DNA of 64,000 nt from Sipunculus nudus (Eukaryota; Annelida; Sipuncula; Golfingiida; Sipunculidae). The DNA lies in NCBI GenBank assembly GCA_026874595.1, contig CM049320.1:25086214-25150213 (forward strand). The letters are read 5' to 3'. The notes beneath the pieces were generated by a model. That model had not been told where the DNA came from, searched no databases, and was given only the letters and a program-made list of their open reading frames with translations. Made by a program: the position numbers and the translations under genes. Shown in pieces: positions 1 to 64,000 of the stretch. Within the stretch, counting starts at the first letter, position 1. Every line of letters begins with the position of its first letter.

Positions 1-100
1 TCTATTCATACCTCTTTTCATATTAAATAGTAATTCAATTCTGTGTGAATAATTCTATATGTGAATTGGTTATCATTTTCTGGGAACGTTACATCATTAT

Positions 101-245
101 GCCCAGTTCGGCCGTGATGCCATGTTATTAGTTATAATATAAGGCCCAGTTAGGCAACGGGGCAACGTCTTTAGTAATAATACTCAGTTCGGCCATGGCG
201 CCACGTTTTTAGTTATGATATCCCGTGAGGCCGTGGGACCACGAT
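101..245. repeat. short imperfect tandem repeat, about 40-bp unit
   Basis: Three to four diverged units, each with a CAGTTCGGCC-like start followed by a GCCACG/GCAACG block and a TTAGTNATAATAT-like AT-rich stretch. No coding sense was found. Confidence 0.55.
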
Positions 246-361
246 ATTTATAAATGTAACACTGTATATTTCTTGCCATGTCGCATGCACCTTACAGTAA
301 TTATATTGTATGTATAAGTCCATATATTATACTTAAAGACTATGGCACGTCCTTCTATATA

Positions 362-794
362 CTGTGGTTGGCTTAATATTCGCGAGGCTGAAATTGCGCG
401 ATGTCTTCGCTTTGAACGTCTGCGATGGTTTCATTTTCGCGATCGCACAAGAAGATATATATTCTAAGCACAGCAGTATTTGTATTGATTTTCAATTTAG
501 AATGAAACCTACGATATCTCACTTATTTATAGTTCTTGTGAATACCGTGTGTTTTTTACAATAATTAATGCTTTTATGCATGGATCAGTTTTGATACCAT
601 GCACATTTAGTTTTGCTGATTAGGTTGTTTCCAGGTGTGTGATCACTTATCACCTGTTTGTGCAGAAGCATCATCCCCTTTTGTTAATCTTAGTTGACGG
701 GACATCTTATTCCCGAGGGTTTCACATTCGCGATTATTTCACATTCGCGAATATCGCGAAAATAAAACCCTTGCGAATAAAAAGACAACCACAG
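362..794. mobile_element. TIR MITE with TA target sites (Tc1/mariner-like)
   Basis: Left end CTGTGGTTG and right end CAACCACAG are inverted and each is flanked by TA. The inner flanks are also inverted (TATTCGCGAGG on the left, CCTTGCGAATA on the right). About 433 bp with no transposase, so it is non-autonomous. Short open frames inside it are chance. Related TTCGCGA-rich fragments occur near 6241-6335 and 34405-34480. Confidence 0.7.
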
Positions 795-894
795 TATGCT
801 ACTTTCAGAATAAAAGCCATGAACGTCCGCATCTACTGTCCCAGGTTTTGTTCATCCACGCACGTGTTTTTCTCATGTACCTCATGAGCCCCAT

Positions 895-1138
895 CACACT
901 TTTCACACACATATCAAATATATATCAATTAATTATAAGGTTTGAAAAAGGTACATGTTAATTCAAAACCATTTTAGATATAAATAATTATATTGTAATC
1001 TCGTAATTGGAACCAAAGTCTATAATTCTATTTATTAATAGATTTCTTTTGTAATATATAATAATTTCTCTAAATAATTGGGAGGGGGGGCTTCCCCCTT
1101 GCCCCTTATCCCCCTATATTGACGCCCCTGTTTCCACG
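895..1138. mobile_element. partial copy of poly-G MITE family (GGGGCGTCAAT ends)
   Basis: The right part shares the ACACATATCAAATATATATC block, a G-run and the terminal ATATTGACGCCCC with the element at 16978-17330. No left terminus is visible, so this copy is truncated. Confidence 0.5.
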
Positions 1139-2395
1139 AGCATGCGCACTTGATGGCGGAATTCCATCGCGTGGTCTAAGTAACAAACCAATGAATCCTA
1201 AAAACGTGACATATTTCTTGATATATGACTGAATGTGACTTTATTTGTCCGTTAACTTGATCCGTATATCGAGTGTCGGTTCTCGTCGTTTGGTGTCGCA
1301 ATTAGACCTTATGAATGGTTATTGCTGTTTTATTTTTATTACTCATACTATTATAATTATTATTTAAATTTATTTTATAATTATATTATTGCTGTTATTA
1401 TTATTATTATTATTATTATTATAATTATTGCTGAGCATTTCGAGAAATGACATGCTTGCTAATCGATTTATGTTAATTAAGATTACGAATTATTCTAAAG
1501 CTGATTATTCTAGAGCTACATAGAAAATAAAAGGAGGACAATCAAACTAAGAGAGAAAATAAAACTCCTTTGTCCTACTTATTTGGCATACAAGCACATG
1601 GTCACAAACGAGTACATGGGCTGAAACATAACCGCCGTTATAAATATATGAGTACCGGTATATGAATATACTGACGAACATACAACCAAATGTTGTTTAC
1701 AAGCAGAATTGTTGTTGCATTTGACCAGGTTTGAATTAATTCCAGCCCTTAAATCTACAGTCATAAAAGAAATTATTTGCCATAAATCTGTTACGGTATC
1801 AATACTGTCTGAAGCCCCTATACCTAAATTCAGTCAAAAGTGGTAAAGATTCAAAGTAGCCCCCATAAAGTTTACATTAATTTATACCTGGAACAGTGGT
1901 CTTTCTAATAGTATACATGTATTTTAATTTTCCACTCATTTTCACATGATTTACTTACATTTAGAAAAATATTTTAATACAATAATCTGCTTTTTAATGA
2001 CTTATATTTAACTACATGACAATATATAAAAAAAAATGTGTTTATCCTAGCTCTGTCATGATTCTATCTACCCTCAAACTGACATTTTAGGTTTTATTCA
2101 ACAATTGAAGAAAATTTAGGTTCAGATTTAAAATAATGTACAATTGATTGGGTCTAATATGAATTAGTGATTAGCACTTTTGAATTGAGTTTATATATAA
2201 AATGTTTCAAACAGTAATGCTACCTTAAGAAAACGTGATACATGTCGATTTCCAGGTATCAAGGTAAACTGATGTACACTGTTGCATACAAGAATCAAAT
2301 CCCATTTCAGTGCATGTCTGTTTTTTTTTATTCCCTGGACTTTGCTTTGCATAACGTCAGCATACCTCCCTCCACAGGTCTAGGTGAGCCATCTA
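1139..2395. other. AT-rich intergenic stretch, no gene seen
   Basis: Holds a (TTA)n-like microsatellite at about 1388-1425. Otherwise unique-looking AT-rich DNA with only short chance frames. Confidence 0.6.
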
Positions 2396-2804
2396 GGGGC
2401 GTCAATATGGTTAAGGATGGAGGTATAAATACCCCCCCCTCCCAATTTTTGACAAGAGGGGTGGTCAATGTAATCATCCCCACCCCCCCCCCCCCTCCCG
2501 CTATTCAGAGAAAAAAAAATATTTATGAATTGCACATGAAATATATTGATAATTAGAATTTGTCTTGTTTATGTTCAAATGTGTTCAATTTATTAGTTTT
2601 CTATGAAAATATATATCTAAGCCTGGTTTAGAATACTTTACACTAAAAACATGATACTTAATTTGCTAAAATCTTATACTTTATTTTAATATATTTAAAA
2701 TGTGTCATATGTACACATATATTTGCAATGTGTCCTACAGACGCTTTATATGTGTGTGTGTGCATACGAACCCCCCCCCCCCCAAAGGAAGATAAATTGA
2801 CGCC
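2396..2804. mobile_element. poly-G/C MITE, GGGGCGTCAAT family
   Basis: Begins GGGGCGTCAATATGG and ends AAATTGACGCC, an inverted terminal match. Contains several C-runs (about 2430-2500 and 2771-2783) and AT-rich DNA between them. No coding capacity. Confidence 0.55.
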
Positions 2805-3829
2805 AAAGGATCTATTCTAGTGTGAAATTTGTGCACCCACAACCATTTTGGTCTTTTTCTAATTTTGGCTCCCCTGAATATAAGGCACCCTCTGGATACA
2901 GCCCAGTCACCCCTCACCCTTCTTGTTGTAAATGCCTATTCCTATATGTTATTATTCATACTCACCGTCTGCCATTCTGTACTCAGATCTAACTGCTCTG
3001 TGGCTGTGATGGAGATGGTATGTACCTCTGCTGTAACCACTGCTAAAGTCGAAGCGTTTTCACGGTCTAATTCCGGTATAAAAATATGTCTCTAACAACT
3101 GCTGAACCACATAAGAGACACATATGTAGCATAAGCATTATAAAGCATATGTGTGAACATAAATGTGTCGCCTGTTGATTGAGCTGAGTGTTGTATATGT
3201 AAACGTACATAGATCTACACTGTGTTGTGTATAGTGACCACTGCATTGTGACAGGAAGACCATCGAATCCCCCCCCCCCCCCGCGCCACTGAATCTCAAT
3301 TTTCAGGTCACACTCTGTATGATTAAAATAAGGACACGATAACTGATAATAGTTCTAAGTATACTGTATATTTTTAATAAATAATAACATTTGTTCTTAT
3401 TTGTCACCTTTTCCTCGGCTGCTACACGTGTACGCCTCCGCCGCTCATAACAATTTTTGATCCGCGACTGTCACTAAGTGGCCAGAATGTTATTTGCATA
3501 ATATCGAACACCCAGTACCTAAAAACCTGGATATAGATTTTAATGTTATCTGTATTAATATTCAGGACCATATTCTGATAATGATGTAGAGTTTGAGTAT
3601 GATATGGTATGATTCTAGGCCTTGCTTGAAATACTTGTTTCCGATTCCAGACACGAAAAATCAGATATACATACATGTACATATATATAAACACACTATA
3701 CAGATTGCTTTTTAAAAATTGTAACTGCGATCATTTTAATTACGAACCGATATGTAGGTGCCCCGAGAGCAGCGTCAAGGTGAGAATCAATCCGCGTAGA
3801 GAGTTTTGTGATAAGGCCACGTTTAAAGC
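2805..3829. other. intergenic, no gene seen
   Basis: One C-run near 3270-3282. No recognisable domain in any frame and no convincing repeat. Confidence 0.5.
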
Positions 3830-5040
3830 AGACTAATTTTTTGCTTGCCGGAAATAAATTTTTGGCTTACCGGAAATCTCCGATTTCTGTTTGTCAGTTG
3901 TCCTCAAAACCGCCTGCTTGCTGGTTCTTGCGCCTCACATATAGCAACCTACAGGCCATAGTTTTGCTGGAATCCTTTTGAAACTGGTACATCTTATGTC
4001 TGACACTATTATCTCGAAATGGATTTTTCATTTCATGATTTGGCCGTTAGGGGGCGCTGCTCCCGATCCTCCGCAACATATTTTTTAGCCATATCTCCAA
4101 AACTATAAACCTCAATTACAAAAACTATAGTTTATTTTCTTCCTCTAGGACTTCTCGGTCAATGATGAGATCATCTTGCATCAATCTTGTGTCGCTTTGT
4201 CAGTATGTCTGTCTGTTTGTCAGTTGCCCTCAATCTCTCAAGTTTGCTGGTTCTTGCGTCTTACATGTAGCATTCTACAGGCCACAGTTTTGACGGAATC
4301 CTTTGGAAACTTGTACATCTTATGTCTTACTCTAATATCTCGAAACGGATTTTAATTTTTCTTATATGGTCGCTAGGGGGCATTGCACTCTACCCTCCCC
4401 AACATATCATTTTTTGGCTATGAACCTCAGTTACATAAACTATAGCTTATTTTCTTCCTCTTTCATCTGGTGTCAATCTTGTGTCACTTTGTCGGTATGT
4501 CTGTCTGTATGTCAGTTTTCCTCAAATTCCCTTGCTTGCTGGTTCTTCCATCTCACATATAGCATTCAACAGGCCAGAGATTTTGAGGAATCCGTTTGAA
4601 ACTAGGACATCTTATGTCATACACTAATATCACGAAACGCATTTGTCGTCTTCAGGATATGTCCGCTAGAGGGCGCTACAGTCGAAGCTCCCCAATATAT
4701 CATTATTTGGTAATACCTCCAATACTATGAACCTAAATTACATAAATTATAACTTATTTCTTCCTCTGAATCTTCTCTATAACCAGGTAAAGTCATCTGG
4801 TGTCAATCTTGTCACACATTGTCAGTATGTCTGTCTGTTTGTCTTTTGTTGTCAGCTATGTCTGCTTGCCTGTTCTTTTGTCTAATATGTCATCCTACGG
4901 GCCATATCTTCTCAGCAATGGCCCTGAGATTTATTCCATTGATAGAAAACCGACAATATGTTCTGCCTGTCCGTCTGTCTTTCACTTCGGCAAGCGCTCG
5001 ATCTCTGGTCGTCTAGTTTTTTTATTTTTTTTTTACGACG
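3830..5040 (+). repeat. satellite array, about 290-330-bp unit, four units
   Basis: The landmark CTTGCTGGTTCTTGCG, or close variants of it, recurs near 3921, 4247, 4539 and 4863. Each is preceded by a GTATGTCTGTCTGTTTGTC-like block and followed by a GGGGGCGCT-type block. Units are diverged. The same family lies in the opposite orientation at 20960-21960. Confidence 0.75.
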
Positions 5041-7273
5041 CACAATTCTCAAATTATGTTTGTTCATAGTATAGACAAACAAGTATTTTATTCATCAGTG
5101 ATGTATTTTAACCACTGGTTTCAGCAGTTCTTGTAAAGGCTACTTAAGTTACCCATTACAATATACACACATATTTTTATGCAAAATCCCAGGATTTTTA
5201 GATGAAAAGTAAAATGGAGAACCAAATTCCTGAGTAAATTATAGAAAATGTGAAAATGCTGTATTCACGGTTTGATCAATAAAAAAAGTTATTTTGTGCT
5301 TCGAGAAATTATACTTCGTAAGTAAATTTCTGTATGAATCGCAGGGCCATACCCTGCCGGGGGGGGGGGAAATGTTTGGAATAAATGAGGGAAAAGTGTC
5401 ATAAATGCTGTAAAACGTCATTTTTTCGCAATTTTTATTTTCAGAATCATAAATTATTTTATCTGCACTACGCGCAGTATTATCTATAAAAGTATTTTTA
5501 TTAAAACAAAATTAATTACGTCAATTCATATGTTTATAAATGTCTGCATAGCATATTAGTCGAACTTGGAACATATAGTGGTCATAGCAGCGGACTTCCT
5601 CCGTACTCTATATATAATAGATTTGTTGTAATAACATTTGCCATGCACCTTATGGATAAAAAATCATATATAAGTCTAGTGAAAGATGTGTGTTATTTTC
5701 TTGACATAGTAATCAGTTGAATTAACCCTAAATTCTATCGCCAGTGCTAATTAAAAGTTTTCACACCTTCCATTATTCAAGAAAGGAATCTATATACATT
5801 CCAAAGAAAGTGCCCTAGAATTCATTTTGACAATATAATTAAACAATTATATATATACAATGGCCCCCCTGTTTGGCCTTCTTGGGATTTATGTCACCGC
5901 ACGGCCCTGTATAGTGTTTGTAGCTTCATATTCGCGGGGTTAAATTATCGCGAGCATCACCTTTTCAGATTGTATCCATTATTGTATTAATAATTAAACT
6001 AGCGCGCAGAATCTGTTCAATCTGACAAAAAAATTGAGAACAAGGAAAGCTTAAGGAATGGAAATACTTGTTCATAACTAACAGAAAAATACAAACATTC
6101 CTGTACTTTTTATAATATTAATCTTTTGTTTACGGATAAGATAATTATATGTTCCTATATATAATATCAGTCTTTCAACTTCATGGATAACGTACATGTG
6201 ATGCCAGTGAGTGTGTAGTATAGGACTGTAAACCTATGTGGATTGGCATATTATTCACGGCGGTTTTATTTTCGCCATAATTTTCCTTTCGCGAAGATCG
6301 CGAATATGAAACCCTCGCAGCAAAAAGACAACACAGGATATAATCATATTTCACTACATTCGCACTAGTAAACGCATCGAGCAAACAATTTACATAACGA
6401 TTTATCTGTGCCTGTGGCAATAACAAAAATATAAGCTTCAATTTCACTTGATTACTAAAACAATGATCGAACAAGTTTAACTGAAACATGTCACCACCCT
6501 TTAGTACAAGAATTTTTTTATTATTAAATAATTTAAATAATTATTCGCAGAATAAATATTGCTCGAAGTTTTGCTATAGATGCATTTGTAGCAGTACATT
6601 AATACTGAATAATGGTAAAGACTTTCATGGAAGCGAGCCCGCTACGACACCAGAGGGCGCCACTGTTGTTTATCCATGTGTAGTTTTACGCTTCGGACCA
6701 GGGGCGAATTTTACCAGTGAAAAATAAATCTCTTAAATCTCTAATGACATGATTTAATTTTTTAAAATGTCAGGTTTGATAGACATGAATACGAAATGGT
6801 TCTTAAAGAGCGGAGGGGTAATGAGGCAGGCAGCTTTTGCGTGAGGATGAGGTCCACCGCATAGCAAAGCACGCTGACCGGTAGATTAAAATGGATGGGG
6901 AGATTACACCTGCATGGTTAAGTTTCAGTTTGTAAGTTTTCTCACGAAATAATAGTACTTATTGCAAGAGTCCCTTTTTAGACCATTCAAAGACATCATG
7001 GATAGAAAAAGTGAAAACAAAAGCGAAAAAAATGATAATTTCTTGATGACTGAGATTGATCGTTAACCTATTAAACTATGACGCAGCTAACCACTGCAAA
7101 AAGAAGATTCACTTGAAATTCTTCAATCTCTACCAGAAGTCACTTCGATACATGCGGCAGCGGAAGCAATCAATGAAAAGTCTTGCGTTTGAACTAGTCT
7201 GGTCCCTTCTCATATTAAATGTGACAAGAGCGGTGGTTTTGGACCCTTTGGTTAATATTCCCCCATATGCCTC
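5041..7273. other. intergenic, no gene seen
   Basis: A fragment related to the TTCGCGA-rich MITE lies at about 6241-6335. A G-run lies at 5361-5369. Open frames here are short and domain-free. The last part is probably the 3' UTR or flank of the minus-strand lectin gene; no clear polyadenylation signal was found on that strand. Confidence 0.5.
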
Positions 7274-7473
7274 TCAGATATAATCGAAGCTCCACAGCTG
7301 GTTGTTGCCGCCATGTAACTGATACGCACACAAGGGGGCACAGTCGTCAGAGTTACAGGCGGTGATGTCCAGAGCCTCGCATTGGTTGTTTCGGTTAACG
7401 ATCTTGTCCTCAAAAACCACCCACTGCTGTTGGTAGTTGCCCGGGTCGTACGGCTGTAGGCAGATGTCTCCAG
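7274..7473 (-). CDS. R-type lectin exon 4 (last)
   Basis: Acceptor TTTCTAG before 7473, 200 nt, TGA at 7276-7274. Paralogous to exon 2 (LQPYDPGNYQQQW versus IQPHEPGNPDQQW). Ends with LHGGNNQLW. Confidence 0.88.
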
Positions 7474-10400
7474 CTAGAAATAAAGAAAAATACAATGAAA
7501 TATATCTGATAAGACCGCCCTTGGGATGAAAAAAAGTGGTCTTAATTCACAGGTAGACAGGTCATTATAACAAATGGGAATGCGTTCATTTCACTGATGG
7601 GTGGTCTTATTAACCGGTGGTCTAAATTATTAGATAGATTGTATTACAGACTGGTTCCACTTTATTAATAATAAGAAAGAAAGGATTCGATTTTGCAATG
7701 AATTAAACTCACACATATCAATCATGCTGTATTTTGACTGGACCAAATACACATTTCCACATTAAAACCCTTTCGCATGTCACGCCATTTTCTCTGTGCA
7801 ATATAAATATCGTAAATGGATAAAGGAATTATAATGACGAGAGCCTTTATTTTCATTTAAATATGCAGAAATATATGATATATGTGATAGGGTTTACCAC
7901 TAGTTATAACAATGATGATATTCTAAAGTACCTAATTGTTTAAGAAGTAAAGTTTAGAGGGAGTTGAAAATCACTCCATTTTACGCCATAAACACCGTAA
8001 TATTACAAAAATACGTCCTTGCTTTAACGCAATTTGTCTGTTTGATGGGATGCAATTTAGAGTATAAAAGTTACACATAATCCAATCAGCAACTGGAATG
8101 TCAGTGATTGTCTTTAGTGAGATTGATGTGCAAAAATAAAAATACTTCTCTAGATATTCGAGAGATGTGAAAACTACAGTTTTCTTAATGCATTATAGCG
8201 GATTTATAAAGGAATTCAATTTCTTCACTTGTTGTACACAGGGCTCCCGCTTAAGGTTTAACTTATCCTTCAAAGGAAAAGAGAGCCTTCAAGAATTCTA
8301 CAGACTCTCAGTCAATTTAAAATATAAGACAAATGCATTTAAAAAAAATACAATTCCCTGATGGTTGACAAAGTCATTGGACAAGTGCGATAAAAAAATA
8401 ACATTGACTGCCGGTGACCAAGTAAAGTTAGATCGGGGAGATCCGGAGTCGCGAATTCGTATAATTTTTAATGAGTAAAAATTAAAAAAATATCAATTAA
8501 ACTAGTGAATGACACCCAACTGGTGATGAGGTCAAGCCTTGCGACAGCCTGCCACTAAGACGCCAATTTTTAATTAATTTAAGACGTTAGGTGACAGTAC
8601 AAGCAACAGGCTTCGGATCAATTCTAGTATAAGTAGATTTGCACGCCATTTCTAACAGTTCTTTTTTTTTATTTTCATCTGCTTGTCGAACTGTCAATTT
8701 CCCAGGGTAAGACAAAAAATCACGTTATTCTGTTGGACTACATAATAAATATTACTTTCATGGTTATACAGACCCTGGTTTTATTCGGAAAGGCTTTTCT
8801 CTCATTCCGTCATGACGGCTTGACAGCTGAAACTGTGAAAGCCGAAACTGCTGCAACATCAGTTCTCGCTGCCAGGGTAACCATCATAACATTTTAAAAA
8901 TATTTTTAACAATGTTCTTTCTTCATTGTTTAACAGATAAAACACGGACATATAAGCCTCTTATGTCAAATAATACCAATTAGCAAATATTTTGATCCGA
9001 CCCATGTAATGGGTGTTCTATTATGATTTGTATCATGACTAGCAGGCCCCTATAAGTTTACTTAAAATGACATGAATATCATGTCATCTTGGCTTGGTCA
9101 AGCTTAACTTTACCGTAAATAATAAAGAATTACTGTAAATACTTATTAAATTTGTAAACCAACTGATATATATACTCACACGATGCGTCCAGAGCGAAGT
9201 CATTTAGTTTGGAGCGAATGACTCCGCACATGTCCTCGTACCACAGCTGATTGTCATTTTCACCTTGTTTTGAGTACATGATGGCGCGTGTCCCCGCGTC
9301 AGGATTTCCTCCTTCAACATCCAGGACCTTGTCGTTCAAGTGACTCCGGATGAAGAAGTAGTTCGGCTCGCTGGGGATGGAATAATGTATCAATACACAA
9401 AAGGAAAAAAAAACACAATGAGAGTTATATTACAATAGGGTATTACATTTTTAGTGCCATATAGGCCGGGGCGTAGGCAGGGAAAGGGCTGCCGTGGGGA
9501 ATGGCGGAGCTGGGGGCGGGGTCTGCCACAGAGTGAATATATATATATATGAAATCTTTCATCTAGAAGTTCAATAAACTTGTAACATTTTAAGACTCAT
9601 GTAGAGAAAAAGTTATTAATCACTTTTTTGCTTGACTCATTATCTTCAGTTTCTTAGTTATCATGGGAAAATTTGAGAATTAAGTCAGCGAGATAGTTCA
9701 CTATCTATAGATAAGTTGTTACCTGAAGATGAAAGTGTACAGTAATGAAAATTGGCGTAAATATGAAAGATACTTTTATCTTTCAAAAATTACTTTCAGA
9801 CTATAAGATTAATGTTCTTGGCAGATATTGATATCTAGGAAGTTTTTCCTCAATATTACATGCAAAGTCGGACGGCGGCAAACCCCTGACTAAGCCCCTG
9901 ATAGGAAATACAGTCTCATATGTGAGTGCTGTACATTAAAGTGAAAAGAAGACAAGTACATTATAAAAATGACATATTAAGGGATTGAATGAAAAGGTTT
10001 GGACTAATTATAAAACCTGTAAGATCCTATATCACTAAATTGTTTGGTGTTGGCGGGCATGTTCGCTGTGCGTTGCCAATGTCATGGTATCCCTTCGAAG
10101 TTCGCAGGTTAGGGGTTCTACGATTAGAAGGGATAGGTAAATAGTTTTTTTGGCGTTTTTTGTCGAAATATGACGAAGATGTTCATATGAGATGGTCCTT
10201 GTATCCTCTTTTGTGAAGGTGCGGCTATAGGTATAATACAGAAAGCACAACTTGTACGCAATATAAAACTAGTCTATCAGGTTTATGAAGATTTCACGTT
10301 CTTATTTCATCCGGCAAAAGGTCCGATAAGCTTATTCAAGGGCGATGTTGAGTCCGTCCGTTTGGCCTTCCGTCCGTCGTCCTCCCACAGTTAAAAAATA

Positions 10401-12607
10401 TATATATATATATTTCTTAATATTATTTCTTGAAAGATTTTTTTTAATTAATAGGGCTAGCTGTGGCCTTTAAAACGTATACACAGAATTTTGAAATTCA
10501 TCAATAATGCAAATGAAGGTTTTTATTTTTGCAAAATCACAAAATATGCTTCCTTTCCTCTAGATTGATTTAAGTCAATCTGTTTTTTTCTGATGGGTTT
10601 GGAACCGCAGTTATCTTTTACACAAAATTTTCGACCAGCACGTGGAGCCTGTTGAGGAAGCTTTCTTTTATGTAATGTTCATTCCATGCTCCTAGTGGAA
10701 ATGGTGTAATTTTATGATGCGGGGGTACCGGATGTCCAATTAACACGTCGTTGACGTTATGGTTTACCATTAAACTTACATGTGTTCAGCATTCCAGTGT
10801 TGGTTATCCCCGCCATGATAATCCCAGGCACATACCCGAGCACCGGGTGCGCTGTTGCCGGCAGCAATATCGAGTACCCGATTCGGATCGTGCCCGTTCT
10901 GAATCCGGTTTCCAGAGAACACCCACTGCTGGTCCGGGTTTCCTGGCTCGTGTGGCTGAATCACCAAAGAGTCACCTGAAATATAGGTTTGGTTTTAGCA
11001 ATATAATGTTCAGTTCAATCATGGGCTCTGTTGTGGGGGTACAAGGGTAAGAAAATACGCATATTTAGAAGACTGAATTACATTGTTCATCCCGATTAAC
11101 ACTGATTTCAGGGTAATGCCGTCACCCACATAATTTATAGTTTCTTAGTATTTTCTTTAATACATTTCAATTGTCCGTCTCATATCATAAAAATCTATAA
11201 TATCATATTCCATTTGCCTACATTAAATTTACACTGTACTGTGGAATAATGGTAGGAAGGGGTAATTTTAGTCATATTCAAAACCTGAAAAAATGTGTCC
11301 TTAATGTCATAAAAGAAAATTATGAAATGGAAGCATTTCTCCTTTCTATAATTGGGTTGGTGTGGTGGGGAGAAGGTGGTTAGGTTCATATTTCGTGGGG
11401 GGGGGGGGGGGGTTATCCGTACTCCTTTGGATACTCTCCTCCAACATTTTTCTCAGCGGACAAGGCCCATGAATTCAATTATCATATATCTAAGTAATTT
11501 TTAAATAAAATAATGTATTATCCAGGTTTTGTGATTACCTGCAAGCAAATACAAATTTGAATCTGCATAGTCAAAGTATAATAAAAAGGGTGCAGCATTC
11601 CATAATGTTTCAACTGAGCTCCTTAAGCCAAGGGCAACTTTTTGTGTTATACATTGGATCCAAGGCTCATGATGTTAATCAATTTTATTTTTTAAATTAT
11701 TATAATAAGCTTTTGATGAAATTACACATGTAACAGTGTCTGTTATTTTTTGGGTCTTTTGGTTGTCTGTGGTTCTGATTAGCCGACTGCGAGTAAAAAC
11801 TCTAAAATGATTATTTAGATAGGAAGAACATTAAGCCAGTTAAATTTAAACGACTTGGCTGAATTAAGTCTTTTTTCTGTTATTTACAAAATCAATATAT
11901 CTTGTGACTAGTATAAGCAATATTGAGTCCCAGGTCTTTGTACTTTCGACTTGAATTAAAATCGTAGGCCTTTGTTTGGTATCTGTCGCGCATTCGCAAA
12001 ATCGGACCTCTGGTCACGCGGGCCTTTTTATTGTAAACAGACACACGTGGACTGTATTTACGAACACGCAAACCATAAAAATGTGTTAAATAGCCTAAAG
12101 TGAGGTACTGAGACCGTGTGCTATGTTCGTTTTTCCCTTTGTTTAGGATCTGTCGCGCATTCGCAAAATCGGACCCCTGGTCACGCGGGCCTTTTTATTG
12201 TAAACAGACAAACATGGACTGTATTTACTAACACGCAAAACCATAAAAATGTGTTAAACAGCTTAAAGTGAGGTACTGAGACCGTGTGCTTTGTTCGTTT
12301 TTGTCTGGAAACTGTTGTATAAAGCAAATGTGAACTGACAGTGTGCAAGAATAGGCATAATATTGCTCCTGATAATGTCTCTTTAACAGTCGCCATGGTT
12401 ACCTTCCACTTGCAGACAGTAATCGTTCACTTTGCTCCTGATGGTGCCGCTCCAAACGTCAACCCTCCACAGCTGATTGGTGGCGTCCTCTACCGGCTTC
12501 TGGTTCCATGTGATGACCCTTGCCCCCGGGTGTGATCCGCCCCCTTCGACGTCCAGCACCAGGCCGTTCAGTTCGCTCCGGATGAAGAAATATTTCCCAT
12601 GAGACAT
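7274..12607 (-). CDS. two-domain R-type (ricin B-like, beta-trefoil) lectin, four coding exons
   Basis: Joining 12607-12403, 10975-10780, 9370-9180 and 7473-7274 gives an uninterrupted 263-residue protein (792 nt with the stop). All introns are GT/AG, with phases 1, 2, 1. Each half of about 130 residues is one beta-trefoil with three QxW-type motifs: NQLW 44-47, DQQW 83-86 and NQHW 126-129, then NQLW 174-177, QQQW 212-215 and NQLW 255-258. Exon 1 resembles exon 3 and exon 2 resembles exon 4, so the gene arose by tandem duplication of a two-exon domain. The family binds sugars, usually Gal/GalNAc; ligand here is inferred only. No signal peptide, so it is cytosolic or non-classically exported, and there is no enzymatic A-chain-like part. 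The ATG at 12607 is the first in-frame after a good acceptor (TTTTCAG, exon from 12616), implying an upstream non-coding exon. The second domain is richer in Cys (182, 202, 229, 237, 242, 246). Confidence 0.88.
7474..9179 (-). other. R-type lectin intron 3
   Basis: 1.7 kb, AT-rich. A GGTGGTCTTATTAACCGG-containing segment near 7530-7630 looks like the end of an old Tc1/pogo-type MITE. No exon-like block was seen. Confidence 0.5.
9180..9370 (-). CDS. R-type lectin exon 3
   Basis: Acceptor CATCCCCAG before 9370, donor GTGAGT at 9179-9174, 191 nt. Paralogous to exon 1 (YFFIRSHLND versus YFFIRSELNG). Starts the second trefoil. Confidence 0.88.
9371..10779 (-). other. R-type lectin intron 2
   Basis: 1.4 kb. 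Short AT repeats near 9536-9550 and 10399-10411. No additional exon recognised. Confidence 0.5.
10780..10975 (-). CDS. R-type lectin exon 2
   Basis: Acceptor ATTTCAG before 10975, donor GTAAGT at 10779-10774, 196 nt. Codes residues 69-134 with DQQW and NQHW and completes the first trefoil. Confidence 0.88.
11976..12306. repeat. tandem duplication, 167-bp unit, two copies, in lectin intron 1
   Basis: The block starting ATCTGTCGCGCATTCGCAA at 11981 recurs at 12148 with few differences and ends near ACCGTGTGCTNTGTTCG in both copies. It lies inside intron 1 (10976-12402), which also has a long G-run at about 11397-11412. Confidence 0.85.
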
Positions 12608-12616
12608 TTTGATAAC
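12403..12616 (-). CDS. R-type lectin exon 1 (first coding exon)
   Basis: Acceptor TTTTCAG just before 12616, nine bases of 5' UTR, then the ATG at 12607-12605. Codes residues 1-68 plus one base. Donor GGTAACC at 12402-12401 in phase 1. Carries FFIRSELNG and NQLW. Confidence 0.85.
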
Positions 12617-15048
12617 CTGAAAATAGAAATGTGGTCTTGTTATAAAAAAATATATAAGCATTTCAATAACTTGTAAGAAGTATTGCATAGTGAAAGCACT
12701 TTTGGGTAGATATTTCAAGGCCCGGGGTTGCGGAATCGTTACCATGGTAACACGCTAAAACAGAACAATTGATTAAGAACAAAATCACCAATGTAAATCT
12801 AACCTCGTTTCCGATTGTTGAGTCATGTGCAGGGAGTGCTTTCACCTTGTACGAATGTACGATGGTTTTACAGTTTGAGTGGTTAATTACGACATGTCGT
12901 ATGAAATGGGGATTGTGGCACTATATTGTGCAAGCACATGTTACTATATATGCAAGTAAACATAGTTTAATTGGACAGAAACCAATAAAATTCACAGACA
13001 TACATAATAACTACATGAATTATTGCATATATGTTGCCGGTTTGCCTTGAGTACTTGAGTACTTTGAGTCCAAATTTCAGACTCAAGTACCGGTTAAGAA
13101 TTACTCTCATTCGAGTATTTTCAGTAGTTTTCGCTGTACGTCAAATATTTTGATTAAATAATGCAAAACGTCTGGAACACTTACAAATAATTTTTAAAAA
13201 TATTTTCCTATAGATCTCAGCCTCGAAAGCTTTTTATTCTAACGTGACAGATGTACAAAAAGACAAAGCTTTGTCCAAATCAACTATGTCGATATCGAGC
13301 TCTCTTCGCTTCTAAATCAGAGCTCGGGAAATGTACGATTTAAATGTGCATCCAAATGGATACATGCCTTCGCCATGGGAGGACATGTTTAAAAAACGCT
13401 CTGCGAACACACTGGACACTGTCAGCACAAGTTGCTCGACCGTGACCTGAACAGGTGGCCGAGTCACACTGATGAGGCGGGTCCTTCGGTGTATTCACTT
13501 AACTCATCCCATATTCCTGCATAAGTGACTGTACATTTGTGAATATCCTTGATGACGCTCCAGAAACCGGAGAAAATACTGGATCAATACCAAAATCTTG
13601 GCCAATTCTCAAAATGCCCTGGAAATACATGAGATTCCGTTTATGTTTGCGTGTGTAATGTTGTGGATAAACACACACATACACACACACGTACGAGCGG
13701 TTATGAACGCATACCCTCCTGGCGGAAGCAATAAGAGAAAAAAATCAATATATCTGGTGGAAGTAAAATCTTAAACTGAAAATGAAGGCCTACTCGTGGG
13801 GCTATCCGGGATCCGTGGAACAAGCAATGCAGTACGCTCGGAGCGATGCACCCCGCGCGTTAAGGTTGTCACAACAAAAACTGTTCCCTGCTGACAGTGG
13901 TCAATTAAGGTTAATGATCACGTGAAGTAAAAAATCCTTATTTTTTTTATTTTTCGTGTGTTATGCATGCAGTAGGTAAGTGGCATCTACGATCATGTTA
14001 TGTTGAGGGCATTTGCAACATATTTAAAAAAAAACGTTATTACTTTGTTTGAACTTTGTAAGAGAATTTAACACCTGAGAAACATTATTAGATAAGGCCT
14101 GTACGCAAACATAACATACATTCAAAATCTTTACACTTAATTGTCGCTGCGTATTGACGGCTTAGTCGAGTTGTAAGAAGCTAAGCTGTTTTCGCTGGCA
14201 ACGTCGGTTCAATACCAAGTACAATGAAACCTGTCTAAAGCGGACAGTCAAGGGATTCAATAATTTTGTCCTTAATAGTGAGGTGTCCTTATCAATCAAT
14301 CAATCAATCATCCTGCATTCAATATTCATAGGCAAACTGTGATTATTTTTACTTATCTCAAGTGGTGAACAATATAAGAAGAAAAGTCTATGAAGATATC
14401 CGTAAAAACAATGATCATATGCTCGCGTACGCTCTTCTTTCGCGGATTCACTCGGTCGAATAAACGTGACTTTTTCAGATACCATAAGCTCCCGTCCAGG
14501 AGTACGTGTGTGCCACCTGGTAGCATGGCCTAAAACTGTCTTTGTTCAGCTGTCCAAATGCGATAATCTCAAAGATGATGGCGACGTTGATAATGCGAAG
14601 ATTGTAATGGCTACAAACCTGGGAACATTCGTTTTTATAGGTGAATGTAGCTTTAGCCTAAAATAAACTTACTTTGGTGATGATTGTTTGGTTTGATTTG
14701 CTTTAATGATGAAGGCACCCCAGATTAAACGAACCCCGAGGAGCTTGTGCACGGCGGCATGGTACAAACAGCTATGGAGCGAGCAGATGTTTGACACTGA
14801 GCAGATCAGTTTGAGATATACTGAACAAAACCGATAAATTAATATCAAACAGCCTGCTATAACAAAGTGGCTAATTTTACAGTTAGATACTGCGTGGTGA
14901 GATCAGGGACGCATGGGTAATCGGTAGCCGTTTAATCAATTTAATGACCCTGCGGTCGAGCGAAAATATGCAGCTTCGCAACGTGTGAATGATCAACCGT
15001 GAAATAAAGTCACACGATGTTTATCGCTTCATATTTGCTGTGTTAAAC
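12617..15048. other. region upstream of the lectin gene, no gene seen
   Basis: Must contain or precede the non-coding first exon of the minus-strand lectin, but no core promoter could be identified. A TTGAGTACTTGAGTAC palindrome-like block lies near 13049-13095. A tRNA-like head with GGTTCAATACC lies near 14160-14215, and a Tigger-like AAACCTGTCTAAAGCGGACA end near 14226. Confidence 0.45.
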
Positions 15049-15051
15049 TTA

Positions 15052-16401
15052 AGCCCCGTTCCCACTTTCACGAATTTGACGCCGAATCGCAACGATGTTG
15101 AATTCGTGGCGACTCGTGGCCAATCGGCCTGTCGAGTGATAAAAATTCCATCACGACCACGATATTGTACGAAAGGAGTACGATGCCAGTACGATTGGCT
15201 ACGACAGTGACACGAAGCCAGCACGATATGACACGACACTTTTAAGAACGTTCACGGCTCCGTGACGATGTCTAAGATACTGGTACGATATTTCCACGAT
15301 TAATCTGCGACTTGTGGACGATACTCCTACGATCATTCAACATGTCTCATTTGATTTGAGTAATTAGACAATTACGACTTATTTATGTGGTGGCAAATAC
15401 GACGTTAACTTCTTTAAGACCAAGTAGACGACCGTCTTAATCGGATGTAAAATATCTGTATTCTCAAAATATTGGTTAAAATATCTTATTGATTCAGCTC
15501 TCAATGTGATATAAGATTCTGTGTTAGGCTGTGTTAGGCTGTGTTAGGCTCAGTTTATTCTCCCAAAGTAAAATAGGAAATTCATAATTTATCATATTGA
15601 CCATATGTTTAAGTATGACGAAACTGTATAATATATTCAGCTTCTTTAAACTGTTTTGGTTCAAATTTATTTTCTCAACCAATATCCACGATAAAAAAAT
15701 TTCTTTAAAACATATTTACAAATCTACATGGTTTACTCACTGCAAAAACTTCCTTGTTTGTTTACAAAGAAGTTACAAATTACAAAGGAAACGTAATTTG
15801 ATTCAGCTTCTTCAAATTATTTTAGTTCAAATTTAGTTGGAACCAATGACCACAATACAAATCTTCTTTAAAACAAATTTACAAATCTACACAGTATTCT
15901 TACTTCTAAACCTTATTCCTCATTGGTTTGTAAGAAGTTAAAAATCACTAAGAAAATAAAATTTTCCGTTACATAATGATGTCAGTTCTTGATGATTCGT
16001 CACCAAATTCGTGGAAGTAGGAAGGGGCTTTATGAACGTGACTCTCTCTTGAGAGGTTATTGTGGTTGTCGTATTGTAGTCGTGTTGAAGTCGTGTCGAT
16101 GTCATTTTCCTTCGTGAGCATTCGTGACATTGTTTTACACCACGAATTTACAAGAATTATGAAGACTCTCATACGACTTACCAAGAAACTGTTACGAGTT
16201 AGCTACGACTTGCAACGACAAAGTTTAATTTTTGAACATTTCAAAAATAGCGCCACGAATTCTGAATGCTCAAGACCTCGCTACGAACATTACCGAATGT
16301 TCAAGACATCATCTACGACACTCCAACGACGTCCCCACGAATTTTAATGATGTAAGTTCGTGGCGATTCGGCGTCAAATTCGTTAAAGTGGGAACGGGGC
16401 T
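15052..16401. mobile_element. 1.35-kb TIR element, PIF/Harbinger-like, non-autonomous
   Basis: The left end AGCCCCGTTCCCACTTT is repeated inverted at the right end (AAAGTGGGAACGGGGCT). The terminal match continues for more than 40 bp through the GAATTTGACGCCGAATCG block with a few mismatches. It is flanked by TTA at 15049-15051 and 16402-16404, the 3-bp target type of PIF/Harbinger elements. The interior is rich in dispersed ACGAC/TACGA words and has a 10-bp triplet (CTGTGTTAGG) near 15519-15548. No transposase frame. Confidence 0.8.
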
Positions 16402-16404
16402 TTA

Positions 16405-16977
16405 GGAGCACATCACGTCATGACATGAGTACGGACACGCATTAAGGCAACAATTGGGGTTTGCATAATCCTTTGTGTTCCAGTCCCAGACACAACAACA
16501 ATACAGGTGGTTTTTGATGTTGCCCGGGGCGAGTGATCAGTGTCCGCCGAAGGTGGCGTATCGTGTCCGTATTTGTCAGGTTCATTTGCTCTTAGAATGT
16601 TGGTTTGAGTTGAAATCTGCTGTCCGTTGTACGCAGTAGTGATGTGTCCACCTTACAGAGGTTCCGCTTATACATAACATATAGGGAATTTTGAAGGGAC
16701 TTAACTATCTTGTCCGTTATAGCCAGTTGTCCGCCTAAGTAATGTGTCCGTAAGACCAGTTTTCACTGTATTTAGCTTTGAGATTGGGTTGTTGTATTCC
16801 GCCGAAAGTACCTATATAGTTTTCTCCATGTGTTCCGCTTTCATACACCCTACATAGGCCTATAGATTACCGAAAGTCACCATCTATGCCATGAAGAGTG
16901 CCTTGATTAAGTATAATTTAACTAAACGTACAATCCATGTTTAATAAGGTTGAAGGTTCAGATTCATGGTAATAGCT
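16405..16977. other. intergenic with old TIR-transposon remnant
   Basis: Several TGTCCG words at 16540-16770 and a right end ACCAGTTTTCACTGTA look like a decayed pogo/Tigger-type MITE. No gene seen. Confidence 0.4.
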
Positions 16978-17332
16978 CTATGGGCGTCAATCAATCTTCA
17001 AGGGTGGGGAAGGGGGGGGGGGGGGTGACTCGCAGGGAGATGACAAGCGTGAGAGGGTATTCAAAATTCGGATAAAACAGACATATATATATATATATAT
17101 ATATATACCTGTTGTTGTCTGTGTGACACATATCAAATATATATCAGTTAAGTGTAGGTCTATTATTCTATTTATTTATATATTTCATTTAAAATATATA
17201 AATATTATTCTCTGAATATTGGTGGTGGGGGGGGGGGGGGGTGGATGACACGATATCATTGACCATCCCCCCTTGCCAAAAAGTGGGGGGGGGGGGGATA
17301 TATGACCCCCCCCCCCTATATTGACGCCCCTG
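16978..17332. mobile_element. poly-G MITE, GGGGCGTCAAT family
   Basis: Left TATGGGCGTCAAT and right ATATTGACGCCCC are inverted ends. The interior has four long G- or C-runs and a (TA)n at 17082-17107. Third member of the family at 895 and 2396. Confidence 0.6.
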
Positions 17333-17459
17333 GTAGCTAGTGCGTGACTACGTCAATTCCGGAGACACTTTATGAACCACAAAGGTCATGGTGGAAGATC
17401 AGCTTGATACATGTATATCAACTGATTAAGAGGCTTACGACAAAATAACTAATGCACGA

Positions 17460-17824
17460 GCGGGCTTCTGTTGTGAGGAGCAGAGCACGAGACTCAAAGA
17501 AGGGAGATCGTGAGATAGAATCTTAACCGTGGTGGTGAGATTTAATTATCATGGTCTGCCCCCCACCAAGGTGACCGCTCTGCAGGTTTATGCCCCTCGG
17601 CCGTGATTCACTCATAACCGAGTGCGCCTTTCGGGTGTTCCTCGATGGCATAACCAAGAAGGGGAAGATTACACAACCAGGACCCGCGAGCCTGGTTAAC
17701 ATCATGATATAAAAAGAGAGGAAGCGTGTGATACTGCCTTGTCACGGAGTCCGAAACCGGACTGGAAGTCTGAAGCCAGCATTAAAAAAAATGAGGCCGT
17801 TACCTCTAACAAGAAAAAAAACCA
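17460..17824 (+). mobile_element. tRNA-derived SINE-like element, copy 1
   Basis: Colinear with 31976-32380 through GGAGATCGTGA, CGAGTGYGCCTTTCGGG, CACTGCC and GAAACCGGA-type blocks. The tRNA-like head is weaker than in copy 2. Ends in an A-rich tail. Confidence 0.65.
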
Positions 17825-19824
17825 AAGAACTATCGCAACTTTATACAGTTTCTCACTGGAAAACTTTCAACAAATTAAAGAACCGTTTGAGGACTTTCCT
17901 ATTTCCTGCTTCGGGGGCCAGTTTTTTTTTTTTTTTATTTTTTTTTATTTTTGGCACATCTGATTGGAATACCACCCCATACGCTTGGCTTGTGTCGCAC
18001 CTTGTGTATAGATTTCTTTATTTCTCACACATTGATTTCAAAACTAACACGTCTTTGAAAGGCTGAGAGAGAATACCTAATGCAAGGCAAGTTATTACTT
18101 GACACTGCTCGAGCGTTTGTGAATTCCTCTTGCTGAGGAATACTTGCTATTACCACATGTGTTTCGTTCTTTCAGTTATACAACTTCTCGAAAGTCGCTG
18201 CTTATAAAAGGCAGAGGTATTCAAATAAATCCACTCCCTTGCGAAACAATCTAATCGCCAATTTCTTGTAAGATACGTGTGCAGCGCTGACTGAAATATG
18301 TGGTTTTATAACAGCAGTCACCAGAGAGAACACCCGGATGTATGATTCGTTATCAGTGAAACATTCTTTGGGGTTCAATATGGATGACACGTTTGATCTT
18401 TGACAAGCATGCCGCTTTGTGTTGATAAGGCACGGATATTTTACGGAAATATCAAAGGCTTCTTTGCTTGTGTGCAAATTGTCGATCCGGACTTAACAGT
18501 GGACTGCAGCTTGTGTGTATTCATGTGTTTGGATGACTTTTTTTTTGCCTGGACCTTGTTTAATCCCGGGGGGGGGGGGGGGGGGGGGGTTCATATTCAT
18601 TCACGTTATTGGGGGGGGGGGGGGGGGGGAGAAAATATATCTTTTGACCCATTCACTTTATAGACGAAAAAATACACAATTTCTACATGGCAAATGTGAG
18701 ACAATTGTTCTAATCCCGATGGTTTATAGATTTTCACAGAAATTAAATGACTTTGTGCTCCAGCCGTTCTTTCATCAAATAAACAAATAAAAGTTCGATA
18801 GAATTCCCTTCGTCATGTTGTGCTGTTTATCGAACAAGTCATGCTATCCTCATATTGACCCCTGATAATATGGATTTATTCATCAAAAACCAATTACAAA
18901 AAGGTAAACAAAAAAAAAAAGCACGCACTCATTTAAAAAAAAGTGAAAGAGAAACATATTCTCCAACTTATACGTATTTCTCAAAGGTAAATAAACATGT
19001 ATTATCTAAAGCCATTAATTCAATTTGGTTGAATAAAAAAGGTGAGCGGCAAAACCACCCTGGCACACATTTGTTTCATTTATAATTCATCTGATTTATA
19101 CGTTATTTTTGGTTCTGCGTGTGAGTAAACAACCCACGTATGGATGTTAAACTGACAAGAATGCATGAATTGTCCGATCCAGACCTGTGCATGCTCGACC
19201 TGCGCCATATAGATTACTGGCTGTCTGAGTGTCTTTACATATAAGTCTGAGGAACGCATTATAATGCCCCATGAGGAAGCAAATAATTTGTCATTTTAGA
19301 CATCGCCTCATGGCCTACAGGTGCATTGACACAAGCCAGACTAATAGTTAGCATTTTTAGTATACTTTCTAACACGAAACATGAGCGAGAAAAATTCCGT
19401 TATAACTCAGCACGTTTGTTGAATTTTTGACCTCATGAATACAGGCATGGCTTGCATGGGTTTCTCAACGCAGCCAACTTGTACGCGATACAGGAAATGA
19501 CTAGTTACCATAGAGGATGAGTTTTAGATTGGGTTGTGAGTTCACATGCATTATCTTGCGTTAAAACATCATTCATTACATAATGTTAAGATTATGGGTC
19601 GTTGACCAGAATATGAATACAACACGATGGAAGACCACTGCGATGCATCCCTCGCTGTTGCTTGTGTCACGACTTCAGTAGGCTTACCGGCCCAATTATC
19701 ATTGCCTACTGAGTCGGTTTGTCACGGCTAATGCTCTACAACTCCAAAACAAGGAGAAGATACATGAAAGAAGAATAGCTGGAAACTATTGGTTGGTGAA
19801 GGCACGCGGTACGGCATGTTTACT
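17825..19824. other. intergenic with extreme G-runs, no gene seen
   Basis: Two poly-G tracts of about 20 bases or more lie at 18568-18588 and 18611-18629. T-runs are near 17922-17950. The frames that cross them are homopolymer artefacts. Confidence 0.5.
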
Positions 19825-20905
19825 GTACGATTATATTTTAAACCACTAGTGGTGCCCGGTGAAAGCTTTTCTTCTACTTGTGTACAGGGTTAAGCAAACT
19901 GTTTTAGAACGAAATAGTCGCATATACCATTATATACTTGGGGAAAAACACTATAACATGTAATTATAACCCACCTGGTATTTGAATAAGTCCCTTTTAG
20001 TGATCACTGTAAACGAGTATTTTTATAAGAACCCAGCGACCTCTCGACAAAACGTTCTTTAAAAGTCGTCTCCCACTGAAAGAAGTGACACATACCGATA
20101 CTTTATCGAGTAAAAGTGCGGCACAGGATCACGGCTTCATTGGATGTGTTTAAACAATATGCCACGTGACATGCTTGAGGACCCTGGGTCACGTGACTCG
20201 GTGACCCTACAGTGGTAGGAAGCCTGAGAAGAAGGAGGGATCAAATACCTACGTCGTTAAATTCTATGTATTAAATATAATTTATTGACGGCAAGAGGCT
20301 TCCCGCGATGGTTTGGCGATAACAAACGTGTAGTTTATCCCCATATTATAAGGCTTGAAACTTTATATCCGAGACTACAGGTTTCAATGTTCTTTACACG
20401 GTGTACCGGTGTCGTTCCTGTGTGTACGAGTTAACCAGTGATGGCTGGTCCCGGGTTTAACACCTGGACACCATGGGGTTGTTGGTACAATGCAGACTGT
20501 GCTACTCCTATATTATAATTGGCGGTAGAGGTACCCACCTTTGTAATGCAACTCCTTTGTTGCCACGAATGCATGGAAATTACCAGTTTTTTTTTCTAGA
20601 TCTGTCCGACACAGTGCCACATATGTCATAAGGGGGTCGTTCTTCATAATCCTCATATTTTCTAAGAAATTTGACTGTATTTCCCGAATGACTTCCGCAA
20701 TTCGATATACCAGAAAGTACCTGAACACGACCCATGCAAAAAAACAGCCCACGTCCAGCGGAGCTCTCCCAACGCTATTATATATGCTAACGCTAGTATA
20801 TATGATATAGTAATATGCTAGTATAAATAGTAGACCATTAATCCTGGCAATCAGTCCATAGTCAACGAAGTGCTGTCCGAAAAAAGTATGAAAAATGCAT
20901 AATTA
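19825..20905. repeat. dispersed 1.1-kb repeat, copy A (MITE-free)
   Basis: Shares long colinear stretches with 23960-25320, among them GTGTACAGG, GAAAGAAGTGACACATAC, TGACTCGGTGACCCTAC and TACCTACGTCGTTAAA. No conserved reading frame between the copies, so this looks non-coding. Confidence 0.8.
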
Positions 20906-20959
20906 AAAAAAAAAAAACAAGACGACCAGTGGCCGCGCGCTTGCCGGAAATGACGTTTA

Positions 20960-21428
20960 GATGGAAAATATAATGGGCAATGACAATAAGGAACAAAATG
21001 AGCCAAAGTTGGTGAAGACAGGTAAAATATTAACAAATTTATGTGGAAATAAAATGTTGATATATTTTGATGACCTCGAACTTGACCTAAGACCTATTCA
21101 GATAATAGAGATAGAACGTCCAGAAATCCTTAAGACATACGATAAATGTAAGTTACAAAGTGATTCCAGGAAAACTGAGGCCTGTAGAATGTCATATGTA
21201 AGACGTATGCACCAACAAGCAGGCGAAATTGAGGACAGCTGACAAACAGACAGACACACTGACAAAATTACCCGATGGGGAGGACAGCTGCTTAGCCCAG
21301 ATCATGCAGAGGACAAAGAGGAAGAAAAGGAATCATGGTTTTTGAAAATAGGACCAATATTGACAATATATGAGGAAAATAAGACTTTGATGTGCTTTCA
21401 TGACCCTGACCTTTGACCTATATAAATA

Positions 21429-21481
<53 letters not shown>

Positions 21482-21960
21482 AGTTTACAAGGAATCGTTC
21501 CGACCCGACATACAAAATGTGTAAGTTACAAAGTTATTCCTACTAAGCTGCGTCCTGTACCCAAAGGAAGATAATAATTGATAGTTTATGTAATTGAGGT
21601 TTATAGTTTTGAAAATATGGCCAAAATGATATGTTGTATAGGATCCAGTGCAGCGCCCCCTAATGGCCATATTCCAAAAATGAAAATTACTTTTGAGGTA
21701 ATATTGTAACACATAGGATGTACCAGTTTCAAAAGGATTGCAACTGTGGCCTGTAGAATGCTATCTGTAAGACGCAAGAACCGGCAAGCTGGCGAAATGG
21801 AGGACAACTGACAAACAGACAGACAGACTGACAAAGTGACACACGGTTGAAACTAGATGACTTGTCCAGGTTATGAAGAAGATCCAGAGAAAGAAATAAG
21901 CTACATGTTATGTAAATAAGGTTTATACTTTCGGAGATATAGCCCAAAAAGTTATATCTT
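20960..21960 (-). repeat. inverted array of the 3830-5040 satellite family
   Basis: Reverse complements of the same landmarks occur here: CTGACAAACAGACAGAC, TGTAGAATGYNATNTGTAAGACG, and a GCGCCCCCTAATGG block near 21654. About three units, one interrupted by a (TA)n at 21431-21478. Confidence 0.7.
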
Positions 21961-23959
21961 ATAGTTGTTTAACTTTATTCATTGAATTCAGTCTATGATT
22001 ATTATTATCGTTCACTGCCTTTGAAGTCTATTCAAATTAACTGGAACAGAAACAAACTTTTTGTACTAATGACTGCTTGGTCTTACCTCCGCTTGAAACT
22101 CCAGCAGTACCGAAAAAATAGTCTTCAGGTAAAACTTATGCTGCAGAGATGATTTATATAGTATGCGGAGTACCACGTGGCACATCAAGCAGAACACGCA
22201 GAAAATATATTGACATACCATGTGATAAGGGAGCGGGAGTGCACCTACGCTTTTATAATCTGATACTCTCCATAAATCTGCGTTACCCACTTTAAGTTCA
22301 AACATGTACATTCATTATCATGGTCCTCATGCGCGGTCATGCACTGCAGTCGTACCTTATCTCCTTTGTTTTAACCGCTGCTTTGAAACGCTCAGAGGCG
22401 ACTGGCATGCGATGGTCAGGCTCAGGCTCCCGGCGACTCTGTGGATCGAAAGGCAGTCGCGGGAACTAAGAGCCATAAATGCCTAAATTAACTGTATACA
22501 GTGCTATGTTCTAGATGTTCAGGAAGTCCACTGATATTGCAGATGAAACACCGAATGTGCCGAAAATTCAAATAATCAGTTTTTTTAGACAATTTCTATG
22601 CATGACACCCGTTGACCCCTCCCTACAAAAAATCCTAGATCCGCGCCTGTAAGACAGACCTATTTTTATCTCACTGTCGCAATAATATCAAACTTGCATG
22701 TCAATAAGCAAGTGAATTGTCTTTCTTAAACTATGTATATTGAGTTTCTGTTATAGAAACACTATCTTTTAGCGCTTTAATACGCGTGGATGGCACCTGT
22801 ATATATTATTCAGAAATGCATGCATAACGTCTGTGCATACTTTTGTTTTAACTTTGTCTAGCTAACATCCAACTCAGAGTTCAAACTTCCACATAAGTAC
22901 GTTCTCATAAATGATATATACGGTCTTGACAAACACACACATATATATATATGTGTCTGTGTCTGTGTCCTGTTCTCTTTGAAATGTTCGAAGAGAACGT
23001 GGGCCACATACGTTCGTTCACGGTGCCCTAAAGCACGGTTCTCCTACGACCTTCGAGAACGTGGTGAACCTGAAAGAGAGACTAAGTGTAATATGTGAAG
23101 TAAAAAGTAGCAAGTAACAAGTTCTAAAATGACTCTTAAAACAACCTCCTGTAGAGTGTAGTGGAGACTTGAGTGTTTCTTACAATAGTCTGCCTGTAAC
23201 TCTCACGGTGTCCCTTAGATCATTTGTATAAATTTCATATGTATGTTAAAGATCACACGCTTGAGTGTTTGATTACATTTCCGTTTCAACAGATAAAAAG
23301 AGCTTTGCAGTTCACGGGATTTATGTTCCTTTTGTCAATCTACTCATCATGTAGCAACAGCCCTATCTGCATGTAGTACCTATTTTAAATCAATGAACAT
23401 AATGTAACATGTATGTATTGTAAACTGATAAAACTAAACTATCCAAGATGCATAGACGTGCAGAATTTTAGGTTGCTGCTCCAGAGATATGTGAATATAC
23501 GTACTGGTGGACGTCATGTAAAAAGGATTGTAGGTGGCGCCACCAGTTTTCGTTAGGCACCAGTTCCCATATGATCCTATAAGGATTCCTAATTTCGGAA
23601 ACTTCAATCAATCCGCTTTGAGGATTTTTCTAGAAACCACAGAGATGGAGGCTGAACACGCGTGAAATCAAAGGGATCCATGATATTTCGTTTCGGTGAC
23701 ATGAATTATATCAATCATGTGTATGATAAATACAAAATCACTCCAAAATTATCAATATCACAATTACTGTTAAAGCAATTGCACGAAACTATAGCCTGCT
23801 TCAGAGAGAGAAATATCTGAATAAGTCCAACTGCAACAAATTTTACCCTAAATTAGGTCATTATATCATTATATCAGAATATGGCAAAGTCTCCACAGGA
23901 ATAAGGCCATTCATTCTAATTTAAGAAGCAGCAATAAAAATTATAATATGATTTATAGC
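21961..23959. other. intergenic, no gene seen
   Basis: A lone GGTGGCGCCACCAGT block at about 23531 relates to the satellites of 44.9-47.8 kb. Short AT/GT microsatellite near 22938-22966. No domain recognised. Confidence 0.5.
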
Positions 23960-25320
23960 TTTATACGTTTATATTTTGCCCCACTGGTGGCGCCCGGTGA
24001 AATTTTTTTTCCACTTGTGTACAGGTGTAGGCAAACTGTTTAAGAACGAAATATTGGCATTTATCATTATATACTTGGAGAAAAACACTATTGGGCCAAA
24101 AAAATTAATTAAAAGGTATGGTTCTCAGTCACCGCAAGCGTCAAATTTAATCTTCCGCATCAACATTTTTATTCTGACTTTCATCTTCAAGGAGATAAAA
24201 TATTACAATTTTGATACGATTTCCTTTGTTATGTAGTGCTTTTACCTGTTTAGCAAAAAAACCCTGCTATTTTCATGCTTTTCCCTGATCATATGACATT
24301 TTTATCTAAACATACAAAAAAAGGTCAAAAATAAAATAGCGCCCGCCCGCAGTGATTTCTGAAAAAAAAGTGCCCGAGAACCATACTTTTTTTGCCTTAT
24401 ATGTAATTGTAACATACCTGATATGTGAATAAGTCCCTTAAAGTGAACACTGTATACAAGTATCTTATGGGAACACAGCGCCAAAACGTCTTTCAATATT
24501 GTCTCCTATTGAAAGAAGTGACACATACGGACGATACTTTGTCGAGTACGGTAAAGGTGCACGGCTTCCTTGGTTGTGTTTAAACAATGTGCCGCGTGAC
24601 ATGATTGAGGACCCTGGAATTTGTACCGTGACTCGGTGACCCTACGGTGGTAGGAAGCCTAAAGAAAAAGAGGGATCAAATACCTACGTCGTTAAAATCT
24701 ATGAATAAAAAATAAATTTATTGACGGCAAGAGGCTTCCCGCGATGGTTTGGAGATAGCAAACTTGTAGTTTTTATCCACATACTATAAGGCTTGGAACT
24801 TTGTATCTAGGACTACAGGTTTAAATGTCTTGTACACGGTGCACCGGTGGCGTTCCTGTGTGCTCGTGTAAAACAGTGATGGCTGGTCCCGGGGGTTACA
24901 CCCGGATACCGTGGGGTTGTTCGGGATAATGTAGGTTGCGCCATATCTATATTATAATTGGCGGAGGTAGTACCCGACCTATGTAACGATATTCACGATG
25001 TGGCCACGACTGTATGGGAATGCCCGTTTTATTTTCTAGAACCGTGGGACACGGTGCCAAATATGTCATAAGGGGATAATTTTCAATTTTTTTCTCAACA
25101 AATCCGAAGAAACTTGCCTGTATTTCCCGAAGGGGGCTACCGCAATGCGGTCTACAAGAAAGCATGTGAACATGAAAGACGACCCACGTCACGCGGACCT
25201 CTCCCAACGCTAGAACGGGTGATATGCTGCTTTATATACATAATACTCTAACACCCAAGCAATCAATTCACAGCCAATGTCAGTGATGTCCGAAAAAATT
25301 AATTATGAAAATGTAAAAAA
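23960..25320. repeat. dispersed repeat, copy A' (carries an inserted MITE)
   Basis: Diverged direct copy of 19825-20905, starting near GGTGGCGCCCGGTGAAA and ending near GATGTCCGAAAAAA. About 0.3 kb longer because of the insertion at 24091-24396. Confidence 0.8.
24091..24396. mobile_element. MITE with GGTATGGTTCTC inverted ends (inserted in copy A')
   Basis: Left TGGGCCAAAAAA then GGTATGGTTCTC; right GAGAACCATACTTTTTTTGCC. Copy A at about 19950 is the empty site (AAAAACACTAT joins directly to the downstream sequence). A second, inverted copy lies at 25603-25935. Confidence 0.75.
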
Positions 25321-25602
25321 TACCCTTTTCGTTACTGTCGTTACTGTGCGTGATGCTTCTAAACAAACTTAAGTACAGATATGATGCCAGTTATTCGGCA
25401 GGTGACCCATTTCTTCTTCATTATTATGTCAAACCACAAAATATGTTTAATAAAGGAAGAGAATTTGAAAGAAGAGAATGTTGAAAGGGGAAAGAAATAA
25501 TCTTACTTGAAAGCCAGGTCGCTGGAAATAAATATCTTGTACACACCCGCAACAATTTCACTTTCACCTGACTCGTAGCAAGCGTCAGATGAAAAAGTCA
25601 TT
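25321..25602. other. intergenic, nothing recognised
   Basis: No gene, no clear repeat. Confidence 0.5.
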
Positions 25603-25935
25603 TTAGGCCAAAAAAGGTTGGTTTCTAAGGCAATTTTATTTTTTCAAAAGTCAGTGCGCGAGGGCGATATATTTACATTTTTTGTATGTTTTGATAAAAA
25701 TGTCATATGATCAGGGAAAATCATAGTAATAACAAAATGTATTTTATTAACAGGAAAAGGCACTACATAACAAACGAAATCTGATCAAAGTTCTATTATT
25801 TTATCTTCTTGCAAGAAATTTCCGAGTAGCTGGAGCTCAAAGTTTCTTTTAAAAATTATAATAAAAATGTTTGACGGGGGTTAAAATTGACGCGCGCGGT
25901 TCCTGAGAACCATACCTCTTATTTTGTTGGCCCAA
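25603..25935. mobile_element. MITE with GGTATGGTTCTC ends, inverted second copy
   Basis: Reverse complement of 24091-24396 along its length, for example ATGTCATATGATCAGGGAAAA and CACTACATAACAAA. Terminal blocks TTTAGGCCAAAAAA and GAGAACCATAC are present. Confidence 0.75.
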
Positions 25936-26208
25936 TGAACACGTGTAATACATATGTGACGGATCCTCATGGGACAGATAACCCACATACATGTATTCAG
26001 GGACATGCCCCACTTCAGTTGAGCTATTTTCGAAATGCAAAGTGAAGTTCGAAGTATACACATTATTATAGTATATGAATAACTTCACAGCCTTATTCTT
26101 AAGAGTTCGGCGTTTTTTGTCTAATATACCAGAAAACACGACGAACGTGACATATTCTTTGTCAATGTTGGTCAATGATGGGTTGGGTGTAATACGAATT
26201 TATCTAAT

Positions 26209-26236
26209 CATATATATATATATATATAATATATAT

Positions 26237-26307
<71 letters not shown>
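26209..26307. repeat. (TA)n microsatellite
   Basis: Nearly pure TA on the left of the palindromic element; a similar run follows at 26477-26530. Confidence 0.95.
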
Positions 26308-26310
<3 letters not shown>

Positions 26311-26473
26311 AGTGGTAAAGCCGTGTAAATATGTAGTTGAAATGTGGGTAAAAAATAACCACCTGACGAAGAAGCCTGTGCGCTCACACGAGCTTTCTAA
26401 GCGCACAGGCTTCTTTGTCAGGTGGTTATTTTTTACCCACATTTCAACTACATATTTACACGGCTTTACCACT

Positions 26474-26476
<3 letters not shown>
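26308..26476. mobile_element. fold-back palindrome with 77-bp arms, inside (TA)n
   Basis: Arms 26308-26384 and 26400-26476 are reverse complements with one mismatch near 26368, separated by a 15-base loop. Ends are ACAAGTGGTAAAGCC and its complement, flanked by TA repeats. The identical frame read on both strands is a by-product of the symmetry. The arm contains CTGACGAAGAAGCCTGTGCG, related to the hammerhead-core-like motifs nearby. Confidence 0.85.
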
Positions 26477-26539
<63 letters not shown>

Positions 26540-26599
26540 AATATATAATATTACAAGAAATAATAAAAACTAATATCGCAATTAGTTGATTTAAGTCAC

Positions 26600-26643
26600 C
26601 TGATGAGCCGATGAGGCGAAACCGACGCTAGTAATTCGGATTC
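26600..26643 (+). ncRNA. hammerhead-ribozyme-core-like motif
   Basis: CTGATGAG, a short GCC/GGC stem with GATGA loop (26607-26617), then CGAAAC, the conserved boxes of a hammerhead. A possible stem III (CCGA 26622-26625 with TCGG 26636-26639) follows, but the closing A-U pair is not perfect. Activity is unproven and the copy may be degenerate. It lies between two TA-rich tracts. Confidence 0.4.
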
Positions 26644-26652
26644 ATCACATAC

Positions 26653-27114
26653 CTTAATATATATATATATAACTGAAATGTAAATCTTTAATGATAATGC
26701 GCCTTCCCCTGACAATGTGTTATACTGTACATATGTTATTTCCAAATTCATTATATGTAATTTAATGTACTGTATTAGCATTTGTAACATGGCCTTGCGG
26801 AAGATCTTACACGGTCTGAACAAGTCAACCAAAATAAAGATTTTTCTTAATATATGAAAAATATAAAGTTGGGCGTGTGATGCATAAATAATATCCCATT
26901 CTTTCGCGAATTCCGGTTACGGGGGAAGTCGGTGGGGGGAATATCGGGTGTTATACTTATGAGAAAGTCATAAACCAGATCTTCCTCAAGCATGCGCACT
27001 AAGCGTCACAGTCTTCAAATGTGTTAGGGTCAAAGGAGAAATCAGCGCAGGTTTTTGTGTAGGGTCTCGGATAAAAACAAGACTTCCACACTGTCCTCTC
27101 GACTAAAGATAAGG
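26653..27114. other. intergenic, no gene seen
   Basis: Short (TA)n at 26660-26671. Nothing else recognised. Confidence 0.5.
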
Positions 27115-27184
<70 letters not shown>

Positions 27185-27186
27185 TA
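27115..27186. repeat. (TA)n microsatellite
   Basis: Nearly pure TA with two TTTA/ACATA interruptions. Immediately followed by a hAT-like end, CTAGTGATGTGCCAATATATCGATAA in two blocks around 27187-27212; no partner end was found. Confidence 0.9.
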
Positions 27187-27779
27187 CTAGTGATGTGCCA
27201 ATATATCGATAATTGGTCGTGTGTTCTTTCATAATCGATTATTTTGGTTGCATGGGTGCATATTTGATCAGAAACGATTATGTGTGCATATTATCAAGAT
27301 AAAGTACTCTTATCCTGTCAAATATATAAGAACATTGTACAGAACAACATTAACACTGAACCTTTCATGTGCAATTGGTAAGTGTTGCACATATTGTTAT
27401 AATAGCACCGCAACATGAAACGCATTCCATTGTATTGTGGGCGTACTTGTCAACTTAATTGTCACACACTCAAGCTGCTAAAAGAGCTATCTGTTTTTGA
27501 TTTTGGCTTGTTGAGAGCGTGCTTGAAGCTGCACTGGGTAAACATGTGTAGGCTGATATTAAGTCGGGAGTGTCATGATAAGATGCATGAGCAAACTTGA
27601 TTTAAATGCCATCGACACCGCAAACTCATGTGTGTGAATGTAAAAAGGCCAGTGACACAGTGTCCAAACACACACAACCCCCCTCCCCCCCCCCACACAC
27701 ATATATACATATATATTTAATTATACATATATAACATATATATAGATGAAGCAAATTTTGTCGTATACGCGTATTCGTA

Positions 27780-27810
27780 GTTTCGCGCAACATGTTGTTG
27801 CACTCATCAG
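27780..27810 (-). ncRNA. hammerhead-ribozyme-core-like motif
   Basis: On the minus strand CTGATGA is followed by an 8-bp stem (GTGCAACA with TGTTGCGC, one G-T pair, loop ACA) and GAAAC. Stem II is strong; the expected stem III (through about 27755) pairs poorly. Adjacent to a (TA)n at 27824-27872 that runs into (GA)n at 27873-27898. Confidence 0.45.
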
Positions 27811-27819
27811 GTAAGAATG

Positions 27820-27823
<4 letters not shown>

Positions 27824-27876
<53 letters not shown>

Positions 27877-27905
27877 AGAGAGAGAGAGAGAGAGAGAGGG
27901 AGGGA
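27824..27905. repeat. (TA)n followed by (GA)n
   Basis: Compound dinucleotide microsatellite. Confidence 0.95.
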
Positions 27906-28763
27906 GAGGGAGCTTCCGCTCGAGGAAATATTAATACATATCGAGTGTCACGGTTACACCAATTTATCTTAACCAGAGTATTACCCAGTCAATGAGAATA
28001 AGGAAAAGGTTAAGCAGGAAGATTAATGAGACAGGCTTGTCTCAGGCGACTTGACGCCCGTGGGTGATAAATGACCTGTCCTGGCATTTTATTGTACATG
28101 TAACCTTGCACGTATACATATATCCGCCTGGACTTTGTCTTGGATTGTGTTTGGTTCTACGTCCTTGAATGCTGGTTATAAAACATTTAATATGGCTGAT
28201 ATCTGAAATGGGTATATATATATGTGTGTTTGTGATCTGCGAGAATGCAGTCTTTCCTCCGCGGTCACACAGCGCTCTATGTTTAGTAACAGATACATAT
28301 CCGTTATTATTAAGTATGTGATGGCCACTGTATTGCAAAATTGGTTTTATTACCTCTATAAACTACCTGTAGACTTACCTCCTTACGGGAAAGCTTTAGT
28401 ATAACATGTGTATGTATATGAGCATGGTATCGATAATTCCATATTTAAATGCGTTGCATTGTCTTGATATTTATTGCACTTTAAAATGGTTGAAGGATGT
28501 ATTGAAGGGTATCAAATGTTTTGTGCTTAACACGTGTAATGAAAGTCCTTTTTATTATTGATATGTATTTAGTTATGTATTTAATGCGCAGTTTGCCATG
28601 TCGATACCCGAGTGCTACACGGCATTTATATTGTTGCACATTTTCTCACGTCTACAGGCATTAAACTTGGTCAACCACTTCGTGTTCTCGTCTTGGAGCC
28701 CGCCATTTCCCGAACCCACTCACAAGCCTGGGAAAGGTTTAAGCCGACCCACACACGCCCGGT

Positions 28764-28811
<48 letters not shown>

Positions 28812-29074
28812 GTGGGTTATTTTCAATTATCCTACATTTATCACATGTATTTGAAAATGCAGGCCCTTCAAGGAAACACGATTTGTTATCATACGACATG
28901 GTTCAGATGATATCTGACTCAATAGAAGATGTTTCCACCCGCATTTGTCCATATCTGCACGAATACTGCCGATAGAGCTATATTTACCGGTATGCTATAA
29001 ACATACTTAATATATATATATATATATAGATAGATATATAAACTAATGCTGATAAAGTACATTACATACAACTG
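27906..29074. other. intergenic, no gene seen
   Basis: (TA)n at 28766-28808 and a shorter one at 29009-29030. Short frames carry no domain. Confidence 0.5.
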
Positions 29075-29173
29075 ATATTTGGATAAGGGTTACTGTAAGC
29101 TAATAAAGTGAAAAGTCCATTACAAACAATGAATATTCACTTTATTAGCTTACAGTAACCCTTATCCAAATAT
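29075..29173. repeat. perfect 38-bp inverted repeat (hairpin)
   Basis: Arms 29075-29112 and 29136-29173 are exact reverse complements around a 23-base loop. The arm starts ATATTTGGATAAGGG. Probably a recent fold-back element or palindromic MITE; no clear target duplication. Confidence 0.85.
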
Positions 29174-29569
29174 TTGAACTCCCATTTACCTGGCACACAT
29201 ACCATTCAAATTAGTTTATAGTCACATTAAACTCAACAGCGCGTAACGAAGAGCCTACACACATGTAAAAGACACACACATGTATATGGGAAATAGAAAT
29301 GTTACCCATATTAACCAGCAGCCCCGGACGCACTTCTCGTGTTTGTAATTACAGTGGTTGCCAATAAATATTTCTCCAATGCGGGATATCACCAATGGAG
29401 TCTCTTGTGTAAATGGAGGAAAAAATCCACTGGCTGGCACAGCAGGAGGTAAATTTATGCAGGCAAGCGTGATTCAGCAAGACTCAGCACTGTCTTATCA
29501 GACCATCCCCACTATATTAGCTTATATAAGGGCTATCGACTCTTGCAATTAATTAATTTTGTTGGTATG
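29174..29569. other. intergenic, no gene seen
   Basis: No domain or repeat recognised. Confidence 0.45.
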
Positions 29570-29885
29570 CTGGTCAAGCTCACTTGGTTTCGAAATCGGC
29601 CAAGAACTTGGTAGAAACGATTTGTGTACCAAATTTGAGGACAAAATGCGAATCGCTTCAAAAGTTATGGGGTTCACAACAAATTTACATTTCGGCAGAT
29701 TTGACCTTGAAGATGAAGGCCAAGGTCACCGGTTCCTAGTTTTTGGTAGGAACCATGAGTTTTCGGAGGAAAATATGCAACCCTTCAAAAGGTATTGCGT
29801 TCACAAGATATCCTTAAGACGACGACGACGCCGACGACGACACAGAAAACAACAGGTGTCCCCTGGAGGTGGGGGGGGGGGGGGA
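29570..29885 (+). repeat. dispersed repeat with GACCTTGAAGATGAAGG block
   Basis: Contains TTGACCTTGA, CCAAGGTCACCGG and a terminal (GACGAC)n at about 29818-29841 followed by a G-run. This layout resembles interspersed repeats common in marine invertebrate genomes. The open frame over it is low-complexity (Arg-run, Gly-run) and is not taken as a gene. Confidence 0.45.
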
Positions 29886-31494
29886 GACATTATTAAAAAT
29901 CCCTGTGTTTTAATTTGTGTGTTTAGTTTAATAATCACGATATACAGCCTTTTTTTATTTTGAAACCCTCACAAATCATATATTTCCATGTTCTTCTGAA
30001 TATATCACTATTTCAGCTTAAAAAAATACTGTTCAGATGACATATATTAACAACTACATATATTTAATATGCTATCTTATGGACAAAGTAATGTCCTGCT
30101 ACCTTAAACCTTTAAACTGATTTACGTCATAGATAATGCTCAAATCCGTCCGGCAAATTAACATAACATCTCAAACCCTATAGCCTATGTAGGGCCAAAT
30201 TTTACGACTTGGACCCTCCCCCCCCCCCCCCCACCCCATATCACATCGCAGATTCACGTGGCCCCTCTCGGATTAAGCCCACAGTTCTCGTATGGCTGCA
30301 ACCAAGCGTGACCTGCGTACAATCATATAAAAAATGATGTTATTACAAGATCCATTGCACTAGAATATTGATTCGTGTATACTTACTCGGGTACTGGCTC
30401 GCTGACACACTAGTTGTCGTTCTGTTCGCAGGGGGAGTTGTGAGGAAAAGTGGGCACAGAAGCCGGGCTCACCTCGTTTATCCCTTTCTGGTCAAGTTGG
30501 ACGTCAGTAAAAACCCAATGAGGGGGCGTCTCAACTGAGCGGTGTGATAAAAAAACTCAGCCTTTACTCTAACTGCAGATCTGATCTACTGATACAGGCC
30601 TATATATATATACACACACAGCCAGCCATAAACAACCCACGTGACTTTGATAGGCCTATTTAACCCGTGATACGACGTGTTGTATTGTAAATGGAGAGGG
30701 TGCCCGCACTGTATGTAAATCCGTAACGCTATTTACTGCAGCATAAATAAAGTGACCAAGCGGTCACGCCGCTCAGCCATGAAACATTTCAAGCACATTA
30801 AACAGATTTCACCTTTTGAAAGTGCTTTGAATATTTATGGTATTTATTAAAGTTATAATTAAGAAACCCGGTAAAAAAGGTGGTTGTAGCGACAAATGGG
30901 AGGAGCGATAGCTTATTTTAATCGGACTGAAGTTGATTAGGTTAATTTTATATAAATTTTAATATGATTAATGTGAATATGGATTTAATTTTTCCACACA
31001 TTTATCTTCTTCATGTGTCAACCAATAATTTAATCAGTACCCTTTGCTATTGATCATTCTTTCATCTCAAACCAAGGCGGGCAGGCTTTCATGCGGCATA
31101 AAATTTGACACTGAGAAGCACTAATATAAATGCACCAGCGGTATACCAATAATTTCGATATCCGACATGAGACAGCCGTTTTTTTAGAGTGTACGCAAAA
31201 TGACAGCCTCGTGAGACATTTCTCGAAACTGTTATAAAAAGCCTGCATGACAAAGTTCAATAAGGACGCGGGCATGCGACACGGAAGGACTCAGAGGACA
31301 GCGTTCACACGAGAATGTATCTGCGGATGGATTTTGGTGGCAACGGGACGTGTATTGGAAAATTTAAAGCGGAATAACTCTTATTTTGGACCGTGCCCAA
31401 ATCCTCAAATTATAGTATGTCCCCTACAGAAAAGGGACTTTCTGTCTGTGTCACTGTTTTCAGAAAGCACTGCCTCCAGTGGCTACATTTCGTG
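29886..31494. other. intergenic, no gene seen
   Basis: C-run near 30217-30232. No exon-like block with domain similarity. Confidence 0.45.
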
Positions 31495-31609
31495 AAGGAG
31501 TTTTGCGCAAGTTATCACTGGTTATATCAGTGGAGGCTTGATTAAGCGTAAGGAGTTTTGCGCAAGTTATCACTGGTTATATCAGTGGAGGCTTGATTAA
31601 GCGTAAAGA
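31495..31609. repeat. 55-bp tandem duplication
   Basis: The unit beginning AAGGAGTTTTGCGCAAG at 31495 is repeated, apparently without change, from 31550. Confidence 0.9.
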
Positions 31610-31975
31610 GTTGATCGGTGTAAAATCATAACCCGGCGTTGGCGGAGGTATGCGCTCTATGACTACAATCTGGTTAGAATATTCAAAGAGGCTTCTACAT
31701 AATGGACTAACATACTCTAATTTACTGTGGTCCTAGTTTAGGGGACGTTTTTTATCACAGTTTTTATAGTAACAGTGTGTACGGTTCAGATTAATGTTAG
31801 ATACTGGAAAATTCTTGAATGTGTTGCACTTTCATATATTACAGAAGCATTTTCGCAAATGTTTCAACATTTACTGAAGAGAGGATTTGTTTAAGCTTAT
31901 TCAACCTGGTGAAAACAGAAAATCAGTCTGCAATATATTTAAGTGTGATCTAACAAACTTGAAAGCCAAACCGGC

Positions 31976-32380
31976 TTATGTGGCTCAGGGGTAGAGCACA
32001 AAATCCAAGCCAGGAGATCGTGAATTCGAAACTCAGCCGAGGCGGTGATATTTTCCACGGTCGGCCCCCACTCAGCGTGAGTGCACTGCAGGCTTAATGG
32101 AAAAGTCGTGCCCTTGCAACGGCCGTTTTTATCTCACTAACGAGTGTGCCTTTCGGGAGTTCCTCATTGGTAGGAACCTGCAATGGGCACGATTTCACAA
32201 GCAGTGCCCACAGAGGCAGTAGTCATGTAGCCTAGTTGACATGAGGATATAAAATGAGAGGATAAAAAAAGTGTGTCACTGCCCTGTCACCTAGCCCGAA
32301 ACCGGAATGGAATTCTGCAGAGGTATATATACTTAGCTAGCATTAAAAATGGAGGCAGGTACCTCCAACAAATAAAGATT
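31976..32380 (+). mobile_element. tRNA-derived SINE-like element, copy 2 (best copy)
   Basis: Head with A-box-like TGGCTCAGGGGTAGAGC (31981-31997) and B-box-like GAATTCGAAACTC (about 32022-32034), then a body shared with 17460-17824 and 50588-50935. Ends near an AATAAAG-containing A-rich tail. Confidence 0.7.
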
Positions 32381-32784
32381 ATAGCCAAATGAGGTAGAGC
32401 TGTACAGGTGTAAAATTTGAGCGGTCTGAGTTGGCTGATAAGGCTAGCTCCGGGCGTCATCGATAACAAAACAAATTGATAGATCATGAAAAACACTTAT
32501 ATCACAAGACAAAAGCAAACAGACCGCCTACGAGTCACTCATTTACAATAGCTCATCATGTGATGGATTAACCTTCACTAAGCAGGTCAAGGGTGACCTT
32601 TGACAAGATTAATGCATTTTGAAAGAACAGCACGTTCACACGCTAAGCTATCATCATGAGACTTTAGTGATATCTGGAGGTAGCGTCGTTTATCGGAAAT
32701 AAAAGGTAACAAATAGAAACCAGATCAGTATAAGGTTAAAATGCGTATTTGCCCCCCCCCCCCCACGCACACACAGAAACACAA

Positions 32785-32818
<34 letters not shown>

Positions 32819-33073
32819 GTGTAAACATGGGGCCAAGCTCCTGCTGTGTAACATCAGGTAATCCTACAGATCCCCACCAAATAAACACAATAGCTACCTG
32901 GACCACGAAAACCTCAACGAACCCAGTAACCCAAACTTAATCCAACTATAGTTTAAACGGACTCAATTCACACTTGATCATTTTAGTTTGTACCTGAGGA
33001 GTGGGCCGGCTGGTAAGCTGAACTCACGAAACAGTACTGTAGTACATTATGAAATCAAGTATAATATTATATA
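32381..33073. other. intergenic, no gene seen
   Basis: C-run then CA and TA microsatellites at 32751-32818. Nothing else recognised. Confidence 0.5.
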
Positions 33074-33998
33074 CATTGAACTCCCGCTAACGACCACCCC
33101 GTTAACACAACCACCCCGCTATCACGACCACTTTTCTTGGTCCCAGAATTGGCTATTATAAATTATCAAATAAAAAAACTTCGGTAACACGACCACCCCG
33201 TTCTCACGACCAGCGACCACCTTTTTTGGTCCCGACCTTCAGATGAGCCCCGTATCACGACCACTGGCCCGTGGCGAGCGCGGCCCCTTGAGCAGATGAC
33301 ACGCTCATCGCCTAGCTTGGGCATAGATAATAGCCCGTAATTAATTAGCCGTATCACGACCACTGGCCCGTGGCGACCGCGGCACCTTGAGCAGATGATT
33401 AATTAGCCGGGCACGTGGGAAAGCCCGCTTTCATCTGCCCAGCCATGGTTAGGCTTGTTTATAATGCCCGAACTGTTAGCCAAATTATACGCATCAATAG
33501 ATATTGGGCTCCATGGTCCGTTACATTGTCTGTTGAGTATACGGCTGTTAGATTAGCATTTAACATATTGATCAAAAAGGATTAAAAAACTGAAAACACA
33601 CGCAAACATTCAGGTGAGTAAAGTTAAACATTAACAAATCACATTTAAATGATCAAGCAGGAACCATATAAAAACACTTAGAATCTGATGTATTAGTTCT
33701 GTTCTCACTACGTGTTCGACATCAGACCATCTTCGTGTTAAGACCAATGCTGTGAGAATGACTTCAACACCCACTATTTGTTACCTTTGTGGGTTTTAAA
33801 TTCTATGTGAATACAAATTTTGAATCATATTCATGTTAATTATTCATTTTTCTTTATATTTAAAAAAAACAACTTAACATTTACTTGAAATACACATATT
33901 ATCGCCTGCTTTAATATTGGCAAACTGATGTACAAGCATCCTGCTTACACGACCACCCCGCTTACGCGACCGCAGGTGGTCGTGTTAGCGGGAATTTA

Positions 33999-34001
<3 letters not shown>
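33074..34001. mobile_element. pogo/Tigger-like MITE, 0.93 kb, TA target site
   Basis: The left end CATTGAACTCCCGCTAAC matches the inverse of the right end (CAGTAAATTCCCGCTAAC read on the minus strand), and TA lies on each side. Both ends continue into CGACCACC words. An internal direct repeat of about 100 bp begins near 33250 and 33350 (CACGACCACTGGCCCGTGG). No transposase. Confidence 0.7.

Positions 34002-34074
<73 letters not shown>
34002..34074. repeat. (TA)n microsatellite
   Basis: About 36 TA units starting directly at the right end of the pogo-like MITE. Confidence 0.95.
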
Positions 34075-34076
<2 letters not shown>

Positions 34077-37000
34077 TTTACTCAGGCTTTATATGAAAGG
34101 CCTGAATTGGACGATAGGGGCAGCAGTTAGGGACAAAAGTTGACAGGACAGAAAAAAAGCACAGATTTTGGGAAATGAAAGCAGACGACACCCACGGCGG
34201 GGTCACGTGAAAGTGCACAATGTGTGCATGCTGACGACTTAAATTTCGCTGTGATCAGCACGGATTCTGAGACAGGATTCTGAAAAAAAGTCTGCTTTGG
34301 AAATTTGAGCCGAAATTTGGGGACAGGGGGTCAGAAATAGACAGATTAACACATACACACACGCACATATATGTATATATATATAGTTAAAAACTGTCGT
34401 TGCTTTTTTGTCCGCGGCGGTTTCAAATTTACGATATTCGCGAAAGTGCATTATCGCCAAAATCAAACCACGTAAAGGAAACGCCTAAACAACAAAGGAA
34501 AAAAATAATTTATACTGCCGCCTTTTATTTTAGTCAGCTGAGCCAAAAAATTACTAAATAAACCGACAGCCTATCTATACATCCCCTCTAGACAGCGAAT
34601 GTCTTAAGTGTGAAAATTTAGCATCGGATCATTGTTTTTGTACTTTATGCAGGTATTTTTATCCTGTTTACTTGACTCCAACTCGGTTTATCACGTCATT
34701 TCTTAAGCTGTGTCCTGAAAAGGTAAGACACTTTGGCTTCATTTACTATGGAGATAAGCTGAACCCTATAATGATGTAAGCCTCAGATATGAGACAATTA
34801 TAATCAAGATTTTACAGCCTCTACATTGTGACTTTTTTAAACCTACCCGAATTCCCTATTAATTCCTGGGCATGACTACTGAGACCAGTAATTTACAATC
34901 ATCACCACTACCCATATATAGCAAATCTGTTCTCAATAAACGGATCTCTGAAGATAATGGGACCCATGCAGGAAGGTAAGTAAACTACTTGTACCCTTCA
35001 CGAGAAGAAAGTCATATATTGTATAGTGAATAAACATAAACAATAATCTGACTTAAAAATGACGAAATTACCACATGTTCACGGGTATCAGGGGCGGATT
35101 TAGGATATAGGGAAGGGGGGGGGGGGGGAGGTTTTGGGGGGACCGAAATCAGGAGAACTGACAGCTGACAGAACCTAATAAAAAGGTTCCCAGCTTCGGA
35201 AAAAAGTACATTCCACATAAAATGGTCAACGGGTAACGGTGCCTGAAAAGGGGAGGGACTGGACCCCATGGACCCCCTCCCCCCCGGTCTTCTTTGGGTA
35301 TATCGAATACATCTTTGAATCATGACCAGTAACAGAATAGGGTTTAATTAAAACACCTGATCTCCTATAGTTGAAGTGATTTCTCGGAATCCATGGGGGT
35401 CATTCTGGTATCCGGAGCATGAGTGCACTGTGTTCAGAGCTGTGTAACTAAACAAGGCATTTTAGTGAATTAAATCGTAACCATCCTGAATTTAATTCCG
35501 AAGTTTTTCTTTCATGTCGAGGTCATTAATGAATTCGTTTAATATCATTCAAAGTTTTTATTTAAGACACCAGACTGTGTTTTCCGTTCCTTCCTGGTTC
35601 TAAGATTTGCTCACTGCATCCTCGAAAATATCGTAAGTACAATGTTCAGATACCCGACAAATGCCCCACTTTTGATAATTCCCGTCCCTCCCTCCCTCCC
35701 TTCTTCCCATCCTCCTATCTTGCCTCACTCCATCAAGAAAGCCAGCCCAGCCGATCCCAGCCAGCCCGCTACACCCACCACACATATACAGCCCACAGAC
35801 ACAAGCCCACCTCCGCCATGTTTTTCAATATGGCCGCCATTTTCCAATGTGGCACCGCCACAAAAAATGTTATTGTCAAGTGTCTATCCTGTACAACATA
35901 AACACCTGTGTGATACATAATTCTAAATAAATAAACATAAAGAATACAATAGAATTTGATATCAAAACCTTATTCACTAATGGTGTTTACATGTTACATC
36001 AAATTATTGGATTTTTTTTAAGACATACGTGACATTTGAAACACGTCAATCAAGGTTCATTAAATGCCCGTGGCCAATGCAACTTCAGACATACCAGTCT
36101 GGCATTCTAAGTCTCAAACTGCCCAGTAAAGCAACGCCACGGAATGAAATTAACAAGTATCACGATTCGTGTGACGTCACTGTACTCACTGATTTACCAC
36201 TGTGAATGAAATCGACAAGCATCACGGGGCGTACGACGTCACTGTGGCATATGACGTACAATTAACAGAGTAGAACCCTGAAATGTGTGAAGGTGCCGGA
36301 GCTTGTGCGCGTTTTAAGTGTTTTACTTGAGTACTTTGCAAAGATAGCGATTGTACACTGTTAGGTATTTTGATAGCATCCATAGAACCGGCTTTCTTGC
36401 TACTGCCTTCGAACTGGCCCAGGGAAGCCGTATCGAACCTCGGCTTTAAGGGCCTCTGGCCAATTAGCCATCCTTATGCAACCACGAAGGCAATACGGAA
36501 CAGTCCAGTAAATAACATATAAATATTTAAAAGCAAACAGCATGCAATTACAGCTGATAGTCTTCATGGGACTGTAACATGAGAGAGAGAGTGAGAGAGA
36601 GAGAGAGGATACCTGGTTTTTATTCCTTAGCGTTTCTATCATTAGTGGAATATAATTTTGTTTTATATGCAAATCATGCAGCTGTGTTTCTGCACCATGC
36701 ACACGAAGTCAAATTCCGAGAAGATAAAATAATAATAAAACAAAAAGATGCCATAACATTTATTTCTTGCACTATTTACATGGTGCACGTGACAAAGAAC
36801 AATTTAATTGATTAAAATATGAAGTGTTTTGTAATAGGTGCTGGTAAAAAAATTGTGTTTATTAAGGCGGTTGTTAAGGCTAATTAAATAAATATCAATA
36901 GGAAAAATAACAAACATGATTTCTATTTTAAAAATATGGTATCGAATAGTTTATGAATAAATATTTAGTATTTATAAGTTTACAAAACATTAATTATTAT

Positions 37001-37125
37001 ACTGATTCGTTGATTTAATCTCATTTATCTTGTCAAAAATAAAAACATTCAGTAAAAAACCTTTTTAAATTCTGTCACTTCTGGTCAGGTATTATTTATC
37101 TAGCTGTTTTTCATACATAGGATAA
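34075..37125. other. intergenic and 3' flank of the CTLD gene, no gene seen
   Basis: A TTCGCGA-type MITE fragment lies near 34405-34480, G- and C-runs at 35116-35129 and 35278-35286, a proline-rich low-complexity stretch at 35680-35820, and (GA)n at 36579-36607. A possible polyadenylation signal for the minus-strand CTLD gene (AATAAA, plus-strand TTTATT) is at 36858-36863, about 260 bases after its stop. Confidence 0.45.
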
Positions 37126-37805
37126 CTACTCGCATATCAGGGAGTATTTGCCGTTTTTTATCACTATATAACACAGTTTTGGAGGCTCCACCTTCCTGAG
37201 ATTTCTGTCCTCCTTGGTAGTAGTGTAGTACTCTCTGTTGTGTGGACCATAGGTAACCCGAGGTGTCTGTTCAGTAGTCTTAGTGACCAGGGTCGATGGT
37301 TCAGCAGTTTGTTCAGTTGTCTTGGTGGCCAGATTTGATACCTCAGCAGTATGTTCATTCGACTTGGTGGCCAGGACTGAAGGCTCAGCAGTCTGTTCAG
37401 TATTCTGGGTGGCCATGGCTGATGCCTCAGCAGGTTGTTCAGTAGACTGGGTGGCAAGGGCTGATGCCTCAGCAGTTTGTTCAGTAGACTGAGTTGCCTT
37501 GGCTGATGGCTCAGCAGGTTGTCCAATAGACTGAGTGGCCAGGGTTGACGCCTCAGCATTTGGATCAGTAGTCTGTTTGTCCATGGTTGATGGCTCAGTA
37601 GTTTGTTCAGTGGTTTTGTTAGCCAGGGTTGATGTCTGAGAAGTTTCTTCAGTCAGTTGGATGGCCAGGGTTGATGCCCCAGCAGTTTGTCCAGTAGTTT
37701 GGGTGACCTGCTTTGTTGCTTCAATTTTCGCTGCAGTATTTGTGGCCTCGGTTTTATCCTCTGAGTTTTTTCCTGGACTGTTGATGGTCTGGGTGGTTAC
37801 TGTCA
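37126..37805 (-). CDS. CTLD gene exon 8, mucin-like repeat tail and stop
   Basis: Acceptor TTATTCAG before 37805, 680 nt, TAG at 37128-37126. About 12 units of 14 residues (42 bp) with the theme ATQSTEQTAEPSTL, rich in likely O-glycosylation sites. The last 45 residues or so leave the repeat and end KLCYIVIKNGKYSLICE, a Cys-x13-Cys segment resembling part of the CTLD second-half exons. Confidence 0.85.
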
Positions 37806-38552
37806 CTGAATAACATTAAAAATATAAAAAAATGTAAACCTGGGTTAATATGAACATTATTAAAGTGAAACCTCTATATTGTGTGAAGCCTTTGAACTAA
37901 GCTAAAGGTCCACTTTAAACAGGTGCCCACTATTTGGAGGTTATGAACGCATCATATATAAAAAGTAGGAGAAATGAACAGGGCCGTCATAATTGCTCAC
38001 ATTATAGAGGTGCTATCTCTTTGGAGGTGCCCAATAGGAGAGGATCTACTGTATTTCGTATAGTACTATTACCTCCGCCACGAAGGTCACGTTTTGCCGG
38101 CGTTTAATTGTGTCTCTGAATGTCTATTAGCAAATTTATTAAAAAAATATTAACGGATTTTGATGAATATACTAGGATAGCCCAGCAATGACACAAGAAA
38201 CATTTGATTGAATTTTGGGGATGATCCGGATCACCATCTTGGCCCAGTAATGTTTTTGAAGAAACAATGCTGCATTTTTACAATGCCATATGGCAGAGAT
38301 ATGCGCTCTTTGAGTTCTTTTTTAGTCATACATGGATTTAATAGAATGTTGGAACACGCGTTAAAAAAAGGACAATTACAAAAAATAAATAAATAGATTC
38401 TGGTCAGGAGTGGGAAATATAAGAAGTCGCATGTTATCCCTAACGCAATGGTTCTCTCTTTCAGAAGGGATTCAGTTACTTGGGTGTTATTTATTAATAC
38501 TGTGCTACAGGTTTCCGAGTATCAAAAACGTTATACCCACACTTTTCCGTAT

Positions 38553-38605
<53 letters not shown>

Positions 38606-41600
38606 GCATATATGAGATTACCGAAAGCAGAATCGCTTAAATATCGATGATATTTTTTTTATTTTCACGTAGCTGTATCCTTTATGAGGAAAAATATCTG
38701 TCTAGAAAAGATATTATTTGTTAAGTGAATCATTATAAAAACAACTCAGCAGATATAAAAAGAACAAAAATTACCTGATGTTGGCTGCATTTCTTTTTTG
38801 CACACAAACAACATCTTCTCATTGCATTTGATCAAGAACCATTTATTCTCCTTGACCAAAAAGACTTTGCATTCACTCTCATCTACAATGTAATCGATTA
38901 AAAGGGAATTATAAATGTGTTCGGCATAATTAATTTTTTATTTGTACGTGGAATACCAAAGTTACCACACAAGACCGTTTATTTTTATTATATGAATATA
39001 AACGTTTTTACGGTGTGCGTTATCTGGATACTGTTACCCTTCGTGTGTTTGTGTGTTTCTGTGTGTGTTTTCATTTTTTCACAACATAACTCACGCAATC
39101 ATTTAAGAAATCTCCTGAAGTTTTCAGGGCACTTCATGAATGGGTCAATGAAGAATTGATTGATTTTTGGTGTGGATCCGGTACATAATCCGGATCAAGG
39201 AACGTTATCTAGGACTGTTTACTTATGCAAGAATGAACCTTGGAATATGGGCAAATAAGTGAATGGCATCCATTAGAATGCAGGATTCTAGTATCTTAAA
39301 TTGTATATTCTTTTACTAACTTCTGACCATTACAGATTTGTTAAATCCAATACTCTTCGGAAGGGACACTTTTAAACAGATCGCTCTCATACAGTACGAA
39401 CGACAACGATTTCCCTGTAGGCATTGTGACATCTAATAAACTTAAAGGTTGTGTTTTACAAAGATATAGGAAATTGCGCAAATTCTATTTTTTTTGCGTT
39501 CATGATGTTATGACAATAATCTACAGAACCTGTTTTTATTAAACAAACAGAAGCCTTGAATCCGTAGTTGCTGAAAGCGGCATATTCCGATATCTGGCGT
39601 CTATTAACTAAAGACAATCACTTGATGAATAACTAGCGTTTAGATGGCAATCCAGAAAACTGAAGAATAGGAAGAAAGCCTATGTAGATGCGGTGCTAAC
39701 TGTTCTTTTTTTTGTTGGTTATATGGACCAATTCTCTTTTCATGAAACAAGAGATGATGTATCGTTAAACAGAACACTCGAGTAAAACGTTTTCCTACAA
39801 TATAAAACACCAATCATGTAGACAATCTTCACACTATTAAACATCTGGTAGCTACTCTTTCAGAGACTTTGGCTCAGTGACTTTGATTCATCGACCCACT
39901 CTGGCGTCTATTTCAAGAACAGTGAACTGGTATGCATGTGTTCACTCGCCGTCTGAATACGAATACATGCATCACATAATTAACTGATAGGGTATAGTGA
40001 TTTTATGCGTTTGGTCAGATTCTCGATGCCCTCTTGCAAAAGTTTGGCCTGCAATTGGTACACAGACGTGCTCCAGGAGGTATTGATTTAACTGCCTTGT
40101 ACATTATTCATAAAATAGACGCCGGAGCCACTCGTTTGATAAAGGTCTCTCAAAGCGTGGCTGCCAGAGGCTTGATAAAATGAAGATGCTGTGCCAAAGG
40201 CTTACCAAGTTGGTCGACAGTTAGTCCAGTCCACGACCTCCGCCTGTCAGACAATACCGTGCTCTCAATCCATTCTTTATCAGCATCTGCAGAGACGTTC
40301 AGCAGGTGACTTTTGTAATTCATGCAATAGTTCTGTGCAACAGACCAATTGGCATGTCCTCCCAGATGATAACAGCTACCTTTGTTTTCTTTCCAGCCGT
40401 TTGGACAAGAATCTGGCGATGACAAAAAATTAACATGCACTGCCGGGTATGGGGTGAACTTGATTGTAATTTATTCTAATCAGCATCCGGTGTAAGTCAA
40501 AGATGAATGTGTAGGAAAAACCTGATCGGGCATTTTTCAAACAGTTAATAGGAACAGGGATTCCGTGTGTTATGACTACAAAACCTGTTTTATGTAAAAA
40601 AAAGACCATATCAAACACACACACACACGCACACCTCTATACCCGCACGACACCTGCTCAGAACGACGCAATAATCGTTTATTTGCCTTCAAGTGGTGGT
40701 TTCCGTTTTGTAATTCGCTCTGCATTTTATTTTAAAAAATCAGTAGCAAACGGATATTGACGGAGGGGGCAATAGCGGCCGGCAGTGGAGCGAAGCCGTT
40801 CATTAACAACACTTTACGCTGCGTTTGTGGGGGGGGGGGGATTCACAAGAGTACCGTCCTATGTGTTGCCTGTTTCGTTAAACAACGCACAGGGCGGAAC
40901 TTCCCTATGTGGGGAAAGTAAGGCCCCCTCGCCATTCTTAGGTGGCTGTAGCTCATATACTGCCCTATCTGTTAGTTTTATGCTAACATTCTTGTCCTTA
41001 CTTCTGACATGTTCGTTATTTAAGGGTTTGTATTGCATGGAATTAATCACAAATGGGAAGAATAACAGCAAATCAAATGAAAACATTTCAATTCTATGAA
41101 GAGAAGTCACAGTATTTCTATAACGAAACTGTCTTTTTATCAAATCCCATTTATAGTTCTGACGTTTTAGTGTCAGTAAAGGAAAAATTCATGTGCATCT
41201 AAAGTTGCCTATTAGATCCATATAAGAAGAACAAATAGCCAGATAGGCCGAACTTGTAAAAGAAAACAAACAATATATATCATTAAGATATAATTTCTAT
41301 AAATTCCTTAAAGGTATTTGATAATTATTGTACCCATTCGTAGATGGCGTTATCCCACCGTATTAATAATAAGCCAAAAGCATTGCTTAGAATGGGGATT
41401 TTATTTTTCACGAAAAAAGTATGATGAATTTAAATATGAAAGAAGTGGCAGCACTGGGATAGATTGCGGAAGAATAAACGTGCTGGTACTTTACCTGTTT
41501 CAGAAGCCTTTTTCTGACACAGGAACCAAAACGTAAGATTGCATTTCCTGAGGACCTGTGAATCATTCCCGAAATGCAGGACAGCGCACTTCTGTGTTCT

Positions 41601-43135
41601 TGGATGGTTTTCTTAAATAGCAGTATCATTGAATTAAAAGCGCACACTTGCTTGAATATTACATAATTATATTTTATGCAGAAAAAAACATAAAGGACAA
41701 GCAGTACGATGGATGTTGCTGCATGTTTGTGCATTCATGGGTGTTCTTCGACAGGATACGGCATATATTGTTGTAGAAACCGACTGTGAATTCGTGATAG
41801 CTTAATATAAGAATACTTAAAGTGAAAACCTTGGTCGGTGTCTTAGTGAATGATATTTTTCAATTTCTGTCTCTAGAAAGTGCAGACAATTGATTCACAT
41901 GTAACATAGAGACCAAATACCAATTAAAATCGTTTAATACATATTGCATTTTCGTCGACATGTAAATAAACAAATCCAGTGTTTACGGCTTACCAAAGAC
42001 AGAGCCTTCTATCCATATGTGTCTCTTTAAACGCAGCAATTCGGTCTTAATCCACTTGTTCTCTTCCGTTGAATTACCCATAATAAGCGTACCATTGAAA
42101 TTTTTGCAATGCGTCTGTGCTTCAATCCAAGTGGCCCATCCGACCACATGATAACAAGTACCGGTATTAGTACGAATTTTCCAGCCAACAGGACATCTTT
42201 CTGTCAATTGAAAAAAAATGTAAGGTTCACTACCTGAATTACTTCAAGCTGAAATGTTTAAGCTCGAACATTTCAAGGGTTAACATTTCGCCAACAATAC
42301 GTTGCATGACGAAAGTGATCCGGCTTTGATAAGGTAATCTATAATGATTTAAAATAATGACAATATCAAAATGAGAAACGCAGTCTTTTTTTTGTAGATC
42401 ATAATTAGACTAGTCGGATTTCGACAGTTAATGCCCGGTGCAAACGTAGTGTCAGAATTAATACACAGTGGCAGGTCAATTGATTTTGTTACAAAGACAT
42501 ATTGCTCAGGAGAAAATATTGGGCCGATCCATTATTCGAACCCATATCAGTATAACCCCAACCGCTTCGCTAGAAAAGCAAGCTTTCATGTCACCCCGTA
42601 ACACACCCCCTCTTAAGAGAGTCCTGTTATCAGAACAAGATTAACTTTACAAGGAGTGAATTAGGTGGCGGTAATTGACTATTTACTTCAAACCACCATT
42701 CACTAGGTATGCCGTCTTTTTGACGAGCCCCCTTTTGTTACGAAAACAAATCGCTAAGGGGACAATATTGGGCGCACATGACCGGCGTTCCAAACGCTTC
42801 ACTAGAAAAGCAAGCTTTTATGTCACCCCGTAACACACCCCCCCTTAAGAGAGACTACTGTTATCAGAACAAGATTCACTTTCCCAGGAGTCACACTTCT
42901 TGTTAATAAGGTGGCGGTAATTGACTAATTACTTCAAACCACCATTCACTAGGTATGCCGTCTTTTTGACGAGCCCCCATTTTTTTTTACGAAGACAAAT
43001 CGCTAAGGGTACAATATTGGGCCGATCCATGTCGGCGTCGCACATGTCCGGCGTTCCAAACGCTTCTCTAGAAAAGCAAGCTTCACTAGCGAGACAGTTC
43101 GATCCGCTTTTATGTCACCCCATAACAATTCGCAT

Positions 43136-43167
<32 letters not shown>

Positions 43168-46100
43168 CCCATTCGATTGTCTGATTAGAAAAATATATTT
43201 GAAATTGTTACTGAATAGCAAGGATTTGTGTGGGAGGGCATATTCAACAAGTCACAATTGCAAATAAAAGAGCAACTAGAAATCATATGCAAACAGATAT
43301 CCTTGATGTTGTCCCATCTACGAGTGCGATAATGATATGTTGTTTTAGTGTCATAGTTATTATGTTTCCAAAGTTTCAAAATCCATAGAAATGTTTCCAT
43401 TGGCATTCCCATTGGCATCCAAAGATGGACATCGAGATGCCTTTAAAGAGGACATATATCGCGCAGATCGGTCAAACTTGCTAAAAAACATACCAAATAA
43501 AAAAATATATATTTTCTGTCAATTCCTTACTCTTTTATAGAGTTATCAAACAGTTAGCATGCAGACAATTAAGCAAGATGGTACTCTACCGTTTGCATTT
43601 CCGTTGTAAGTATTACGTTTTTTACACACGGACACCTTCGTTGCATTACAATGGTCGAGAAATCGTGTCCCTTTCTTGAAGAGCATGGCAATGCATTTTC
43701 CTTCAACTGCAGGTGGTTGTTTAATATTATATAATTGAATTAAACATGTATATGTTCTTTAAACATTACATCTTTACATTTTAAGCAAGAAACAAAAAGG
43801 GTACATCTCAGAAACATTACAAGTTTGTATAAGAGACACCCTGTTGCAATAAGGTCACAGGGAAAATGTATGTTATTTATGCTAAAGTCTGTGTCAGTAG
43901 CATACATGGTACATTCTTTTAAAACTCAAGAAGACAGAAAAACCTAAATAGCTTGGTAATATTTAATTTAAAGTGGAAACATTGGTTAAAATCTTAGAAA
44001 CTTGAATTTATTTTCTTGTTGTCATCACGTGTAGATATCGATGGTATCTGTCGCATCCGATTGAAATATCATTCAGATTCATTCAGTTGGAAGTGTACGG
44101 GAATCACCATAAATATTACCAAATCCAGTGTGATACAGCTTACCTGAAGCAGAGCCATCGATCCATGCTTTGGTTATGTTTTTTGGCAAACTGGCCTTAA
44201 CCAAATGCCTCTCCGTGGTTGAGGAAACATTGAGCAACTGGCTGTCCTGTCGACTGCATTCCTTCTCTGCTTCAGATCTATTGACCGGTTGTCCAAGGTA
44301 ATAACAGTACCATTCAAGATATCTCCAGCCCTCAGGACATACATCTGGCAATGTAAAACAGTGTTAAGTCCACAGCCTGCCTGTTATAGTGGCCATATCC
44401 GATACGTGAAGCGCAGTATTTTCTTTGCAGTAATCCGCATCAGTTTTGTGTACTGTAGTCCACTTCACAGGCAAGCGGTAAATCTCTACGAGATTTACTT
44501 TATTCTTGATTACAGTTAATCGGTTACCAAAAGGGCTGTATCAATATAGCAGTATATCGATACAAATCGATACAACACATTGATAGGTTTATCAATACGC
44601 TTTATTCATTGAATAGATGAGAAACTATGACTTCTTAAAATGTAGCTACAAGCATAACCTAAGTCATAACTAGTTATAAAGTTAAGGTTACTTCCTTTAT
44701 GTTATCATGCTGCATACTCTGAACCACATGTTCGGCAACAGCTGGAACAATTGATCAAAAGCCTAGGGGAAATCAAATGTTAGTTTACAAAAGGAAATGT
44801 GATTTAGGGGATTCATATTTTATAAACATAAGAAAACTGTAATTACAACTGTGTAATTAGATGACCTATATCAGAATTATAAATTTAAAGACTATAACAA
44901 GGACTATAAAATAAGATTGAAATTTTAAAACCGCTTAGTCTATTTATTTTATGAGATTAAGGAATAAAGAAATTTGATTATCATTAACATAACTAGTGGC
45001 CCATGGGCCATGACGCTTAGCTGAATTCAAGGAATCCTTAAAAATGTCTGGTTTACGAGAAAACTCTCCAATACGGATTGACATGCCAAATTTCAGACCA
45101 ATACCTTGAACCACTCGTAAGACATGAGCAATTTTCACCCAAAGCACATGTATTGATGGGCGCCACAGGAAAACAATTGCAGATAGCGCCACCGGTCTTG
45201 GGAACAAGATGGAGGAGTCTAAGATATATGGACACGCACAATTTCAGGCCAATACAGCAAATCACTCCTGAGAAAAAAGCATTAATTTATTATACAAAAA
45301 ATGAAGGTAAGTGGTGCCACCTGTCTGGCTTACGAGAAAACTCTCCAAGACGAAAGGACACGCCAAATATCAGACCAATACCTTGAACCACCATTGAGAT
45401 ATGTGCAATTTTCACCCAAACCACATGTATTGATAAATGCCACAGGAAAACTATTGCAAATGGCACGACCAGTCTTAAGTACAAGGTGGAGGAGTTCAAG
45501 ATCTATGGGTATGCACCATTCCCGACCAATACGGCAAATCACTCCTGAGAAAAGGCATTTATTTAATCTACAAAACTGGGAAAGTAGGTGGCACCACCAG
45601 TCTGGTTTACGAGAAAACTTTTCAAGATGGATAGACTTGCAAAATTGCAGACCAATATCTTGAACCATTCCTGAAATATGAGCAATTTTCACAAAAAAAA
45701 ACAAATATACAGATGGACTGCCACGCGAAAACGACTGTAGACAGTGCCACCAGTCTCATGTAGGTGTTGAGGATCTATGAACATGCAGAATTTCAACTCA
45801 ATACAGTGAAGAAACCCTAAGACGAACAGATGGAAAATGCACAGATGGACACTAGTGGTGGGCCGATCATCGAGTTTATCGAAAGTCAGTCGGTTTGATG
45901 TCACTTTCAAGCGCTCGATTTCCAAAGGCAACTATCGATTACATCATAATAATGATTGTTTTCTTTCCAAAATGCCTTTTAGTTATAGACAAAAATGATT
46001 CTTCAATTTTTTTACCACATTCCGCGCTTCATATAATCAGTCTGTGTTCCCAAATAACTACCGTATGTAACTGAGTATGACAAAGAAGATGCGAGAATGG

Positions 46101-49100
46101 AGGACTTATTAAACTTATTATCTGTGAACTCGCAGGGAGCTGCAGAATTGGCGGAGAGTTTTCTAACGAGATGTACATTGCAAAATATGGGCGGGAAGGC
46201 GTGAAATTAATCTATTCAACCGATGCCATGTGCCACTGTTTAGGCCGTCCCTAAAAAAAAATTCTTTGTTGGGGCTATGATCCTTAAAATTAGTCTGATT
46301 GTGTCAAAATACGTGGAAGATCGTGCGCGAGAGGAGAATACCTGCCGGGGAAACGTAGGAACAGTTTCACAGATAATTACATATTTATTTGATATATGCA
46401 TATATTTGTCTGAATCGATTAATAATCGATCATCAGTCGGTTTGCTCAAACCGATGATCGATTATGAAAAAGGAACCGACTCCCACCACTAAAGGACACT
46501 ACGCAAAAAGGATTGTAGGTGGTGCCACCAGTCAATTATGAGTTGGAGAGATCCATGATCTATGGACATGTAAACTTTCAGCCCAATACATGGAGCCACT
46601 CCTGAGATATCGGCTGTTATCTAAAATACACCCACATTCGTATCACACAGAAAGGTTTGCTGGTGGTGCCACCTGTCTTTGTTAGGCAAAACAACACAGT
46701 TGAAAGAAAAACTATGCTGGATTTCAGGAAGATTGGTCCAAGGGTCTCTGAGGAGTTCTCTGGAAACCAACGAAGAGTTTTTGTAAAAAAAAATTGTAAA
46801 AATTAGAAAAATAAAGGCCACCACCAGTTTGCAGAACTGATGAAACACTCCATGACCAATATTCATGCAAAGAATCATGGTGTTCATCGCAGAAGTTATT
46901 CATATACTCTAGCTTTGTATCAATTTTTTATTTATTCTGAGGGGTACTTACGAGCTCCATAGCTCAGAGGATATGGGTACACCTAATTTCAGATTTCCAT
47001 AGAGACCTTCATGGACCTCCTTTGATGTTAAGTTAGAAGATTCCAGGTCCAGTGGTTAGGATTTGTGCCATATTAACAGATGACAGCTTCTTTGAAGGTA
47101 TCAAGAATAGAGAAAAAAATCGTAAAATTAAAAAGAAAGACAGGTGGCGCCACCAGGTGGTGCAAAGAATCATGGTGATCAAGGCAGTAGTTATTCAGAT
47201 ACTTGAGCTTTTGTATCAAATTTTTAATTATTCTGAGGGGTACTTACAAGCCCCATAGCTCCGTGGATAGAGTAACAGAAACCCAATTTCATGTTTTCAC
47301 AGAGACTTTTCATGGACCTCCCTGGTTGTCAAGTGAGAAAATTCCAGGTCCAGCAGTTACGATATGTGCCCTGTAAACAGATGACAGCTTCTTTGAAGTT
47401 ATCAGAAATAGAGTAAAATTTAAAAAAATAGAAAAAATACACGTGGCGCCACCAGTTTGCAGGAACTGATGGAACACTCAATGATCAATAATCATGCAAA
47501 AAATCAGGGTGATCAAGGCAGCAGTTATTCAGGTACTGAAGTTTTGTATCAATTTTTTTTTATTCTTGGGGGTATTTTCAGACCCATAGCTCGGGGAATA
47601 TGGGTAACTGAGAACTAATTTCAGGTTTCCAAGGAGATTTTTTAGGACCTCCCTGGATGTCAAGTTAGAAGATTCCAGGTCCAGAAGTTACGATTTGTGC
47701 CCTGTTAACGGACGGACGGCTGGACGGCCAAACGGCCAGACGGCCGGACAAACGGAAGACGGACGAAGAGTGATCGCTATAGCTCAGATGACTTTCAGTC
47801 AGTTGAGTTAAATATTTCGTATCACATGCCTTATTAACAGAGCACTTTTCACGCCACTTTCATGCGGCTCACTTTTCTGAGAGTAAAATATAAGTCAGCC
47901 CAAAATGGTGGCTTTTTATTTGTTTACGAAAACCTAACCCATAGGTAAATATCAGTGCGTACAGGCGAATCCGTTTATTTTTGCATGCATAAGGTAAGTT
48001 GTATTCAAAGGTGCCCATTCACCTTCCCTGTTGAAAAAGAATTCATGTGAAAACTGGCTTCCTCTTTGCATAAATTAATGATTTTAGCTTGTTTTGGTTA
48101 TGCAACGTTCTTATTACGTCGTTGTGAAGGATGAATGAACGTGTTTGTTAACACAGCTTTTTTGACAAAAGGGAAAACATGTAACCTTAGGTGGTAAGTT
48201 CATATTTTCGGAGGTAGATCAGTCACTATTTTCAAAGCTCTGGCTTATCTGACTTGCCGCCAGATGCCCTTGTTGAATTTATTTGATTATTTTGGCGGCT
48301 CACTCCCCATATATCATAAACACATTTCCCGGCCTTTCTTTGTGTAAGCTCTGAGGGATTACCTTTATAAAGCTCAGATAGGTGATTAGGCTACCTCAAG
48401 GATAATTCAGTACGACTGAGTGAGGATAAAGGTAGAGCATGATATGTTAATATTAAGATATCAGGATTTATATGCACGGGGTAAGGTATTATCCAGCGGT
48501 CATAAAATGTTATCAGGATATCAGATTTCTTCAGTTCTAGCGAGATTTCACCATTATGCTATTGAGGAACCGGCAGGGTTCGAACCAAGGACCTTAAGCA
48601 CCGAGGTCTAACGCCTTTACCACCAGGTTACGTCCTACCCCTGCATGAGGTAAGTTTAGCTACCATATGACCTAAACTTTCAAGCGAATTATAACGTCTT
48701 GCGACACGGTAAACTGGACAGCAATCAGTGCGATAGCAAATTTAGGGTTTTTAATACACCGATTTAGGGTTTTGTAAAGCTAACTACACCAGGACACAAA
48801 TCTTACTACTTCGAGAATAAAATAAACCGGATTAGTGTAAACTGATGTAGAAGCTAGCCCAGTCGGACACGGCCTATACTTTGTTCAATAAAGCTGTGTC
48901 CACCTGTTTTTTTTTCAAAAAAACTTAATGTTTAATTTTTGCAACAAAAAAAGATATTGCCTTTTATTGGAATCAAGAATTTTACAATAAATCTCTAGTC
49001 TATGTATCACAACGTTTTTATTCTTTACAATGATTTGACAGACTAAATGTATCCTTGATAGGGGAGCCATCTTTGATTTAGCTGGTTATATTTTTTAGAG

Positions 49101-49794
49101 TGTTTACATTATCCAATCAGCAGCTGTTAGCTGAGGTTGGTTTTGCATGTGTGATGACCTTCATCGGCATAAGAATTTTTTTTTTACATTTTTTTTTCTT
49201 TTATAAGTAACCTATCATGAAAGTGTTTTTACATTCCATTTTGATTCGAGAACATCACTGTTTGTTCAAATACATGTAGAATATTTGAGGGTATTTCTCT
49301 TTAAATTGAAATAAAAGTGGTTTAATGGTCAAAGATCACCTTGCTTTTTAAGGGTATACATTATTTTCTAGAATCAATTGTAGGGAAAACTGGGAGGTTC
49401 CTTGTATTAATAATTCATACGTAAGATTTTTTTTTTCTAAAAGCGAATGCGTATAATTAATATATGGAAGTGCCCAATTGACTCATTTTGCTCTTGCTGT
49501 TTGCACAGTTAACATTACCTATTTTTTTATTTCGCTCCTGTATGGCTTAAATTACCTTCACATTCAATACTTGGTACTAAGTGAAACTCAGCCAAACATT
49601 AAAATCCTAAAAATCCACAAAAGGCGGTCCCATTATGGCAAGTCATCTCGAGGGTAGCTAATAAAACATGATAAATCGTCTAACATGATTCTTACTCTAT
49701 TTGCAGTTGATTTTGATTCTGTGAACTTACCAGCATTGGAGTATGACAGCCAGAAGGCCATCATGGTAGTAGTGAAGAGTTTCCAAGAGAACAT
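37126..49794 (-). CDS. secreted protein with three C-type-lectin-like domains and a mucin-like Thr/Ser tail, eight exons
   Basis: Exons 49794-49731, 44344-44144, 43706-43590, 42200-41994, 41611-41495, 40412-40206, 38882-38775 and 37805-37126 join to an open frame of 566 residues (1701 nt with the stop). Every intron is GT/AG and phase 1. Residues 1-21 are a signal peptide ending SNA. CTLDs lie at 22-127, 128-235 and 236-340, each coded by two exons and each with the six Cys of a long-form CTLD, a WIDG/WIEG/WTGL motif and a final VCKK or LCQKK. The long loop between that motif and the third-last Cys is nearly absent, so no EPN or WND calcium site is seen. Residues 341-566 are Thr/Ser/Glu/Ala-rich repeats of 14 residues ending in a short Cys-containing tail. 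Several N-glycosylation sequons. No membrane segment, so probably a secreted, heavily glycosylated recognition or matrix protein; function unknown. Linking the signal exon across a 5.4-kb intron is inference. Confidence 0.8.
37863..38051. mobile_element. small Tigger-like MITE in CTLD intron 7
   Basis: Left AAGTGAAACCTCTATATTG and right GGAGAGGATCTACTG flanked by TA. A decayed version sits at the matching place of the tandem pseudogene (up to 52141, ATTCTACTGTA), and a related end lies at 59503. Confidence 0.55.
38558..38605. repeat. (GA)n microsatellite
   Basis: In CTLD intron 7. The pseudogene copy has a (TA)n(GA)n at the matching position, 52440-52512. Confidence 0.95.
38775..38882 (-). 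CDS. CTLD gene exon 7, CTLD-3 second half
   Basis: 108 nt, acceptor CATTGTAG, donor GGTAATT. Codes ESECKVFLVKENKWFLIKC and LFVCKKEM. Relics at about 52752-52842 and 58838-58930. Confidence 0.85.
40206..40412 (-). CDS. CTLD gene exon 6, CTLD-3 first half
   Basis: 207 nt, acceptor ATCGCCAG, donor GGTAAGCC. Codes SCPNGWKENKGSCYHLGG, QNYCMNY and SWTGLTVDQL. Homologous relics lie at 54487-54543 and 56930-57142. Confidence 0.87.
41495..41611 (-). CDS. CTLD gene exon 5, CTLD-2 second half
   Basis: 117 nt, the same length as exon 3. The acceptor TTTAAG is weak; the donor is GGTAAAG. Codes KCAVLHFGND, LRKCNLTFWFLCQKK. Confidence 0.78.
41994..42200 (-). CDS. CTLD gene exon 4, CTLD-2 first half
   Basis: 207 nt, acceptor ATTGACAG, donor GGTAAGC. 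Codes RCPVGWK, TCYHVVGWATW, QTHCKNF and HIWIEGSVF. Confidence 0.85.
42480..43135. repeat. tandem repeat, about 230-270-bp unit, in CTLD intron 3
   Basis: AGAAAAGCAAGCTTT or a close variant recurs near 42572, 42804 and 43071. Units also share AATATTGGGC and TGTCACCCCRTAAC blocks. Followed by (CA)n at 43137-43158. Confidence 0.8.
43590..43706 (-). CDS. CTLD gene exon 3, CTLD-1 second half
   Basis: 117 nt, acceptor ACCTGCAG, donor GGTAGAG. Codes EGKCIAML, LDHCNATKVSVCKK, giving the last three Cys of the domain. Confidence 0.82.
44144..44344 (-). CDS. CTLD gene exon 2, CTLD-1 first half
   Basis: Acceptor TTGCCAG, donor GGTAAGC, 201 nt. Codes VCPEGW, WYCYYL and an ECSRQ Cys, then AWIDGSAS. Three sequons (NRS, NVS, NIT). 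Confidence 0.85.
44940..45830. repeat. satellite array, about 278-bp unit, three units
   Basis: The marker TCTGGYTTACGAGAAAAC starts near 45046, 45324 and 45601. Units contain GGYGCCACC and TTTCAGACCAATACCTTGA blocks. Confidence 0.85.
45853..46491. mobile_element. hAT-like MITE with 8-bp target duplication
   Basis: Starts TAGTGGTGGGCCGATCATCG and ends ACTCCCACCACTA (inverted). Flanking 8-mers ATGGACAC (45845-45852) and AAGGACAC (46492-46499) match at 7 of 8. Rich in ATCGAT words; no transposase. Confidence 0.8.
46500..47760. repeat. satellite array, about 300-330-bp unit
   Basis: ATGGACCTCC or a close variant recurs near 47011, 47312 and 47643, with GTGGCGCCACCAG and TTATTCNGAKAC blocks between. 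Related to the 44940-45830 array by the GCCACC block. Ends in a (GGACGGCC)-like stretch at 47713-47750. Confidence 0.8.
48566..48636 (-). repeat. tRNA-like sequence, probably a SINE head
   Basis: On the minus strand CCTGGTGGTAAAGGCG (A-box-like) is followed, with a long variable region, by TTGGTTCGAACCCTGC (B box). It resembles class II (Ser/Leu-like) tRNA. The acceptor ends do not pair well, so a functional tRNA is unlikely. Confidence 0.4.
49731..49794 (-). CDS. CTLD gene exon 1, signal peptide
   Basis: ATG at 49794-49792 codes 21 residues: basic start, hydrophobic TTTMMAFWL core, SNA cleavage site. It is followed by donor GGTAAGTTC in phase 1. The join to exon 2 makes an Asp codon just after the predicted cleavage. 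No other signal exon with this phase was seen between 44.4 and 49.7 kb. Confidence 0.7.
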
Positions 49795-50587
49795 CTTTGA
49801 GTCCTTTGTTTAACGGTGGATTTTGCGTATCCCGTGTCCTCTGTCTGCCTTTGTGTAGTGTGGTTTACTCTTAAAATGAAAGTGAATGAAATAGGTTTTT
49901 GACACGTTCACTTCGGCACCGTCCAAATTGTATGTATAGTTTATAACTCCTGGGACACGGAGAATGTTTTGTTTGAACAATTCACTATTGAGGGGATAAA
50001 AATATCATTGTATCTTCTCTGTTTGTATATATTAAATATGTTAACCATTTAACAGATCAGTGCTATAATACTGTGACACACATTCACGATCACACCCTTC
50101 CAGCCAACAGTCTTTTATATATCCGTAACGCATGTGTTAATGAAGTATTTGCATGAGCTTTCATAGTTAAAGTACTCTAGGATAAACGTGTAATTTATTG
50201 TTGTATGAAAATAAATTGATCTTCATGGTTTCATGGATAGAAATACTGAATTTCCGCAGCAAAGCGTATATAGCAGGTACATGGGATGATACCATACAGA
50301 GAGCTTTCACAAAAACATGCAACACCACAAGATGTTCCAAAGCCATGGGCTTTTATTAATTCATAAGCTGTGTCGTTGAGATTTTATGCATGTAAAACTT
50401 GAAATAAAATAGCGTCAATCATATTTAGGTCAATATGTCTTCTAAAAACGATATGCTTATACATGAACATATAATTAATTAGTTAACTTGAAGTATCAGT
50501 TAACTCAAAGATTTAATATACGTCTGGCCGATCCGAAGTTAAAACGTAAAGACACTACCCTCAGTTAAAAAAAGTACGAGTATCAGT
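49795..50587. other. 5' flank of the CTLD gene, nothing else seen
   Basis: Would hold the promoter of the minus-strand CTLD gene. No clear TATA or initiator could be chosen in this AT-rich DNA. Confidence 0.4.
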
Positions 50588-50935
50588 AGCGGCCATCATG
50601 GTCCAGGAATATAGCAGGAGCCTCAAAAATGGAAGATAGTGAGTTTAAATCTCAGCCTTGGCGATGAAATTTCTGATCCAGGATGACCTATCTGTAGACT
50701 TAAAGGGAAGGCCGTGCAATACTGCAGAGTTTCACTAACAAACGATTGCGACTTTCAGGGTCACTCACTCATAATTAAAACCTTAGTGCAGTTGTGAGCG
50801 AGCCTGGATAACATCAGGATATGCAATGACCTGTCATATAGTCCTAAATAGCATTCCGCAGATGTACATAATTAAACCTAGCATCAATATGTGCATGCAG
50901 TTAACTCCCACATTAAAAAAAAAGAATAAAATATT
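50588..50935 (+). mobile_element. tRNA-derived SINE-like element, copy 3
   Basis: Most diverged copy; shares the TAAATCTCAGCC, GGCCGTGCAA, CCTGGATAACATCAGGATAT and CATTCCGCAGATGTA blocks with copies 1 and 2. A-rich tail. Confidence 0.55.
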
Positions 50936-51359
50936 ATATGCAACGGCGGATTCTTGATTAAGTGAGGGATTAACTTAACCCCTGAAGATGTAATGCCCCT
51001 AAAGTAGTTAACATCTCCCGGAAGGTATATGAGAGTCTAAAAATATGAAACCACTGAAAATATGATAACAATTAATTACTCGCAGAACGGGGTACACTGG
51101 CCCGGATATATTATATATGACGTAATGGAAGAGATAAAGTTTGGATCATCGGTACATACATATAATATTCAGTCTCCAAACATCTCATTCATGGTTGCTC
51201 GACCTGTTATGAACGGCAGAAAAAGTGCTTATCGACTTGTTACAAGGAGTTTGTTTCATTTTTTGTTGATCTCCGCTACATAATAAAGCAATGACAATTA
51301 GAAAGAACATTTGCATAGAAAAATGTTTATTGTTAAATTGTAAAAAAAAAATATTTGTT
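50936..51359. other. intergenic, no gene seen
   Basis: Short frame at 51062-51283 has no recognised domain. Confidence 0.4.
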
Positions 51360-52439
51360 AAATATATACACCATGCAAGCTTTATAAAATATTTAATTCA
51401 TTATATTTGAATATAAATATAATCTACATTGCGGTGCTAACATCTGTTCTGCCAAATTTTACACCTTTATTTTCATATCTCTCGGCTAATAACATGCAGG
51501 TAACACGAATCGGATCGCCATTAGGTTCAGCAGTATGGCTGGCCAGGGTTGATGCCTCAGCAGTTTGTTCAGTAGTCTGGCTGGCCAGGGTTGATGCCTC
51601 AGCAGTTTGTTCAGTATCCTGGATGGCCATGGTTGATGCCTCAGCAGTTTGTTCAGTAGTCTTGGTGGCAAGGATTGATGCCTCAACAGTTTGTTTAGTT
51701 GTCTGGGTGGCCAGGATTGATCCCTCAGCAGTTTGTTAAGTATCCTGGATGGCCATGGTTGATGCCTCAGCAGTTTGTTTAGTAGTCAGGGAGGCCATGG
51801 TTGATGCCTCAGCAGTTTGTTCAGTAGTCTTGGTGGCCAGGATTAATGCCTAAACAGTTTGTTCAGTATCCTGGGTGGACAGGGTTGATGCCTCAGCAGT
51901 TTGTTCAGTTATCTGGGTGGCCAGGGTTGATGCCTTAGCATTTTGTTAAGTAGTCTTAGTTTTCAGGGTTCCTTCAGCATGTGGGACAGCATGTGGACAC
52001 CCTTTCGACTGAGATGCCGACTGTATGGAGGTCATAAATGGAATATACAAAAAAGGAGGAGAAATATAGGACTGTCAAAAATCGCTCACATTAGAGAGGT
52101 GCCAACACTATACGGAGATGCTCTTCTTGATAGATTCTACTGTAGTATTTTTTTATATATGGTTGGAACCCGGATTGAAAAGGCACAGTGACAAAAAATT
52201 GTAAATTAAAGTCATCAAGTGTAAAATACTAGACGTCCCATGTTATCCCCGATGCGAATTGTTTTCTCTTTCAAAACGGAATTTAATTCCTTTGGTGTTA
52301 TTTATTAATTCTGCACTACAGGTTTCCTTATATATAAAAAATTTGTCCACAATTTTCTGTCTTGATTAGAATTAGCGTTTGTAAAAGTTTTATTTCTAAT
52401 GAAGCATCCGATAATAATAATCATAATACTCATAAAACA

Positions 52440-52442
52440 TAT

Positions 52443-52512
<70 letters not shown>
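52440..52512. repeat. (TA)n(GA)n microsatellite
   Basis: At the same relative place as the (GA)n of the intact gene (38558-38605). A further (TA)n(TG)n lies at 52902-52957. Confidence 0.95.
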
Positions 52513-52513
<1 letters not shown>

Positions 52514-52901
52514 TAATGGCATATATGACTATTTTTAAAGGCAGAATCGCATACATAATGAAAATATTTGTTTTATTTGTTTTCAGAACGTAGTTCTGTA
52601 GATTATCAGGAATGGAATCTTTTTGGAAGAAAAATAAGTTAATAATGTTCGTTGATGTACAAATATTTTCGTAAATTTGATTTGTGTGATTTTGTATCAA
52701 TAAATTCAGCATCAATTGAAAAAAAAACCCCTGAAGTGGTTTGTATCATTTTTTTTTTTTGCACACGAACTGCATGATCTCCGTGCAGTGGTTCACGTAC
52801 AATCTACCATTCTTTGCCCTAAAGGCGTTGCATTCACACTCATCTATAAAGTAATCGTATAGCAGTGAATTTTACATGTTTTCGGCATAATCAATCTTTC
52901 T

Positions 52902-52958
<57 letters not shown>

Positions 52959-53629
52959 ATAAGTGTAAATAGAAAAAAAACGATCTTCCACTGTCAATGA
53001 ATGATAGAATATAAACTTTTTTTACAGTGTTTGTTTTCTGGATATTCCCAATCATGTATTTGTGTGTTTGTTTGTAAGTTTGTTTACAATATAACTCCTA
53101 CACTCACATAAGGAATCTCATGAAATTTTAAGGGCATTTTGGGAATGAGTAAATAAAAAATCGATAAGATTTTGGTGTGGATCCGGCACAATAACCTTTT
53201 CCAGAAACATCTTTTTTTAATTTCCACAAATTTACAATCACTTATGCATGAATAACCTTGGAGTATGGGAAGAATAAATGATTGGCAGAGGCTTGTTTCT
53301 TAGACTGAATATTATTTAACTAAGTCTTGACGACTAGAGATGTAATAAATCCTATACTCGTCTGATTAAAACACGTCAATTTCCCAAATTAAAAACACAA
53401 CTGATATTTTAGTTCTCTCTAGGTATTCGAAGATCTTATAAACTAAAAGGGTTGGGTTTCAAAAGAAGAGGAAATTGGTGAGCGATGAAATTATTTAGGC
53501 TTTCATCGTACTGTGACAGCAAAATGCAAGGTATGTTTTTATTAAACACAAAGAAGCCTGATATATGTTATTCCTTAAAGCGGCATATTCCGAAATTTAA
53601 CATCTTTAAACTAAAGATAATCCCTTGAC

Positions 53630-54020
53630 CATTTCATAAACATAGACCAGACCCCGAGGTAACCCGATTCTTTTGTTTATATACTCGCGCTTATAAGATA
53701 TTTGTGCCGCCGAACAAAACCAAACACATTCAACGAGGACATCTAGCGCTTAGTCAGATGAACCCAGAGTTTGGCAAAAGGCTTTTATATGTGCAGCTTG
53801 TGTACTTCCGCACATATAATACCAACCCCCTTCAGTTACAAGTTTAATTATTGTTTGTAAACATGGGCGTATGTACCGTATCAGCTTGTACAAAAAAAGG
53901 GCTAAACTTCCAACACAGAGGCATTATAAGAATCGTTCTAGGTAAGAATAACCTCAGCTCGTTATTAGCTACACAGAGTAAGCCAAAAATCACACAGAAA
54001 TGACGGGAAAAAGGGACTTG
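53630..54020. other. segment present in both pseudogene copies but absent from the intact gene
   Basis: Relative to 39604-39650 about 390 bases are extra here. Parts of it (ACAGAGGCATTATA, TTATTAGCTACA, AAAAATCACACAGAAAT) match, inverted, 57640-57790 in the third copy. Confidence 0.6.
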
Positions 54021-56857
54021 AATAGCTAGCTTTAAGAAGGCCATCCAGCACACTGAAGTATGAGAAGAAAGCCTAAGTAGATGCAATGCTATTTTTTTCC
54101 CTTTTTTTAATCATATGGACTAATTACCTTTTCATGAAACAAAAGATGATTTAGCAGTTTTCTATGGACCATTTCATTCTTACAAGCCTCAAGCAGATAC
54201 CCTACAGAGACTTTGGGTCAGAGACTTTGTTTCATCGCGCCTATTTCAGGAATAATGAACTAGCCTGCATGTGTTCACTCGCCGTCTGAACAAGTATTCA
54301 TGCTTAATAAATAGGGGCTGATTTAAGTGATTGTATGTGTTTGGTCAGCTTCTTAACCGTACAATAGCAAACATTTGGCATTAAATAGTACACAGGAGTT
54401 ATTTGATTGATTCAACTGCCTTGATAATTTTTCATGAAATAGACACTAGAGTGACTCGTTTAATCAAGGTCTCAGATGACATATAGGCATGTCCTTTCAT
54501 ATGATAACAGCTGCCGTTGTTATCTTACCAGCCAGTTACAAAAGTAATAGCCTGTACTGCTGTATTGAGATGAACTTGGGTATGTTATTTATTGTAGTCA
54601 TGACAAAATGTAAACCGAGCAAAACGTCCTTAAGTAATAATTATAAACATTCTTTCTTTAAAAAAAAATGATTATACCAGAAGGAGAAGCGAAATGTTTC
54701 TGTAGGACCACACAAGGCAGCTCTGATAAATAGCCATGCGCTAAACACACGTGCAAACCTGCGTGATACCTGCTGAGACATTAGCGTTTTGAAATACGCC
54801 CTGCGTTATTTTATTTTTATATTTTCCGGAAAACTGACATGGGGTGGGGGATGGGTGCCGGCGGCTGGCTCTGGTGCACGATAGCGGCCGGTGAATAATA
54901 GCCCTTTACAGTTTGTTTTTGTTTGATGGTTGGGAGGCCAGTGTCCGTCCTATATGGCACCTGTTTTCGTTTAACGAGCACATTGCGAGAACCTTTGTCT
55001 TGGGGCTATTAACGGCCCTCTCTGAATGTTGTGTAGGTTAAATACTGCACTTTTTACCGAGTTTTAGGCCAACATTCTTTTACTCATATCTGACATGTTT
55101 GTTAAATTTAGGGATTGTATTGAACGCAATCAATCGCTGACGATTAAAGAATAACAGAAAATCAGTGATCGCTGTATTACTTTAAACCAAACTGATCCTG
55201 TTATCTTAAATCCGATTTATAGTTATCACCTTCGAGTGTCAGCAAAGGATATTTCCATATGCATCTTATATCTGTTTGAGATGCACCTACAGAACAACAT
55301 CACAAAAATAAACAAAACATACCATATATATATCATTAAACTAAAGTGTTTTTCATTTCCTCAAAGGTAATTTATATTTTCTGAACTCAATCATACATGG
55401 AGCCATCCCACAGTACTGAGAATAAGCCAAAGGCATTGTGGACACCGTAGATTAATGCGAAACTGTATAAAAACTTGCATGATGAAGTATGAATAGAGTT
55501 TAAAAGAAAAATATTTAAAAAAAACTATAAAAGTATAAATTAATGTTAAAACCCACAACTCTCAAATAAATCTAACTATATAGGACACTTCTACACAAGG
55601 TTCAGATATGTTTGCGGTTTTACTGTAAGTTACTAGAGTCAACTGTATTTTATCTTTCCACTCAGTATATCATATATTGTCGAATTGACGAGATAAAATG
55701 TTAAAAATGTGAAAATTGTTGAAGCAATCACATCTCTGTTTTAATTATACATATAAAAAACCTTAATCACCCTCTCAAAGATGCTAATTTGCACCTAAAA
55801 AGTATGGGCAAGTATGTACACATCGTATTTTCAAAAAAGTATGAACATTCATCGAGAAAGAACCTTATAAAAATACAAATGTTGAGTACTTTACATGATT
55901 CATCAGCCTTTTTTGGCACAAGAACCAATTCTCAGAGAAGCTTTTATTTGAGAACGCCACTGTAATATTCCAGATATTTAGGGTTCTGTATCTTCCCTGA
56001 TGGTGGCCTTAATAATGAACCTGAATTAATCAAATAAAAAATTATTATACGAACAGCACTGCATTGGTAGCTGCTTTAATATTGTATCATTTTTTAAAAT
56101 AAAAACGCATAGAATCTTGAAAAATTACATCATTGTATTTTTTGCAGGATATCAAAAACATGTCAATGACAGGAAGTGCGCTTGATGTTGTTTAATGTTT
56201 GAGCATTCATAGGTAACCGTCAAATACACACGTCATTAATTGCTGATGAAGACCGACACTGAATCCTTGCTAGCTTAATATAGGCATTATAGTGAAAACC
56301 TTGGTCAATGTCTTATTAAATGTTATTATTTTATTTCTGCTTTAGATCATGCAGAAAATTCACATGAATTCACAAGATACGTTCAATATAGATTGCATTT
56401 TCTTTGTCGCCATATGAACAAACAAATCCAGTGTAATACGGCTTACTAGGGCCAGGATCTTCTATCCATAGAATGCCTTTTATGTGTAGCAATCCGGTCC
56501 AAACCGACTCGTTCTCTTCCACTGAATAACCCAAAATCGGTTAACTATGGAGATCGCTGCAAAGCGTCTGTAATTCTGACTCAGTAGCCCATCCCACGCC
56601 GATTTTCCCAGCCACCCAGGCATTTATTTGTCGATTGGAAAACTTTAAGATGTACTTCCCAAGTAACACCAAGCTTAAATGTTTAAGATTAAAGTTTTTG
56701 GCATTCAACGATAAGTTGTCATTGCCTTATCTTTGATCGTTTAATATTATGATAATGTCAGAATGAGAAACAAGTCTTTTCTTGGTAGATCATACCCGAA
56801 TTTGGTCGGAATTTGACAGTAAATGACCAGTGCAAATGTACTGAAAGAACTTACACA

Positions 56858-56869
56858 CAGTTATATATA

Positions 56870-56922
<53 letters not shown>
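56858..56922. repeat. (TA)n microsatellite at the pseudogene junction
   Basis: Separates the minus-strand decayed copy from the inverted plus-strand fragment. Confidence 0.95.
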
Positions 56923-56927
<5 letters not shown>

Positions 56928-56929
56928 TA

Positions 56930-58733
56930 CGGTCGTTTATTTCGAGAAAATACAATTCACATTGTGGAAGTTTGTATCATCTGGAACACACAAATTGGTT
57001 TGCTGCCGAGAGCTTTTGAAATATCACAGTAGTCACTTGGTTAATGTTTCTACAGACGCGGGAAAATACTGGCTTAGGAACAATGAATTTTCGCACAGAT
57101 GAAGCTCATTGACTTGTAGCACTGCCGGCTGACTTGGTAAGCCTTTTGTATAACATACTATCATACTATCAAACTGACCTCTTGCATTTACGGTTTCAGA
57201 TATTTGGTTCGACGAGCCACTGTATCGTAATTTTCATCATTTATGAACAAGGTAAAAGAATCAATCAAATAATTGCTGGAGCACGCCTGGGACATTTGTA
57301 GGCCAACATTGTGCGGGAGAGGCATCGATAATATGAAAAAACGCATAAACCTTTGTGAAGCTGTTCCGTATCCGGAGCCTGTGTTCTTGTTCAGACGGCG
57401 AGTGAACACATGCAAGGTTGTTCATTATTCATGAAATACACGCGAGAGAAGCTCAATGAATCAAATTTTCTGACTCTAAGCCTCTGGAGGCGTAGCAGAA
57501 AGAGATTAAATAGTTTGAAGATAGTTTTTAGGAAACTGCTAAATAATATTCTGTTTCATGAATAAAGGATGGGTCCACACGATAAAAAGGAGAAAAATTT
57601 AATAGCATCTAGCCAACGTATTTTAGTTTTTAGGGTCTTCTTAAGGTAGCTATTAAAATCATTTATCTGTAAAATTTATGTGATTTCTGGTTTTTCTCCC
57701 GACCGTTATAAAGCTAAATCCTGCTAATTATGTAGCTAATTCCTGCTAAGAAAGGTTCTATAATGCATCTCTGTCGGATGTATGACTTTATTTGTCAACG
57801 AGATGATACGTTAAATACGCGTATGTTGACAAAAAGAAAATAAAATGTAACTAAGTGGTTGTTAGCATATTTGTTTAACAGCTACACAAGTTTGCTAAAA
57901 CTCTCTCGTCTGACTGAATGCCATATGTCCTTATTGATTGTGTTAGGGGTAATTTGGTGGCCCTTCAGATTTATGAACGACATGGAACAAACAAAACTCA
58001 TAATCTTTGTACTGCGGCATCTGCGTTTTTTGCTGTATATTTTTTTATAAAAAGATAAAGGGAATAGCTTTAATTAGTAGACGTCAGATATCGGAACATG
58101 TCGCTTTAAACATCTACAGATTCCAGGATTCCGAATGTTTAACAAGAACATGTTCTATAAGTTGCTGACACTGCACAATGAAGGCCAAAATAATATCTAG
58201 AATATTAACCACAACTTCCTATTCCTTTGCAAAACAAAACCTTTTTGTTAAATTTATATTACTATAGCTACAGACAACTAAGGAATCGTGTTGTGTTTTT
58301 ATCATTTTGATTTGTTACCCTTTTAAAACTCTTCTTTTAAGAGGAAATATTGAATTGAACAAGGGAATAAATTCTAATGAATGCAAGACCCCCCCCCCAA
58401 TCTATTCGGCATATTCAAAAGTTCATTCATGGATTAGTTATTTGTGAATATTTGTGAATTAACTTGATGACGTCCCTGGGTTTTTATGCCGTATCTACAC
58501 CAAAGTCTAATTGATACTTTATTGAATTTGCTAAAAAAATCATGAGATTCATTTAAAGGTCGCGTGAGTTGTGAACAAACACATACAAACACATGAAATG
58601 GAATGCACGTATATCTTACTGGTGATGGTAACAATATCCAGATAATTCACAATGTAAAAAGTTTATATTTTATCATAAACTCACCCTGAGAGGTCAGAGT
58701 TAACGATCTTGTTTGGTAACTTTGATGTTGCAC

Positions 58734-58786
<53 letters not shown>

Positions 58787-58990
58787 AGAAAAAGAAAATT
58801 ATGCCAAACACAAGTATAAGACATACATTGTCAATCAGAGTTAATGCAAAGCCATTTTGGCAAAGTCGAAGAGATGGTTCTTGACCTGATGCAATGAGAC
58901 GATACGGTTCGTGTGTAGAAAAAGGATCCAAGCGACCTCGGGTATTTTTTTAAATTACGGCTGATTTGTTTTATAGAATGAGACAGTTTC
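56930..58990 (+). pseudogene. decayed inverted fragment of the CTLD gene (CTLD-3 exons)
   Basis: On the plus strand 56950-57142 is an exon 6 relic (SLYHLEHTNWFAAES, then after a frame slip SSHLVNVSTDAGKYW) ending at a CTTGGTAAGCC donor as in the intact gene. About 58838-58930 is an exon 7 relic (CKAILAKSKRWFL, stop, CNETIRFVCRK) with one in-frame TGA. The intron between them aligns, inverted, to 38883-40205, for example CTTTAAACATCTAC/AGCGACATGTTCCGATATCTG and TTCACAACTCACGCG. A (TA)n at 58734-58783 lies in it. Non-functional. Confidence 0.83.
58734..58783. repeat. (TA)n microsatellite
   Basis: About 25 TA units inside the inverted CTLD pseudogene fragment. Confidence 0.95.
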
Positions 58991-60589
58991 GGAAATCATA
59001 TTCACGAAAATGTGTCCACATCTACCAGCAATAAAACTTCCTTATTATACTAACATGAAGATATATTTCCTTATAATTCACAGAACTAGGTTAAAATAAA
59101 TAAAATATCTTCATTTTCTATGGAAATCCCGGTCGTTAATGTTCATATATGCCATTATCTCTCTGTACGTATATATATATATATTCGTATTGTGATTATC
59201 ATTATTACTATTATCGTCATAATCATTGGACGTTTCACTAGAATTTATACAAGACAATTTTAATCAAAGCAAAATGTTTTGAGTAATATTAAGATATTAG
59301 GAAGTCTCCTACATAGAATTAATAAATATTACCCAGGCAATTAAGTCTCTTTAAAGAGTTAATTTTATACGTTATTTATCAGGCCACACATAATATTTCA
59401 CACTTGATGATAAAAATTTACATTTTCTTGCATTGTTTTTATTTCAATGCGTGTTCCAACATTATAAGAATACCATACAATATGGAATAATACCATAATA
59501 AATACTGTAGAATCTCTCCTAATGGACATCTCCATCGAGTGGAAACCTCTATTTATGTGAGTTATTTTGACTGTCCTGTTTATTTCACATAACTATTATT
59601 TATGACGTGTTAACTACTTCCATATAAGGAGGACATCTATAAATGGGACATTTTTTTTCTTTTTTTTATAAACACTGTTTTGATTTTTTTTTTTAATTTT
59701 TAATTTTTTATGAACAAGCAAACCACACAGACCATCTGCAGTCATAGACAGGTCCAGGCCAGGAAAAAACTGCTAATTTTCCAGTCAAGGTTTTCTCAGT
59801 AGATTCTGATAGTTAAAATCAGCTCTGGGACCATCTTGAATTTTGCCTTAAATTCAATATGGACGCCAAAATTCCAATGTGGCCGCCAAAATAACTACAA
59901 TGTTATCTTGAAGAAACCTATAAGGTGAAATGCAGATTTTTTCCCACTAATTTGTGATGATAATAGCCAATGAACATGACCCAATTAGTTGGTTGCCACA
60001 GCAGAACGCCACGCTTTTTGGGAAATAGCAATATCTCTTGTCCTGGCAGAGTTCTGACTATAAATTTGGTATCTAGCTCTAGTTTTTCAGGGATGGGGAA
60101 CCCAAACACGCCATCAGATCCGATATTAGGTCAGTAGGTCATGAGGAAAATTCAAGATGACCGCCAATGGCAATGTCAGTAATCTACTCTTTGGTGTTTC
60201 CCATATTCTACAGGAGTTACAAAAGTAATTTTAGGGCCGAGACATAGATTTTCAGGGTCAAGGAATACGTTCCGTTACTTTCAGCCACACTATCTGCAAC
60301 TGGTACCATGAATCAAAGATGTCTGCCTTATCCAGCCTCGCTTAGATGAGTGGTAAAGGATGTAGAGTCAGAGCCATAATACTCTGCACTCAGACAGCAG
60401 ATAAATGTTTAGTAAAAGAATCTCTTTACAGAAACCAATCTCAGGTCTATTTTCAGATTATATGAATCCACTCCACAGTGAAGACAATGAGGAGCTCCTG
60501 ACCTAGATTCAGTGAATCTGTAGTTCAATGTTGACAAAGACATTGGAGTGTGTTTTATCTTTGTGACTACCAGATTATTCCAATATGGC
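58991..60589. other. intergenic with dispersed repeat fragments
   Basis: A Tigger-like end (CTGTAGAATCTCTCCTAATG) lies at 59505. T-runs at 59650-59700. An AATATGGACGCCAAAATTCC / GTGGCCGCCAAAAT block near 59860-59900 is typical of dispersed repeats. No gene seen. Confidence 0.45.
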
Positions 60590-63500
60590 ACTGACACCAT
60601 TTATTCGTCCCAAAGTAACCGACAAGGAGAGATGCAGTCTTTGCAATGAATCCATCAAGGACAATGAGGACACTGCAGAGATGAGACCCAGTTGATTGTA
60701 GTCTCTTCTGGCCTAAGCTGATAGATGGACTGGTATTGACGAAATGCTGCAGCAAAGCTACTAGAAGTTCATCTCAGTGGATAATCCTACGACGTGTTTG
60801 CGCTTGATCTTTACTACCGTAAGACGTGCTACTATAACTTTACCTACATTTACGGATGCAGCCAACTACAGAGGCGGAAGAACAGGAGAGATTGAAGGCT
60901 GTAGTCATGGACATATTTTTCCACCTGTTTCAGTGCAATATTATCAAAGACCAAGAGGCTTTTCTTCTGACAAAACTGTTAGAAGATATTAAAGAGCTTC
61001 GCAGTGAAAATGACCTATAGGACCTACCTATCACCAAAACAGCCACTCTAAAGTTGAGGCTGTCAGAGAATTTCGGATATTCCACTGAATTTCATGAGAT
61101 TGGAAAAAAGGCTTTTGGTACACTCCAGCAGTGTAAACCCCATATCATATTCTGCAGCTACAATTGAAGGTCATGGTCTCCGGGAAAGTGATCTGTCAAA
61201 AGCATTTGCAAAGCTTATCCGTCGCAAGGTATCACAGAGAGAAGCAGTCAAGTGGCCTTTGGAAGCTCACGAACTGTTCAGCCTGCTTGATAGCAACAAA
61301 CCCCTTTAGTGCATTTATAATGCTATGTTTTGATCAATCAATCTTTGGAGACCCACAAATGCACTGGTTTATGTGACAGTTCCAAGGAAAGCAGAGGCAG
61401 AAAAAATCTCAGCAGTCAGCAAATGTTGGGAAAAGCTCATTACTGGTCAACGATAACCATTACGAACTGCTTTGAGTCTCACAATACACCGCATCACGGG
61501 TAGTAAGGAGGCACCAACTCTTTTAAACCGATGTGGAGTTGGTATCCCATATACTGATGTCTGTGACCTAAATAACGAGTGGGCTAAGTCGTCACCATGC
61601 AGCATAAGCAGATGCTGCCGCCTGGTTTTATCAAGGGTCGGAGCGTACACGTAACATTTGACAATTCAGATAGAAAACAAAAGACGCTAACGGGAGCACA
61701 CACTAAGCACACGACTCGTACAATATTTCAGACTAGTTAGTCACTGTTGCCAGTGCTACTCCAAAACAATCAGAGGTGTCGCACATCATAGACAATAAGA
61801 AAGCCTGACTATGAATCATTCAAAATCCCCAAACGAAGGACACCACCTAAATCATTTCCTGAGATAAACGTTGAGTACAAGGACTCATCAGTCTTTTTAG
61901 AAGCATTCGAACAAAACATTGGGTTTTGCTTGCTGCAGTCAGAGACAATTGCCTAGAAGAATATAGTCCTCAGGTAGACAGGGATGAACTAGGACCAGTT
62001 GGATCATGGACTTCATATATGAAAAATGTGACAAACTGCTCGTCCACCAAATGCAAGCTTGAGTTTCTTCCAGTTGTTCCGTTGCCACCAGCGGAAAATG
62101 TAATCAAATGGTACATTTGCACGAGTTCAAGTGGCAGATGATCTTAAACTAGATAATATCTTCGCACACGCAGAAGATGCAATCAACAGCAAGATGTTGA
62201 TTATATCCTGGCTCAATCAAGAAAGGTATGATAAGATCATACCCCTCATGGATGGTTTTCACACAATTCTGGTAAGTCCTTAGGATCCTGCATAAGAAGT
62301 ACGCCTGTCCCGGTGTCGGTGATTGGTGGGTTGACAGTGATGCTATTGCCGATGGCTCTGTGGCCAAAGCAATAGAAGGTCTCCATTATGCAAGGACTTT
62401 AGGCCTGCACAAGCAGTCCTTTGAGGCACTACTTAGGCACCGAATCAAGTCAGATATCGTCAGCAACAAATTGGACCAGGATACGAGACAAGCAAATGCT
62501 AAGCGGAGGTACAACCTTTGTGCTGAAAGTCTCCAATCTCTGCTGAGCCTGCTTGATTAAGATATTTGCTCGTAACTACAGACAACTAAAGGCACACAAG
62601 CGAAAATGATGGTAGAGTACACCAAGAATGTATCTTCGTTGCTCTATCTCAATATGGCAGTCCGGGAGAAAAGTATTGAGACTCAAATGGCAGCTAAACG
62701 TGCTCTACTGTCCAAGTACTTTGCTTTCGGACAAATAGATTATGCAAGATACCTCACATTCCAGCATGTCAACCTGCAAAATGTGAAGATCAATCGCAAG
62801 GACGCCTGGGAGGAATGGATTTGGAGGGTCATTATCCGGGAAACCATTTTTACCATTCATGGAGATCTGATCACGGAGACAACAATCAACCGTGAGGGAA
62901 AGGTAAGAGGAGGTCCGATACAGGGTGGATACAGCACCAGTGAGCAGACAACAGATACTTTTATCAAGACTAGCCATATGATGGCAAAGGTCAGAGCTAC
63001 ACTGAAGGAAAGGTTAAACATACTGACGTCTTCAAGTCATAAAGAGATAAACATCTGCGCACGAAGACAGCATGACAACATGGTTTCTACACTAATTGCA
63101 AAGCTGGATAGATACTTAAACCCTTTCCTCAGTGCTCCAGCTCGTCATATGAAGGCAGGTGTCGAAATTAGCCATGATATTGTGGAAGGGCTGTTATCAT
63201 CAACAGAAGCTGGAGAAAAACAGTACAATGACTTTGTTGACGGCTAACTTAAAGCAGGAGATGACAGGACAAACTTCTTTGAGAAGATTGTAAATCTCAA
63301 AAAGCAGGAGCCAAAAGCTGTGAATGTTCTCAAGGAAGATAGGCAAGCTTTTGGAAGGCAAGGCTACCCCACCTGCAGGGGCACATTCTTACCCTCTTAC
63401 AGTTGTCCCGCTTGCTCTAGCCACTCCAGATAGAGATCTCCGTCAAGGATCAAAAGCAGAACCTAGGAACTACCTCATTGCAGAGTCAGCATCAGTTTGC

Positions 63501-64000
63501 GAGGAAGCACCAAAATATGTCTTTGGTTTATTGATGGAATGGCAGCTGTCAAGACTATCCATCCTAAACAGCTTGGGGGGGGGGGGAGGGGGGATATGCA
63601 GATGCACTGTTGGAGTTCTGCTTGCCTCATGGTAAATATAAGTCACTGGCTCTGGGAATAATATTTGATTCCTACAGCACAACTACAACCAAGGAATTAA
63701 CTCAAGTTCGCCGTGGTACTGCTTGCCGAAGAATTCACATCACCAGCCCTGAACAAAGTATGCCAAGTGGCAATAACTGGGATATGTTTCTGCACAGTTC
63801 TGAAAACAAAACAGAATTGTTTAGATTTATGGTGAAGTCAGATGCCGTATGATCCAATTTGAGAATCCCTCTTACCGTGACAGAGGAAGAAAAAACATGG
63901 CTGCTGAAAAATGTAAGTATACAGGAATTAGAATCATGTAACCACACTGAAGCAGATACAAGGCTGGTGCTACACGCCTCGATGTGCAAAGACCGGCAGA
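60590..64000 (+). pseudogene. broken copy of a dispersed aquatic-animal protein family (EADTR family), runs off the window
   Basis: Consecutive blocks in changing frames match, from general recall, a large repeated family of uncharacterised proteins in cnidarians and molluscs. They are ERCSLCNES (60629), YDVFALDLYYRKTCYYNF (60787), ATIEGHGLRESDLSKAFAKL (61157), TGSKEAPTLLNRCGVGIPY (61497), SWTSYMKNV (62005), IPLMDGFHTILV (62238), AKAIEGLHYARTLGLHKQ (62363), a 213-residue open stretch at 62606-63247 with YFAFGQIDYARYLTF and ETTINREGKVRGG, LWFIDGMAAVKTI (63527), GIIFDSYSTTT (63657) and NHTEADTRLVLHAS (63940). Frameshifts, stops (e.g. TAA 63245, TGA 63849) and a G-run insertion at 63575 break it. 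Alternation of Asp-containing motifs (IDG, FDSY, EADTR) suggests a PIN/NYN-like nuclease fold near the C-terminus (inference). It may be carried by a mobile element; no terminal repeats seen. Confidence 0.7.
62606..63247 (+). pseudogene. longest open segment of the EADTR-family copy
   Basis: 213 codons without a stop, carrying the family's FAxxxxxYARYL and TxNREGKVRGG signatures. The frame continues after the TAA at 63245 with further family-like residues (NFFEKIVNL), so the stop is a lesion, not the natural end. It is therefore listed as part of the broken gene rather than as an independent gene. Confidence 0.65.

Follow-up and report, generated by a model that had tools for sequence, protein, structure and literature searches.

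Members of the mannose-receptor family, such as DEC-205, PLA2R and the chicken yolk sac IgY receptor, comprise ten or so domains, including lectin-type domains (CTLDs) in tandem, each with a full-length loop, as well as a fibronectin II domain and a membrane anchor. The canonical beta2-beta3 loop of a CTLD is about 30 residues long and CTLDs without it are termed compact; those named as compact are Link domains and some bacterial proteins (PMC6468738). The motifs EPN/QPD and WND are tied to Ca2+ site 2 and to the binding of sugars or PAMPs (PMC6468738, PMC4432315). Secreted lectins with multiple CRDs are known from bivalves (PMC12842671, PMC4432315), in which CTL families are reported to be expanded and expressed mainly in the digestive gland and gills (PMC10140915). 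The scallop protein CfLec-3 is secreted and has three tandem CTLDs; its PAMP-binding CRDs have YPT, EPD and EPN at Ca2+ site 2 (PMC4432315, PMC12842671). Among group V CTLDs, glycan binding is possible without Ca2+ motifs, as in the case of dectin-1 (PMC7618208).

Here we describe a minus-strand gene in a 64,000-nt window (the whole stretch of DNA that was analysed) of Sipunculus nudus contig CM049320.1. On balance we lean towards reading it as an intact gene whose product would be secreted, with three compact CTLDs carried by a stalk of Thr/Ser-rich repeats, and would work through protein contacts in mucus or matrix. Such a protein would resemble CfLec-3 in being secreted, in having three tandem CTLDs and in coming from an invertebrate, but the motif-bearing loop of CfLec-3 is missing here and the repeat tail found here goes unmentioned in the available part of the CfLec-3 description (PMC4432315, PMC12842671). 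With the mannose-receptor family it has tandem CTLDs in common, whereas the fibronectin II domain and membrane anchor of that family were not found in this protein. No protein of the same architecture was recognised in the PDB or in the available portions of the literature, no relatives of the gene were confirmed in viral contigs, bacterial/archaeal genome contigs or phage records, and Rfam returned no match.

The gene runs from 49794 to 37126. Spliced together, its eight exons of 64, 201, 117, 207, 117, 207, 108 and 680 nt form a single 566-codon frame followed by TAG, with phase 1 at all seven junctions and GT-AG borders on all seven introns. The exon lengths, phase-1 junctions and single frame proposed in the earlier note are reproduced exactly. 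Exon 1 (49731..49794) holds the start codon and a probable signal peptide, 21 codons plus 1 nt. The first halves of CTLD1, CTLD2 and CTLD3 are encoded by exon 2 (44144..44344), exon 4 (41994..42200) and exon 6 (40206..40412), each identified by a Lectin_C match, together with open frame and splice borders for exon 2. The second halves are encoded by exon 3 (43590..43706), exon 5 (41495..41611) and exon 7 (38775..38882), which have their cysteine register in common. Exon 8 (37126..37805), recognised by its tandem repeats and composition, encodes a Thr/Ser-rich tail of 42-nt (14-aa) repeats, a two-cysteine C-terminal segment and the stop. Candidate polyadenylation signals lie 107-362 nt past the stop (ATTAAA at 37019 and 36808, AATAAA at 36863 and 36764).

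Scored with a donor weight table, six of the seven donors are within the top 1.1% of same-strand GTs between 37.0 and 50.1 kb. The donor of exon 3 (gtagag) is weak, with 13% of the GTs on the same strand of that interval equal or better, and the 3′ edge of this exon is less sure. The acceptor tracts of exons 3, 5 and 7 are also weak (53-60% pyrimidine over 15 nt). Intron 1 contains tandem repeats of a 277-nt unit at 45045-45692 and of a 301-nt unit at 46866-47455.

The domain search of the 566-residue product suggested in the earlier note returned Pfam Lectin_C (PF00059) with E=1.1e-11 and 45.9 bits for the whole protein. Each of the three domains scores above the gathering cut-off of 22.6 bits (24.7, 27.7 and 32.6 bits; E 4.1e-5, 5.0e-6 and 1.4e-7), and no other Pfam domain rises above cut-off. 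The view that this arrangement is very unlikely to arise by chance is upheld, more by this content than by intron phase. Six cysteines stand in one register across CTLD1 to CTLD3, with cysteines 4 and 5 always separated by 14 residues. Identity to CTLD3 is 31% for CTLD1 and 32% for CTLD2. The protein has eleven N-glycosylation sequons, 10 of them within the CTLDs. Every domain consists of two symmetric phase-1 exons (201+117, 207+117 and 207+108 nt), so that the protein looks like a triplicated two-exon cassette placed between a leader exon and a tail exon. The exon model, Pfam and the repeat analysis described below all support the earlier description of three CTLDs built as two-exon phase-1 units and followed by a repeat tail. 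The best single-sequence PDB match is LOX-1 (group V) and the best PDB profile matches are the tandem CTLDs of the mannose-receptor family. CTLD3 also has a weak match to UL45 (E=0.006), below the cut-off of that family.

All three domains would be compact. The WIGL-like motifs (WIDG, WIEG, WTGL) are separated from cysteine 4 by only 7, 11 and 9 residues in CTLD1, CTLD2 and CTLD3. A profile of the three domains matches many PDB CTLDs as two separate halves. Three structures each give one clear pair of halves in which the gap exceeds that of the profile by 27 residues (DEC-205 30 versus 3, PLA2R 28 versus 1, IgY receptor 34 versus 7). Other half-pairs among the matches listed have an excess of 26 to 37 residues, and the snaclec chains 2vrp_B and 1sb2_B align end to end and carry 23-25 more residues. 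None of the three CTLDs has EPN/QPD or WND, so that canonical Ca2+-dependent sugar binding is not expected. The earlier note had proposed a recognition or mucus/matrix protein; recognition in the usual C-type-lectin sense is not supported, as all three domains lack the long loop along with the Ca2+ site 2 motifs, and the compactness indicated by the sequence is a feature beyond its description. We regard the gene model with compact CTLDs as well founded and probably correct.

A very short beta2-beta3 loop is also characteristic of Link domains and of the bacterial intimin/invasin CTLDs (PMC6468738). In contrast to Link domains, the CTLDs described here match Lectin_C and keep six cysteines in one register; the Link family was absent from a Pfam scan at E up to 10, which returned Lectin_C and some weak matches to unrelated families. 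Fish AFP-like CTLD genes also have an intron downstream of WIGL, as found here, but they contain extra introns before C1 and between C2 and C3, and the available part of their description makes no mention of a triple-domain or repeat-tail form (PMC514892).

Because the intron is located where the loop belongs, the domains might instead be ordinary CTLDs in which a short phase-1 loop exon, overlooked or alternatively spliced, resides in the intron of each domain. An extra symmetric phase-1 exon would preserve the frame, and the result would be a normal multi-CRD lectin like CfLec-3, of the secreted kind known in bivalves (PMC12842671, PMC4432315). We nevertheless consider this unlikely. Introns 2, 4 and 6 offer 13, 7 and 21 open phase-1 candidates of 45-150 nt, none of which (0/41) contains a Trp; six of the 41 have a donor score of at least 4 and none of these is loop-like. 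A Lectin_C search of the nine frames of these introns found no match, and a single weak unrelated Pfam match was returned, with the limit that a short loop exon could slip past a profile search. Three such exons, one per domain, would have to have been missed. Identity between the gene and a decayed neighbouring copy was tried as a detector of hidden exons and is undiscriminating, with exons at 60-77% and introns at 55-74% over whole-length alignment.

A second alternative concerns what compact domains might bind. Dectin-1 binds glycans without Ca2+ motifs (PMC7618208) and the best single-sequence PDB match is LOX-1, so the protein could be a secreted pattern-recognition molecule with a non-canonical glycan-binding site. 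LOX-1 and other group V CTLDs likewise lack Ca2+ motifs but are membrane receptors that retain the loop (PMC7618208). That loop is gone here and no sequence feature points to a glycan site, which makes glycan recognition of this type improbable. We continue to favour binding by protein contacts, as follows. The predicted disulphide-rich three-CTLD protein would be secreted, and its domains, having no Ca2+ site 2, would bind through a non-canonical surface or by contacts between proteins. If it is O-glycosylated, the tail would keep the CTLDs extended in mucus or extracellular matrix, and the two C-terminal cysteines may link chains. We give this mechanism of protein contacts and an extended stalk in mucus or matrix about an even chance of being right.

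The tail contains tandem repeats at 37268-37705, 10.4 copies of a 42-nt unit that are 76% alike and translate as 14-aa units of the type AEPSTLATKTTEQT. The term mucin-like, used for it in the earlier note, is no more than moderately apt: Ser+Thr make up 34% of the repeat core, and Pro, at 5% over the whole tail, is low for a mucin. Two cysteines are located in the C-terminal segment of exon 8. This segment (LCYIVIKNGKYSLICE) was also considered as a CTLD second half and rejected as not significant, with at least 20% of shuffles reaching its score.

Secretion, likewise proposed earlier, is plausible. No membrane-spanning stretch occurs after residue 25 (the highest 19-residue hydropathy mean is 0.61). 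The leader, which ends in SNA and precedes a strong donor, is plausible but modest when judged by hydropathy alone, being moderately hydrophobic with a best 9-residue mean of 1.43. Exon 1 lies 5.4 kb upstream of exon 2 and is tied to the gene by nothing other than phase and donor quality. The interval from 44.4 to 52.5 kb holds 44 openings from ATG to a phase-1 GT, five of which have a fair donor; exon 1 has the best donor of the five and the sole purine at -3, and one of the others is more hydrophobic. We thus regard the putative signal exon as the least supported part of the gene model.

Two decayed copies of the gene, which the earlier note had not seen, lie in the neighbouring DNA upstream of it. 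Relic A (51499..56861, minus strand) is a decayed copy of exons 4-8 in the order of the gene, recognised from protein-level pieces and collinear DNA blocks. Its tblastn pieces, also on the minus strand, correspond to the CTLD2 first half (56597-56460), the CTLD3 first half (54533-54477), the CTLD3 second half (52844-52752) and the tail (51984-51499); stops occur in three of the four pieces, the CTLD3 second half being open. Exon 5 is represented in relic A by a 44-nt DNA match. Relic B (56966..59653, plus strand) is an inverted decayed copy of the CTLD3 exons and of intron 7 sequence, with protein-level matches to the CTLD3 first half (56966-57114, plus strand, two frames, one stop) and second half (58833-58940, plus strand, two stops) and inverted DNA blocks extending to 59653. 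Exons 6 and 7 therefore have decayed counterparts in both relics. Collinear DNA matches run through exons and introns, at 66-84% for the blocks assigned to relic A and 67-72% for those assigned to relic B.

Relic A keeps the order CTLD2-CTLD3-tail, and this is support, separate from the splice model, for the exon order over that part of the gene. Relic A matches the gene as far as about position 42469, so that neither CTLD1 nor the leader is clearly represented in the relics, and no signal exon copy was found in either of them. One weak relic match of 101 nt near exon 3 (71%, E=6e-5) lies within a stretch already matched to introns 4-5. The placement of CTLD1 and of the signal exon is without relic support. 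The exons could thus be real and the transcript different, with another leader, a membrane anchor or a CTLD1 that belongs to another gene, a reading to which the missing relic copies and the distant exon 1, linked by phase and donor quality only, lend some weight. Against it, the relic A tail follows directly 3′ of CTLD3 as in the gene, CTLD1 has the same cassette layout as the other domains, intron 1 holds no further CTLD exon with E below 0.1, and a membrane anchor would need a sufficiently hydrophobic stretch that is absent after residue 25. We judge a different transcript to be rather improbable and retain the eight-exon model.

The gene has no stop in 566 codons, whereas the aligned parts of relics A and B contain 6 stops in 306 codons and 4 in 88, respectively. 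When neutral drift was simulated at 0.05, 0.10 and 0.18 per site, a mean of 3.7, 7.0 and 11.0 stops accumulated, and 2.4%, 0.1% and 0 of 1000 runs remained stop-free. Set against these simulations, the stop-free sequence indicates that the reading frame of the gene seems to be maintained.

Divergence from the relics was estimated from blocks aligned one at a time, leaving out poorly aligned stretches. Compared with relic A, exons 4-7 have a pS of 0.323 and a pN of 0.328, with introns at 494/1633 = 0.303. The corresponding dN/dS is 1.02 (0.66-1.63) for exons 4-7, 1.45 (0.97-2.50) for the tail and 1.23 (0.92-1.80) for both together; relative to relic B it is 0.51 (0.26-0.94), with 259 differences at 916 intron positions. 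Third codon positions of exons 4-7 differ from relic A less (0.263) than second (0.344) and first positions (0.357). The CTLD exons appear as diverged from relic A as the introns are, so that amino-acid constraint is not demonstrable against this relic. The pattern fits a fast-evolving gene compared with neutral relics and proves neither strong constraint nor adaptive change; with dN/dS about 1 against relic A and 0.51 against relic B, positive selection is not claimed. A recently silenced copy that is intact by chance would agree with two decayed neighbours and a dN/dS of about 1 against relic A, but is very improbable given 0 stops in 566 codons, intact splice borders throughout and the 2.4% of 1000 runs that stayed stop-free at a drift of 0.05 per site.

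The intact gene remains our preferred reading, and the gain and decay of copies around it fits a role in defence or in mucus or matrix. More tentatively, these domains may represent an animal class of compact CTLDs, of Lectin_C type and with all six cysteines, in which the loop was lost at the post-WIGL intron before triplication, leaving two-exon cassettes that do not bind sugar and evolve rapidly within a birth-and-death cluster. If so, the loop would have been lost at an intron position with a known counterpart in fish CTLD genes (PMC514892), and an alteration at an exon boundary would have reduced a sugar-binding fold to a bare scaffold; caution would then be warranted in naming every animal Lectin_C match a lectin. 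If the protein is one among many lineage-specific CTLD proteins, it would be ordinary.

The window contains other coding-like sequence. At 62276-63247 on the plus strand, two adjoining open frames of 94 and 223 aa have no Pfam family above cut-off. On the minus strand, stretches at 7274-7546, 9130-9429 and 12383-12754 resemble exons of an R-type (ricin-B, beta-trefoil) lectin, the second and third above the Pfam cut-off and the first just under it. The closest PDB match of the third is a 29-kDa galactose-binding lectin, 2zqo (E=5.5e-18), which we take to be earthworm EW29.
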